Source: a virus
IMG/VR virus record: IMGVR_UViG_3300032180_000015
Coordinates: 1 to 46,026 of that record
DNA: 46,026 nt
Direction: 5' to 3' (one strand)
A model generated the notes under the pieces. That model did not search any database. It was not told where the DNA came from and saw nothing but the letters and a program-made list of their open reading frames with translations. The first letter of the stretch is position 1; each line of letters starts with the position of its first letter. Of the stretch, positions 1 to 46,026 are shown one piece after another. The position numbers were made by a program, and so were the translations under genes.

Positions 1-35
1 CGTTTTGCGCCTGTCACTTACTCTCAAAACAGAGC

Positions 36-62
36 GGTTGACAATTCAACATACTGTCAACC
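36..62. promoter_or_regulatory. 8-bp inverted repeat, possible operator
   Basis: GGTTGACA (36-43) and TGTCAACC (55-62) are perfect inverted copies separated by 11 bases. The left arm contains a consensus -35 hexamer (TTGACA), but no convincing -10 box follows at 16-18 bp. A dyad of this size near a promoter-like element and upstream of an RHH gene could be a regulator site or half of a recombination site; the function is inferred. Confidence 0.4.
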
Positions 63-101
63 AACCTAGATACTAAAGGACTTAGCACGCATTGCACGCT
101 C

Positions 102-239
102 GTGGATGAGGCGGATTTGGGCGATTGGCAAGGAATGAACTGGAGTATCAGCGATAGCCCCCCGGAGATCACCCCTGGCACCTGCGATTTGCGCCGCATA
201 GCCCGAAAACTGACTCAAAACTTAAAAACGGTTCGCTAA
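102..239 (+). CDS. possible small protein, 45 residues
   Basis: An open frame runs from a GTG at 102 (or ATG at 135, which has AAGGA directly before it) to TAA at 237. The product is acidic at the N-terminus and ends in a basic helix-like stretch (DLRRIARKLTQNLKTVR). I do not recognise it, and the ribosome binding site is weak for either start. Otherwise this stretch is leader DNA before the RHH gene. Confidence 0.25.
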   Translation: MDEADLGDWQGMNWSISDSPPEITPGTCDLRRIARKLTQNLKTVR

Positions 240-293
240 GTAACCTAACTTTACTATTGACACTAAGGCCTAAGTGTACTAAGTTGGCTAAGT
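236..293 (+). promoter_or_regulatory. cluster of CTAAGT repeats, candidate operator array
   Basis: CTAAGT occurs at 236, 270, 279 and 288; the last three are spaced exactly 9 bp apart, and a variant CTAAGG lies at 263. The array covers the putative promoter spacer and -10 and runs into the GTG start of the next gene, which encodes an RHH-like protein. RHH repressors (Arc/CopG/ParG type) often bind short phased repeats and regulate themselves, so autoregulation is the natural inference. Confidence 0.5.
257..285 (+). promoter_or_regulatory. candidate promoter for the RHH gene
   Basis: A consensus -35 TTGACA (257-262) is followed after 17 bp by a weak -10 TAAGTT (280-285). The predicted transcription start falls at about 291-293, which is the GTG start codon at 292, so the message would be leaderless. 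The -35 is good and the -10 poor. Confidence 0.4.
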
Positions 294-669
294 GCCAAAC
301 ATCAATATGCCGGTGGATGCGAGCTTACTGCGCTTAGTGAACTTAGCGGCGATGCAACAGGACATGACGCAGCGGGACTGGATTATAAAGGTGTTAGTGG
401 AGGCGGTGAATGGGGGCAATACGCGAAAGGCGAGAGCAGTTAAGGCGGTTGAGGGAGACGGTGTGGTACCCACCGGAGACGTTGAGGATGTTGCGGCGGG
501 TATTGGGCTTGCCGGTGATTTACCGGAGGTGGGGGAACCCCGAAATTCGGTTGGGAAGTGCTGGTGTGGACAAGCTCAGTATGAGCACACAAATATCAAC
601 AGCGGGGTAACGAAGTGGCGCTGTGAGAAGGGGCATTATTCCAGTCCGAAGGCGGAGGTCAAGAAGTGA
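292..669 (+). CDS. ribbon-helix-helix-like regulator with C-terminal zinc-knuckle-like tail
   Basis: A 125-residue protein. Residues 4-40 read as an RHH fold: a strand (INMPV), a helix (DASLLRLVNLAAMQQDM), a turn and a second helix (TQRDWIIKVLVEAV). A Gly/Val-rich linker leads to a tail (about 85-120) with CWC, H, C and GHY positions that could bind zinc. The GTG at 292 is needed to retain the strand and has no Shine-Dalgarno, fitting a leaderless mRNA. The start codon overlaps the last CTAAGT repeat, so it may bind its own promoter. DNA binding is inferred from the fold; the tail is unassigned. Confidence 0.6.
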   Translation: MPNINMPVDASLLRLVNLAAMQQDMTQRDWIIKVLVEAVNGGNTRKARAVKAVEGDGVVPTGDVEDVAAGIGLAGDLPEVGEPRNSVGKCWCGQAQYEHTNINSGVTKWRCEKGHYSSPKAEVKK

Positions 670-830
670 CGATAGCCGAACTTATCAAAGAGTTAGGTGG
701 ATTCGACCCACAGACGCCGGTTTACGGCGAGAGCGAGACTTCCACCTGGGAGATTTAGGCGGAAGAGTTGGAACTTACCGACAGGGCAGGAGTTCCTGTC
801 TTGATTTTGGGGTATAGGCACTCACGATGA
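666..830 (+). pseudogene. small phage protein gene interrupted by one in-frame TAG
   Basis: A GTG at 666 overlaps the upstream stop and opens MTIAELIKELGGFDPQTPVY..., typical of a family of small phage proteins. The frame hits TAG at 756-758 after 30 codons, then continues as sensible sequence (AEELELTDRAGVPVLILGY) to TGA at 828. The halves read as one 54-residue domain, so this is a nonsense mutation, a readthrough site or a sequencing error. TAG is used as an ordinary stop elsewhere here (for example at 1571 and 32881), so general amber reassignment is unlikely. Confidence 0.5.
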
Positions 831-872
831 TTCCGGTATTTGAACAATTCGATTGCGGATGGAGGAAGGTCG

Positions 873-1391
873 ATGAAAAGCCTGACGAAGGAGCAGTTAT
901 TGAGTCTTTTGAGCGTGGCGAAGAAGGACTCGGAGCGGAACTGGCTTATGCTGGCGCTGACGTTCAATCATGGTCTACGGGTATCCGAGACATTAAGTCT
1001 AACTCCCCAGAAGTGCAGGGATGGGTTTCTCTCAGTTTCCCGCCTGAAGGGTTCCCTGCACACCACCCAACCACTTGTGGCCTCTGCCGATTTGCTGTTG
1101 GATGAGAAATCAGCGGTTGAAGGTTTGGCCTGCCTACAGACCATTAGGCTGTTTCCGATCACCCGTCAGGCGGTGCATAAGATGTTCAGGAAGTATTGTG
1201 CCCAGGTGGGGATTCCGAGCCATCTGGCGCACATTCACACCTTGAAGCACACCTGCGGGATGCTGGCAATCAAGAAGGCGGGCATAGAGAATGTCCGTCA
1301 GTACCTCGGGCATAAGTCGATTGCTTCAACAGGGATGTATTTGCGGGTCGACGACCAGGCGGCGAGTCAGGCTGTGCAAAGCGCTCTCTAA
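873..1391 (+). CDS. int: minimal tyrosine recombinase / integrase
   Basis: A 172-residue catalytic-domain-only tyrosine recombinase. Visible active-site residues are Arg36 (HGLRVSE), the beta-hairpin Lys59 (RLKGS), His122-x-x-Lys125 (HTLKH), His147 (YLGHKS) and the nucleophile Tyr156 (TGMYLRV). HxxK replaces the usual HxxR, a variant known in the family. It lacks the arm-binding and core-binding N-terminal domains of lambda-type integrases, which normally exceed 300 residues. The ATG at 873 is chosen because GGAGGAAGG lies 2 to 10 bases upstream; a TTG at 840 would extend the frame without a binding site. It likely catalyses phage integration or dimer resolution; no attP core was identified. 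Confidence 0.8.
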   Translation: MKSLTKEQLLSLLSVAKKDSERNWLMLALTFNHGLRVSETLSLTPQKCRDGFLSVSRLKGSLHTTQPLVASADLLLDEKSAVEGLACLQTIRLFPITRQAVHKMFRKYCAQVGIPSHLAHIHTLKHTCGMLAIKKAGIENVRQYLGHKSIASTGMYLRVDDQAASQAVQSAL

Positions 1392-1573
1392 TGAACTGCA
1401 AGCATGGTCACTCCCTAGACGATGCCTACACCTACACGGATGACTTTGGGAAGAAACAACGCAAGTGCCGGGAATGTCATAAGGCACGCATGAAACGCCA
1501 GCGCAAGAAGAAGAAACTCCTGGGTAACGTTACCTTTGATTCAGATGGTAGGATCATTGCGGGTACTATCTAG
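1391..1573 (+). CDS. small zinc-knuckle protein (HNH-like N-terminal motif)
   Basis: A 60-residue basic protein starting at an ATG that overlaps the integrase stop (TAATG). It has a C-x2-H-x-H...C-x2-C pattern (CKHGHSLDDAY, then CRECHKARMKRQRKKKK), the same layout as the gene at 34789. Such CxxGHP...CRxC knuckles occur alone or before HNH nuclease domains in phages; no HNH core follows here. The Lys/Arg run suggests nucleic-acid binding. Function unknown. Confidence 0.6.
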   Translation: MNCKHGHSLDDAYTYTDDFGKKQRKCRECHKARMKRQRKKKKLLGNVTFDSDGRIIAGTI

Positions 1574-1581
1574 GAGGCGTT

Positions 1582-2226
1582 ATGAGCACAGGGTCACCGG
1601 TAAATCTGTTTGGCGGGGCGGTTGTCGGGTATGGTGGGCCGAGAGTTCAGGCGGATGGTCAGCCGGGAACCCTGAGAATCACCAAAGATGGTACGGAATG
1701 CACTCAAGACGCCCACGGCCGGTATCAGGAAGCGGTTTACCGCGGCAACGTCTTTCTGGCAGCTTCGCAGGCTGCGGTAACGTTTTCTGCGGGTTTGACT
1801 ACCACGACCTGCGTAGGCCTGCTTTTGGAGAACCCGCCCGGAAACACGAAGAATGCGGTCATCTTGCAGGCATCTTTCGCTAACACCGGAACCATTGTCG
1901 GAACTGCTGGCTTGGTAGCCTTCCCCTTTTCGACCACAGCTTTCACTCATACCACGGCATTGACCATCTTGAATGCCTTCACCGGCACCGGGAAACAGGC
2001 TGCGACATGCACGGCTGATCAAGGATCAAGTTCGACTCCCACGACCCCGGTAGTGGTTACGCCGCTCTATACGATTCTGAGCACCAATACTGCCGTTTCT
2101 GGTACTCCGTGTTTCGTTGATCTCGGCGGTTCTCTGATCGTTGGACCCGGAACAGCTGTCGGGATTCTAGCATCTGCGGCCATCACCGGATTTGCTTCGA
2201 TGCTGTGGGAAGAAGTGCCAATCTAA
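1582..2226 (+). CDS. putative virion surface/decoration protein
   Basis: A 214-residue Thr/Val/Gly/Ala-rich protein without charge clusters, predicted mostly beta. It starts at ATG 1582 behind a good GGAGG (1573-1577). The N-terminus (MSTGSPVNLFGGAVVGYGG) and the ending SMLWEEVPI resemble uncharacterised phage structural proteins. It precedes the methyltransferase/glycosyltransferase pair, so it could be a modified surface protein. That role is inference from composition and position. Confidence 0.5.
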   Translation: MSTGSPVNLFGGAVVGYGGPRVQADGQPGTLRITKDGTECTQDAHGRYQEAVYRGNVFLAASQAAVTFSAGLTTTTCVGLLLENPPGNTKNAVILQASFANTGTIVGTAGLVAFPFSTTAFTHTTALTILNAFTGTGKQAATCTADQGSSSTPTTPVVVTPLYTILSTNTAVSGTPCFVDLGGSLIVGPGTAVGILASAAITGFASMLWEEVPI

Positions 2227-2228
2227 AC

Positions 2229-2840
2229 GTGCTGACAGTCACGAACTCACTCATTGATAAGGCGCTGCCTATCCAGGGGTGGATGACGCCCCTGGAATTG
2301 GGTTGGCTGGCAAAGCAGGCTAGTCAGCACTCCCGCATTGTCGAAGTCGGTTCATTCCTTGGGCGGTCTACCAGAGCGTTAGCCGACAACACCCCAGGCT
2401 GGGTTATGGCGTTTGACGACTGGCACGGCCCTAGAGATGCGGGAATCAATATCCAAGGCGAGAACTTGGAGTTTACCCAATTGCCCGAGAAGCATGGCTT
2501 CAACTTCTTCGAGATGTTTATCCAGAACCTTCGAGAGCATATTGACTCTGGCAAGGTAAAAGTCTTGTGTGCCGATCACGGCGATCCGGACATTCTTCCA
2601 GTCGAGTTCCTGAGAGGGTCGGACTCGGAAAAACCTGATATGGTTTTCCTTGACGGCCATCATGGGTATGAAGCGGTCAAACGTGACCTCCTGATATGGA
2701 AGGCCAGACTCGCGGAAGGCGGCTTGCTTTGTGGGCACGATCTTGACTTTGACGGGGTCTGGCGGGCGGTTACGGAAGAATTCCGAAGCTCTTGGATGTC
2801 GGTTCCCTACACAAATTTATGGCTGATAAGAACTGCCTAA
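2229..2840 (+). CDS. class I SAM-dependent methyltransferase
   Basis: About 203 residues. The SAM-binding motif I is EVGSFLGRSTRALA, an acidic motif FDDWHG follows, and the post-core segment VFLDGHHGYEAVKRDLLIW with GGLLCGHD is characteristic of Methyltransf_24-type enzymes, often found with glycan biosynthesis genes. GTG 2229 begins two bases after the previous stop; an in-frame GTG at 2205 is an alternative, and neither has a strong Shine-Dalgarno. The next gene, a glycosyltransferase, overlaps its end, suggesting joint carbohydrate or small-molecule modification. Substrate unknown. Confidence 0.75.
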   Translation: MLTVTNSLIDKALPIQGWMTPLELGWLAKQASQHSRIVEVGSFLGRSTRALADNTPGWVMAFDDWHGPRDAGINIQGENLEFTQLPEKHGFNFFEMFIQNLREHIDSGKVKVLCADHGDPDILPVEFLRGSDSEKPDMVFLDGHHGYEAVKRDLLIWKARLAEGGLLCGHDLDFDGVWRAVTEEFRSSWMSVPYTNLWLIRTA

Positions 2841-3634
2841 GCTCAGTTGGCCTCGCCATAGGATTGCCCTTTATTGGCCGTCCCGTATCCCCTGAATGGG
2901 CGATCAGCTTCTCATCCCAGAACTACCCCATGAACATCCGCAGGAGCCTATCAGCCCTCAAAGGGGAGGAAATTGGCAAGGCACGGAACAAGATGGTTCA
3001 CGCGGCAAGACAGCATGGAGCCAAATACCTCTGGTTTCTGGATGATGATGTGGCTCCGCCGTTTCACGCTATCCGGTCTTTGATTACCACACTTGAGAAC
3101 GCTTCGCACGATGTCATGGTAGCCGGCGGGATTTATTGTGCCAAGACTCTACCGACTGAGCCGGTGGTCTTTCGAGGGAATGGTGTAGGGGCTTTCTGGC
3201 AGTGGAAGCATGGCGATGTCTTTGAATGCACCGGCATCGGCACCGGATGTATGCTGATCAAAATGGAAGTTTTTGACCACTTGCCCGAGCCCTGGTTCAA
3301 GACGATTGACACAGATGGCACCCCGGAACAGCCGATCTTGCAGGAAACTGACGATATGTACTTCTGCGATGCGGTCATTGACAAGGGGTTTAAGATACTC
3401 GCAGACACCAATGTGATGTGCATCCATTGGGGTTATGACGAAAAAAAGAAGGAGTTTATCCCGTACATGCTTCCGGCAGACTCCTACCCGATGAGATACC
3501 CGAGCGAGGAGGAACCCCGTGCCAGCCGTGTCTACAAAGCAGCGTCAGTTGATGGCAATCGCGGAACACAACCCCTCGGCAGTGCAGAAGAAGAATCGCG
3601 GCGTGCTGAAAATGAGCAAGTCCCAGCTGCATGA
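2819..3634 (+). CDS. GT-A family glycosyltransferase-like protein, copy 1
   Basis: About 271 residues from ATG 2819, overlapping the methyltransferase end by 22 bases. Family-2-like features: an N-terminal nucleotide-binding strand, the metal-binding motif YLWFLDDDVAPP, then GGIYCAKTLPTEP, GDVFECTGIGTGCMLIK and ETDDMYFCDAV. It is a clear paralogue of the gene at 13732, sharing PEWAIS, YLWF(L/V)DDDV, GDVFEC, TGCM(L/M)IK, FKILADT and DSYPMR. The paralogue stops just after DSYPMR, whereas this one runs about 45 residues further, through DNA that also encodes the next gene in another frame. The acceptor is unknown; no signal peptide, so cytoplasmic. Confidence 0.75.
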   Translation: MADKNCLSSVGLAIGLPFIGRPVSPEWAISFSSQNYPMNIRRSLSALKGEEIGKARNKMVHAARQHGAKYLWFLDDDVAPPFHAIRSLITTLENASHDVMVAGGIYCAKTLPTEPVVFRGNGVGAFWQWKHGDVFECTGIGTGCMLIKMEVFDHLPEPWFKTIDTDGTPEQPILQETDDMYFCDAVIDKGFKILADTNVMCIHWGYDEKKKEFIPYMLPADSYPMRYPSEEEPRASRVYKAASVDGNRGTQPLGSAEEESRRAENEQVPAA

Positions 3635-3680
3635 TTTTGCAGCGACCAAGGGCTTGCGTGATAAGATGCGGAAGAAATGA
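3519..3680 (+). CDS. DUF3008-like small phage protein
   Basis: A 53-residue basic protein starting MPAVSTKQRQLMAIAEHNP and ending with a Ser-Gln-Leu-His-Asp-Phe-Ala segment and KGL...KMRKK. This matches my memory of the DUF3008 family of phage proteins (MPAVSKxQQxxM..., then DFA(S/T)TK). GTG 3519 follows GAGGAGG (3506-3512). The gene overlaps the end of the glycosyltransferase by 116 bp in another frame and its TGA overlaps the next ATG. Function of the family is unknown. Confidence 0.7.
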   Translation: MPAVSTKQRQLMAIAEHNPSAVQKKNRGVLKMSKSQLHDFAATKGLRDKMRKK

Positions 3681-3817
3681 TAATTCGCTGGTTAAAACTG
3701 CATACTTGTTGGTGGGGCCATGATTGGTGGGAGTGCGGCCCTTATGGACTTCACGAATGCAGAAAATGTCAAGCGCACGAAATGGGCTACATGCTTGGTA
3801 AGGGTCATGGAGTATGA
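3677..3817 (+). CDS. small Cys/His/Trp-rich protein
   Basis: A 46-residue protein joined to both neighbours by ATGA overlaps (3677-3680 and 3814-3817), which strongly supports translation. It contains CWWGHDWWECG and HECRKCQAH, a likely zinc-binding arrangement. No family recognised. Confidence 0.6.
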   Translation: MIIRWLKLHTCWWGHDWWECGPYGLHECRKCQAHEMGYMLGKGHGV

Positions 3818-4014
3818 GCACCGTCCCCGGACTTACGGACCAGTTCAACCATCCGCCGACTGACGACAATACCTCGGCACCGGCAGAACCGACTATCCCC
3901 CAGCCTTCCCCCTTAAAACCGAAGAAGCCGAACAAACTAAAGAATCCCGGCGCACTCGCCGCCGCAATCTCAAAAGCGAAACGCGCCCGCCAGACCGGGC
4001 AGAAATGGGGCTAA
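3814..4014 (+). CDS. small Pro/Lys-rich hypothetical protein
   Basis: A 66-residue protein with a disordered, Pro-rich N-terminal half and a basic C-terminal helix (NPGALAAAISKAKRARQTGQKWG). ATGA overlap upstream and an immediate stop-start junction downstream (TAA then ATG at 4015). It sits just upstream of the terminase; function unknown. Confidence 0.5.
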   Translation: MSTVPGLTDQFNHPPTDDNTSAPAEPTIPQPSPLKPKKPNKLKNPGALAAAISKAKRARQTGQKWG

Positions 4015-4422
4015 ATGCCAGTACCCGGAAACTACGATAGAGTCGATCTTGGCGGAGATAACACTTCCGATTACGTGAAACGCTCCTCGGAAGGCGTGAC
4101 GGGCAACTTCGAGCAGGCACGTCCTGAAGCTGGCTTACTGCCTGAATACGGCGACAATCTCGTACCCAAACCAATACGCTCAAAGCAGTTTTCCTCTGAT
4201 ACGAATGGCAACCCGGAAGCACTATTGAATACAACCCGGGAAGGCATGCGCGCCCATGCGGACCTGAATCAGCAATACGGACTGACTCAGCCCATTGCCA
4301 ATCTCGGCAGTCACCCGTGGTTACGAGATGGATGCGCCACTCAAGACACCAGTGAACCAGCAACGGCAGTACCGAATCAGGTGCGAGGGGTGCCAATGGA
4401 GCGTAGTGCACCTAACAAGTAA
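4015..4422 (+). CDS. hypothetical protein upstream of large terminase
   Basis: A 135-residue polar protein, probably largely disordered, with no recognisable domain (NYDRVDLGGDNTSDY; NPEALLNTTREGMRAHADLNQQYGL). TAATG overlap with the terminase start at 4422. The position before TerL is classical for a small terminase, but no DNA-binding helix-turn-helix is visible, and a better candidate lies at 45532-45951. Confidence 0.5.
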   Translation: MPVPGNYDRVDLGGDNTSDYVKRSSEGVTGNFEQARPEAGLLPEYGDNLVPKPIRSKQFSSDTNGNPEALLNTTREGMRAHADLNQQYGLTQPIANLGSHPWLRDGCATQDTSEPATAVPNQVRGVPMERSAPNK

Positions 4423-6188
4423 TGGCCGACAGTTACTCGATTGAGGAATGGAAACTCCTCCGCAAAAAAGGCCGTCGCTCCCTTCTTTTCCTCTGCCAGA
4501 AAATACTCGGATACAAAGACGTTTGCCTCGAAGTTCATGGCGAGATGTTCAAAGCCCTCCAGAAGTTTGGCGGCGGCGACGATACCGGAGACAATAAGCT
4601 ATTCCATGGCCGCATCTCTCCTGGAACCTTTCAAGACCTGATCCGCGAATATCAGCCAACTGTCCCTATGTGGGAGTTACAAGGGCCGCGAAAGTCTCTT
4701 GTCCTTTGGCCCCGGGGTCACCTGAAAACCTCGATCTGCATGGCATGGACAATTCAGTTTGTGCTGAATTATCCGAATGTGAGAATCCTGATTTCGTCAG
4801 GGACCGGCGATCAGGTGAGGAAGTTTCTCGATGAAATCCTATCTCACTTTCGGCATAATGAGATGTTCCGATGGGTTTACCCGGAGTTTGTGCCACATGG
4901 GAAAAATGTCAAAGAATTCGGCAACCAGGAACGTTTTACAGTTCCCGCGCGGACCATACATCGAAAAGAGCCAACGATCTCAGTTTGTTCAGTCGGTGCA
5001 GTCGTCGCAGGCGGTCACTTCGACGTCATCTACAACGATGATGTCGTTGATAAGGAGAATGTCCGAACCCCCGAGCAAATCGCCAACGTCAATTCGCATC
5101 TGGGATTTCTATGGCCACTTCTAGAGACTGCGCCAGATGCGGACAAACGTCCCCGAGGCTATGAACGTGGCTGGTGGTTGATGGCTGGCACCAGGTATGA
5201 CTTCTCTGACTCTTATGGCACAATCATCGACTCTGAAGCCGCCAAACCTGAAGCGGAACGCTCTTACACAATCCAGGAACGAGATGTCATTGTGTCAGGA
5301 GATTTATCCGACTTGGCCAACTGCAAGACGATCTGGCCTGCCCGAATGCCTCCGCAAGCGCTTAAAGACATTATGGACGACCCTTTACAAGGGCCGGGGA
5401 TTGTAGCTTCGCAGTACCGAATGAATCCGATTCCAGACAAGTCAGGGCTGGTAGACTCGCCCAAGGAAATTGTCTGGGTGCCGCTGGAGGCGATGAAGAA
5501 AATCTATGCTTACCTCAGTTTGCACGTCACTGTTGACCTTGCTGGCATGGAACCGAGCACTAATAAGCTTGCCGATAACGATTTCACAGTCATTACCCCG
5601 CACGGGTTTGGACATGATGGCACACTCTACGTTTTGCCCATCATGCGCGGCCGGTACACCCCCTTTGAAGTCATCGACTTGCTCTTTAAGCTCTTTTCTA
5701 TCCACCCCAGAATCGTCGATGTCAAAGTAGAGAAAGAGGCTCATGCTAGAGTGTTGCTACCGTTTCTAAAACGAGAGATGGCGAAACGGCAAAGATTCCT
5801 CCCGATTGTGGAGATACGCCGTGACAATCGAACATCTAAGCAGCAGAGGATCAAAGGTTTACAACCTTGGTTCCGCAACGGGTCCATCAAGTTTGCGGAT
5901 AATCAACCTCACAAGCTCGCCATTATCAATGAAATTATGCGTTTCCCGAAATACTCGCATGATGACATTCTTGATACTCTCGCCGACGCGATGCAGAACC
6001 GAGAAGGCGGAATTACCTACGAAGTCGAGCCTATGAGGAAAGCCGAGTGGTCGCAGAACATGGATGTTTTATCCGGGCGCATGGATGGTGATACAGTGAC
6101 CTTACCCTCGGCGGTGATGGGGCAATTGAAGATTTGGGGCGAAGAACCGCAGGAATCGAATGTGGTAGATTCGCTCACGGGATGGTAA
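4422..6188 (+). CDS. terL: terminase large subunit (packaging ATPase/nuclease)
   Basis: 588 residues, normal TerL length. The ATPase half has a Walker A-like loop WPRGHLKTS (96-104) and Walker B DVIYNDDVVD (201-210). The RNase H-like nuclease half has an acidic strand HVTVDLAG (Asp372), VDVKVEKEAHA (433-442) and HDDILDTLADAM (513-524). It drives ATP-dependent genome packaging through the portal encoded just downstream and cuts concatemers. The start overlaps the preceding TAA. The P-R-G-x-x-K-(T/S) form of the P-loop is typical of T7/N4-type terminases. Confidence 0.93.
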   Translation: MADSYSIEEWKLLRKKGRRSLLFLCQKILGYKDVCLEVHGEMFKALQKFGGGDDTGDNKLFHGRISPGTFQDLIREYQPTVPMWELQGPRKSLVLWPRGHLKTSICMAWTIQFVLNYPNVRILISSGTGDQVRKFLDEILSHFRHNEMFRWVYPEFVPHGKNVKEFGNQERFTVPARTIHRKEPTISVCSVGAVVAGGHFDVIYNDDVVDKENVRTPEQIANVNSHLGFLWPLLETAPDADKRPRGYERGWWLMAGTRYDFSDSYGTIIDSEAAKPEAERSYTIQERDVIVSGDLSDLANCKTIWPARMPPQALKDIMDDPLQGPGIVASQYRMNPIPDKSGLVDSPKEIVWVPLEAMKKIYAYLSLHVTVDLAGMEPSTNKLADNDFTVITPHGFGHDGTLYVLPIMRGRYTPFEVIDLLFKLFSIHPRIVDVKVEKEAHARVLLPFLKREMAKRQRFLPIVEIRRDNRTSKQQRIKGLQPWFRNGSIKFADNQPHKLAIINEIMRFPKYSHDDILDTLADAMQNREGGITYEVEPMRKAEWSQNMDVLSGRMDGDTVTLPSAVMGQLKIWGEEPQESNVVDSLTGW

Positions 6189-8375
6189 ATGTCGGCAGGT
6201 GACGCAGCAGGCAGTTTAACGAACTTCTCGATGGCCGCGACTCCCGCGACCAATGCCCCGTCAAACATTCCGGGCGGACCTGGAATTCCAGCGATGACCA
6301 CGGAGCAGCGGGAAAACCCTACTCCGCAAGATCAGAAATGGACAAATACGCAAGCGGCCCAGATCGCAATGGGCGATTTCAAGAAGGCAGAATCGTACAG
6401 AACGATTAACCATGATTGGAGGTTCCGTGTCAGCGATCAGCTTTATCTGGCGTGGACTCAGAGGAAAACGTGGGAAGGGACGAAAATTCCGCGTTCGTCT
6501 GTTGGGATTTTCCTTTCCCTTGAACAGATTGAGGCTCTACTTCCGACTGTTGTACTAGCTCTGTTCCCGGACAATAATCGTCTCCCATTTGACGTAGAAC
6601 CTCTGCCATCCACCACAATGGGACAAGCACAAGCCGTGCGGGACCTTCTTTCGTCTCAACTCGGGGACCTAGGGGAGCAAGGGAAATATCTGACGCTTCG
6701 GGAAATCGTTCGACGGGCATACAAGCAATCCTACATCTATGGCAATGGAATAGTCGAATTCGGCGTCCTGGACCGTAATATCCAGCGCATCAAGTTTGAC
6801 CGCGTGACTGTCCCAATCCGCCAAATGGTACCCCATCCGATCACCGGAGAGCCTGTACCCGTACCGACTGGCAAGACTACAACCCACGTTAGAAAGACTT
6901 TGGAGCGCCAGCACATTGTTCGCCCGATGCTGAACAATGTAGATATTCGGGACTTCTATTGGGACCCGAACTGCTCAAGCCACAATGTAAACGATGGCTC
7001 ATTCTGCGCTGTGCGATCACTTCTTACGGTGAATCAACTTCTCGAATATGACGGCGTAGAAGGAATCAATCTTCCCAATGTGCAAGGGGAACACGTAGAG
7101 CGAGAACTGCTGAAACTGGCACAGATCAAAACGACCTCACAGGGCGATACCTCGAAGATGAATCAGGAATCATTTCGGGGGATGACGTGGACTCCTTCGA
7201 TTGACTACAGTGTCGATCCCAATCTGGCGCGGCTTGAGGTCATTCGATACTGGCAGAAAAACCGTCACGTGTGGATGCTCGGCAGACAATGGACGGGATA
7301 CAATCAGACGAACCAGTATGGTATCCTGCCCTTCCTCGACGCTTTTTATGTCGATGTGCCGGGGCGCTTCGCCGGCCTGAGTATTTGCGATCTTGTAGAA
7401 GGTGATCAGAAGCTCGCGGAAGCAATCATCAATGCTCGCATTGACGAACTTAATCTTCTTATCCATCCGCCCATTATAAAGAAGCAAGGGCGAGCTTTCA
7501 CAGCTTCACAGCAAAGATTGCGGCCCGGAGTCATCTGGGAAGCGGAAGACCCAAAGAACGATTACATCCGATTTGAGATGGGCAACATCACCAACAATGC
7601 CTATGTGGAGGTGGACGCACTTGAAAGACGAGTCCAAAAGAAAACCGGAGTCACTGACCTTGCCGTTCTGGGAACCCCAACAAGCGGAGGTAATTCGGCA
7701 AATAGGACGGCTACCGGAGTCTCTTCTCAAGAAGGAGCTTCTGGAAAGCGTATCCAATACCATGTCGAAAATGCTGAAGATCAATTCCTTGTCCCAGCCC
7801 TCGACATCCTCCATACACTGAACCAGATTTTCCTACCTGCCGATGAGATGATCGAAATACTTGGCCCGGAGATGCAGCAACTCACCATCGACCCGGTAGA
7901 CATTCTGAATGCCTCAGTGAAGTTCAAGATCAACGCATCATCAAAGATGCGGACGCGGAATGCTTTGGCCTCTGGCGGATTAGGGCTTGTCTTGCAGACC
8001 TACCTCAACCCGGAATTCATTCAATTCCAGATGATGAGCGGCAAGAAGCTCGACATGGAACAGGTTGTCAGGATGGTCAATGATACCTTCGGTCTGCCGC
8101 CCATGGCGCTCTGGACTGACATGAGCCCCGAGGAACAGCAGCAGTTTATCCAAATCAAGATGATGCCAGAACAGATGAAGATGGAGATGCAGAAACAGCG
8201 TACCGACGCGCATCAGGCGGTGACGGACTCGAAAGATGAAACTACACTCATTAAGACAGTGCTGGAAAAAATCCTCACTCCGCAAGCGGCTCATCTCATT
8301 TTGAATGAGTACATGGGTGCAAACCTGGATACCAGGACGGGTAATGAGCCACAGCCGATTGGAGAGACACCATGA
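6189..8375 (+). CDS. portal protein
   Basis: 728 residues, close to the large P22/N4-type portals rather than the roughly 500-residue siphovirus forms. The N-terminus is disordered; the core carries LEQIEALLPTVVLALF, the portal-like IYGNGIVEFGV strand and PFLDAFYVDVPGRFAGLSICDLVEGDQK. The C-terminal quarter is helical and Met/Gln-rich (MSPEEQQQFIQIKMMPEQMKM), like barrel or crown helices. It begins at ATG directly after the TerL stop and ends in an ATGA overlap. Call rests on position, length and these patterns. Confidence 0.85.
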   Translation: MSAGDAAGSLTNFSMAATPATNAPSNIPGGPGIPAMTTEQRENPTPQDQKWTNTQAAQIAMGDFKKAESYRTINHDWRFRVSDQLYLAWTQRKTWEGTKIPRSSVGIFLSLEQIEALLPTVVLALFPDNNRLPFDVEPLPSTTMGQAQAVRDLLSSQLGDLGEQGKYLTLREIVRRAYKQSYIYGNGIVEFGVLDRNIQRIKFDRVTVPIRQMVPHPITGEPVPVPTGKTTTHVRKTLERQHIVRPMLNNVDIRDFYWDPNCSSHNVNDGSFCAVRSLLTVNQLLEYDGVEGINLPNVQGEHVERELLKLAQIKTTSQGDTSKMNQESFRGMTWTPSIDYSVDPNLARLEVIRYWQKNRHVWMLGRQWTGYNQTNQYGILPFLDAFYVDVPGRFAGLSICDLVEGDQKLAEAIINARIDELNLLIHPPIIKKQGRAFTASQQRLRPGVIWEAEDPKNDYIRFEMGNITNNAYVEVDALERRVQKKTGVTDLAVLGTPTSGGNSANRTATGVSSQEGASGKRIQYHVENAEDQFLVPALDILHTLNQIFLPADEMIEILGPEMQQLTIDPVDILNASVKFKINASSKMRTRNALASGGLGLVLQTYLNPEFIQFQMMSGKKLDMEQVVRMVNDTFGLPPMALWTDMSPEEQQQFIQIKMMPEQMKMEMQKQRTDAHQAVTDSKDETTLIKTVLEKILTPQAAHLILNEYMGANLDTRTGNEPQPIGETP

Positions 8376-8590
8376 CAAAACCCTATACGACATTTATTAT
8401 GGGCAAAGACAATTATGAGATTGCTCCATTTGCGGAGAGCATTCGTGCCACTGAAATCGAGCATACAGGAATGGGTTATGAAATTACCTACCGTATTCCT
8501 GCCGCTATGGTGCCGCACTTTATGGCTGAACTTACGGACGAGGAGAAAATCAATTTCAAGTTCAGACTTGTTGCCAAATCAACTCGATAA
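8372..8590 (+). CDS. small hypothetical head-module protein
   Basis: 72 residues starting in an ATGA overlap with the portal. The sequence looks like a compact alpha/beta domain (YEITYRIPAAMVPHFMAELTDEEKINFKFRLVAK). No family recognised. The next reading frame overlaps its end. Confidence 0.6.
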   Translation: MTKPYTTFIMGKDNYEIAPFAESIRATEIEHTGMGYEITYRIPAAMVPHFMAELTDEEKINFKFRLVAKSTR

Positions 8591-8912
8591 AACAGAGGCG
8601 CAGGAGCTAGCGGAACTCCGTGAGATTTACCAGACTACCAATTCCGCTGGATGGGTTCGCATCAAAGACCTAATGCAGGGATTGGTCGATGAAGCGCATG
8701 AGGATATGATTGGCAACACTTCAGCGGAGCCGATGACCTATATGCACAAACAATTGCGCTGGCAGCAAAGAGAGGCTATGATGCGTGGAGTGTTGGACTA
8801 CATAGCGCAGTGCGATCATGACCGGAAACGCATTCTTGACGAAATAACCGAGAGAGAAAAGGAGCGGAATACGTCCTATGCCGACTCACCACGAACTGAA
8901 GCAGTTGCCTGA
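8571..8912 (+). CDS. hypothetical helical protein
   Basis: About 113 residues from TTG 8571 (or TTG 8568). The frame is open further left to 8415, but that part lies antiphase inside the preceding gene and reads as shadow. The product is helical and charged (KTEAQELAELREIYQ; MHKQLRWQQREAMMRGVLDYIAQCDHDRKRILDEITEREKE). It overlaps the scaffold candidate by 35 bases. The start is uncertain because no Shine-Dalgarno is evident. Confidence 0.5.
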   Translation: MPNQLDKTEAQELAELREIYQTTNSAGWVRIKDLMQGLVDEAHEDMIGNTSAEPMTYMHKQLRWQQREAMMRGVLDYIAQCDHDRKRILDEITEREKERNTSYADSPRTEAVA

Positions 8913-9591
8913 TGGCAAAGTGGAAGTCAAGTTAGAAACCGGCGAAATCTTCACCGGTGACCCCTTGGAAGTAACTGCTAAACTTGCCGACAGCAAAGTC
9001 GAAACCCGCCGTCATTATGAGGCCAAAGAAGTTGAACTGCTGACGCGGCAACAGCAACTAGATACCCAACAGCAGACATCCACTCAGCAACAGCCACAAT
9101 CCCAAGAAGCGCAGTGGCAAGCCTACATCCTCGATCAGACAGCCAAGGGTTTAGGCTATCCCAATGCCGAGGCTTACAAAGCGGACCTCGCCAAGGTCAA
9201 AGGGGTGACGGCGGAAGTGGAGAATCAGGTCATTGCGGCGAACTTCATGAATGCCTGCCCTGATTTTCCGAACACGCCCGAGGCAATCGCGGCCATCAGT
9301 AAACGGCTCGAAGATAACAAGTGGGATTACACTCCACAATCCATGATCGCCGCACATTCCATGCTGCTCCGGGAGAACGCGCAAGACCCCACCAAGGGCT
9401 ACAAGCCTCTGACACCAGAGGAACAGAATGCCAGTTGGGAACAGGGTTTAAGAGCTTCCAATCGTCAACCTCCGCCAATGCTCAGAAGCGGTTCACCAGA
9501 GAGTAATCCGGGCGGATTCGATCCGTGGACAGTCAAAGATTCCGACGCCGTTCGCAAAGAATACTTAACACAATTGAAGGCCCAGAAATGA
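8878..9591 (+). CDS. scaffolding protein candidate
   Basis: 237 residues, acidic, Gln-rich and largely helical or coiled (RQQQLDTQQQTSTQQQPQSQEAQ), with a short C-terminal charged helix (SDAVRKEYLTQLKAQK). It opens with a small beta-rich motif (KVEVKLETGEIFTGDPLEVTAKLA). Gln-rich coiled proteins between portal and capsid genes are usually scaffolds, so the role is assigned by position and composition. Its TGA overlaps the next ATG. Confidence 0.55.
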   Translation: MPTHHELKQLPDGKVEVKLETGEIFTGDPLEVTAKLADSKVETRRHYEAKEVELLTRQQQLDTQQQTSTQQQPQSQEAQWQAYILDQTAKGLGYPNAEAYKADLAKVKGVTAEVENQVIAANFMNACPDFPNTPEAIAAISKRLEDNKWDYTPQSMIAAHSMLLRENAQDPTKGYKPLTPEEQNASWEQGLRASNRQPPPMLRSGSPESNPGGFDPWTVKDSDAVRKEYLTQLKAQK

Positions 9592-10058
9592 AACTTGACC
9601 CTAAACTAATGGCCGACTTACAGGAAATCCTGAAAGAGAAGCAAGGCTACATCAAACAGTTTCAGGCGCATTACGTCCTGCAAAAGCGCTGGGGATACAA
9701 GAAACTGGCAAAGATCACAAAGAATATTCTGGACGATGAGCGCGACCATCTGAAGGCGACTTTGCACTACATCGCACAACGGGACGGCATCCCGGACATG
9801 AACCAGAAGGATGATGCGGACATTGGCAAAGACGTGCCCACGCAGATCAAGAATGACCTCTCGAATGAGGAAAACTGCGTAACCCTGTTAAACCGGGTCA
9901 TCGTGGATGCCAGGAATGCGAAGGAAGATTCCCTGCGCCGCATGGTCGAGCACATTGTCAAAGATGATGAGGCCCACGTTGCCAAGTTCGAGAAGCAGCA
10001 GACCCTTATGAAAACCTTGGGCATGGAAAACTATCTGGCGAGGGTAGCGAAAGCCTGA
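9588..10058 (+). CDS. bacterioferritin-like (ferritin superfamily) protein
   Basis: 156 residues from ATG 9588 (ATGA overlap). Compared with E. coli Bfr (158 residues, recalled from memory) it appears to align without gaps along its length: MK.D.K at the start, W35-G36, H28, E51, H54, G67-x-P69, I79-G80-x-D82-V83, E94, D126, E128, H130, and GxxNYL near the end. Diiron ligands E51, H54, E94 and H130 are present; E127 is Asp and E18 is Lys. The heme ligand M52 is Arg, so heme binding is not expected. The four-helix fold is well supported; ferroxidase activity is doubtful with Lys18. It sits between scaffold and capsid genes, so it would be made with the head proteins. Confidence 0.85.
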   Translation: MKLDPKLMADLQEILKEKQGYIKQFQAHYVLQKRWGYKKLAKITKNILDDERDHLKATLHYIAQRDGIPDMNQKDDADIGKDVPTQIKNDLSNEENCVTLLNRVIVDARNAKEDSLRRMVEHIVKDDEAHVAKFEKQQTLMKTLGMENYLARVAKA

Positions 10059-10288
10059 TGGCATATTCTCTAACATCCCGAGGAAGGACTCCATGCGTTC
10101 ATGATCCAGCAGGAGAGTTGGAATGGTGTGACATTTGCATTAAGTGGGCCAAACCGCGGTATATTATTTGGGCATTTGTGCTTAGAACATGGTTCAAGAA
10201 TGTCCGCCGCCTACGGTTCTCTTTGGCCTATATATTGTTTGGCAAATCTGTTGCCAAACATCTCGATTCAATCAGTAGAAGGTTTTGA
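10058..10288 (+). CDS. small Cys-containing hypothetical protein
   Basis: 76 residues starting in a TGATG overlap with the bacterioferritin-like gene. It has C-x-H and C-x2-C positions (PCVHDPAGELEWCDICIKW), then a hydrophobic, basic C-terminal half (YIIWAFVLRTWF...LAYILFGK). Zinc binding and membrane association are both possible. A different frame (10101-10325) is also open here but lacks coupling and overlaps the FN3 gene. Confidence 0.45.
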   Translation: MAYSLTSRGRTPCVHDPAGELEWCDICIKWAKPRYIIWAFVLRTWFKNVRRLRFSLAYILFGKSVAKHLDSISRRF

Positions 10289-10294
10289 TAAACC

Positions 10295-10603
10295 ATGCAA
10301 GTCGTTCTTAACTGGCAGACAGTAGCCAATGCGCTCTACTACCGCATCTACAGAGGCACATCCTCGGGCGGTCCCTACCTTCTTTTAGGGCAGAGTAATC
10401 CAAATGCAGGACAAGTTCCGACGCCAGCCAACTCTCAAGTGACTACTACTTTCACGGATGGGACGACGATCAACGGGCAGTCCTATTACTACGTCGTTAC
10501 CTCCGTGACGCCTGACGGGGAATCGCCTTATAGTGCCGAGTTTGCGGCGGTTGCTCTGGCCCAACCAAGTTCTCCGGCAGGCTTCACAGGCGTCGTGACT
10601 TGA
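10295..10603 (+). CDS. fibronectin type III domain protein, possible capsid decoration
   Basis: 102 residues forming one FN3 domain: VVLNWQTVANALYYRIYRG (strands A-C with the conserved Trp), GPYLLLG, TTFTDGTTINGQSYYYVVTSV (strands E-F with the conserved Tyr pair) and ESPYSAEFAAVAL. No signal peptide. Ig-like and FN3 modules commonly decorate capsids and tails, and this gene directly precedes the capsid gene. Surface decoration is inferred. Confidence 0.75.
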   Translation: MQVVLNWQTVANALYYRIYRGTSSGGPYLLLGQSNPNAGQVPTPANSQVTTTFTDGTTINGQSYYYVVTSVTPDGESPYSAEFAAVALAQPSSPAGFTGVVT

Positions 10604-10750
10604 CACATGTGCTATAGTTCTTTGCAAGCGGCATCCCCGCGACAGTAATAACCGCTCTAGAGCATCCCTCCAGACGGCGACAATTTAGTCAAAGCCAAAC
10701 GTCCTTTGTCGCTGACACCAAATACAAATTCATAATTCTGGAGGTGTGCG
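10604..10750 (+). promoter_or_regulatory. capsid gene leader with candidate extended -10 promoter
   Basis: This is the longest non-coding gap in the head module. TGCTATAGT at 10610-10618 matches an extended -10 (TGnTATAAT-like). The upstream TTGACA at 10600 is only 7 bp away, so it cannot pair with it as a standard promoter. GGAGGT at 10740-10745 is a strong binding site for the TTG start at 10751. Capsid genes are often given an extra promoter for high expression; this is suggestive only. Confidence 0.35.
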
Positions 10751-11707
10751 TTGTCATACGCACCAGCTGGTTCAACAACCCAAACCCCTACACTGTTACA
10801 CCTTGCGACGGTTTACTACGAACGTCGTTCGCTGGAACGCCTTGAAGCGATGTTCCGCTTCTATCAAGTTTGCGAACCCCATGACATCCCACAAGGCTCC
10901 GGCAAGACGATTCAGATGAACCGTTATGCTCTGCCTGGATTCAACACCGTTCCAGCGGCAGAAGGCGTCATTGGCGCTCCGGTTCCGCAGTCCACTTCCA
11001 TTGTCACTGCCACGGTTGAGCAGTATTCGGACTTCATGTCAGCTTCGGCGCTTCTCGAAGAAACTGACATCAACCCGACAAATGACCGCATGTCAGACGA
11101 TCTCAGCTATCGCGCCACGGGCACAGTCGATACCATTATCCGTACCGAAATCGACTCGAACACTTCGGCGCAGGTAGCAACAATCGGGCCTTGGCTTTCA
11201 GCCTCAGACTTCAAGGCAAACGTCGCACTGCTGTTGGGCATCAATGTCCGCCCGCGATTCGATAACTACTTCTTCTCAGTGATTCACCCGTATGTTGTCT
11301 ACGACCTGATTTCAGACAACACTGCTGGTGGCTTCATTGACGCACTGAAATACCAGTCTGGCAGACAGGTGCTACAGGGCGAAGTTGGCGAAGTGGGCAT
11401 GTGCCGGTTGCTGACTTCCACCAACGTCGGCACTTCTGGGACGGCGCCGAACGTTCTTTACAACACTTACATCATGGGTTCTGGCGGATTGGGAATTGTC
11501 AATCTGACCGGACGGGGGCCTGACCAGGTGGTCGATCCGCGCAAGGAACGCTTCAAGATGAACATGGTCAAGGGCGGACCTTCACCGGCTGATCCGGTAG
11601 GCGAGATTGCCATGTACGTGAGTTATCGGTTTGTGTTTGCAGCGAAGACCTTGGACACGACTAACCTGCGTTTCAAGATCGTCACTGCAAATGCGAGTTT
11701 GGTGTGA
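10751..11707 (+). CDS. major capsid protein, N4-gp56 family type
   Basis: 318 residues with HK97-like fold features. The N-terminal YYERRSLERLEAMFRFYQVC, then IPQGSGKTIQMNRYALPG and AAEGVIGAP, match the pattern of N4-gp56-type capsid proteins, as do YVVYDLISD, GEVGEVGMCRLLTSTN and the ending YVSYRFVFAAKTLDTTNLRFKIVTA. No cleavable delta domain is obvious, fitting a separate scaffold. TTG start supported by GGAGGT five bases upstream. It forms the icosahedral shell. Confidence 0.85.
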   Translation: MSYAPAGSTTQTPTLLHLATVYYERRSLERLEAMFRFYQVCEPHDIPQGSGKTIQMNRYALPGFNTVPAAEGVIGAPVPQSTSIVTATVEQYSDFMSASALLEETDINPTNDRMSDDLSYRATGTVDTIIRTEIDSNTSAQVATIGPWLSASDFKANVALLLGINVRPRFDNYFFSVIHPYVVYDLISDNTAGGFIDALKYQSGRQVLQGEVGEVGMCRLLTSTNVGTSGTAPNVLYNTYIMGSGGLGIVNLTGRGPDQVVDPRKERFKMNMVKGGPSPADPVGEIAMYVSYRFVFAAKTLDTTNLRFKIVTANASLV

Positions 11708-11708
11708 C

Positions 11709-11906
11709 ATGGGCGACGCGGAAAATACTGACCCTGACCTGATTAACCCGGCCACGGCTCCTGACCCAGGTCCGCAGCCGCAAGCTGGGGACATTACGGA
11801 TACGCCTACGGATCAAACTACGGTTGATCCAAAGGTGGAGAGTGGCGAGGCATTCAGGGATTGGGTGCAAGAAGATATGCGATGGAAGGAGCAACACGGT
11901 GGCTAG
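11709..11906 (+). CDS. small acidic Pro/Asp-rich hypothetical protein
   Basis: 65 residues from ATG 11709, one base after the capsid stop. Low complexity at the N-terminus (many Asp, Pro, Thr), then a short helix FRDWVQEDMRWKEQ. The frame is open upstream to 11631, but that part is inside the capsid gene. Probably an accessory head protein or linker; function unknown. Confidence 0.5.
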   Translation: MGDAENTDPDLINPATAPDPGPQPQAGDITDTPTDQTTVDPKVESGEAFRDWVQEDMRWKEQHGG

Positions 11907-12063
11907 AAAACCCGATCCTCCGCCTAAGCCGAAAGACAGTTGGCAAACGGCACCTACATCGAACCCGGCAACCAGTATGCCGGATTGGGTGACAGCAGAT
12001 CAGGCAACAAAGGAGTCTACCCCGCAGAACAAGAGTGATGGCGGGAAAGGCGTAAGCAACTAA
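11899..12063 (+). CDS. small Pro/Lys-rich hypothetical protein
   Basis: 54 residues from GTG 11899, preceded by GGAAGGAG and overlapping the previous gene by 8 bases. MARKPDPPPKPKDSW start, disordered throughout. Assigned as coding because of the Shine-Dalgarno and tight packing. Confidence 0.45.
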   Translation: MARKPDPPPKPKDSWQTAPTSNPATSMPDWVTADQATKESTPQNKSDGGKGVSN

Positions 12064-12122
12064 CCGACAGTCGGAACCGGGGCCACGGCAATCTTAAGTG
12101 GTGAGCCCCAGAGGAAACCAAT

Positions 12123-12686
12123 TTGGCCTCGAATGATGCAGTATATGTAGCAAAGCGGGCAACGGCTTTGACCAATCCGCTGACCAACGATTCCATCTTC
12201 CTCCAGGCTGACAATGCTGCTTTGGCGGCTTTCGTGGCTTTGGAGAACGACATCGTTTCCGGTACGGCTCGTCTGGATGGCAGGGTCTACTACGTCCGTG
12301 CCTCCGGCAAGGTCATCACGACTGTAAGCTCGACCTTGATCACGACTCTGTATTGGGCGAACACGGCAAAAACCGCCATTACCTACAACGGTACAGGCGT
12401 ATCGACCACAGGTGCAACGCACACTTCGGGAGCCTTTGCGACGACTTCCGGTAACTGGTGGTTGGAAGCGACTTTGACTTGGGATTCAGTTTCCAAGATT
12501 CTTGGCGGCAAGTTTGAGGCGTTTTCTTCAGCAACGCCCTCAGTCACCGCTACCACGGTTTGCACGGCGGTGACGGCTGTGGACCTGACTGTCCCTGGTG
12601 GGGGTCTGGTCTGCGGATGTCACTTTGGCACAACGGGCACGGGCAACATCTGCACCATGACCGAATTCCTCGCGGAGGTTCGCTAA
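12123..12686 (+). CDS. putative head/virion structural protein
   Basis: 187 residues from TTG 12123 (AGAGG about 8 bases before). Beta-rich and Thr/Ala/Gly-rich (SGTARLDGRVYYVRASGKVITTVSS; NWWLEATLTWDSVSKILGGKFEAF), ending FLAEVR, with four Cys in the C-terminal third (CTAV, CGCHFG, CTMT). TAATG coupling to the next gene. A minor capsid or decoration role is inferred from position. Confidence 0.5.
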   Translation: MASNDAVYVAKRATALTNPLTNDSIFLQADNAALAAFVALENDIVSGTARLDGRVYYVRASGKVITTVSSTLITTLYWANTAKTAITYNGTGVSTTGATHTSGAFATTSGNWWLEATLTWDSVSKILGGKFEAFSSATPSVTATTVCTAVTAVDLTVPGGGLVCGCHFGTTGTGNICTMTEFLAEVR

Positions 12687-13177
12687 TGCCTAGCAATCTG
12701 TCACCTGTATGGGCAGCACAGTTAATCACCGCCCAAGTCACTACGACTTCGGCGGCGGCGGCATCTCCTGTGATTCGCATTCCGCAGGCAGAGACGTACC
12801 TGTTCATTCTGGATGTCACTACCTTGACGGGAACGGCGACAACTCTGGATGTTGAAATGGGCATCTCGCCTGCTTCGACGGTTGCTACGGCCGCGCTGAC
12901 CTCAAGCACCTGGCACTACATTGCGAAGTTTACCCAAGCCACGACTGGTACTGGAGCTTGGGCGATTCGTATGCAGCCAACGATGGGACGCGGCGAAGCG
13001 GCAAGCGGTTGGGTTGCTGGCAGCAGCGCTTCGACCGACATGGCGACTGGCGCTGTGGTGGTGAATAACTGTCCTCTGACGCCAGACATCCGGTTCCGTT
13101 GGGTGCCAAACAGTCAAACAAACTACGTCTTCAGTATCTATGCATATGGGTACGCGAAGGCAGATGCGAGCTACTGA
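12686..13177 (+). CDS. putative virion structural protein
   Basis: 163 residues from ATG 12686 (TAATG overlap); the longer frame from 12560 is a shadow inside the previous gene. Predicted all-beta (ETYLFILDVTTLTGTATTLDVEMGI; YIAKFTQATTGTGAWAIRMQP; TNYVFSIYAYGYAK), reminiscent of jelly-roll head or tail accessory proteins. Function inferred only. Confidence 0.5.
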   Translation: MPSNLSPVWAAQLITAQVTTTSAAAASPVIRIPQAETYLFILDVTTLTGTATTLDVEMGISPASTVATAALTSSTWHYIAKFTQATTGTGAWAIRMQPTMGRGEAASGWVAGSSASTDMATGAVVVNNCPLTPDIRFRWVPNSQTNYVFSIYAYGYAKADASY

Positions 13178-13735
13178 TTGGCGTTAGAAAAACCGCACCA
13201 CAGTCCGACTCGGGTTACTGCTGGCTATTCGAGTTTGGACTGTGGCCGGGAATATCAGATCACCGAAGACGCTCTCCGGCGTGAGTACCAGCGCACGCTT
13301 CAGGCAGAGTATTTCCGCAATGAAAAGAACGCCACTGTGCCTGACGGAGACATCACCGACACAACCAATTGGGAAGAAGTGGTTGGCATCCCTTTGACCG
13401 GGGCACGAATCATCTCTCGCTTGAAACGCCTGAATAGCCAGCTGTGGTTTGAGCCTTCCAATTCTGACAATTCCAAGACCGGCATGTACGTTTTGCGCCC
13501 TGCCTTAAAAGGCGGCATGGAAAAGATGTTTCTGTGCGGCATGGAGACGGATGTTAACCCAGAATTCTCCTTACGCGTAGTTGACAATGAAGGGAAGGCC
13601 AAGGGAATCATTTCTGGCTGGCGAAGGGTTTTGATGCGTTTGATACAATCTCGACTAATCAGCGAACCGCAAGCGTATGCTTTGTTTGGCCCACCTTCGC
13701 GGGGGTCTGAAAATTGGGCGAGGTTTACGCAATGA
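13178..13735 (+). CDS. conserved-looking hypothetical protein
   Basis: 185 residues from TTG 13178, directly after the previous stop. Mixed alpha/beta, with a tyrosine-containing N-terminus (YQITEDALRREYQRTLQAEYF) and a central KRLNSQLWFEPSNSDNSKTGMYVL. It ends in an ATGA overlap with glycosyltransferase copy 2. No family recognised; possibly a head-completion accessory. Confidence 0.5.
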   Translation: MALEKPHHSPTRVTAGYSSLDCGREYQITEDALRREYQRTLQAEYFRNEKNATVPDGDITDTTNWEEVVGIPLTGARIISRLKRLNSQLWFEPSNSDNSKTGMYVLRPALKGGMEKMFLCGMETDVNPEFSLRVVDNEGKAKGIISGWRRVLMRLIQSRLISEPQAYALFGPPSRGSENWARFTQ

Positions 13736-14451
13736 TGAATCTTAAAGTCGGTTGTGTAGTAGGCACTCCCTTTCGCAAACGCAAGCCCGGAACGACCGAT
13801 GGGCTAGTTGTACCTGAATGGGCGATCTCACTGGCGAACCTGACATGGCCCTGCAATACGAACATCGCATGGGCACCCGTGAAAGGTCTTCCCCGAGACG
13901 AAGCCCGCAATGGCATTGCTGATGAAACAGTCAGACTCGGCTCTCCCTACCTGTGGTTTGTCGATGATGACGTGCAAGTTCCTCCCGATGCGCCGCGATA
14001 TTTGTTGAGCACGTTGGCGCAGGCTCCTGACGATGTGATGGTCGTCGGGGGGATTTACACAGGCAAGCTCGACCCCCCTGAGCCTTTAGTCTATGTAAAC
14101 GGTAACGGCCACGGCGCTCACTGGAAGTGGAAGCGTGGAGACGTGTTCGAGTGCAGCGCCATTGCCACTGGCTGCATGATGATCAAGACCGAAGTATTCA
14201 AACATCTGGAAAAGCCCTGGTTCAAAGACCTTGACGGCGAGACGGAAGGCTGGACGATTGAGAACAAGGCGGTTGGGGCACGCTTGAACATGAGCGACGA
14301 CCTGTACTTCTGCGAGAAGGTGCAGTCAGCAGGGTTCAAGATACTCGCGGATACCCGAGTGATCTGTTCGCATTGGGATGTTGCCAATGACAAGGTATTT
14401 GACATGCCCCTGGATTCCTATCCGATGAGGGCAGAGAAGGTGCCGGCATGA
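13732..14451 (+). CDS. GT-A family glycosyltransferase-like protein, copy 2
   Basis: 239 residues from ATG 13732 (overlap with the preceding stop). The nucleotide-sugar/metal motif is YLWFVDDDVQVPPDAP; then come GGIYTGKLDPPEPLVY, GDVFECSAIATGCMMIKTEVF and MSDDLYFCEKVQSAGFKILADT. It is paralogous to 2819-3634, by eye nearly half identical over the shared 200 residues, and ends at DSYPMRAEKVPA without the extra tail of copy 1. Placed among head and neck genes, it may glycosylate virion proteins or a nucleotide or wall precursor. Acceptor unknown. Confidence 0.75.
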   Translation: MMNLKVGCVVGTPFRKRKPGTTDGLVVPEWAISLANLTWPCNTNIAWAPVKGLPRDEARNGIADETVRLGSPYLWFVDDDVQVPPDAPRYLLSTLAQAPDDVMVVGGIYTGKLDPPEPLVYVNGNGHGAHWKWKRGDVFECSAIATGCMMIKTEVFKHLEKPWFKDLDGETEGWTIENKAVGARLNMSDDLYFCEKVQSAGFKILADTRVICSHWDVANDKVFDMPLDSYPMRAEKVPA

Positions 14452-14684
14452 TGACAAACCATACGCGAAGGGCACTCGCAATGGCAATTGACGAACTCAA
14501 GCGCGATGGCTATAGCGTGCTCTTGCTGATGTTTGACAAGAAGTCGGATGAGTCGCGGCCACTCGGAGAAGCTATCGAGATTCTCAGTTCTGAAACCAAC
14601 GATCCGCAACTTCTTGCGGCGATGGCGAAGGATGCGTTAACAGAGATGTCGAGGCCGATCAAACTGCCGGAGATAATCAATTGA
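14448..14684 (+). CDS. small helical hypothetical protein
   Basis: 78 residues from the ATGA overlap at 14448. Sequence is predominantly helical with an acidic middle (ELKRDGYSVLLLMFDKK; LGEAIEILSSETNDPQLLAAMAKDAL). No recognisable family. Confidence 0.5.
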   Translation: MMTNHTRRALAMAIDELKRDGYSVLLLMFDKKSDESRPLGEAIEILSSETNDPQLLAAMAKDALTEMSRPIKLPEIIN

Positions 14685-15226
14685 GACAGGCCATCAAAGA
14701 CAAACTCGCAGAAAGGGAACAAGCTATGGCAATCCCGGAGTCATTCAACGTGCAGGATGTATTGAAGCTCTTGGCGGAACGCGATGAAGCGCACATGAAG
14801 CAGATGATGGAGTTTGCGAAAGAGCTTCGCAGACCTACGGAGCGTGAGCAGAAAGAGATTGACGACAAAGAAAAGCGCGTCAGCCAGCAACAGCAGGCGA
14901 GATTTAAACTGGCGCAGTCGGAAGTTGACCGCAAAGAGATGCAGAAGCGCTCGTGCGCTCACAGCACGACTCACGGCGGGACTGGCGTAACAACTCACCA
15001 ATGGCGCGCGCAAGTCCATACTCCATCGCATTGTGACCCCTACTTCAGGCCAACTTGTACCCAATGCCTGTCATCGCTTGATCCCATCCGTGCGACCACA
15101 GAGATGATTACGCAGGGCGTCAACCTCGATCAGTACAAGGGCGTCAACATGGAGGTTCTCCTGAAGTGGGCAGGCGAATCATGGAAAGGGCATGAAGACC
15201 GGCACCCGAACCGTCAGGCGGCTTAA
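14681..15226 (+). CDS. coiled-coil plus zinc-binding-like hypothetical protein
   Basis: 181 residues from TTG 14681 (overlap with the previous stop); ATG 14726 is an alternative start with AAAGGGA upstream. Residues 20-90 form a charged coiled coil (AERDEAHMKQMMEFAKELRRPTEREQ). A Cys/His cluster follows (CAHSTTHGG...HCDPYFRPTCTQC), a likely zinc site, and then a short helix. Function unknown. Confidence 0.5.
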   Translation: MRQAIKDKLAEREQAMAIPESFNVQDVLKLLAERDEAHMKQMMEFAKELRRPTEREQKEIDDKEKRVSQQQQARFKLAQSEVDRKEMQKRSCAHSTTHGGTGVTTHQWRAQVHTPSHCDPYFRPTCTQCLSSLDPIRATTEMITQGVNLDQYKGVNMEVLLKWAGESWKGHEDRHPNRQAA

Positions 15227-15504
15227 TGTTCCAGCAGCGCGAACATCACAAACAGGTGTACATATGGGAAGCATCCACGACGGTTGCGGAGCAGGTATGC
15301 ACCGATTTACTTCCTTATCTTGTTGTCAAACGTGAACAGGCGTATATCGTCAGGGCTTTGTCGAGAATCAACAAGAAATGGGACCGCAGATACAAAGGCG
15401 GAAGTGGTAACTATCGCCTTAAAACCCCTGAGTGGAAAAGCTGTCTCCAAGATTTCATGGTAGGAAGAATAAGGCAATTAAATCAGCGCGGTTGCGGAGT
15501 GTAA
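15226..15504 (+). CDS. N-terminally truncated LAGLIDADG homing-endonuclease-like fragment
   Basis: 92 residues, TAATG-coupled. VYIWEASTTVAEQVCTDLLPYL with VKREQAYIVRAL and the ending RIRQLNQRG match, from memory, the C-terminal part of single-chain phage LAGLIDADG proteins (W-x-(V/A)-S...LLPYLxxKRxQA...LNxRG). The catalytic LAGLIDADG helix, which would be N-terminal, is absent, and nothing upstream encodes it. It is either a decayed endonuclease or a retained DNA-binding piece. Confidence 0.55.
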   Translation: MFQQREHHKQVYIWEASTTVAEQVCTDLLPYLVVKREQAYIVRALSRINKKWDRRYKGGSGNYRLKTPEWKSCLQDFMVGRIRQLNQRGCGV

Positions 15505-15532
15505 ATCCATTTTTACTTATTCATGGCAGGAT

Positions 15533-16240
15533 TTGATCAACGTCGGTTCGCACTATGGTAAGGGAATACCTCTCGCCAAAGTCAGCGCACAGATGGCCGA
15601 CTTCGTTTCTGCGGAGATGTACATTGAATATCCGTGGAAACAAACAATCACAAACACTGCCAATGGAACTATTCCTTTAGTCGATTCGACGCAAGACTAC
15701 TCCTGCGAAGCCCCAAACATCATGCGGGTGTTGAAGGCATGGCTCATCAGAACCGATGTCACGCCCAACGAAACCATTGATCTGGATGTAAAGAAAGACC
15801 TGTCCGTCGATCTGTACCCGCGCAGTTACATCTCGATCCGGGCCGTATCTTTACAAGAAGCGAACGGGCTTTTCCGGCTTGAGGCAGCGGTCAATATTCC
15901 CACCGGGATTCAAATTGAACTGCGCTGTGATTATCAGATTGACCCCATCAAAGTTACCGATCTTACGCTGCCTTGCTGGTTCGATGACCGCTACGCCTTT
16001 GTTGCGCTGGAAGGACTGCTCTATTGGGTTTACAAACTGAATGACGATTCCAGGGCTGGCACGGCGCAGACTGACGCCTTTGGCCGAGTCAATGAATACA
16101 CAGGGCAACTCGGAATCTACAAAGCTGCACTGAATCGCATGAAGATGGCTGAGGATTGGGGATTCACGGAGTCCGTGTTCCCAGCAGAGCCAATGGGACT
16201 GCCGCGCGATTCCAACTCGCTCAATATCTTTGGATGGTAG
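15533..16240 (+). CDS. putative neck/tail-adaptor structural protein
   Basis: 235 residues from TTG 15533; the frame is open leftward to 15482 without a clear start codon, so the N-terminus is uncertain. Contains MADFVSAEMYIEYPWKQTI, a beta-rich middle (FRLEAAVNIPTGIQIELRCDYQIDP) and an Asn/Arg-rich helix (LGIYKAALNRMKMAEDWG), ending SLNIFGW. Lying between head genes and the propeller-like tail protein, it fits a head-tail adaptor. Inference only. Confidence 0.5.
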   Translation: MINVGSHYGKGIPLAKVSAQMADFVSAEMYIEYPWKQTITNTANGTIPLVDSTQDYSCEAPNIMRVLKAWLIRTDVTPNETIDLDVKKDLSVDLYPRSYISIRAVSLQEANGLFRLEAAVNIPTGIQIELRCDYQIDPIKVTDLTLPCWFDDRYAFVALEGLLYWVYKLNDDSRAGTAQTDAFGRVNEYTGQLGIYKAALNRMKMAEDWGFTESVFPAEPMGLPRDSNSLNIFGW

Positions 16241-16651
16241 ATGACGACTTATAACACGAACCTGCTGCCAAACACGACAGGCTTGAATCTAGGCTCAAGT
16301 CAGCAGCAATGGAATGCCTGGCTCAATCTGTTGAATGGCGGGACTCCGGTTAATCTGTCGGTCAGCGTTCTGCCCTGGACTTCGGTTCCTGCATTCTCCA
16401 CAACCGCAATCCTGACAGCGTTTTCCATGACGCTTACGGGGAATGTTACTTCCTCTACCTTTGTTGGAGTTCCCGGACTTCTTGTCTTTCAGTTCATTCA
16501 GGATGCGGTTGGAAGTAGAACGGTAGCATGGCCCGCCAATTTCCAACAGCCGGGAATCATTGGCTCGACAGCGAATCAGGTGACCACGCAACTATTTTAC
16601 TTTGACGGAACAAACGCTTGGCCTCTGGGTCCGGGGGTATTGACTCCATGA
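16241..16651 (+). CDS. small virion protein with NLLP-GLNLGS motif
   Basis: 136 residues. The N-terminus YNTNLLPNTTGLNLGSSQQQWNAWL is the same motif found at the start of the giant fibre (24215), and resembles a module seen in many phage fibre-type proteins. The rest is beta-rich (TAFSMTLTGNVTSSTF; GLLVFQFIQDAVGSRTVAWPANF). ATGA overlap downstream. Probably a small tail or fibre-attached protein. Confidence 0.55.
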   Translation: MTTYNTNLLPNTTGLNLGSSQQQWNAWLNLLNGGTPVNLSVSVLPWTSVPAFSTTAILTAFSMTLTGNVTSSTFVGVPGLLVFQFIQDAVGSRTVAWPANFQQPGIIGSTANQVTTQLFYFDGTNAWPLGPGVLTP

Positions 16652-17541
16652 AACATTTCATCGCTGTACTTATGTTGTGCGCGTATCTCTCTGCCCAGAC
16701 TCACATGAAGGCGGACAAGCTGGATGTCAATACGATCAATGTAGGAGCGTCTCTCACGTTGCAGAGCGTCAGTCCGCTAAATGGGTATCTGAATCTTAGT
16801 AGTGGCCTGACAACGCAGACCAGCATTCAGATCAACAACGGCGCATTGCTTATGACGCAGAATGATACCTACATTCGGATGCAGGACAGCAATTTCAACA
16901 TCTTTGTCCAGCCCGGCCCGCGCTCGGTTCCACTGGCGGCGAATTCTACATTGACATGGCCTGACGTGAATTTAGGGACTTCGACACCTTCCAATGGATA
17001 CATTCTAGCGATTCGCGGTGCGGACGACGCGACGGCCCCAGGTCACCTGCTGTTTTACTCAACCGGCGCGATGGGAGTGATGGCCGATTCCACTATCATC
17101 GGAAATGGCGGCAACATTACGCTGCCAACCAACAGCAACAGCTACAGGTGGATTAACACCGTCAATAGTGATCAAGGCGTGTTGTCAATGGCCGCGATTA
17201 CAAGCAACCGCGCTTACTTGATGCCTGACGCTTCTGGAACTGTAGCATTGATAGTCACGCAGGATTGCGGTTCAACGTCCGGTGCTACGCAGCTTTGTGC
17301 AGGCACGGTAAAACCCAACTGGTATAGCTTGCGTGGGGTAGTGGTTCTGAATAGCGCTGCTACGCAGTCTATTACCGGGCTGCCATTTGCTTCCTCGGCA
17401 AGTTATTCATGTCATGGAAGCAATGAGACGACTGCTGCTGGGATTGTATCGTTCAACACTTATGCCGCCGCTTCAGTAACGATTCAGGAAAGTGGTGGAA
17501 CGACAAGCGATCACTTGCGCTGGGCCTGTGAGGGATTTTGA
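16648..17541 (+). CDS. fibre-like protein with N-terminal signal peptide
   Basis: 297 residues from ATG 16648 (ATGA). Residues 1-17 (MKHFIAVLMLCAYLSAQ) look like a Sec signal peptide. Then come beta-rich repeats (LDVNTINVGASLTLQSVSPLNG; GNGGNITLPTNSNSYRW; SNRAYLMPDASGTVALI) as in phage fibre shafts, and a C-terminal domain with four Cys (DCGSTS, LCAG, SCHG, ACEGF). A cytoplasmic virion protein would not need a signal peptide. Secreted or surface adhesin versus tail fibre is unresolved. Confidence 0.6.
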   Translation: MKHFIAVLMLCAYLSAQTHMKADKLDVNTINVGASLTLQSVSPLNGYLNLSSGLTTQTSIQINNGALLMTQNDTYIRMQDSNFNIFVQPGPRSVPLAANSTLTWPDVNLGTSTPSNGYILAIRGADDATAPGHLLFYSTGAMGVMADSTIIGNGGNITLPTNSNSYRWINTVNSDQGVLSMAAITSNRAYLMPDASGTVALIVTQDCGSTSGATQLCAGTVKPNWYSLRGVVVLNSAATQSITGLPFASSASYSCHGSNETTAAGIVSFNTYAAASVTIQESGGTTSDHLRWACEGF

Positions 17542-19341
17542 TTGCCTCCAGCATCTCAAACCGAGCATAATGGCACAGGGAACACAGCACTTCCCTACAT
17601 CTCAAATTATTCCATTATCAGCACCAGTCCTCATTTCATTCCCGGAAGTCAGAACGTCCTGACAGGCCTGAGACAGTGGTCTGAGCGGCGTCCCGGATTC
17701 TCCACAACGATTGCAGCAAACTGGAAGAATCTTGCGCGGCATTTTGTTTGGCAGAAGTGGGGTGGGGCATTCTTTCATATGTTCTGCGACCTGACTCCCG
17801 TAGCCAAGGTTTACAAGATTCAGGTCGGCCTTGATGCGAACCCCGTGCTGATCTGGACTTCCGCCAGTGCGGAGCCATTTGATTTTGTTGTGTCCAACAA
17901 TACGTGCTACTTCGGCAACGGAACGGATATGCGGAAGTATGATGGGACCACGGAAACGAAGTGGGGAATAACGTCTCCGGCTGCTGCTCCTATGGTGACC
18001 TTGGTGAGTGGCACCATGAATGTGTACACTTCATGGTCCTACACCTATACCTACTTCAATTCGGTTACCCAGCATGAATCCTCGCCAAGCCCAATCAGTA
18101 TCCCGTTGACTCCGTTTGGAACCCAGAATCCGAGGATAGCGGTCATTGCTTCTGCCGATCCGCAAGTGACCAATATTCGTATTTACCGGACCACGGACGG
18201 CGGAGCCCAAGACCCTGCATTGATGCAGGAACTTTCCAATTCCCCATTTCCCAATACAAGCACCACGCATGATGACACGACGCTGGACATCAATCTTTCA
18301 TTGCGTGTGGCCCCTGAATTTCTTACAAACGATCCGCCGCCACCCGCGAAAGGTTTCGTTGCATACGCAGGAAGGATTTGGAGTTTTCTGAACAATACTG
18401 GTTACTATTCAGGCTTTGAGGAGATTGCGAATGGCGTTCCGGAAGAATCATGGCCGTCAGGACTTGGTGGGAACTTCTATCCATTTGACAAGGAAATCTT
18501 TGCCCTCGCCTCTCTCATCGACGGTGTCGCTCTGTTTACCGCTGCCAGAATCTACAAAATTGAGGGCGACACGCTTGATACTTTCCGGCGCTACACATTG
18601 CTTGAGAGACGCGGAACTCGCAGCCGTACAACTGTTACATCACTCGGCGGCTCCGTTGCATGGCTTGATACCTCAAACACGCTTTGGATCAGCGACCTGG
18701 GAGAGGTCGGACTGCCCATACGTCCAGACATCCAAAACATCAATCCGCTGACCGCATACATTGCGATTCATATCAGCGGGATTTATCACTGGCTAGTTTT
18801 GCTGGATGGTACGAATGGCATTCTGTATATCTATGACCTCGACACAAATCAGTGGCTTACCCCTTGGACGGTAGGAACCTCGGGAAGCGCTCTTGTATCA
18901 GGGGAAACCAGCATAGGAAATGTGCAATTGATGTTCGCCCGCAACACGACAAAGAGCCTTCAGATGACTTCAGGAACCTACAACGATGACGGGAATTTGT
19001 ATATTCCGAAGATTAAGACCAATATGTACCGCCTGACACCGGATAACAATCCATCATTCAAAGGTGTGCATGATTGGAGCGAAATCAAGACTGATACGCA
19101 CGTTCCAACACAAGTCTTGCAACTTACGGATGACGACCCGACGACTGCTGGTTATGTGGACATCACGGCGAATGGGCAGCCATCGCCTGACATACAGCAA
19201 GGCGGTAACCTATTGACTACCAGGTGGACATCGAATTACCCGCAGGCCCAGATGATGAGTATGCAATTTGTCTGGCCTGCCGCAGAAGCAAATTTCTTTC
19301 TTTATCAGATGGATGAAGCATTCCATCCTTCTGGAGGCTAA
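17542..19341 (+). CDS. beta-propeller-like tail protein (tail nozzle candidate)
   Basis: 599 residues from TTG 17542. It has repeated four-strand blade-like segments: FGNGTDMRKYDGTTETKW, YSYT/Y-rich fibronectin-like HESSPSPISIPL, IRIYRTTDGGAQDPAL, VAYAGRIWSFLNN, TAARIYKIEGD, SVAWLDTSNTLWISDLGE, YIYDLDTNQWLTPW. This architecture, length and position after the adaptor genes are what one expects of a podovirus tail nozzle or tubular protein B. TAATG overlap with the Hint-domain protein. Confidence 0.6.
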   Translation: MPPASQTEHNGTGNTALPYISNYSIISTSPHFIPGSQNVLTGLRQWSERRPGFSTTIAANWKNLARHFVWQKWGGAFFHMFCDLTPVAKVYKIQVGLDANPVLIWTSASAEPFDFVVSNNTCYFGNGTDMRKYDGTTETKWGITSPAAAPMVTLVSGTMNVYTSWSYTYTYFNSVTQHESSPSPISIPLTPFGTQNPRIAVIASADPQVTNIRIYRTTDGGAQDPALMQELSNSPFPNTSTTHDDTTLDINLSLRVAPEFLTNDPPPPAKGFVAYAGRIWSFLNNTGYYSGFEEIANGVPEESWPSGLGGNFYPFDKEIFALASLIDGVALFTAARIYKIEGDTLDTFRRYTLLERRGTRSRTTVTSLGGSVAWLDTSNTLWISDLGEVGLPIRPDIQNINPLTAYIAIHISGIYHWLVLLDGTNGILYIYDLDTNQWLTPWTVGTSGSALVSGETSIGNVQLMFARNTTKSLQMTSGTYNDDGNLYIPKIKTNMYRLTPDNNPSFKGVHDWSEIKTDTHVPTQVLQLTDDDPTTAGYVDITANGQPSPDIQQGGNLLTTRWTSNYPQAQMMSMQFVWPAAEANFFLYQMDEAFHPSGG

Positions 19342-20336
19342 TGGCGGACATCTTCAAACCGATTGTTGACCGCCGGGGGACTACCCTTTATCCGGGCTTC
19401 AGTAATACCGTGCCTGCTGGATTCGGTAGGATTCAGCGATTAGAGAAAGGTTCTCAAAGGATTCAGCGTGGCACTATACGCCCGACTGCCGGAAACTTTA
19501 CCAGGCTTCCACTGTCCAATCTGGTAAAGACTTCGGGCACATCTCAAAGCCTTAGCATGACAAGTTCCAAGATGCAAAAGTTGGGATCAGTATCCCCGCA
19601 GACGGCCACAAACGGTTTTGGTTATACCTCTGACGGGGCTTCGATTACGTGGTATTGGGATGGAACGAACGGATCAAAAGTAATTCAGATTCATCGGGCG
19701 GATCAAAGCGTATTCAACTTGCCAACGGTAGGTAGCGGATTGCAGGTGACGGGGTTGGCGAATGGCACGGTTTATTACTTTCTTCCGTTCTGGAATACTA
19801 CCAGTAAGAGCAACCTTGGATGGGTCAAGGGCACGGTTGGCAGTCCCCAAATAGCTTTCGTAGCTGCCGATGTAGCTGATCCCGTGAACGGGCCAATCTA
19901 TATCATTCGCCAGTCATCGCAGAATAACGAACCATTGAGTGCGGGCTTCATTTCGGCAACATGCGGGACGGGCGGATCAGGCACCCCGGACAATGGCGGA
20001 TGTGTTATGGAAGGAACGCTCATTGCTCCTGTTGGGGATATGGATTATCAGGTTGAGCGAATCCCTGAAAGCGAGTGGATGTATCTGCAAGTGACTGATC
20101 GGAGGTATTTGAACTGCACACTTGACCATCCCTTGTATCATGCTGACAGAGGCAGGGTTGAGGCTTCGCAGTTGACGGTTGGGGATAAGATCATTACCGA
20201 CACGGGCGAACAGGAGATTGTGAACACGCATTTCTTTACCCAGAAGTTTCAGAAAAACAAGGTGCAGATGAGGGTAGGACACTTGTTCTGGGCTAACGGA
20301 TTTCTATCGCACAACATAAAGTTCAGGTCACCATGA
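19341..20336 (+). CDS. tail protein with C-terminal Hint (intein/hedgehog-like) domain
   Basis: 331 residues. Residues about 95-175 look FN3-like (ASITWYWDGTNGSKVIQIHRA; GLANGTVYYFLPFWN). Residues 221-325 form a compact 105-residue Hint domain: Cys221 after Gly-Gly (GGCVMEGT), the TxxH motif in CTLDHPLYH (Thr260, His263), the A-x-x-L-x-x-GD segment (ASQLTVGDKI) and terminal FWANGFLSHN (His324-Asn325). The residue after Asn is Ile, not Cys/Ser/Thr, so extein ligation is not expected; autocleavage at either end is possible. Only six residues follow. It lies among tail genes, suggesting a self-processed virion protein. Confidence 0.8.
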   Translation: MADIFKPIVDRRGTTLYPGFSNTVPAGFGRIQRLEKGSQRIQRGTIRPTAGNFTRLPLSNLVKTSGTSQSLSMTSSKMQKLGSVSPQTATNGFGYTSDGASITWYWDGTNGSKVIQIHRADQSVFNLPTVGSGLQVTGLANGTVYYFLPFWNTTSKSNLGWVKGTVGSPQIAFVAADVADPVNGPIYIIRQSSQNNEPLSAGFISATCGTGGSGTPDNGGCVMEGTLIAPVGDMDYQVERIPESEWMYLQVTDRRYLNCTLDHPLYHADRGRVEASQLTVGDKIITDTGEQEIVNTHFFTQKFQKNKVQMRVGHLFWANGFLSHNIKFRSP

Positions 20337-20722
20337 AGCAGATATTCGTCAGACTCGCGGAGGCCAAGGATGCGGAGACGTTTGATGCCTGGGTGAAGAA
20401 TGCCCAAGACATCAATCTGTTCGATCCGGGGGTAATGGCCTATCCGACGACAAAGACATTGGTAGCGCACAACGGGGAACCCTTGGTGTACATGCCGGTA
20501 CAGACGACGCTGACAATGGAGTCGCTAGCGCCCAAACCTGACATCGCTCCGATTGATGAAGCTTTGGCTCTGCGGGAGTTGACGAAGACGGTAGCTTTCA
20601 TGGCTTCGCAGCTTGGAGTAAAAGAGATTTACTTCCTATGCAAGGATGACCGAGTAGTGAAGTTTGCCGAGGCGCATGGCTATGAAAAGCTGCCGTGGAC
20701 GACTATGAGGATGAAGGTATGA
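20333..20722 (+). CDS. GNAT-acetyltransferase-like protein
   Basis: 129 residues from an ATGA overlap. The N-terminal IFVRLAEAKDAETFDAWVKN and the C-terminal IYFLCKDDRVVKFAEAHGYEKLPWTTMRMKV resemble the ends of phage GNAT-fold proteins. No clear acetyl-CoA loop (R/Q-x-x-G-x-G/A) is visible, so catalytic activity is doubtful. Homologous small GNAT-like proteins are frequent next to tail genes. Confidence 0.45.
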   Translation: MKQIFVRLAEAKDAETFDAWVKNAQDINLFDPGVMAYPTTKTLVAHNGEPLVYMPVQTTLTMESLAPKPDIAPIDEALALRELTKTVAFMASQLGVKEIYFLCKDDRVVKFAEAHGYEKLPWTTMRMKV

Positions 20723-20850
20723 TGTGGCTTTTGCTCATCAGAAATGACGCTAACTATTTCAGCATGACCGCCGATTCATCTATTGCGGAGGCGTGGGGAA
20801 GGGCCAGTAACGATCACTGGTTCATGGAGATCAATTGTGACTTGGGCTGA
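20719..20850 (+). CDS. small hypothetical protein, 43 residues
   Basis: ATG 20719 overlaps the previous stop, and the frame runs MMWLLLIRNDANYFSMTADSS... to TGA 20848. Its end overlaps the GTG start of the next gene by 14 bases. Coupling supports translation; no family recognised. Confidence 0.45.
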   Translation: MMWLLLIRNDANYFSMTADSSIAEAWGRASNDHWFMEINCDLG

Positions 20851-21484
20851 AACTGTTGACCGCTACATTCGTGAGGGCCGCACTGTGTCTGGTGGTAAGG
20901 GTGGCGATACGGCCAACCAGCAACGCCAACAGGAATTACAAATGCAGCAAGAAGCCTTCAATGCACAGCAGGCCCAACTAACTACCCTGAAGAATGCTTT
21001 CTCGGGATATCTCGGGGGCACTCAAGGGTACAACCCAGCCATGCTTTCATCCATGCGTTCGCAATTTCTGAATAGCAACAACTCGACATTCAATCAGGCA
21101 GGACAGCAGGTTAGGTCCGCCTTGGGCGCTAGAGGCTCTGGGACGGGCGCTTTGCCTGTTGGTGGTGATTACACTCGGGGGATCGCGGGATTGCTGGCTG
21201 GCAAGGCTGGGAGCCAGTCTCAGGGGCTATTAGGAATCAACATCCAGAACGCACAACAGGCTTTGACGAACCAGTTCAACGCAGGGAACATCTTGAGTGG
21301 CAATGCAGCGACTTTGACCGGTACGCAGGGAGTAGCAGGGGCCGGGGCTTCGAGTGCATTGCAGTCTTACATCACGGCTGCTAACACTGGGTTTGGGAAT
21401 GCTTTCACCACTGGACTAGGTAGTAGCTTGGGCAAGGTTGCCGGGAATGCCGCTTCTGCTTCCTTGGGTATGGGATTCGCATAA
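20837..21484 (+). CDS. Gln/Ala/Gly-rich internal virion (ejection) protein candidate
   Basis: 215 residues from GTG 20837, preceded by GGAG; the longer frame from 20783 lies within the previous gene. Residues 25-60 are Gln-rich (NQQRQQELQMQQEAFNAQQ), followed by Ala/Gly/Ser-rich helical repeats (GIAGLLAGKAGSQSQGLLG; GLGSSLGKVAGNAASASLGMG) that could be membrane-active. This matches small ejection proteins of podoviruses by composition and position before a larger Gln-rich protein. Confidence 0.5.
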   Translation: MTWAETVDRYIREGRTVSGGKGGDTANQQRQQELQMQQEAFNAQQAQLTTLKNAFSGYLGGTQGYNPAMLSSMRSQFLNSNNSTFNQAGQQVRSALGARGSGTGALPVGGDYTRGIAGLLAGKAGSQSQGLLGINIQNAQQALTNQFNAGNILSGNAATLTGTQGVAGAGASSALQSYITAANTGFGNAFTTGLGSSLGKVAGNAASASLGMGFA

Positions 21485-22882
21485 ATGCCGATGGGTGACG
21501 ACCAAAGCGTTCCACAAGATCAGCAGCTTAATCAGCCGCCGAATCAGTGGCAGTCTGTTCAGCCTCCGCCACTTAATCCACCATTGGAAACTCCTCAGAG
21601 TATTCAGGATAGGCAATCTCAACAGCAACCACAAGGTGACCCACTCGACCAGATTAAAAATAGCTTGGCGCAGCAATATCAGGCCATGCAGGCAAAGACG
21701 GCGGCATCTGCAAATGGCGGAAGGATTAAACAATTACTAGGTAATTTCGTTCAAGGTGCGGGAGAAGGATTTCTTCATGCGGCTGGCCTGCCCACCCCTT
21801 ACGAGCAGCAGCAGCGATTGCTGACGAATATCCAAGGGATTGAAAGCACACAGGCCACGGTAGGTCTGCACCAGACGATGCAGAACATGTATGGGAGCAC
21901 GCCTGTACAGATGCCGGACGGCAGTATGGTCAATGTGCTCAACAAGGATTTGGGGAAGGTCTATGACAGTTTTGCGCGATCTCAGGCGACTGTAAACGCG
22001 GCAGGCATTCGAGGCGGCGCGACAGTTCAAGCCGCACAGATCAATCAAGGCATGATGATGCCTGTGACTCCAGAGCAAGCAAGAGATTTAGGACTTCCTC
22101 CCGGCACTACCCAGATGCCATTGAAGCAATTGGGACAGGCTACCAGAACGGCCTTGGCCCCATTGGGGCAGGCTCAGGGCGCTCAAGGCCCAGCACAGTT
22201 CAACAAGTTCGATCCCACGGGAAGCGCTCAGAGTTTGGGAATCGGCAATCCAAGGGTGGCGGCGCAAGATGCCCGCTGGATTCCCGTGGCAGAGATTGAT
22301 GGAGATGGCAATCCCACCGGAGCAGTTCATCTCATGCGTGCAGGGCAGGCAGGAGAAACCGGGGCGGAGACTCCACAATCGGCTCAGTTCAAGGCCGGGG
22401 CAGCGACTCTCAAGAGCGCCACTTCTGGGCAGATTTTCAATACGACTCAGGCTTACGACACAGCTATAGTCCATATGCAAGTGTGGCGGCAGACAGCACA
22501 CGCGCTGGGGAATGGTGATTTCATCTTGGCCAATCGTCTCGGGCAGGCTATCAATACTCAGTTTGGCGGCGACCAGGCAACAAACTTCAACATTGCCAAG
22601 CAAGCGTTTGCCGGGGAAGTTGGCAAGGCTTTCGCCGGGGCGAATGTAGCGCAGGCCGATAGACAGGATTTAGCGGACAAGATCAGTCAGGCCAGTTCAC
22701 CCGCGCAACTCGAAGGCTATGCGGCTACGGCGCAGAAACTTCTGGAAAGCAAGCGCGGAGTATTGGCTAAAGGCACAGCGGCGGGAATCAAGGGGCAAAC
22801 TACATTGCTCAACTCCCCGACTCCGCAAGCGGGTGGAAGGCTTTCGCCTAGTGATTGGCTTGCCCAACAGGGTAGACGATAA
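21485..22882 (+). CDS. Gln-rich internal virion / ejection protein candidate
   Basis: 465 residues, Gln- and Pro-rich at the N-terminus, with a hydrophobic Gly-rich stretch (LLGNFVQGAGEGFLHAAGL), and a helical C-terminal half (IVHMQVWRQTAHALGNGDFILANRLGQAIN; ANVAQADRQDLADKISQAS). The C-terminus GGRLSPSDWLAQQGRR is peptide-like and basic. No tape-measure pattern. Assigned to the ejection set by composition and neighbours. Confidence 0.5.
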   Translation: MPMGDDQSVPQDQQLNQPPNQWQSVQPPPLNPPLETPQSIQDRQSQQQPQGDPLDQIKNSLAQQYQAMQAKTAASANGGRIKQLLGNFVQGAGEGFLHAAGLPTPYEQQQRLLTNIQGIESTQATVGLHQTMQNMYGSTPVQMPDGSMVNVLNKDLGKVYDSFARSQATVNAAGIRGGATVQAAQINQGMMMPVTPEQARDLGLPPGTTQMPLKQLGQATRTALAPLGQAQGAQGPAQFNKFDPTGSAQSLGIGNPRVAAQDARWIPVAEIDGDGNPTGAVHLMRAGQAGETGAETPQSAQFKAGAATLKSATSGQIFNTTQAYDTAIVHMQVWRQTAHALGNGDFILANRLGQAINTQFGGDQATNFNIAKQAFAGEVGKAFAGANVAQADRQDLADKISQASSPAQLEGYAATAQKLLESKRGVLAKGTAAGIKGQTTLLNSPTPQAGGRLSPSDWLAQQGRR

Positions 22883-23751
22883 TGCCAGACGGAACAGATT
22901 ACTGGAACGACCCGGTGTTTCAGGGAATGCAACCGAGCGACCAAATGCACTATATGGCATCGCAAGACCCAGACTTTCAGAAGATGTCTCCGCCAGATCA
23001 ACTAGGCTATCTTGCCCACATTCGCGGAGTTGGGCCAGTTCAAGGACCGCAGTTACCTCAGCCTCAAGGAACAGGACCGACGCTCGGGGCGGACACTACG
23101 ACAGTGCCAAATCCTAAGACTGCCATTGCAATGGGAGGAAATGACCCAAGCGGAAACACAGGGACAGCAATTGCTGGATTGACAGCGGGGGCAGTCGGTG
23201 GACTTGCGGCAGATACCATTGGAACACCTGTAGCTAAGACTGCCTCTGCCTTTATGAAAAATCATCCATTTCTAGCGACGGCTGGATTGGCCACAGCACA
23301 AGAGGCATTGCCAGAAGGAACAGTGCGAGATGTCGCAAGAAAGATACCTACTTGGCTGCCTTTAATGGCAGGTGGCGCACCGGAAGAACGTCCACCGACA
23401 GGTAGGGCGGAAGGTGGACCGCCAGAAGGCGCACCCGTATCTATTGGCACTGTGCCACAGGCTGGTCCCAGACCTAATGGCCCTTATTCTGGCCCCAACA
23501 CTCCAGCATCAATGGAGCCTGCACAGTCTGGCATGATTGCTAAACATGGTTACATCCCTGAATCGCGGACAATGGTAACCGAGTTTAATAACGGCAAAGT
23601 CTATCAATACACAGGAGTTCCCAAAGAGATTTACGACAATTTCAGGAATGCGGAATCGCAAGGCAGTTTCTTCGCCCAGCAAATCAAAGGGCGATACACG
23701 ACTCGTTATCGTGGAAGTGTGTCTCCTACTCGGACTGGTGGTGGTCAATGA
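22882..23751 (+). CDS. virion protein with C-terminal KTSC domain
   Basis: 289 residues. The N-terminus has two similar 20-residue units (DPVFQGMQPSDQMHYMASQ and DPDFQKMSPPDQLGYLAHI). A hydrophobic Gly/Ala-rich region (TAIAGLTAGAVGGLAADTIG) follows and then a Pro/Gly linker. Residues about 216-275 match the KTSC domain (MIAKHGYIPESRTMVTEF, NGKVYQYTGVPKEIYDNF, AESQGSFFAQQIKGRY). The last 26 bases overlap the antisense HNH gene. Likely an ejection or internal protein; the KTSC role is unknown. Confidence 0.6.
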   Translation: MPDGTDYWNDPVFQGMQPSDQMHYMASQDPDFQKMSPPDQLGYLAHIRGVGPVQGPQLPQPQGTGPTLGADTTTVPNPKTAIAMGGNDPSGNTGTAIAGLTAGAVGGLAADTIGTPVAKTASAFMKNHPFLATAGLATAQEALPEGTVRDVARKIPTWLPLMAGGAPEERPPTGRAEGGPPEGAPVSIGTVPQAGPRPNGPYSGPNTPASMEPAQSGMIAKHGYIPESRTMVTEFNNGKVYQYTGVPKEIYDNFRNAESQGSFFAQQIKGRYTTRYRGSVSPTRTGGGQ

Positions 23752-24211
23752 GGTATTTCCAGTTCTTACCACTTCGTATATCGTATATGGCTTTACGGCT
23801 CACATTGAATTTTGAGGCGATATATGTATCGTCGAAATTGAGAGTTATCATGTTCCTAATGTCCAACACATCTCTTTCAGAAAGTACGGAGTGGCCATTT
23901 TTCTCCCCGAAACTGTTTCGTTTTTTACTGACGCAATCTGCGATATTATCCGCCCTGGTGCCAACAAAAAGATGGTCTGGATTAACACAAGCAGGAACGT
24001 CACACGTATGTAGAATACATTTTCCTTCAGGAATAGCCCCATGACGCGATACATATGCAATTCGATGCGTAAGAGAGGGCGCCTGACCAGCTCGGGTAGC
24101 AATTACCCCATAGCCGAATTTATTCAGGCATCCTTGGTAAATCCAACATCCGGCCGCCTGCTTGATAATCTTGCGCCACAATCGTACTTCCGGAGAAGTC
24201 TGCTTTCCCAT
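23726..24211 (-). CDS. HNH homing endonuclease
   Basis: 161 residues on the opposite strand to everything around it. The HNH_3-type core is GCWIYQGCLNKFGYGVIAT, LTHRIAYVSRHG, ILHTCDVPACVNPDHLFVGTRADNI (His68, Asn77, His80). The C-terminal part has a resolvase/NUMOD-like helix-turn-helix (SERDVLDIRNMITLNFDDTYIASKFNVSRKAIYDIRSG) for target recognition. The DNA looks more AT-rich than its neighbours. The gene fills the gap between the KTSC gene and the fibre gene, with its start three bases from the fibre start: a free-standing selfish element. Confidence 0.85.
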   Translation of the reverse strand: MGKQTSPEVRLWRKIIKQAAGCWIYQGCLNKFGYGVIATRAGQAPSLTHRIAYVSRHGAIPEGKCILHTCDVPACVNPDHLFVGTRADNIADCVSKKRNSFGEKNGHSVLSERDVLDIRNMITLNFDDTYIASKFNVSRKAIYDIRSGKNWKYLIDHHQSE

Positions 24212-24214
24212 GTC

Positions 24215-27200
24215 ATGCAGTCTACAATATATGTAATTTTTTGTATAGTATTATCTATAGTTTGCGTATCGCAAACTATCAATACAAACCTATTGCCAGC
24301 ATCTAGCGGACTGAATTTGGGGTCGCCAAACCAAAGGTGGAATATATTCGCCAGAAATGTAAATATCGTTGGCACCTGCTCATTGAATGGCGCTTCCTGC
24401 CTTGGTGGGAATGGCAACGTATTCAACGGCATAGGCTTTGGCAATTCGTTTCAGGATGTGCAGTTCATCCCAAAGCCTGCTAACCCGGTAGCGGGAATCT
24501 GCCGACTCTATCTCGACAACACGACATTCCAGTTCAGCGGCATTACCTCAGCCGGGACAAGCTGTATGCCTGCCGGGGGCGGCGGTGGTGGGGGTTCAGG
24601 AACGGTGACCAGCATTTCTACGGGCACAGGGCTGACGGGTGGACCGATAACAGTTACGGGCACGATTGCTTTGTTAGCGAGTTATCAGCTTCCACAGTCT
24701 TGCAGCAATACCCAGATACCGCAGTGGAATGGCGCGACCTGGGGTTGCGCGAATATCTCGTCTGGTTCGATCACTGGAGCCACTACCGGATTCGGCCTGA
24801 TCTCGGTCAGTGGTTCTCCGACTTTGGCTTTCACATTGGCCGGCACAAGCGGAGGCATTCCATACTTCAGCAGTTCGACGACTTGGGCATCGACTGCCGC
24901 GTTGACCGCTAATGGAGTCTTAATTGGCGGCGGCGCTGGAATAGCCCCATCCGCTATCAGTGCCGACACGACTACTACCCATGCCTTATTTGCCACAGCG
25001 AGTGCTCCAGCGTTCAGAGCAATAGCGGCAGGCGATATACCGACGCTGAATCAGAACACTACAGGAACGGCTTCAAACGTCACGGGAACAGTTGCCGTAG
25101 CCAATGGCGGCACGGGGCTTACGGCCGTCACGCAATATGCTGTCCCGGTTGCGAGTGCTGCCAATACCTACAAAACAACGTTCGCGGTGCCGGATTGTAA
25201 TGGTTCCTCGAATGCCCTGAACTTTACCCAAGCCAATCTTCCGGGCACTGATCCCTGGACTTGCCTCTCAATCTCAACCTTGTCAAATCCCATGACGACT
25301 TTGGGAGATGTCATCTATGGCGGAGCCGCTGGAGCAGTGACACGGCTGGCGGGTCCGACTACCCCGGCAACGCCATTCATTCTGACTTCCACTCCCTCGG
25401 GCGGAGTAGCTACGGCACCCTTCTGGAATATTACCGGGGTTTCGGGGAGAACGGTTTCAGGCACATCAGACACGATTCTCGGCTCAGACCGCTCAACCTG
25501 GATTGACTATACGAGCGCTTCATCCGTGGCAGTTACTTTGCCTCAGTCTGGGACTGGCGGGGGGACTTCGTCAGATTTCACTAAGGGCTTTGTCTACAAC
25601 TTCCGGGCAGGGAATGGAGTTGTCACGGTCACTCCTACGACTAGCACAATCAATGGGTTATCGACACTTACGGCACAGAATCAGGACTGCTTCATCTATT
25701 CGGACAATACCAACTACCTGGCAAACTGCTTTGACAATCGCGGCATTCATCCTATCCCGGTAGACACCGGATCAGCCAATGCTTACGTGGTAGCTTGCCC
25801 GAATGTGCAAACTCTTGTCACTGGAGCGCACTGCATAGTCTCATTTGCGAATCCGAACACGACTGCCAGCACGATCAATGTTTCTGGTTTGGGCGTAAAG
25901 AACCTCATGCTTCCAGGGGCGATTGCTTTGACTTCTGGAGCAATTCTAGGTACTCCTGCACCCTATCCGATAACCTACGATGGTACGGAATGGGTACTAC
26001 TGACGAACTCTCTTAGCCCGCCTTCATTGCCATCGGCAGTCAAAGGGCAGCATCCAGAGTCAACCACAACCGGTACTACTTATACGGCGACTTACCCAGG
26101 TTGCATTGATGCGGCGGCATACATGGCCACGCCCTACAATCCGACCCCAGAGAATGAGGATATTGGACTCACTCTGCACAATGCCATTATCGCAGCTACT
26201 ACTAGCAGCAATCTCAGCGGAACTTATTGCATTGATGCACGCTCTATCGTTCCATCCGTGTCCACTTCGGGAGTTAATTACCTCTATGCCAATTCCGATC
26301 CGTGGAGCGGACTTGGAACCAACATCACTCCTGACATTTACTTCCCGAATGCCTACATTCTGACTTCTGTAATGTGGTCAACGCCTTCCTCCTCAGCGGT
26401 CTATGAAGGTATATCCGGCTCGGGGTCATCGAGTACAACACTCTCAGGTTCAGGGATTGCCGCGTGTAATGCGATCACCGGGCCGGGAGCGACTACGGGA
26501 TGCGGCCCGAACAACTATCCCCTATACGACACTTCGACCACTTGCGCGAGTGGGTCGGTAAACTGCGTCCCTGCCACAGGTCCATTTACTTTGGCTGCGG
26601 TCTATTCGACTGGCACGGTTGACATCACCAACACCGGCGCAGCGGCTTGCGGGGCGGCGAACGGAAACAAAGTTGTTTGCGCTTCCAATGCCGGCACGAC
26701 TCTGACAGCGGCGATGGTGGGCGGAAGGATTATCACAGACTGCGGTGCAGCGCCCGGAAACTGCACTCTACCCATAGCAGGTGGGGCAGGCTCTTTCGGA
26801 GTGGCAACGATCAAAGCCTTCACAGCGAACGGCGGGACGCTTCCCGGCGGAGGCACTTGCACACCTATCAACTCTGGAACTGGCTGCTTGACGTTGACGG
26901 CCAACTTCCCAACTGCTAATTGCGTAGCATCATGCACGGTTGAAAACTTCCTCATCGAATTTCCAAATCAGCCAGTCGTGGTCTGCGACGGCTGTCAGGG
27001 AAACAGTTACCGGACTTCTGCCTTCGGGCATGTGTGGCGAAATCTGGCAATCGACGCCAATGGGGTACTGGGAGCGATCGCTTACTATGCTCCAGCCGTT
27101 CAGGAACGCACGCAATACGATAACGTCAGGTTCGGCTTTGAGATTCAGCAGTCCACAAACCATACATCAGCAATCGGCGCGGCGGCGATGTGGGATTATG

Positions 27201-29395
27201 GTCTAGGTGATCCGAACGATCCCGGCCCAGGCCACATGCAAGTCGCTGGGCCGATGCAGATCGCGGCGGGAAACAACGTGCTCGGGACTTCATCCTACGG
27301 GTACATCTATGAAGGTTGGAATCTGCTTCTACAATCAGGGACGCAATGCCCAAGCTATTTCAATCTTGGAACGATCACCGGAAGTTCTGGTAACAAAGTC
27401 AAGGATGCGGCTTGGATTGATGGCTGCGTTGCGGGCGGAGTCTTTGAAACTGGACACCTTGAATTCTTCTCGCATGATGGGATCAATGTTGGTCCGGGAG
27501 CAGGTGCGGCGGTAACTTCTGGAGTCGTCATCGAATCTCCCACTTCCGTTCAATCCAGCGGGGCGAATGCCGTGGTTGAATTCCAGTCAGGTGTCACTAA
27601 TAGTCAGGCCCGAAACGTACAGAGCGGAAACGCTATATGCCTCGTGAAAGATGACAACCTTGGCACACCTTGCCTTGCGACAGGCGCTGGAATCTATCCG
27701 CAATACTGGCAGTCAGGTGCGAGTGTTGATGCGTCAGGAAATGTCATCACTACGGTTGGAAACGTCATCGGCACAAATCTGCGGACTGCCAACACGGTAA
27801 GACTTTTAGGCTCTGGCAACTTAGTTAGCGATGCGACCACGGCAGATGCCTCATACACAGTTGGTAACCTGGCTTGCGTCACAGCAACGAACACAGTGGG
27901 CAACTGCGGAACAGTAGCGGCCAACTCAGCCTTTATTGGAGTCTTGATTGCGAAGGATGGCACTCTGCCAGTATGGGCGGTTAACGGAACGGCGACAGTT
28001 AATTCCAATGCTTCGGTAACCTTCACTGCCGGGGATTACGTTTGCACGGATGCCTCGAATGCTGGCAAGGCTGTGGACAACGGTTCAACGGCTTGCCCGA
28101 ACCCACAACGGCAAGTGGGCATTGTCAAAACTACGAACACGTCAACAAGTCATACAGTCACGTTGAACTTCAGCGCCCCAGCAACGAATGCCACGGGCAC
28201 AGTAACCAGCGCATCTTCGCTGACGAATAACTCTGTCGTGCTCGGGGCAGGTGGGCAGGGAGTACAGACCGTAGCAGGGTTTACGACTGACGGCACAAGT
28301 ATTCTGACTCTTGGTGTGGCCGGCACAAGCGTTGGGACTTTGGCAATCAAGAATGCCACTAGCGGGACGATCACAATCGCTCCGCCTACGGGGGCTCTGG
28401 TAACCCCGACTCTGACGTGGCCAATTACTACAGGCACGCTCTTTGAATCTGCTGGCACGAACACGGGAGCGGCAGGGGCAGTCTATGACTTCTCAGCGCA
28501 GACGACTGCCCCAAGCATCAAACTGCCAGCAGCGGTAGGCGGTACATTGCTAGCAGGGACTGTGACGACAGCCTTATCGGCTCCGGCAGTGTTTCAGAAT
28601 ACGAATTCGACGAATAACAATTCTTCGATGGCGGCGATCTTCACGACTCCCGGTACTTCCACGGGGCAGGTGACGGCTTACTTTAACGGGGCGACTACAG
28701 GGGCAGCACTAATTAAAGCGGGAACTGGAGGGACTGTAGCTTCTGGGGCTATCTCTGGCCAAACTGATGTTTTTGTAGTTCAACCGACTGGTTATACCGC
28801 TTTCGGAACTGACCCGGCTTGTACCGGCGGAACTGGTGGAGGATGGTGCGCGACAGAAGGCACGGGAGCCACGGGTAAGTCTAGTACGGGAGAAATGTGG
28901 GCTGATAGTGCCAATCACAATATCCGATGGAATTCCAATAATGCGACTACGCAGGGACTTCCGGTAAGCGTGATGCTCACGAGTCAGTACACGAATTCGA
29001 CTACTGGCTTCACCAATGTCACCGGAACTAATAGTCTGGCATTCTCTGCTGCGGCTAGCACGAATTACACTATGACCTGCACGCTTTACTATCAGGCAGC
29101 ATCGACGGGTGGATTGAATATTGAGTTCACCGGCCCAGCCTCGCCAACCAACATCACTTACTCATTAGTCGATCCAGGGTCAGCTACGACATTGGTGCAG
29201 GCAGCGGTTGCCACTGCTTATAGCACATCCCTTGGTGCGGCGGTTACGACTGCCACGACTAACTTTCCGGCGACAGTCACGCTTAGTCTCCAAAATGGAA
29301 CGAATGCTGGAACCGTTCAGATGCTTGCTAAGAGTTCGGCAGCCGCGCAACTTCAAATTCAGAGCGGGAGTTTTTGTGTATGGCAGTCGCAATGA
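24215..29395 (+). CDS. giant tail fibre-like protein with signal peptide
   Basis: 1726 residues from ATG 24215; the frame extends left to 24041 only as the shadow of the antisense HNH gene. Residues 1-21 (MQSTIYVIFCIVLSIVCVSQ...) look like a signal peptide. Then follow the NLLP-GLNLGS-QRW module shared with 16241, a Gly linker, fibre repeats (NGGTGLT; GTVTSISTGTGLTGG; LTWPITTGTLF) and a central region with paired cysteines (about residues 560-900) and a possible beta-helix (WRNLAIDANGVLGAIAYYAP). The C-terminal domain ends QIQSGSFCVWQSQ. Thr/Ser/Gly-rich, probably trimeric; host recognition is the likely role. Confidence 0.75.
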   Translation: MQSTIYVIFCIVLSIVCVSQTINTNLLPASSGLNLGSPNQRWNIFARNVNIVGTCSLNGASCLGGNGNVFNGIGFGNSFQDVQFIPKPANPVAGICRLYLDNTTFQFSGITSAGTSCMPAGGGGGGGSGTVTSISTGTGLTGGPITVTGTIALLASYQLPQSCSNTQIPQWNGATWGCANISSGSITGATTGFGLISVSGSPTLAFTLAGTSGGIPYFSSSTTWASTAALTANGVLIGGGAGIAPSAISADTTTTHALFATASAPAFRAIAAGDIPTLNQNTTGTASNVTGTVAVANGGTGLTAVTQYAVPVASAANTYKTTFAVPDCNGSSNALNFTQANLPGTDPWTCLSISTLSNPMTTLGDVIYGGAAGAVTRLAGPTTPATPFILTSTPSGGVATAPFWNITGVSGRTVSGTSDTILGSDRSTWIDYTSASSVAVTLPQSGTGGGTSSDFTKGFVYNFRAGNGVVTVTPTTSTINGLSTLTAQNQDCFIYSDNTNYLANCFDNRGIHPIPVDTGSANAYVVACPNVQTLVTGAHCIVSFANPNTTASTINVSGLGVKNLMLPGAIALTSGAILGTPAPYPITYDGTEWVLLTNSLSPPSLPSAVKGQHPESTTTGTTYTATYPGCIDAAAYMATPYNPTPENEDIGLTLHNAIIAATTSSNLSGTYCIDARSIVPSVSTSGVNYLYANSDPWSGLGTNITPDIYFPNAYILTSVMWSTPSSSAVYEGISGSGSSSTTLSGSGIAACNAITGPGATTGCGPNNYPLYDTSTTCASGSVNCVPATGPFTLAAVYSTGTVDITNTGAAACGAANGNKVVCASNAGTTLTAAMVGGRIITDCGAAPGNCTLPIAGGAGSFGVATIKAFTANGGTLPGGGTCTPINSGTGCLTLTANFPTANCVASCTVENFLIEFPNQPVVVCDGCQGNSYRTSAFGHVWRNLAIDANGVLGAIAYYAPAVQERTQYDNVRFGFEIQQSTNHTSAIGAAAMWDYGLGDPNDPGPGHMQVAGPMQIAAGNNVLGTSSYGYIYEGWNLLLQSGTQCPSYFNLGTITGSSGNKVKDAAWIDGCVAGGVFETGHLEFFSHDGINVGPGAGAAVTSGVVIESPTSVQSSGANAVVEFQSGVTNSQARNVQSGNAICLVKDDNLGTPCLATGAGIYPQYWQSGASVDASGNVITTVGNVIGTNLRTANTVRLLGSGNLVSDATTADASYTVGNLACVTATNTVGNCGTVAANSAFIGVLIAKDGTLPVWAVNGTATVNSNASVTFTAGDYVCTDASNAGKAVDNGSTACPNPQRQVGIVKTTNTSTSHTVTLNFSAPATNATGTVTSASSLTNNSVVLGAGGQGVQTVAGFTTDGTSILTLGVAGTSVGTLAIKNATSGTITIAPPTGALVTPTLTWPITTGTLFESAGTNTGAAGAVYDFSAQTTAPSIKLPAAVGGTLLAGTVTTALSAPAVFQNTNSTNNNSSMAAIFTTPGTSTGQVTAYFNGATTGAALIKAGTGGTVASGAISGQTDVFVVQPTGYTAFGTDPACTGGTGGGWCATEGTGATGKSSTGEMWADSANHNIRWNSNNATTQGLPVSVMLTSQYTNSTTGFTNVTGTNSLAFSAAASTNYTMTCTLYYQAASTGGLNIEFTGPASPTNITYSLVDPGSATTLVQAAVATAYSTSLGAAVTTATTNFPATVTLSLQNGTNAGTVQMLAKSSAAAQLQIQSGSFCVWQSQ

Positions 29396-30147
29396 GAAAA
29401 CGTCTTCTTCTGATTCCGCTGCTATGGTGCGCTCAGGCATTTGGAATTACTGCATTAGGACCGGACACACCCAGCCATACTGGCGGAGCGGATTGCAACA
29501 TCATCGCTTCGGTCAATAGCGCCAACTCCGCTTTGATTGTAGGCGGAACAAACACAGTCCCGAACACGTTGACTATTTCTGACACCGATGGCGATACATT
29601 CACTTCGGCCTTTTCTCAGTTTTGCGAAGCGACAAACGCCAACTGCATGAATGCGTGGGTGGTGAACTGGAAGAACACGAATGCCAGCGAAAATATCGAC
29701 ATTCACGGAACGAGCACAACGAACTGGATTTTCTGTCTCGACCTACAGTACAGCGGTTTCAGTAGCAATGCGACAGTCGATAAATTTGCCAGCGCCTCAT
29801 TCACAACCACAACCGCGTTTGTTACCGGAACCACGGCAACCACTACCGCAGCCAACGAAGCGCTAATTGGGATTATCACAGTCAAAGCCGATCCGAGCAC
29901 GACCTCAACCGGCTCTGGCTACGGTAATTTCATTTCGACCAATGCCTCTCCGCCGTTTGCCCTTTATGCACTGGAAGATCAGGTGGTAAGTTCCACTGGG
30001 GCATATCAGGCAACCATGACGGGCACGAACGCAGTCACGGGCGGCGGGATGATTGTCACGCTGAAGCAGGGTGGGGGCGGAGCAGCAGTTCCGGGAACTA
30101 CTTTATTGCCTAAAACTGCAGCCTTACTGAAGACAACGGTCCTATGA
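29392..30147 (+). CDS. fibre-associated/secreted beta protein with signal peptide
   Basis: 251 residues from ATG 29392 (ATGA). MRKRLLLIPLLWCAQAFG is a good signal peptide. The mature part is Thr/Ser/Ala-rich and beta (TNTVPNTLTISDTDGDTFTSAFSQF; NENIDIHGTSTTNWIF-like strands), with Cys near the start and a basic C-terminus after GGGGAAVPGTTLLP. It resembles uncharacterised surface proteins of soil bacteria and their phages. Coupled to fibre and beta-helix genes on both sides. Confidence 0.55.
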   Translation: MRKRLLLIPLLWCAQAFGITALGPDTPSHTGGADCNIIASVNSANSALIVGGTNTVPNTLTISDTDGDTFTSAFSQFCEATNANCMNAWVVNWKNTNASENIDIHGTSTTNWIFCLDLQYSGFSSNATVDKFASASFTTTTAFVTGTTATTTAANEALIGIITVKADPSTTSTGSGYGNFISTNASPPFALYALEDQVVSSTGAYQATMTGTNAVTGGGMIVTLKQGGGGAAVPGTTLLPKTAALLKTTVL

Positions 30148-31772
30148 AGCAATGGATATTTATTTTCGTCTTACTGACCGCTCCATTACTTCATGCTACA
30201 AACGCTGTCTATATCAGTGATGCCGGAGCGGGGACGCAGGATGGTTCAAGTTGCGCCAATGCGAAACCTCATTCCTACTTCAACACAGCGGGAAACTGGT
30301 CAGCGACACCCACTGGAATTCAGATCGGGCCGGACACGACAGTCCATACGTGTGGCACTTTTACCGGAGCGCTCAACGCGACCGAACTACAATTCCAGGG
30401 AAGCGGCACCAGCGGGCATCCCGTCATTCTGTTCATGGAGACCGGAACCGATTTTACTTCTCCAGCGTGGAACAACTCAGGCGGGACGATTGACTGTAAC
30501 GGGCAGTCGTTTTGGACGATTGACGGTGGAACAAACGGAACCATCGAGAACACCGACAACGGAGACTGGCTCGACAATCAAAATGCCACAGAAGCGATTT
30601 CCTCCTCGACAGGAGTCTTCTGCAACAACGCCACCGTTAAAGATTTAATCATCAAAAATATCTACATCAAAGTTCAGGGAATCAACGACAACGCCAACTC
30701 TTGCGGGCCATCACACACCGCGCTCTGCCCTGGCGATAACACCCAATTTATGAACTTCCTTGGGCATGACGTGCTGGTGACCCGCAATACGATGAGCTAT
30801 GCGGCAGAAGGTGTTGCGTTGCCAGGGCAGAATGGAACTGCCAATCAAGAAGTTTCATTCAACACGATTACGTTCTGTTCCCGATGCGTGGTGTTAGGCA
30901 CCGGACCAGCCCAGGGCTCGACTGGCATTTCGATTCACGACAATGATTTCGGCGGTGGCGCTTATCTGTGGGACAACACCGCGAACAACTATCACCATGA
31001 CGTGATCCAGTTAGTCTGCGAAAGCAACACTCAGCCCTGCATGACCAATCCGCAAATCTACAACAACTATGTGCATGGGGTGTGGTCAACAACCGGTCAC
31101 ACAACCTCGTTCTTCTTTGGAGACGACTACACAACATCGAAGATCACGGGACTTGTGCAGTACAACAACGTGATCTCATCCGATTCGGGCGATGTGGGTG
31201 TAGCTAGTTCTTATTTATCGGGAGCCACGGGCGGCACGACGGTTGCCAATAATACGATCCTCCTTAACCCGACATCGGGAGGAAACGGTTGCAACGGAAT
31301 GCAGCCAAGCCCGAGCTTTATCTACAACAACATTCTAGCGAAATGCGGAAACGCACTGTACGCTCCAAACGGAACCACCGGGCTTACGGTTGATTACAAC
31401 CTCTACTACAGTCTGGCTGGAAGCGGATGGGCAAATGACACCTTCGCTCAGTGGCAAAGCGCCGGATTCGATGCTCATGGCCAGAATGGAAACAACCCCA
31501 ATCTGAACGCCAATTTTACCTTGTCTGCCGGTTCTCCGGCGATTGGCGCAGGGAAAAATCTGACAAGCTCTTGCAGTGGCAGTCTTGCGGGACTTTGCAC
31601 TGGCGCTCCGCAGACTTTCGGAAGAACCGGAGCCTGCGGTACGGGATGCGTACCAAGAGCGGCGAGTGGAGCATGGGACCAAGGGGCATATCCGTTTTCC
31701 AATGCGCCCCCTGTATTGCCCTCTCCGGCTTTCAGTATGTTCAGCTTGCTCAATCCCTTGGAGGTTCCATGA
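30144..31772 (+). CDS. secreted right-handed beta-helix protein (tailspike/depolymerase candidate)
   Basis: 542 residues from ATG 30144 (ATGA). Signal peptide MKQWIFIFVLLTAPLLHATNA. The mature protein has parallel beta-helix coils: IDCNGQSFWTIDGG, NATVKDLIIKNIYIK, HDVLVTRNTMSYAAEGV, NQEVSFNTITFCSRCVVL, ISIHDNDFGGG, PQIYNNYVHGVW, GLVQYNNVISSD, TVANNTILLNP, SFIYNNILAK. It ends in a beta-helix-capping ASGAWDQGAY. Paired cysteines (SCGPSHTALC, CESNTQPC, CGTGC) suggest an oxidising compartment. Pectate-lyase-like fold; catalytic residues not identified. Confidence 0.7.
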   Translation: MKQWIFIFVLLTAPLLHATNAVYISDAGAGTQDGSSCANAKPHSYFNTAGNWSATPTGIQIGPDTTVHTCGTFTGALNATELQFQGSGTSGHPVILFMETGTDFTSPAWNNSGGTIDCNGQSFWTIDGGTNGTIENTDNGDWLDNQNATEAISSSTGVFCNNATVKDLIIKNIYIKVQGINDNANSCGPSHTALCPGDNTQFMNFLGHDVLVTRNTMSYAAEGVALPGQNGTANQEVSFNTITFCSRCVVLGTGPAQGSTGISIHDNDFGGGAYLWDNTANNYHHDVIQLVCESNTQPCMTNPQIYNNYVHGVWSTTGHTTSFFFGDDYTTSKITGLVQYNNVISSDSGDVGVASSYLSGATGGTTVANNTILLNPTSGGNGCNGMQPSPSFIYNNILAKCGNALYAPNGTTGLTVDYNLYYSLAGSGWANDTFAQWQSAGFDAHGQNGNNPNLNANFTLSAGSPAIGAGKNLTSSCSGSLAGLCTGAPQTFGRTGACGTGCVPRAASGAWDQGAYPFSNAPPVLPSPAFSMFSLLNPLEVP

Positions 31773-32104
31773 TTCCTACAGACCCGATACTTTCCTCTGT
31801 GACGGCGGCGGCAGCTTGTTCGATGCTGCTTGACCGCATCCAAAAGAGTAAACTGATTCCGTGGGTCAACGCCCATTCAACTAGCATTAACCTGACTGCG
31901 AAGTTGGTGATGTCAGGTCTGGCCACAATTGGGATTGCCCATGCCTGGACACCCGCTGTCACCGGAGGAGGAACTTTGGTATTAACGATTCCCTCACTTC
32001 CGGTGATTGGAATAGGACTCTGGCACTGGTTTGGGCAGTTTGCTATTCAACATGGATTTGGGCAGATTATCAGTCCAGACCCACCGAAACCGCCAACTTC
32101 GTAG
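31769..32104 (+). CDS. holin candidate (multi-TM small protein)
   Basis: 111 residues from ATG 31769 (ATGA); the frame to 31451 is a shadow. Hydrophobic segments lie at about 6-22 (PILSSVTAAAACSMLL), 43-60 (LTAKLVMSGLATIGIAHAW) and 68-92 (GTLVLTIPSLPVIGIGLWHWFG), with a short polar C-terminus. Size, membrane topology and position two kilobases before the endolysin support a holin. Confidence 0.55.
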   Translation: MIPTDPILSSVTAAAACSMLLDRIQKSKLIPWVNAHSTSINLTAKLVMSGLATIGIAHAWTPAVTGGGTLVLTIPSLPVIGIGLWHWFGQFAIQHGFGQIISPDPPKPPTS

Positions 32105-32113
32105 GGAGGAAAA

Positions 32114-32668
32114 ATGTGTTCACTGTTCTCGATGCTGATTTGGCCAGCTCTCTCCTACAACTTGCGATTACTTGCGTGGGGTATTGGTTTAGCTGCTGGT
32201 ACTCGGATTATCTTCGCCGTCGCAGAGTATCTTATCGGCAGACAAATCGACAGAAAAGACGGGTCAACTGTTTCCAGAGAACTGTGGCTTTCTTCAAGGC
32301 TCTTGGCCGTGATCACTAAGATGCCGAGAATTCGCAAATTTGTGCATCGTATGGTGCCGTTGTTCGTAATATTCCTTCTGGGATACGCAACCCGCGATTT
32401 GCAGTTCTACCGCGACACAGACCGCTTCCGCATCAAGGTCGACAGAGTGGATGGGCCATATCGGTATTGGGTCCACAAAAACTCGGAAACCCCTTGGCTT
32501 CTGAAGGTCTGCGATGACATCGGCGATCCCGGATTCGATGAAGGCGATTGGATTGACCTGACCGTGCTCAAGACTGGACCTTGTATGAGCCTGCATCAGC
32601 CGTATGGATTTGTGGCCGTTCCCGGTCACGCAAAGAATCGTGACATTACATTCAAGGAGACACGATGA
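32114..32668 (+). CDS. membrane protein with C-terminal soluble domain
   Basis: 184 residues with a strong GGGAGG Shine-Dalgarno before ATG 32114. Hydrophobic segments LLAWGIGLAAGTRIIFAVAEYLI (about 18-40) and MVPLFVIFLLGYAT (about 79-92) bracket a basic loop. The C-terminal half is beta-rich (RFRIKVDRVDGPYRYWVH; FDEGDWIDLTVLKTG). Lysis-module membrane protein; no family recognised. Confidence 0.55.
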   Translation: MCSLFSMLIWPALSYNLRLLAWGIGLAAGTRIIFAVAEYLIGRQIDRKDGSTVSRELWLSSRLLAVITKMPRIRKFVHRMVPLFVIFLLGYATRDLQFYRDTDRFRIKVDRVDGPYRYWVHKNSETPWLLKVCDDIGDPGFDEGDWIDLTVLKTGPCMSLHQPYGFVAVPGHAKNRDITFKETR

Positions 32669-32883
32669 GCGAATACAACCAGACCTACGACGAAGCAATA
32701 GCCTCAGTGCAAAGCGGGGTGAATATCTTCGCTACCTACACGGGCATCTACCCTCAATATCTCGAAAAGCACGGTTCTGACATTTGGATTGCGGGATCAG
32801 CGCCAGCAGCGCCTTACACGCCGACCGCCCAAGACAAGGCGGCAACGAACTGGATTAGTGGCGGAGATCAACCGCCAAAGTAG
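32665..32883 (+). CDS. small hypothetical lysis-module protein
   Basis: 72 residues, ATGA overlap and AAGGAG upstream. Polar with a Pro-rich tail (SAPAAPYTPTAQDKAATNWISGGDQPPK). No family recognised. The next gene starts right after its TAG. Confidence 0.5.
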   Translation: MSEYNQTYDEAIASVQSGVNIFATYTGIYPQYLEKHGSDIWIAGSAPAAPYTPTAQDKAATNWISGGDQPPK

Positions 32884-33231
32884 ATGGCCGATAGCATTCA
32901 GCATGAACGGGAGTTACGGGAGCAGTGGCAGAACTCCCATGATCGACTGCACGCGCTGGATAAAGAAGCTCTGGTACTGGCGCGGGCAGAAATAGAACGA
33001 CGGCTTGATGATATGAACCGTTTCCGCGATCAGATCGAGGTTGAGCGTGGAGAGTTTTTAAGGCGGGATATCTACGACGAGCAGCATGAAGCCATCAAGA
33101 CGGACTTCGACCTTCGTCTAAAGCAACTGGAAACCAGCAAGTCGAATCTCGAAGGGAAGATGTGGGCAATGGGAGCTGGTATCAGCGCCATTGCGGTTGG
33201 ATTGAATCTTCTGCTTCACTACATAAGGTGA
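32884..33231 (+). CDS. coiled-coil protein with C-terminal TM helix (lysis accessory)
   Basis: 115 residues: a charged coiled coil (LDKEALVLARAEIERRLDDMNRFRDQIEVERGEFLRR ... LRLKQLETSKSNLEGK) followed by one C-terminal membrane helix (MGAGISAIAVGLNLLLHYI). This layout is common next to phage endolysins. It might act with the holin or as a membrane tether. TGATG overlap with the endolysin. Confidence 0.6.
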   Translation: MADSIQHERELREQWQNSHDRLHALDKEALVLARAEIERRLDDMNRFRDQIEVERGEFLRRDIYDEQHEAIKTDFDLRLKQLETSKSNLEGKMWAMGAGISAIAVGLNLLLHYIR

Positions 33232-33704
33232 TGGACGCCACAAGCGAAGCCCGATTGCTTAACGTCATCCCGGAACTTGCAGCCAAAGTTCACACGATGG
33301 CGGACATGCTTCTGCAAGAGGGCATCACAATCCGAGTCGTTCAAGGGCTTAGGACATGGGCAGAACAGGATGCTTTGTACGCCCAAGGGCGAACGGTTCC
33401 GGGGAACATCGTCACGAATGCCCCAGGTGGGCACTCTTGGCACAACCTTGGTTGCGCGGTTGACTGTGCGCCGATGAATCCAGATGGTACAGTGGACTGG
33501 AATGCCTCTCATCCACAATGGAAGCGCATGGAAGAAGTCGGCGTCAGTCTGGGGCTTACCAGTGGGGCTAATTGGACAAGACTGGTGGACGCGCCTCATT
33601 TCCAGATCACCGGACAGTTCCCAGAGGGTGCACCCAACGATGAAGCGCGGCAAATCTATCTCGACCAAGGGGCAGAAGCGTTCTGGGCGGAGGTCATAGC
33701 ATGA
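33231..33704 (+). CDS. endolysin, peptidase M15 family
   Basis: 157 residues from ATG 33231 (TGATG overlap). M15 zinc-peptidase motifs: GLRTWAEQDALYAQGR, the SxHxxGxAxD signature SWHNLGCAVD with His71 and Asp78, and the third ligand in DAPHFQI (His123). Family members cleave the peptidoglycan stem peptide (L-Ala-D-Glu or D-Ala-D-Ala), so it degrades the wall at the end of infection. It has no wall-binding domain and no signal peptide, so it needs the holin. Confidence 0.9.
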   Translation: MDATSEARLLNVIPELAAKVHTMADMLLQEGITIRVVQGLRTWAEQDALYAQGRTVPGNIVTNAPGGHSWHNLGCAVDCAPMNPDGTVDWNASHPQWKRMEEVGVSLGLTSGANWTRLVDAPHFQITGQFPEGAPNDEARQIYLDQGAEAFWAEVIA

Positions 33705-33862
33705 GTGATTGTCAGCACGTATTACTCAAAAAGAAGTTGTCAGGCGAACAATTCTGGTATCAGTGCGATGCCTGCCGGCAGAAGTTCAAGGTTGAATTGT
33801 GGGATGGCAAAATCAGAGTCATTCCGCAAATCCTGGAAAATCAAGGAGTCATCAATGAATAA
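33701..33862 (+). CDS. small zinc-ribbon-like protein
   Basis: 53 residues, ATGA overlap with the endolysin. It has a C-x-H and C-x2-C pair (MSDCQH ... YQCDACRQKFKV), a typical treble-clef or ribbon knuckle. Its end overlaps the next ATG by 8 bases. Function unknown. Confidence 0.6.
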   Translation: MSDCQHVLLKKKLSGEQFWYQCDACRQKFKVELWDGKIRVIPQILENQGVINE

Positions 33863-34280
33863 GGCAAAACTGTGGTTCCTCGTTCTGGCCCTAGCGGCAG
33901 GGATTGGGTGCGCCAAGAAAGTAACCGCGCCGGTGCCGGGCACGATCAACACTTTCGATGCCTACGCCGCACGGTCCATAGGAGATGCTCAGGTAGCTCT
34001 GATTTCAGCAAAGACTTGGGAAAGCTGCTCTGACAAGAGCTTTCCGCAGACGGTAACCTTTGACGGCAACACCTACCCCTGCGATGCCACGGCTGGGCCA
34101 TTTCCGAGCGTGGCAAGGCCGTTCCTATTCAAGGCAGAACAAACTTACGACCTGGCGCTGTCTGCGGCACAAGCCTACCACTCAGGGGCAACACTCGACA
34201 CTGCCGGACTGACGCAGGCATTGACGCAGTTGGGCATCGACATCGGAAACATGTTAACCAGCGCAGGGAAAGGGAAATAA
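33855..34280 (+). CDS. putative phage lipoprotein
   Basis: 141 residues from ATG 33855, preceded by AAGGAG; the longer frame from 33705 is a shadow. The N-terminus MNKAKLWFLVLALAAGIGC is a signal peptide ending in a near-lipobox Cys19. The mature part has two Cys (WESCSDKSFPQ, YPCDAT) and a helical C-terminus (KAEQTYDLALSAAQAYHS). In a lysis module it could be an outer-membrane spanin component or an exclusion protein. The -3 residue is Gly, so lipidation is not certain. Confidence 0.6.
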   Translation: MNKAKLWFLVLALAAGIGCAKKVTAPVPGTINTFDAYAARSIGDAQVALISAKTWESCSDKSFPQTVTFDGNTYPCDATAGPFPSVARPFLFKAEQTYDLALSAAQAYHSGATLDTAGLTQALTQLGIDIGNMLTSAGKGK

Positions 34281-34281
34281 T

Positions 34282-34620
34282 ATGCTGACTCTTACCACTC
34301 TACTTCTCGGCCTCTTTCCGGTAGTGCTGAAAGGCATTCCCGGCATCTCCTCAACCATCCAGCAGATCATCGCGGACGTAACGGCCTCAGTTGCCGCAAT
34401 TCTCGGCTCTGGCGTCGTGACTCAGCCCTCTGTGAATACGGCGATGGCAGCGTGGGCCGGCGTTATAGCCGCACTCAAGAACGACCCGGCCCTGCCTGCG
34501 TCAAGCCTCTCCGCCGTGGCCGAACTAGAAAAGATCATTCAGGCCGTCATGGTGCAAGACGCTGTGCTGGCCAAGGGTGTTGATTGGAGCAAACTGCAAC
34601 CTATCACGCCCGTGGCGTAG
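34282..34620 (+). CDS. small protein with N-terminal hydrophobic helix
   Basis: 112 residues: a hydrophobic start (MLTLTTLLLGLFPVVLKGIPG), then Ala/Val-rich helices (IQQIIADVTASVAAILGSGVV; MAAWAGVIAALKNDPALPASSLSAVAELEKII). One possible membrane segment; otherwise a soluble helical bundle. Last gene before the terminator; possibly a second holin or antiholin, unproven. Confidence 0.5.
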   Translation: MLTLTTLLLGLFPVVLKGIPGISSTIQQIIADVTASVAAILGSGVVTQPSVNTAMAAWAGVIAALKNDPALPASSLSAVAELEKIIQAVMVQDAVLAKGVDWSKLQPITPVA

Positions 34621-34665
34621 ATCGGAGGCCCAGAACCGAGTAGTTCCTGACCAAAAGAGCAGAAG

Positions 34666-34695
34666 CCCCTGTGCAAAACGCAGGGGTTTTCTTTT
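34666..34695 (+). terminator. rho-independent terminator ending the late operon
   Basis: CCCCTG (34666-34671) pairs with CAGGGG (34681-34686) around a 9-base loop, followed by TTTTCTTTT. It lies 46 bases after the last lysis-module stop and marks the end of the late transcript. Confidence 0.85.
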
Positions 34696-34734
34696 GCCCG
34701 CAACTATTTTCGCTAGGCAGTCAATCAGTTACGT

Positions 34735-34748
34735 AAAATACGTATTTT
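34735..34748. promoter_or_regulatory. 14-bp perfect palindrome, candidate operator
   Basis: AAAATACGTATTTT is self-complementary across all 14 bases. It ends four bases before the -35 of the promoter for the second gene block, and a further TACGTA overlaps its left edge (34730-34735). The position suits a repressor or activator site governing the early genes. Confidence 0.55.
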
Positions 34749-34752
34749 GAGC

Positions 34753-34782
34753 TTGACTTTCTATTCGTATATTTCGTATTGT
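34753..34782 (+). promoter_or_regulatory. candidate promoter of the early/replication operon
   Basis: TTGACT (34753-34758), 18 bp, TATTGT (34777-34782). The predicted start site (about 34788-34790) coincides with the GTG at 34789, so the first message would be leaderless, as at 292. It follows the terminator directly, consistent with a new transcription unit. Confidence 0.5.
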
Positions 34783-34788
34783 TGGCGC

Positions 34789-34932
34789 GTGGGAGCACTC
34801 AAAAGCACGAAATGCAGCAAGGGACACCCGCTCAAGGGGAAGAATCTATATCACCGCAAGAATGGGACTCGGGAATGCAGGGCATGTTCCCGCAAGAGAT
34901 CGGCTGAGGCCGCGAAAGGACCACGACGATGA
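34789..34932 (+). CDS. small zinc-knuckle protein, second copy of the 1391 type
   Basis: 47 residues from GTG 34789; the frame to 34747 overlaps the promoter. KCSKGHPLKGKNLYHRKNGTRECRACSRKRSAEA is a C-x2-GHPL...C-x2-C knuckle like that at 1391-1573, here with the full GHP(L) signature found in phage HNH-associated zinc fingers. No HNH core follows. DNA or RNA binding likely; first gene of the early operon. Confidence 0.6.
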   Translation: MGALKSTKCSKGHPLKGKNLYHRKNGTRECRACSRKRSAEAAKGPRR

Positions 34933-35135
34933 GCACACAAATCCCAATTACGCCCAAGGAATTGCGTTCCATTAGAAAAGTATTGCGGAATGACAAAGAA
35001 GTGGTGTGTTTAGACGAAACCGCTTACCTCAAGACTTTGTTGGTTGCTCGGGACTTACTTATGCGTGGCGTGATGGTCAATGCCAAGATAACGCAGGCTG
35101 GGGCTGTGGAAGCCAGAAGGAACGGACAGAAATGA
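34929..35135 (+). CDS. small hypothetical protein
   Basis: 68 residues, ATGA overlaps at both ends. Helical and basic (TPKELRSIRKVLRNDKEVVCLDETAYLKTLLVARDLLMRGV). No family recognised. Confidence 0.5.
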   Translation: MSTQIPITPKELRSIRKVLRNDKEVVCLDETAYLKTLLVARDLLMRGVMVNAKITQAGAVEARRNGQK

Positions 35136-35287
35136 GCATTCCCTGCATAGATAAATACACCTGCTGTGCTCTGGGCTTCATGGAATGGGCGGTTGATCAC
35201 CTAGAGCGGCATCCCGAAGAAGAAAGCTACGTGATCGAGCGGCTGAAAGAGCGCGTCAAGGAATGGCGTGCGGAGGCTGGCAAATGA
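35132..35287 (+). CDS. small helical hypothetical protein
   Basis: 51 residues from ATG 35132 (ATGA). Contains DKYTCCALGFMEWAVDHLERHPEEESYVIERLKERVKEWRAE: one amphipathic helical hairpin with a CC pair. Unknown function. Confidence 0.5.
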   Translation: MSIPCIDKYTCCALGFMEWAVDHLERHPEEESYVIERLKERVKEWRAEAGK

Positions 35288-35421
35288 CAGAAGAATGGCG
35301 CTGGATTAACGAGGATTATGAGCCTGAGCCGGAGCGGGGCTTCTGGATGGTCATGGGCTGTGTCGCTTCGGTGATTGGCTGGCTGGTGGTGATTGCGGTG
35401 ATCTGGTGGGCGAGGAGCTAA
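35284..35421 (+). CDS. small single-pass membrane protein
   Basis: 45 residues (ATGA overlap). An acidic, Glu/Pro-rich N-terminal 18 residues are followed by one hydrophobic helix (FWMVMGCVASVIGWLVVIAVIWWA) and a basic end (RS). Likely inner-membrane; early-expressed, so a host-takeover or exclusion role is conceivable. Confidence 0.55.
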   Translation: MTEEWRWINEDYEPEPERGFWMVMGCVASVIGWLVVIAVIWWARS

Positions 35422-35422
35422 C

Positions 35423-36043
35423 GTGAAACTTCCCGAGATGAATGCAGGGCAATTCGCCAAGTTACTGGTTTCGCTTCGAGCTTGCAATGAGGCGCAAGTT
35501 TGGGCAAAAGGAAAGTCTCTGACCTCGGTAATCGCTAAGTGTGATCGTGGCGACTGGCTTCTTTGGCTTCTTGGCAATATGGCCGATAAAGATGGTTGGG
35601 CAACTCGCAAGCAAGTAGTCTTGATGGCCTGCGCGTGCGTTGAACCTTCGCTGAAGTACGTGGCTAAGGACGAGAAGCGTCCTGCTGAGGCTATCCGCAT
35701 CGCTCGGTTATGGTGCGAGGGTAAGGCAACTCTCCAAGAAGTACGAAATGCCGCCGACGCCGCCGCCGACGCCGCCTACGCCGCCGCCGACGCCGCCGCC
35801 TACGCCGCCGCCGACGCCGCCGCCGCCGACGCCGCCTACGCCGCCGCCGCCGCCGCCGACGCCGCCTACGCCGCCTACGCCGCCGCCGACGCCGCCTACG
35901 CCGCCGCCGACGCCGCCGCCTACGCCGCCGCCGACGCCGCCGCCTACGCCGCCGCCGACGCCGCCGCCGCCGACGCCGCCAGAGGCAAGTCCCTCAAGGA
36001 GTCTGCGGATATTGTTCGCAAGATGTTGAAAGAGTTGCCATGA
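35423..36043 (+). CDS. Ala/Asp/Tyr microsatellite-repeat protein, immunity-protein-like
   Basis: 206 residues from GTG 35423. Residues 1-108 form a globular helical domain (WLLWLLGNMADKDGWATRKQVVLMACACVEPSL; RPAEAIRIARLWCEGKATL). Residues 110-186 consist only of Ala, Asp and Tyr in AAADAAAY-like units, and a short helix (KSLKESADIVRKMLKEL) closes the protein. From memory, similar Ala-rich repeat proteins are annotated as putative immunity proteins (Imm-5-like) in phages and bacteria. The repeat would be a long helix. Biological role unknown. Confidence 0.6.
   Translation: MKLPEMNAGQFAKLLVSLRACNEAQVWAKGKSLTSVIAKCDRGDWLLWLLGNMADKDGWATRKQVVLMACACVEPSLKYVAKDEKRPAEAIRIARLWCEGKATLQEVRNAADAAADAAYAAADAAAYAAADAAAADAAYAAAAAADAAYAAYAAADAAYAAADAAAYAAADAAAYAAADAAAADAARGKSLKESADIVRKMLKELP
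35750..35980 (+). repeat. 231-bp GCC/GAC/TAC trinucleotide-type repeat
   Basis: 77 consecutive codons drawn only from GCC, GAC and TAC, in irregular 9-18 bp units. No synonymous Ala, Asp or Tyr codon occurs, so the uniformity is at DNA level, as expected from recent slippage or recombination. All length changes by whole units stay in frame. Several antisense and alternative frames are open here only because of the repeat. Confidence 0.9.
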
Positions 36044-36222
36044 ACGGCAAACTGGTTCCATTTCCGCAACAGGGCGTGAGAGGGCAGATGTACCGCTGCC
36101 TAGAACAGGAGAAAGCAAATTGTCAGAAACTATCATCGAAGCAGGCGAGGCTCTGGAAGTGCGTGGTCCGAACGATTTGCTCCAGATTGCGCTTCAAAAC
36201 AAGGCCGGGATTGATGTCATAG
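36040..36222 (+). CDS. possible small protein overlapping the erf start
   Basis: ATGA overlap at 36040 opens MNGKLVPFPQQGVRGQMYRC..., which continues for 60 residues but shares about 100 bases with the erf frame. The coupling favours translation of at least the first part. Unknown function. Confidence 0.3.
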   Translation: MNGKLVPFPQQGVRGQMYRCLEQEKANCQKLSSKQARLWKCVVRTICSRLRFKTRPGLMS

Positions 36223-36845
36223 AGCGCCTGGCGGCTTTGCAACTTCAGAGCCGCAAACTGGATGCCGAAGTTGAGTTTCAAGATGAGTTGAATCGTTGCC
36301 AGGCAGAGGTCCAACTGGTCGCCCTCGACTCGGATAAGACTGGCCCAGGGGGCAAGAAGTGGGCTACTTACAAGGGCTTAGACAAGTCCATGCGGCCGAT
36401 CTATACGGCCCACGGATTCAGCCTGTCCTTTGGAACAGCGGACTTCAACGTGCCAGAGCAGATTTTGGTGACTTGCCTAGTGTCCCGAGGTTTGCACACC
36501 CGTCTCTACCAACTTCCAATGGACATCAGCGGCAAGGGGCCACAGGGCGGCGGCGCACTCAGTAAGCCTCATGCGATCTTGGCAGCAATGGAATATGGCA
36601 GGCGCTGTCTGCTGAAGATGATCTTCAACATCGTTACTGGCGACGAGGACAAGCTGGAGATGGCTACCACTGGCGAAGTCGCGGAGCAGGTTGGCTTTAT
36701 CAAGGCCGCGAAGGATGCTGCAGAATGCCGGTCAATCTTCAAAGATTACTACCTACACGCCGAGCAAGAGAACAATCGACAGGTCATGCACATCCTTCTG
36801 GATGCTAAAGACGCCAGAATCAAGGAGTTATCCAATGCGCGTTGA
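36120..36845 (+). CDS. erf: Erf-family single-strand annealing protein
   Basis: 241 residues from TTG 36120 (AGGAG 36107-36111). The core matches P22-Erf-type recombinases: VEFQDELNRCQAEVQLVALDSDKTGPGGKKWATYKGLDKSMRPIYTAHGFSLSF, then GGGALSKPHAILAAMEYGRRCLLKMIFNI. A helical C-terminus completes it. It anneals complementary strands in phage recombination, working with the exonuclease encoded next, whose start it overlaps. Confidence 0.85.
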   Translation: MSETIIEAGEALEVRGPNDLLQIALQNKAGIDVIERLAALQLQSRKLDAEVEFQDELNRCQAEVQLVALDSDKTGPGGKKWATYKGLDKSMRPIYTAHGFSLSFGTADFNVPEQILVTCLVSRGLHTRLYQLPMDISGKGPQGGGALSKPHAILAAMEYGRRCLLKMIFNIVTGDEDKLEMATTGEVAEQVGFIKAAKDAAECRSIFKDYYLHAEQENNRQVMHILLDAKDARIKELSNAR

Positions 36846-37479
36846 GGGCGTGGAACAGCAAACACCCGAATGGCTGCACATGCGCTGTGGGATTGTGACG
36901 GCGTCTCGCATGGCCGATGTCATGTCTAAACTCAAGGTCAAGAGCAAGAATGGCGAAAAAGGTGCCCCATCTGGCAAGAGGCTCCAATACCGCAAGGAGT
37001 TGGTATATGAAACCCTGACCGGCATGTCCTGGGAGCGGTTTGTCAGCCCGTACATGGACTATGGCGCGGAGAACGAACCACTCGCTAGGGCCGCTTATGA
37101 GCTTCAGAACGATTTGGACGTGCTCCCGGGTGGTTTCTGGCTCCATGACGCAATAGCGAGGCTAGGTTGCAGCCCTGATGGGCTCGTAGGTGAAGATGGG
37201 CTGGTGGAGTTTAAGGTTCCTCCCTCGCGCCACTTGGACATCATTTCCACTCGGCAGATTCCCGAAGAATACCTGTGGCAGTGCATGACAGAACTGGCGG
37301 TGACCGGCCGGCAGTGGTGTGACTTCGTATCGCATGACCCGAGCCTGCCCAAGAGTGTGAATACCTGGGTCAAGCGTGTACCGCGCGATGAGGCACTAAT
37401 CGCGGCAATCGAGGCGGAAACGCTTGCCTTCTTGGGCGAAGTGGTTGAATTCATTCAGAAACTTGAGGCAGCCCAATGA
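36835..37479 (+). CDS. YqaJ/lambda-exonuclease-type viral recombinase
   Basis: 214 residues from ATG 36835 with AAGGAG upstream. PD-(D/E)xK motifs: TPEWLHMRCGIVTASRMADVM at the start, YGAENEPLARAAYE (Glu79/Glu81), GCSPDGLV (Asp115) and LVEFKVP (Glu125-x-Lys127). It resects double-strand ends to give the 3' strand used by Erf, a Red-like pair. Overlaps erf by 11 bases and is ATGA-coupled downstream. Confidence 0.85.
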   Translation: MRVEGVEQQTPEWLHMRCGIVTASRMADVMSKLKVKSKNGEKGAPSGKRLQYRKELVYETLTGMSWERFVSPYMDYGAENEPLARAAYELQNDLDVLPGGFWLHDAIARLGCSPDGLVGEDGLVEFKVPPSRHLDIISTRQIPEEYLWQCMTELAVTGRQWCDFVSHDPSLPKSVNTWVKRVPRDEALIAAIEAETLAFLGEVVEFIQKLEAAQ

Positions 37480-37796
37480 CCTACACCGGCAGAGCGACGC
37501 CTTTTGGTGAAGAAGTTGAGCGTCCCGTCTCTCGCAGTTGGCCCGGAGGCCCTCTCAGGCAGTGCCACGTCCCACATACGGCCACTCATTGGCGGTACGT
37601 TTGCGACCAATGCCTCAAGCCCTGTGGAGGCGTCTATTTCGTAAAGGGTGCCAGTTCCATGCAGCAGGGCTCGTCCTCGCCCGAAAACCTACGGGTAGAA
37701 CCATGCTGGCTATGCTCTGAGTGCAAGGATGCCAACACGCCAAAACAGCCGAAACGGAGGAAGTCATGTACGCCGGCAGAACGTTCAACGATTTAA
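37476..37796 (+). CDS. zinc-ribbon-like hypothetical protein
   Basis: 106 residues, ATGA overlap. H/C clusters (QCHVPHTATHWRYVCDQCLKPCGG and CWLCSECKDANTP) suggest one or two zinc sites. The C-terminus is basic. Overlaps the next gene by 31 bases. Unknown function. Confidence 0.5.
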   Translation: MTYTGRATPFGEEVERPVSRSWPGGPLRQCHVPHTATHWRYVCDQCLKPCGGVYFVKGASSMQQGSSSPENLRVEPCWLCSECKDANTPKQPKRRKSCTPAERSTI

Positions 37797-38077
37797 TCGA
37801 CACTGTGGAGCGCGTCCGAGGGCTTGAGGGCGTGCCAGAGGTCAAAGTCTTGCGGAACACTCGGGCAACCGAGCCGCAGGTAGGGGCCGATGAGCGAGAG
37901 CCTTCGGCCCCGGCGCTTTGTCAGTTCTGCGGAAAACCAATTCCAGTGGATCATTACTGTTGCTTTTTCCAATGGAATACATGGGCCGCAAACAAACTCG
38001 CTAATAATCTAACCGAAGCACATTGGGCACGCTTTCTGCAAAAGGACGGCCCAGACCCAGAACCAGAGGAGGAGTGA
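37766..38077 (+). CDS. zinc-finger-containing hypothetical protein
   Basis: 103 residues from ATG 37766 (GGAGGAAG upstream). The N-terminal FNDLIDTVERVRGLEGVPEVKVLR is helical; then LCQFCGKPIPVDHYCCFFQWNTWAANKL has C-x2-C...H-x-CC. Acidic C-terminus. TGATG-coupled to the next gene. Unknown function. Confidence 0.5.
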   Translation: MYAGRTFNDLIDTVERVRGLEGVPEVKVLRNTRATEPQVGADEREPSAPALCQFCGKPIPVDHYCCFFQWNTWAANKLANNLTEAHWARFLQKDGPDPEPEEE

Positions 38078-38262
38078 TGCAAAACGTATTCGAGGTGAAG
38101 TTTGGTTTGCGGGTAACCACCAGCCTTACTCGATACATTAAAGCCAACGATTTCCCGGAAGCCTCAAGAAAGGCCCAAAAGATGATAAAAACGGACAGTA
38201 AATTAAGGTCCGATACTTGGTATGTGGATAGCATTACTGACATGGGCCCACTGTACGGTTAG
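38077..38262 (+). CDS. small hypothetical protein
   Basis: 61 residues from ATG 38077 (TGATG). Alpha/beta (FEVKFGLRVTTSLTRYIKANDFPEASRKAQKMIKTDSKL ... YVDSITDMG). Last gene before a terminator. Unknown function. Confidence 0.5.
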   Translation: MQNVFEVKFGLRVTTSLTRYIKANDFPEASRKAQKMIKTDSKLRSDTWYVDSITDMGPLYG

Positions 38263-38309
38263 GGATTTTCAGTGGCCTAATGCCCTTCCCCCCATCTCAG
38301 GCCGCTGAG

Positions 38310-38340
38310 AAACCGGGATTTCTGGCGAGTCTCGGTTTTT
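38310..38340 (+). terminator. rho-independent terminator candidate
   Basis: AAACCGGGA (38310-38318) pairs with TCTCGGTTT (38330-38338) with one G-T pair and an 11-base loop; the 3' arm runs into a T-tract. It lies 48 bases after the last stop and just before a new promoter. Confidence 0.65.
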
Positions 38341-38361
38341 GAACGGCATTGAAAAAACTGC

Positions 38362-38390
38362 TTGCATTTTATGGTCGACTTTGGCATAAT
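38362..38390 (+). promoter_or_regulatory. candidate sigma70-type promoter of the replication-loader genes
   Basis: TTGCAT (38362-38367), 17 bp, CATAAT (38385-38390): a good two-box match with ideal spacing, directly downstream of the terminator. It would drive the genes from 38479 onward with a leader of at least 80 bases. Confidence 0.6.
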
Positions 38391-38478
38391 TCGAGACAGC
38401 CACCTGATCCGTGGTCTTCCTTACCGGAATCTCTTTGGGGGTCTCCAAGGGCCCCCAGTCACTTTCTGGTTGGAATCG

Positions 38479-38709
38479 GTGACGAAAGAGAATCCGGGGC
38501 CAAACATCAGACCCCACCCAAGCATTTTCGATGACATCCGTAATTACAGGTTGCCAACTTACTGTAGCCCTCCACGGGGAGTAATTCTCGATCCCCGAAA
38601 ACGGGGACGTGTCTGCCCAACGCGGCTTTGTGAAATGACACGGGAACTGGTGACGGATGCCAGACGCGAAAAGAATGGCGCCGGGGAATTTAAGTTGCCC
38701 TTTTTATGA
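38479..38709 (+). CDS. possible hypothetical protein upstream of the replication gene
   Basis: 76 residues from GTG 38479 (TTG 38470 is an alternative). The frame ends in an ATGA overlap with the next gene, the junction used throughout this genome. The sequence is basic with two Cys (TYCSPPRGVILDPRKRGRVCPTRLC). The same DNA also forms hairpins (38575-38607), so it might instead be an untranslated leader. Confidence 0.35.
   Translation: MTKENPGPNIRPHPSIFDDIRNYRLPTYCSPPRGVILDPRKRGRVCPTRLCEMTRELVTDARREKNGAGEFKLPFL
38575..38607 (+). promoter_or_regulatory. mutually exclusive hairpins
   Basis: TCCCCG (38592-38597) can pair with CGGGGA upstream (38575-38580) or with CGGGGA downstream (38602-38607, AAAA loop). 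The two structures exclude each other, as in attenuator-like switches. They are located in the leader between the promoter and the replication gene. Confidence 0.35.
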
Positions 38710-39071
38710 ATGATCTTTTTTCAGAACCGTCCACGGAAGGGGAACTGGATGAGATTTACCAGGCATACCCAAGACATATCGGGAAAAGAGATGCGATCCG
38801 GGCAATCGAAAAAGCAATTCAACGGCTCAAGGCAGGGGAGTACAAGGGCCGGAGTCTGTCTCGAATACAAGCGATTGCAGGATTAAAAAACCGCGCGATC
38901 ATGTTTTCGCAATCGGCCGCAGGCAAGAAAAAAGATTTTACGCCGCACCCGGCAACATGGTTCAACAGGTCAAGCTACCTGGACGATCCGAAAGAGTGGC
39001 AGGACCAGAAAGCGAATGGGATGGATGAATTCTTCACCAAATACCGGGCTAACCATCATGAAGCCAATTGA
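38706..39071 (+). CDS. replication-protein C-terminal-like domain
   Basis: 121 residues. LDEIYQAYPRHIGKRDAIRAIEKAIQRL and FTPHPATWFNRSSYLDDPKEW match, from memory, the (F/Y)xxxYPRKxGKxxAxxA...PHPATWLNxxxWxD module at the C-terminus of many phage replication initiators and DnaD/O-like proteins. The DNA-binding winged helix usually N-terminal is absent, so this is a short, stand-alone form. Overlaps the next gene by 14 bases. Confidence 0.6.
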   Translation: MNDLFSEPSTEGELDEIYQAYPRHIGKRDAIRAIEKAIQRLKAGEYKGRSLSRIQAIAGLKNRAIMFSQSAAGKKKDFTPHPATWFNRSSYLDDPKEWQDQKANGMDEFFTKYRANHHEAN

Positions 39072-39492
39072 TGACCTGTATGCGCGAACACTACAGTCGT
39101 ATTCCCGCGAAGCTAAAGAGGGCGAGTTTGACGCTTGGGAGCACGTTCTGCAACCGTTCTCATACCGTGAAATTGACAGTGCTTTGAGGCGCTGGCAGGA
39201 CGATACTGAGATTGAAGAATACACTCATAAGCCTCGCGGTAGCCGAATGCCGACAGCGGCAGAGTTGAGGCTGAGTATAGAGAGGGCGAGTCGTGCAAAC
39301 ACACCGAGATTCCAAGCCTGCGAACAACATGGTTGCGTTGAGGGATGGATTAAAGTCTTTGAAGGAAAAACTTCTGGCGGAAACATCGTCGATGCCAGGG
39401 CCGGAGCAGTCCGACGATGCCAGTGTTTCATCGAATGGGCTGCAGCTCGATCTTACAGAGCGGAAAGTGTGGGCAAAAAAGGAACTCGCTAA
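39058..39492 (+). CDS. helicase-loader-like protein with C-terminal zinc site
   Basis: 144 residues from ATG 39058. The N-terminal helical part (MKPIDDLYARTLQSYSREAKEGEFDAWEHVLQPFSYREIDSALRRW) resembles replisome-loader N-domains that scan ...PTAAE(L/I) motifs. The C-terminal part has C...HGC-x-x-GW and RRCQC, a zinc-binding site. Together with the previous gene it suggests helicase recruitment at the phage origin; inferred. Confidence 0.5.
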   Translation: MKPIDDLYARTLQSYSREAKEGEFDAWEHVLQPFSYREIDSALRRWQDDTEIEEYTHKPRGSRMPTAAELRLSIERASRANTPRFQACEQHGCVEGWIKVFEGKTSGGNIVDARAGAVRRCQCFIEWAAARSYRAESVGKKGTR

Positions 39493-39598
39493 GTGGGTGC
39501 AACAGCGAGAGGAGAAACGCAATGCCAAACCAGCCGAAGTTCCAAGTACGACTCTCAAGCAACAGGAAAGCAGTGCAGATCGTGAACACACGTCCTGA
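39329..39598 (+). CDS. out-of-frame overlapping ORF of doubtful status
   Basis: From ATG 39329 an 89-residue frame runs through the end of the loader-like gene (164 bases shared) and into the start of the next (77 bases shared). Its product is highly charged and helix-like (LDLTERKVWAKKELAKWVQQREEKRNAK). It is either a true overprinted gene or a shadow; only 29 bases belong to it alone. Confidence 0.2.
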   Translation: MVALRDGLKSLKEKLLAETSSMPGPEQSDDASVSSNGLQLDLTERKVWAKKELAKWVQQREEKRNAKPAEVPSTTLKQQESSADREHTS

Positions 39599-39710
39599 AA
39601 ACGGAGCGCGGTTTGTGGTTGTGGGGCGTGCGCTAAGAGCCGAGGAAGCGATTCGGTATGCGGCGAATTTGAACCGATTGGACCAGCAGATTAAGCAGAG
39701 GGTGAAATGA
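39522..39710 (+). CDS. small hypothetical protein
   Basis: 62 residues from ATG 39522 with GAGGAG upstream. Basic alpha/beta (KFQVRLSSNRKAVQIVNTRPENGARFVVVGRALRAEEAIRYAANL). ATGA overlap downstream. No family recognised. Confidence 0.5.
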   Translation: MPNQPKFQVRLSSNRKAVQIVNTRPENGARFVVVGRALRAEEAIRYAANLNRLDQQIKQRVK

Positions 39711-39997
39711 GACGACACCGAAGTTTGTGCGGCAGGAATGATGGCAATCAGGCGCTAGTCGTGCGTGAACTCCGTAAATTGGGCATAAGTGTCGAAATCC
39801 TTAGTGAGATTGGCAATGGGTGCCCTGACTTATTGCTCGGGTATAGCGGGAAGATGCTTTTGGTTGAACTGAAAGACCCAACCCAGCCGCCAAGCAAACG
39901 TCGTCTTACGGATGACGAAGAAATATGGCGTGCGGCGTGGAATGGAACCCTCCCGTTGGTAGCTGAAACTGTAGACGACATTGTGAAGGTCTTATGA
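39707..39997 (+). CDS. VRR-NUC-like PD-(D/E)xK nuclease
   Basis: 96 residues. GNQALVVRELRKLGISVEILSEIGNGCPDLLLGYSGKMLLVELKD has the nuclease core: helix, GxPD (Asp41) and the (E)xK strand (Glu54-Leu-Lys56), then a conserved-looking PPSKRRLTDDEEIWRAAWNG. Compact single-domain enzymes of this type in phages act as structure-specific or Holliday-junction nucleases. ATGA-coupled to an HNH gene. Confidence 0.7.
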   Translation: MRRHRSLCGRNDGNQALVVRELRKLGISVEILSEIGNGCPDLLLGYSGKMLLVELKDPTQPPSKRRLTDDEEIWRAAWNGTLPLVAETVDDIVKVL

Positions 39998-40254
39998 GCG
40001 TCAAGGTCACCAAAGACGGCCGGAGAATCCGCACAGGCAAGGATTACACAGCATTTCGCCGCGGATTGTGGGACCGCCAAGCAGGTGGATGCGATACTTG
40101 CGGCCGTCCGACTTCACTATCTGCCGATCTAATAAGCGATTACTCGTTTCACGTACATCACAAACGAGGGCGAGGCGGCGGGAAGCGGGATGACACACTC
40201 GAGGCCTGCGTAGGGCTTTGCGGCGCAGATCACAGGAAAGTTCATGGGCAATGA
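39994..40254 (+). CDS. HNH endonuclease
   Basis: 86 residues. A zinc pair CDTCG (Cys33, Cys36), the catalytic FHVHHKRGRGGGKRDD (His55-His56), Cys72/Cys76 and the ending DHRKVHG make a small treble-clef HNH. Unlike the antisense element at 23726 it is embedded in the operon, so it is more likely a phage replication or packaging accessory than a selfish gene. Confidence 0.75.
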   Translation: MSVKVTKDGRRIRTGKDYTAFRRGLWDRQAGGCDTCGRPTSLSADLISDYSFHVHHKRGRGGGKRDDTLEACVGLCGADHRKVHGQ

Positions 40255-40335
40255 AGCGGTGAGCGGAGGTCTCTGAGATGGCAAAACGGATTCAGCGGAC
40301 GGAACTTGCAAATTCTTGAGAGCGGAAGGATGAAT

Positions 40336-40707
40336 ATGGCGAAATACAAGATTTCACTAACGGTAAAGGCGGCACAACCAGCATCCGTAGAAAAAAAGTT
40401 GCGGGACGCGTTCGGAGCTGACTTGCCGATTCACACCGTCGAGAAAATTACCACACTAGAAAGCCGTTCGGCGCGGTTGACCGATGCGCTTTCCGATTTC
40501 GAGTGCTCCCGCGATGACTGCAAGAGCATCGTCGAGGAACTCAAAGACGAAATGCAGAACTGGTTAGACTCAATCCCAGAGAATTTGCAAAGCGGCGGCA
40601 AGGCTGAGGAAGTTCAGGAAGCCATAGACGCGCTGGACAGTCTCGAAGACGAACTAGACAACGTTGAGATTCCGGCTGTCGATGTTAATTTCCCGAGTAT
40701 GTTTTGA
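40336..40707 (+). CDS. conserved-looking acidic coiled-coil phage protein
   Basis: 123 residues from ATG 40336 (GGAAGGA six bases before; ATG 40330 is the alternative). Basic N-terminus (MAKYKISLTVKA), acidic coiled coil (DDCKSIVEELKDEMQNWLDSIPENLQSG) and the ending VDVNFPSMF, a motif I associate with a widespread uncharacterised phage protein. About 80 bases before it hold only tiny frames. Confidence 0.6.
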   Translation: MAKYKISLTVKAAQPASVEKKLRDAFGADLPIHTVEKITTLESRSARLTDALSDFECSRDDCKSIVEELKDEMQNWLDSIPENLQSGGKAEEVQEAIDALDSLEDELDNVEIPAVDVNFPSMF

Positions 40708-40773
40708 GAGAGCGGAAGGTTAGGGAGCGGGAAGAAATCTTGGGCTGCAAATACTTGAGTGCTTGGAGGGAAC

Positions 40774-40947
40774 GTGAAATTAGTTGCGGAAATTCTTGTG
40801 AAGTTTGATGGCGAAGTACCGGCTTGGCTGACGAGGTCGGACCAGCAGGAAATAAAGAATGCGATTGCCAGCGCGGTTAGTGAATGCTCGGCGATTGAAG
40901 ATGTGGCTTCCGTTGAAGTATCAAGTTTGGCGGTGGAGGGCGTCTAA
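40774..40947 (+). CDS. small hypothetical protein
   Basis: 57 residues from GTG 40774, preceded by GGAGGGA. Alpha/beta, acidic (KLVAEILVKFDGEVPAWLTRSDQQEIKNAI). No family recognised. The 66 bases before it repeat the GAGAGCGGAAGG leader seen before 40336. Confidence 0.5.
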   Translation: MKLVAEILVKFDGEVPAWLTRSDQQEIKNAIASAVSECSAIEDVASVEVSSLAVEGV

Positions 40948-41253
40948 ATGACTGCGAAGCAGATGGAGAAAACGGAGAGCATGTCGAAATGGAGTCATGG
41001 TTTAGTTGATCCACTAACCGTGGTCGATGCCGATGGTCGCGTTGTTGCGGAAGTCTCCCACGATTTAGCTCACCACAAAGGGAGGGAGGTGGCTGGTGAG
41101 ATTGCCCGACTGATTGCCGCCACTCTGGACCTTTTGGAGGCTTTGGAGAGGCATAGTCAAGCAAGCGCAACCAATCCGTGTCATTGCGGTCCTTCGTGTC
41201 GCTGCATTTGGCATATGACTGAGGCGGCTATCAAGAAAGCGCGAGGTTTGTGA
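40948..41253 (+). CDS. hypothetical protein with C-terminal Cys cluster
   Basis: 101 residues. VVDADGRVVAEVSHDL then helices, then PCHCGPSCRCIWH, a CxC...CxC zinc-binding-like cluster. Unknown function. Confidence 0.5.
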   Translation: MTAKQMEKTESMSKWSHGLVDPLTVVDADGRVVAEVSHDLAHHKGREVAGEIARLIAATLDLLEALERHSQASATNPCHCGPSCRCIWHMTEAAIKKARGL

Positions 41254-41281
41254 TGGCTGACGTGACCGGGGAGCGGATGCG

Positions 41282-41455
41282 ATGAGATTGGCACAGCGAA
41301 TGATCGGTGGGGCATTTCTCGCCATTGGCGGGGTGATCGCATTGTCTAGCGGGGCTCCGGTCAACCTTCACCCTTGGTTCTGTTTCGGGCTGGGCGTAAC
41401 ACTTTTTACATTGGGCGGCATACTCGCAAATGAGGGATGCAAAGATGATGACTGA
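41282..41455 (+). CDS. small two-helix membrane protein
   Basis: 57 residues from ATG 41282. Two hydrophobic segments (MIGGAFLAIGGVIALSSG and WFCFGLGVTLFTLGGILA) with an acidic C-terminus. Its end overlaps the next gene by 11 bases. Possible early membrane-acting protein. Confidence 0.5.
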   Translation: MRLAQRMIGGAFLAIGGVIALSSGAPVNLHPWFCFGLGVTLFTLGGILANEGCKDDD

Positions 41456-41735
41456 CGGGGAGTGGATGGAAGTAGCGCGGGAGTTCGCAGAGCAGGGGCA
41501 AATCTGGCGCGACGAGGACTTTCGCCTTGCAACAAAAGCACTGGCCCGTGCGATGGCGATGGTAGCGGAGGAGACGCGGGGAAAGCCTAGCTGTGTCGAT
41601 TGCAATTTGGCGGGAATCACGAACTGTTCACATTTCGATAATTGCGCCGGACGATGGACGTGCGAGTATCGAACTGACGCCGAGATCATCGCCCGCCTTC
41701 GGGCGCGGCTCAAGAGTGAGAAAGGAACAGGATGA
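41445..41735 (+). CDS. hypothetical protein with Cys/His cluster
   Basis: 96 residues from ATG 41445 (GAGGGA upstream). An N-terminal helix (EWMEVAREFAEQGQIWRDEDFRLATKALARAM) is followed by CVDCNLAGITNCSHFDNCAG, a likely zinc site. ATGA overlap downstream. Unknown function. Confidence 0.5.
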   Translation: MMTDGEWMEVAREFAEQGQIWRDEDFRLATKALARAMAMVAEETRGKPSCVDCNLAGITNCSHFDNCAGRWTCEYRTDAEIIARLRARLKSEKGTG

Positions 41736-42013
41736 ACCGATTAAGTGATCCATCGTATATGGACCATGATCCGTTCCACTATCCTTGGGGCGATGGCGAT
41801 ACAGATATCAGACTTCGGAAGGTGAAATTGGTTAAGACCCGCAAAGCCTTCACCTGTGTACCACCGCCTAGCATCGGCAAGAATGTCCACGCAATTCCGG
41901 CAGGAACGGAGGCTAGGCGGGAATCGGCGCTGATAGAAGGAAGTTGGGCAGCGTGTTACACATGCTTGGATTGCATGGATATTTGGTTGTCTCCGCCATT
42001 CGAGGGTAAGTAG
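41732..42013 (+). CDS. small conserved-looking phage protein with CxxC
   Basis: 93 residues. KLVKTRKAFTC...AIPAGTEARRE...CYTCLDCMDIW is a pattern (KTRKxHxC...IxxGxxA...CxxC) I recall in small phage proteins of unknown function, probably zinc-binding. Confidence 0.55.
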   Translation: MNRLSDPSYMDHDPFHYPWGDGDTDIRLRKVKLVKTRKAFTCVPPPSIGKNVHAIPAGTEARRESALIEGSWAACYTCLDCMDIWLSPPFEGK

Positions 42014-42136
42014 GTGGTGCGGTTCAAGGTGAGTTTTGGGCCGGTTGCGTATGGAGAGGAGAAAATCGAAGCAATTCCGGCAAAAGGCCGTCAAGGAATT
42101 TGGTATGCAGAAATTCGGGAGGACAAAACTGAATGA
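42014..42136 (+). CDS. small hypothetical protein, 40 residues
   Basis: GTG 42014 (or 42017) directly follows a TAG stop and the frame ends in an ATGA overlap with the next gene at 42133. Compact beta-like sequence (VRFKVSFGPVAYGEEKIEAIPAKG). Coupling on both sides supports it. Confidence 0.45.
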   Translation: MVRFKVSFGPVAYGEEKIEAIPAKGRQGIWYAEIREDKTE

Positions 42137-42156
42137 CTGAGACACTGAGAGCGGAG
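42128..42156 (+). repeat. 29-bp direct repeat, copy 1 (copy 2 at 42746-42774)
   Basis: The junction and first eight codons (MTETLRAE) of two adjacent genes are identical over 29 bases, starting five bases before each ATG. After it the genes diverge completely. Confidence 0.9.
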
Positions 42157-42750
42157 AAGTCTGAACCATTGACATACGAGCAAGAAGTCCATGCCCTGCT
42201 TTATGCGGCAGCGGCGAACACAGAGGATTTACTGCAATATTTCGCGGCCCAAGCGGAAGGCGAAATTGGCGATGCCAAGAAGCTCACCCAGAAGTGTATT
42301 GACTGGAAACGCGATGATCTGCGGCGAATCCGCGCCCTGATTCCGCAAGCACTCGAAAGGCGTGAATTCGCGTCCAAAGGGGAAGGGCAGGAGTGGATGG
42401 AACGTGCCGCACGAAAAGCATGGTCAGACTTGGAGATCACGCTAAATGCGCTTGGACTCATGGAAGCATCAGGCTTTGCGCCGTCAGAATCGAAACGCGA
42501 ACTGTTTCGGGAAATCATACAAGTATCCATTTCACGGCACGCTCCCTCGTCCCCTGGCTCTGAGCGCGAAGCAGACGGGTTAGCGCGTTGCCGATTAGGC
42601 GAAATCCTCAGACTTATTGAGCGTGGAGTCTTGGTCAGAAATCCTGCCGATGACCATGATTTAATGAAGTTTGCTCGGCAAGGAATAGAGTTAGCAAGCA
42701 CATTGAAAGCAGCACAGAAAGCACTTGAAACTGCGGACCCGGAGGACTGA
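42133..42750 (+). CDS. mosaic early protein sharing modules with its neighbour
   Basis: 205 residues. It opens MTETLRAE, as does the next gene. A helical domain (EVHALLYAAAANTEDLLQYF ...) leads to the FASKGEGQEW segment; a second helical domain follows, then HAPSSPGSEREADG and a last helical part (LGEILRLIERGVLV...). The linker segments recur at DNA level in the next gene. This architecture resembles the Ea22/DUF551-type variable early genes of phages. Function unknown. Confidence 0.5.
   Translation: MTETLRAEKSEPLTYEQEVHALLYAAAANTEDLLQYFAAQAEGEIGDAKKLTQKCIDWKRDDLRRIRALIPQALERREFASKGEGQEWMERAARKAWSDLEITLNALGLMEASGFAPSESKRELFREIIQVSISRHAPSSPGSEREADGLARCRLGEILRLIERGVLVRNPADDHDLMKFARQGIELASTLKAAQKALETADPED
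42537..42580 (+). repeat. 44-bp direct repeat, copy 1 (copy 2 at 43230-43273)
   Basis: Identical 44 bases in two adjacent genes encoding HAPSSPGSEREADG. A shorter element encoding ASKGEGQE is also shared (42369-42392, 43095-43118, with a partial copy at 42969-42982). Confidence 0.9.
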
Positions 42751-43479
42751 ATGACTGAGACACTGAGAGCGGAGTTTGGAATAGAGCTTATCAAGAAACT
42801 GCTTACAGATCACGAAACCAATTATGTCCAGCGCGATGATAGTAAGTGGGATTGGTCTTGCTCTTGCGGGGAATCAGACTGGTTTTATGATCGAGAATCA
42901 GCCGTTAAGAGGACTCGGGAACATTGGGCAGACAAAATCTTCAAAGCGTTTCAGGCAGGCCGTGAATCCGCGTCCAAAGGGGTAGCCGACTGCCGACTGT
43001 CGAATTGCGAACAGCATCCACGACCGCAATCACACATCGATGCACTGAAGGCGTTGGATGAAGTGTGCATAGAACTGGCGGAGGCTGAAAAGGCCGCGTC
43101 CAAAGGGGAAGGGCAGGAACTAGCGCGGTTGCTTGCCGAAATCAACCATCTTGCCAATGACGGATCGGTGCATGACTTCACCGTGGCGGAAATCCGCGCA
43201 GGCTTGCGAGATGCACTGTATGCGTTCCAGCACGCTCCCTCGTCCCCTGGCTCTGAGCGCGAAGCAGACGGGTGGGTGAAATTTTCGGATAGACTTCCTC
43301 CGGCTGGCCCGAAGAATCCGCACAACACTTCGCCCATGAAGTATTTTTGCTTGCATGACACCGGGCGAATTGTATGGGAGGTTGTCTGGCTTAACGATTG
43401 GGAATCGTATGGCTTCACTCATTGGGCGGAAGTTCGATTGCCTGCACCGCCGCGAAGCGAGACGGAGGGAAAAGCATGA
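42751..43479 (+). CDS. mosaic early protein ending in a DUF551-like domain
   Basis: 242 residues. After the shared MTETLRAE come a WDWSCSCGESDWF segment, then linker modules ASKG and ASKGEGQE, helical stretches and HAPSSPGSEREADG. The C-terminal part (GWVKFSDRLPPAGP ... FTHWAEVRLPAPP) matches DUF551 (W-x-x-x-S-x-R-L-P...THW-x-x-LPxPP). The repeats suggest recombination-assembled modules joined by constant linkers. Function unknown. Confidence 0.6.
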   Translation: MTETLRAEFGIELIKKLLTDHETNYVQRDDSKWDWSCSCGESDWFYDRESAVKRTREHWADKIFKAFQAGRESASKGVADCRLSNCEQHPRPQSHIDALKALDEVCIELAEAEKAASKGEGQELARLLAEINHLANDGSVHDFTVAEIRAGLRDALYAFQHAPSSPGSEREADGWVKFSDRLPPAGPKNPHNTSPMKYFCLHDTGRIVWEVVWLNDWESYGFTHWAEVRLPAPPRSETEGKA

Positions 43480-43712
43480 GTGTTCCAACGAATATTCGAT
43501 GCCATATTAAGTTTTATCGAGTCTGGCGCTACCGCGTTCGCTCTGGCCCCGTAACACGCAAGACTGTTTGGAGTTGGGCACAACTTAAAGACATCTGGAA
43601 ATGCGAAGAGTGTCGGAGTTGGTCGGCGTATAAGGATACGTTCGTGGATGTCTGCCCGAAACGAGATCGGCGGAAACGCATCAGACGCAACGTTGACCGA
43701 AGGAGAATATGA
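43476..43712 (+). CDS. small basic protein with CxxC
   Basis: 78 residues from ATG 43476 (ATGA). Very basic (RVWRYRVRSGPVTRKTVW; KRDRRKRIRRNVDRRRI) with CEEC and two more Cys. Likely nucleic-acid-binding; family unknown. Confidence 0.5.
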   Translation: MSVPTNIRCHIKFYRVWRYRVRSGPVTRKTVWSWAQLKDIWKCEECRSWSAYKDTFVDVCPKRDRRKRIRRNVDRRRI

Positions 43713-43945
43713 CTAACCCCACTCAGCCCGCAACAACGGAGACGCACCGACTAATTGAGGAATATTGGGATAATCCCCTTAAATGGGCGACGCTATCCAC
43801 TAGGGAAGGATTGCGGGAAGCCTTTGAAAGTGCGGCCCTGTCACGCGAGAGAGAAGCGGTCAGAAGGTGTTACGCCCAATGTCAATGGGGAAGCGATAAG
43901 ATACGAATCCGCGAGGCCTACCCCGAGCATTTCAAGGAGGATTGA
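43709..43945 (+). CDS. small helical hypothetical protein
   Basis: 78 residues, ATGA overlap. EYWDNPLKWATLSTREGLREAFESAALSREREAV is helical; C-terminal CYAQCQWG. No family recognised. Confidence 0.45.
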   Translation: MTNPTQPATTETHRLIEEYWDNPLKWATLSTREGLREAFESAALSREREAVRRCYAQCQWGSDKIRIREAYPEHFKED

Positions 43946-43949
43946 CAGT

Positions 43950-44180
43950 ATGAGCTATATTGTGGTTGCAAAATTCGACCCAGAAGCAGAAATTAACAGC
44001 CGTAAGTGGCGCTCGATCCTTCTTGAGAAATCCTACATTCATTTATTGTCTGAGCGTGATGGAGAGGTCAGTGTTGACATGCGCGGGGACTTCCTAGAAG
44101 CCGCAGCAATTACTAGAACGTTTTGTTCAACCTTAATTGATGCGGGAATTTTAGAGTTCTCGATTCGTCACGGTTACTGA
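43950..44180 (+). CDS. small hypothetical protein
   Basis: 76 residues from ATG 43950 with AAGGAGG nine bases upstream; the longer frame from 43755 is a shadow. Alpha/beta (YIVVAKFDPEAEINSRKWRSILLEKSYIHLL). Unknown function. Confidence 0.5.
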   Translation: MSYIVVAKFDPEAEINSRKWRSILLEKSYIHLLSERDGEVSVDMRGDFLEAAAITRTFCSTLIDAGILEFSIRHGY

Positions 44181-44187
44181 GGAAGCC

Positions 44188-44862
44188 ATGACTACGAAGC
44201 CTAATTTATCAAACTCGGGGCCGACGCCATGCCCTCATTGCGAAGAAGATATGGGACACGAACAATTTTGTTACACAACGGCGGGGCAGACCGTAGAGAA
44301 GCAGGCCGCGCCACAATGCCCCCAGTGTGATTCAACGGATCGCCGCGAACTTAATGACAAATGCCGCGCGAAGCTGTATCAGCCTATCCATCTCAAGCAA
44401 TGGCATCCGTGGCATGATGCGCAGGAACCCCAGCCTCTCTCCGCTCAGGATGAGACGGCGGAACACGAAACAGTTGAATCGCTGATCGACTTCTTCTCTG
44501 CCAGCGGGTATGAGATCGACCGCACAACTTGCGGCAACTTGCTTCTAAGAATCGAGCACGTCGCATCCTCCCGTCTCTCCGCAGCCTGCCAAGAATGCAA
44601 CCATCCTATGCGCTGGCATGACAACGCGGACGGTCATTGGTGCGTGGCGTGCGTAGGAAGAGCTTCTGAAACAAGGTTAAAATTAGCCGAGAAGGAACAG
44701 GAACGGCTCAGGGAATCGCTTAGTTCAGCTAGCGCCTACATCGAGAAATTACGCGAAATGATCGACCGAGACTTTACGCCTCAGTCATTGCTAAATGAAC
44801 TCGTCACAACCTGTACCGCATACGAGGCCGCGCTCGGGGAAGCGCAGAAGGGGACAAAATGA
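44188..44862 (+). CDS. zinc-binding and coiled-coil early protein
   Basis: 224 residues. CPHCEEDMGH and CPQCDSTD near the N-terminus, a second zinc cluster CQECNHPMRWH...CVACVG in the middle, and a C-terminal coiled coil (LAEKEQERLRESLSSASAYIEKLREMI). Multi-zinc-ribbon proteins of this sort are common in phage early regions; function unknown. Confidence 0.5.
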   Translation: MTTKPNLSNSGPTPCPHCEEDMGHEQFCYTTAGQTVEKQAAPQCPQCDSTDRRELNDKCRAKLYQPIHLKQWHPWHDAQEPQPLSAQDETAEHETVESLIDFFSASGYEIDRTTCGNLLLRIEHVASSRLSAACQECNHPMRWHDNADGHWCVACVGRASETRLKLAEKEQERLRESLSSASAYIEKLREMIDRDFTPQSLLNELVTTCTAYEAALGEAQKGTK

Positions 44863-45044
44863 GCACGTCGCTAATCGACGAGGACGATAAAGGCGGTTTC
44901 TACCTAACTCGCTTCTTTGGCGGAGAACGGCGAGGGACGTGCTATCAGATTTCACAGGGAAACGGCGTGTACGTTCAACTGACTATGGAGCAGATGAGGA
45001 AATTGCTGCACGTGATGATTGACAAAGAAGGATTCGAGCCATGA
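44859..45044 (+). CDS. small hypothetical protein
   Basis: 61 residues, ATGA at both ends. GGFYLTRFFGGERRGTCYQISQGNGVYVQLTMEQMRKLLHVM: a beta-sheet plus helix domain. No family recognised. Confidence 0.5.
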   Translation: MSTSLIDEDDKGGFYLTRFFGGERRGTCYQISQGNGVYVQLTMEQMRKLLHVMIDKEGFEP

Positions 45045-45142
45045 AATCCCATCTCTTGACTCTCGTGCTCAACGCGGCCAGTACCCAATCTGGCCCGCAC
45101 AATTACTTTGTGACTCTCGTGCTCTGTGGAGGAAGAAAATGA
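45041..45142 (+). CDS. very small ORF, 33 residues
   Basis: ATGA overlaps at both ends bracket a 33-residue frame (MKSHLLTLVLNAASTQSG...). The nucleotide run GACTCTCGTGCTC occurs twice in it (45059-45071 and 45112-45124), giving LTLVL and VTLVL. Probably translated as a coupling peptide. Confidence 0.35.
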   Translation: MKSHLLTLVLNAASTQSGPHNYFVTLVLCGGRK

Positions 45143-45357
45143 GCAATCGAACGCTGGTCGAACTGAATCACGATTACTGCCCTGTCACTGACGAGGACTG
45201 CTTGGCATTGGGAAAGGCTCTGCAATATTTCATGAGGAGCGGTCAGACTGATTGTCTGCCAAGAGGTGTATCATTCAAGCACTTTCGCCATCACAGCGAA
45301 CCCGATCCCCACAAACCATCTCACCTTTTTCCAGTTGCAAGACCGCGTAGTCGTTAA
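45139..45357 (+). CDS. small conserved-looking phage protein
   Basis: 72 residues from ATG 45139 with GGAGGAAG upstream. RTLVELNHDYCP ... GKALQYFMRSG ... LPRGVSFKHFRHHSEPDP matches, from memory, a common small phage protein of unknown role (ELNHDxCP ... HHSEPDP). Last rightward gene; its last 83 bases overlap a leftward ORF. Confidence 0.6.
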   Translation: MSNRTLVELNHDYCPVTDEDCLALGKALQYFMRSGQTDCLPRGVSFKHFRHHSEPDPHKPSHLFPVARPRSR

Positions 45358-45532
45358 AGGAGTCATCGTCCTGAAACGGACATACCTTGGCAATCTTGCG
45401 AAGGGCAGGCCGAAACGGTGTCCCAATCGTGACTGCCGCAAACTGGCGACCTGTATCAAACCAGTCGAGTCTTAACGGAGCTGGCAATCCTCCAGGAAGA
45501 CCGAAGAAAACCGCTTGACCGCATCTGGGCAT
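45275..45532 (-). CDS. leftward hypothetical protein coupled to small terminase candidate
   Basis: 85 residues on the minus strand. Its ATG overlaps the stop of the 45532-45951 gene (TAATG), the coupling typical of this genome. Sequence (WFDTGRQFAAVTIGTPFRPALRK; NDYAVLQLEKGEMVCG) is plausible but unrecognised. It overlaps the rightward gene end by 83 bases, so one of the two ends may be over-called. Confidence 0.4.
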   Translation of the reverse strand: MPRCGQAVFFGLPGGLPAPLRLDWFDTGRQFAAVTIGTPFRPALRKIAKVCPFQDDDSFNDYAVLQLEKGEMVCGDRVRCDGESA

Positions 45533-45951
45533 TATTCTTCGCCAGATTCCAGCAATTTAGCTTTATCTTCTCCGGCAACAGTCGGCACATTGATGACCAC
45601 AATCCCTGTCTGCACATCAGGTGTGAACATATTGACTCTACGATCTGATCCCAAGGCTTTGGCGCTCAAGACACCTTTATCCTGGCCCACAATAGTGTTA
45701 TAAGCCAATCGGCCGCGCACAAGCGTTTCCTGCTCCTGTGGCTTCATCTCTCCGAGCATCATCAGATTAGACTTAGCGAGCTTCGGCATCAGCTTCAGCA
45801 CAGCCTTTGGTAAGCCTTGCAAACCCTTCTTAGCTTGTTTCGGTGCGTATCCAGCCTCAATCATTGACGTTTGTATTGGATTACCTGCAACTATTGCGTT
45901 TGCAAGCTTGTAATGACGCTCTGTTGGCTCATGTTCTCGGTGATCTCTCAC
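45532..45951 (-). CDS. terminase small subunit candidate
   Basis: 139 residues on the minus strand from GTG 45951 (GGGGTAGAG upstream on that strand). TERHYKLANAIVAGNPIQTSMIEAGYAPKQAKKG is a helix-turn-helix-like opening as in small terminases; then basic helices, and a C-terminal DRRVNMFTPDVQTGIVVINVPTV like the portal- or TerL-docking tails of TerS proteins. It would recognise the packaging site. It lies at the opposite end from terL, so it is adjacent only if the genome is circular or permuted. Confidence 0.55.
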   Translation of the reverse strand: MRDHREHEPTERHYKLANAIVAGNPIQTSMIEAGYAPKQAKKGLQGLPKAVLKLMPKLAKSNLMMLGEMKPQEQETLVRGRLAYNTIVGQDKGVLSAKALGSDRRVNMFTPDVQTGIVVINVPTVAGEDKAKLLESGEE

Positions 45952-46026
45952 GTTTCTCTACCCCAATCTAGCTACATCAATGACTTTCCATGCGTAGAAC
46001 TATCAGATTCGCGTGGAAATGTCACG

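Follow-up and report, generated by a model that had tools for sequence, protein, structure and literature searches.

A bacterioferritin fold with degenerate iron sites among the head genes of an uncultured tailed phage

Among the head genes of a group of uncultured tailed phages lies a bacterioferritin (Bfr)-like gene whose product has degenerate metal and heme sites. Unrelated phages likewise carry Bfr genes in their head modules, and together this points to reuse of an iron-storage fold by phages for a job connected with the head. Ferritin-superfamily genes of phages are usually taken as metabolic or oxidative-stress aids; here the gene occupies a conserved slot in the head module, and the iron chemistry of its product appears to be mostly gone. 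A largely iron-stripped Bfr fold with a role linked to the head is tentatively preferred as the best explanation.

Organization of the head module

The window (the whole stretch of DNA analysed, 46,026 nucleotides) is an IMG/VR virus record. The head genes follow the order terL, portal, small ORF, scaffold candidate, bfr, FN3-like ORF and major capsid protein:

4422–6188, plus strand: terminase large subunit, terL (phrog_38, 6e-60)
6189–8375, plus strand: portal protein, SU10 type (PF23899)
8415–8912, plus strand: small conserved ORF between the portal gene and the scaffold candidate, matching SU10_07 in position
8878–9591, plus strand: scaffold candidate, 237 aa (SU10 synteny; 38–47% identical within the clade)
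9588–9591, plus strand: 4-nt ATGA overlap, the ATG start of bfr lying over the TGA stop of the scaffold candidate
9588–10058, plus strand: bfr-like gene, product P0001 (Bfr fold, degenerate metal and heme sites, net charge +2)
10295–10603, plus strand: FN3-like protein, 102 aa (sequence motif only; adjoins the capsid gene throughout the clade)
10751–11707, plus strand: major capsid protein (phrog_1357, 3e-24; 87–90% identical within the clade)

Phage SU10 shares the arrangement of terL, portal, small ORF, scaffold and capsid genes, but its scaffold-capsid interval is empty. The scaffold candidate gave no match in profile searches and is assigned from this synteny. The original prediction had described bfr as ATGA-coupled to that gene and as sitting just before an FN3 protein and the capsid gene. 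Both descriptions hold, the FN3 assignment by motif only and with a poor AF2 model (pLDDT 50.9). Probable production of the protein with the head, as was also proposed, is supported, and the gene keeps this slot in related phages.

Elsewhere in the window, a tyrosine integrase is encoded at 840–1391 (phrog_216, 4e-21), which makes a temperate lifestyle possible. The head genes are flanked by genes of the methyltransferase and family-2 glycosyltransferase-like types (2205–3634 and 13714–14451). In the structural region, the product of 19341–20336 has a weak C-terminal HINT (intein-like) match to PF07591, below the cut-off, and that of 35423–36043 contains a long Ala/Asp/Tyr repeat with AADAAYAA units.

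The product is a bacterioferritin-type protein

P0001 (156 aa, encoded on the plus strand) is a genuine member of the ferritin superfamily and belongs to its Bfr type. It matches the Pfam Ferritin family PF00210 (E = 7.9e-16; 58.7 bits, cut-off 24.5) and aligns over residues 1–153 with the bfr profile TIGR00754 (E = 2.3e-22), yet at 79.7 bits it stays below the equivalog cut-off of 125.55. The best PDB chain is 9h1u_M (E = 9.2e-16). E. coli Bfr (1bcf) is matched at 5e-13, residues 1–151 on 1–151 and without gaps over the shared length, and identity to Bfrs is 25–30%. Pfam, TIGR00754 and PDB matches agree with the end-to-end, gap-free homology to E. coli Bfr that had been proposed, and the residues named from it (E51, H54, E94 and H130 kept; K18, R52 and D127 changed) are all exactly so in the alignment.

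An AF2 model built with the five phage sequences as input (pLDDT 91.5, pTM 0.85) has five helices (5–34, 38–64, 83–110, 114–144 and 146–154), including the four-helix bundle, and Foldseek against the PDB places solved Bfrs on top (TM 0.97, rmsd 0.9–1.0). The protein is not of the Dps type: a helix E (146–154), which Dps proteins lack, is predicted, and the top matches are Bfrs instead of Dps. The sequence stops at Bfr length, with no C-terminal targeting peptide of the encapsulin type. Of the features relevant to cage formation, the NYL of helix E is retained, and R61, D56, L65 and Y114 are altered.

Conservation in the clade and an accessory hotspot in wider kin

Relatives were drawn from viral contigs by portal and capsid searches. 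All five clade members that span the scaffold-capsid interval carry bfr in it: the window, L004, L005, L009 and L010, the last four with products 70%, 52%, 55% and 54% identical to P0001, respectively. PF00210 is matched in all four of these relatives (4/4). L006 carries the matching 5' part of L010, and the two probably come from one phage. In L009 and L004 the bfr start likewise overlaps the scaffold stop by 4 nt, as ATGA and GTGA, respectively. Pairs of bfr genes within the clade differ by pN of 0.15–0.31 against pS of 0.69–0.93, and with pS near saturation at such pN values the protein is under purifying selection; dN/dS can be given for few pairs because synonymous sites are saturated. 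The capsid protein evolves more slowly than the bfr product, and the latter more slowly than the scaffold candidate.

A profile made from the clade Bfrs was run on the other loci whose capsid or portal genes are related and found no relative there, so the gene is confined to one clade with capsid identity of at least 87%. Scanning viral contigs with a single protein yielded no relative, and scanning with an alignment recovered the clade alone. A pattern search for a cellular relative in genome contigs found none; scanning these contigs turned up one distant capsid, in a Bacteroidetes MAG.

In kin with more distant capsids, the interval holds genes for a methyltransferase, a polysaccharide deacetylase, glycosyltransferase-like proteins or LAGLIDADG endonucleases, or is empty (loci with genes between scaffold and capsid are L038, L039, L043, L045, L046 and L069). 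The nearest isolate found, Tunturiibacter phage Tunturi_3 (portal 25% and capsid 27% identical to those of the window phage), carries an acetyltransferase gene in this slot; its own host belongs to the Acidobacteriota (PMC11924767). Within the clade, L004 has an insertion of about 3.4 kb (11840–15058) that separates bfr from the FN3 gene; it brings in an IS1-like transposase along with further genes, and one part of it weakly matches a Phd/YefM-like antitoxin. The scaffold-capsid interval is thus an accessory hotspot in the wider kin, with unrelated genes in place of bfr, and this weakens any head role argued from gene position alone.

Decay of the iron sites and loss of acidity

The five phage Bfrs were compared with 22 Bfrs, comprising cellular and solved ones and two from GenBank phage records. 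The terminal ligands in E. coli Bfr are E18 and H54 for Fe1 and E94 and H130 for Fe2, and E51 and E127 are bridging (PMC4771812; PMC3467274). The full set is absent from the phage clade. E18 is replaced by K (four copies) or Q (one), E51 is retained in four of five and is V in L005, and E127 has become D or N; H54, E94, E128 and H130 are retained in all five. Y25, found in 22/22 comparison Bfrs, is F or M in the clade; in E. coli Bfr the Y25F change brings mineralisation down to 15% (PMC4771812; PMC3467274). In a Magnetospirillum Bfr the combination E18Q, H54A and H131M drastically lowers iron oxidation (PMC6529640). The heme ligand M52 (M, L, K, T or A in the comparison set) is R in 5/5 phage copies. 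Around the pores, N/D/H34 is changed to R or A, and D132 and Q151 are both changed to A; B-pores are lined by residues 34, 66 and 132, Q151/152 lies by the 4-fold pore, and mutation there lowers iron storage (PMC12120770). R61, also present in 22/22 comparison Bfrs, is Y in every phage copy, and the clade further shows D56 to K, L65 to R and Y114 to D.

Net charge is -1 to +4 in the phage Bfrs (pI 6.8–9.3) versus -6 to -18 in the 22 comparison Bfrs. Helices A, B and D all contribute to the shift: conserved K/R residues have newly arisen at positions 42, 45, 52, 56, 65, 109, 118 and 125, and K18 adds a positive charge in four of the five. Composition bias is ruled out as its cause, since the adjacent scaffold, FN3 and capsid products are acidic (pI 4.3–5.3). 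K18, probably salt-bridged to E51 at the first-iron position, may replace Fe1; this would fit L005, where both residues are gone together (Q18, V51). Human L-ferritin offers a parallel in its K62–E107 bridge.

The proposal of an iron-handling protein is weakened by these changes: H54, E94 and H130 are invariant, but the heme ligand, E18, Tyr25, the pore residues and the acidity are gone. From these residues we infer that ferroxidase activity is weak or lost.

A strong rival to the head-linked role, though itself a somewhat doubtful one, is that of a late accessory (auxiliary metabolic) protein that binds or buffers iron or another metal in the cytosol of the infected cell and lessens oxidative damage while virions are made, its place among head genes merely giving it strong late expression. 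In relatives this slot attracts accessory enzymes, the Tunturi_3 acetyltransferase among them, and Dps and Mn-catalase genes of gut phages of the Gratiaviridae and Flandersviridae are read as oxidative-stress genes (PMC8008677). The invariant H54, E94 and H130, with E51 in 4/5 copies, would also suit this reading, as would the head-module Bfrs of another lineage that retain all ligands (see below). It accounts poorly for the loss of E18, Y25, E127, the heme ligand, pore residues and acidity, with E51 lost too in L005. Nor are ligands retained more than other positions: cellular Bfrs share 36 conserved columns, of which the clade keeps 16, keeps 6 partly and has lost 14.

Origin of the phage Bfrs

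The tree unites the five phage Bfrs with full support (100/100), and the great length of their stem leaves the exact donor unsure. The clade falls outside the well-supported heme-binding Bfrs, near heme-free subunits. A grouping of the window clade with two other viral Bfrs described below (L148/L149) was dropped as possible long-branch attraction, from trees with each left out.

This position bears on another explanation, that P0001 is a host-directed subunit that joins the host Bfr cage and alters iron storage or release, as in heteromeric Bfrs. Heteromers of this kind, in which the subunits divide the functions, are common (PMC6529640; PMC12120770), and the best solved match, 9h1u_M, is itself the heme-free chain of a heteromeric Bfr. 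The residues of the interface region are rewired, however (R61 to Y, D56 to K, L65 to R and Y114 to D), and acidity is lost, so that mixing with a host cage is regarded as quite improbable.

Bacterioferritin genes in the head modules of other phages

Viral contigs were scanned with an alignment of cellular Bfrs, giving 24 loci, whose neighbours were read from ORFs, with profiles run for representatives. A common arrangement is portal (phrog_12, HK97-type), Bfr, head maturation protease (phrog_80) and capsid (phrog_10), in L136, L140, L141, L143–L147 and L150; L143, L146 and L150 were profiled in part and the rest assigned by sequence likeness, short contigs showing a partial module. In L148 (4839–5462) and L149 (4694–5155) Bfr lies between the portal and a phrog_53 protease. 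L142 has the order Clp protease, capsid E, small ORF and Bfr; L137/L138 have head-tail adaptor, Bfr and phrog_6663; and in L131 Bfr is found a few genes beyond an SU10-MCP-like capsid gene. The Bfrs of L130, L135 (a 250-kb contig) and L139 lie outside head modules.

Counting the window clade, Bfr is linked to head or neck genes in 6/9 genome types, for which the binomial tail is 6e-4 to 3e-3 if 15–20% of genes are assumed to lie in such modules, a rough test in that the lineages were delimited after the data were seen and several of the Bfrs are interrelated. Among contigs of at least 30 kb the figure is 4/7 (binomial tail 0.01–0.03); virus detection in IMG/VR favours contigs with head genes, which biases the head-module count.

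Several candidates were set aside. L128/L129, in which an E. coli-type Bfr of the ordinary kind adjoins a likely integrase, were treated as bacterial flank; L151, of 35 residues, is a fragment. MT835709.1 (L002), a GenBank phage record that carries an ordinary bacterioferritin and apparently bacterial genes and seems to be bacterial DNA, and OQ572407.1 (L003), filed as phage and carrying an ordinary bacterioferritin, were not counted as phage Bfrs. The Bfrs in Pseudomonas phage Y5, Acinetobacter and Salmonella records, ordinary by annotation or alignment, are probably bacterial DNA. Separately, three BFVD entries named 'Prohead protease' from uncultured Caudovirales (A0A6J7WPK9, A0A6J7WIS1 and A0A6J7XDU5) have a weak Dps/ferritin-like structural match and are possibly fusions.

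The state of the iron site differs among these Bfrs. In the portal–protease lineage all six ferroxidase ligands are intact in L136, L140, L141 and L143–L145, together with K/R52. L146 (K18, Q54) and L150 (H18, T25, S51, S54, K94) form a nested pair that has lost ligands and kept its place, and the Bfrs of L148/L149 have T51, H52, F54 and H127 with a net charge of -1 to -2. Ferroxidase residues were thus lost on at least two occasions, probably on three, and each time the gene stayed in the head module. Against a head role, the six ligands kept in L136 and L140–L145 would favour an iron function in those phages. The viral head-module Bfrs seem to have two or three origins: the window clade, a Chloroflexota-like group and, with weak placement, L148/L149. 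That different tailed phages have repeatedly recruited bacterioferritin for the head or virion, some losing the iron chemistry and keeping fold and place, is conceivable but falls well short of likely.

The recurrence of head-module placement, like the coupling of bfr to the scaffold candidate near the capsid gene, could also be cited for P0001 as virion cargo, packed in the capsid like encapsulin ferritins and delivered or used within the particle, possibly bound to DNA. Encapsulins pack Bfr and ferritin-like proteins (PMC8346489), and a neutral to basic charge would tolerate packaged DNA. Packaging is nevertheless considered unlikely: P0001 has no C-terminal extension or targeting segment past the Bfr fold, a 24-mer cage would cost space for DNA, and the glycosyltransferase-like, methyltransferase and homing endonuclease genes in the interval of wider kin are unlikely to encode virion cargo.

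A proposed head-linked role

The preferred reading, a Bfr fold put to use in connection with the head, draws on the fold, the synteny, purifying selection, the residue and charge changes, and the Bfr-like genes in other phages' head modules, which give it indirect support. The ancestor of the clade would have acquired a Bfr-fold gene once, with remodelling afterwards. P0001 would be produced late, translationally coupled to the scaffold. Without heme, its iron-entry pores altered and its surface neutral to basic, it would not be a standard iron store, and what is left of the ferroxidase site (H54, E94, H130, usually E51, and D/N127) may bind metal weakly or as a single ion at most. Acting as a dimer or a ferritin-like cage, the protein may associate with the procapsid, portal, scaffold or packaged DNA and there serve in assembly or stabilisation. 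Should the head link hold, these phages would be a concrete system in which to examine claims of iron in virions.

Comparison with known systems

With E. coli Bfr and TIGR00754, P0001 shares the five-helix fold, W35, G80, the NYL of helix E, H54, E94 and H130; it lacks M52, E18, Y25, E127, D132 and Q151 and is neutral to basic. Heme-free subunits (SoBfr1 9iig_A, 9h1u_M and P. aeruginosa FtnA) resemble the phage clade in having a residue other than Met at position 52 (K, L or T), so the missing Met52 does not by itself exclude Bfr ancestry. They keep E18, E51, H54, E94, E127 and H130 and are acidic; the phage clade has lost part of this site.

Among viruses, Bfr genes have been described in Flandersviridae (PMC11780533) and in a Bathyarchaeia virus (PMC10904782). 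These and the gut phage genes mentioned above (PMC8008677) are assigned by sequence to metabolism or oxidative stress, and the accessible parts of the three papers report no scaffold-capsid slot and no site decay. Among the best 12 matches of a literature search for bacterioferritin alongside portal and prohead protease, with subscription journals mostly outside its scope, none contained bacterioferritin. The 'ferritin' gp217 of a Vi01-like phage, recognised by Phyre, detected by mass spectrometry and tied to the Ferrojan horse hypothesis, is encoded near tail genes, and tonB and feoB mutants remained susceptible to that phage (PMC10892097). It is ferritin-like among structural genes as here, but in a tail operon versus the head slot of the window.

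A parallel in gene arrangement is offered by the encapsulins, which pack Bfr and other ferritin-like cargo (PMC8346489) and in which a ferritin-fold gene adjoins that of an HK97-fold shell, as in the window. Unlike encapsulin cargo, P0001 shows no targeting peptide, and the shell beside it is that of a complete phage, equipped with terminase, portal and tail. Phage capsids are the presumed ancestors of encapsulins. A real head link would show that phage heads can adopt ferritins, the reverse of encapsulins; and if recruitment to the head has indeed been repeated, the ferritin fold would be a recurrent head accessory, a counterpart to the packing of ferritins by encapsulins.
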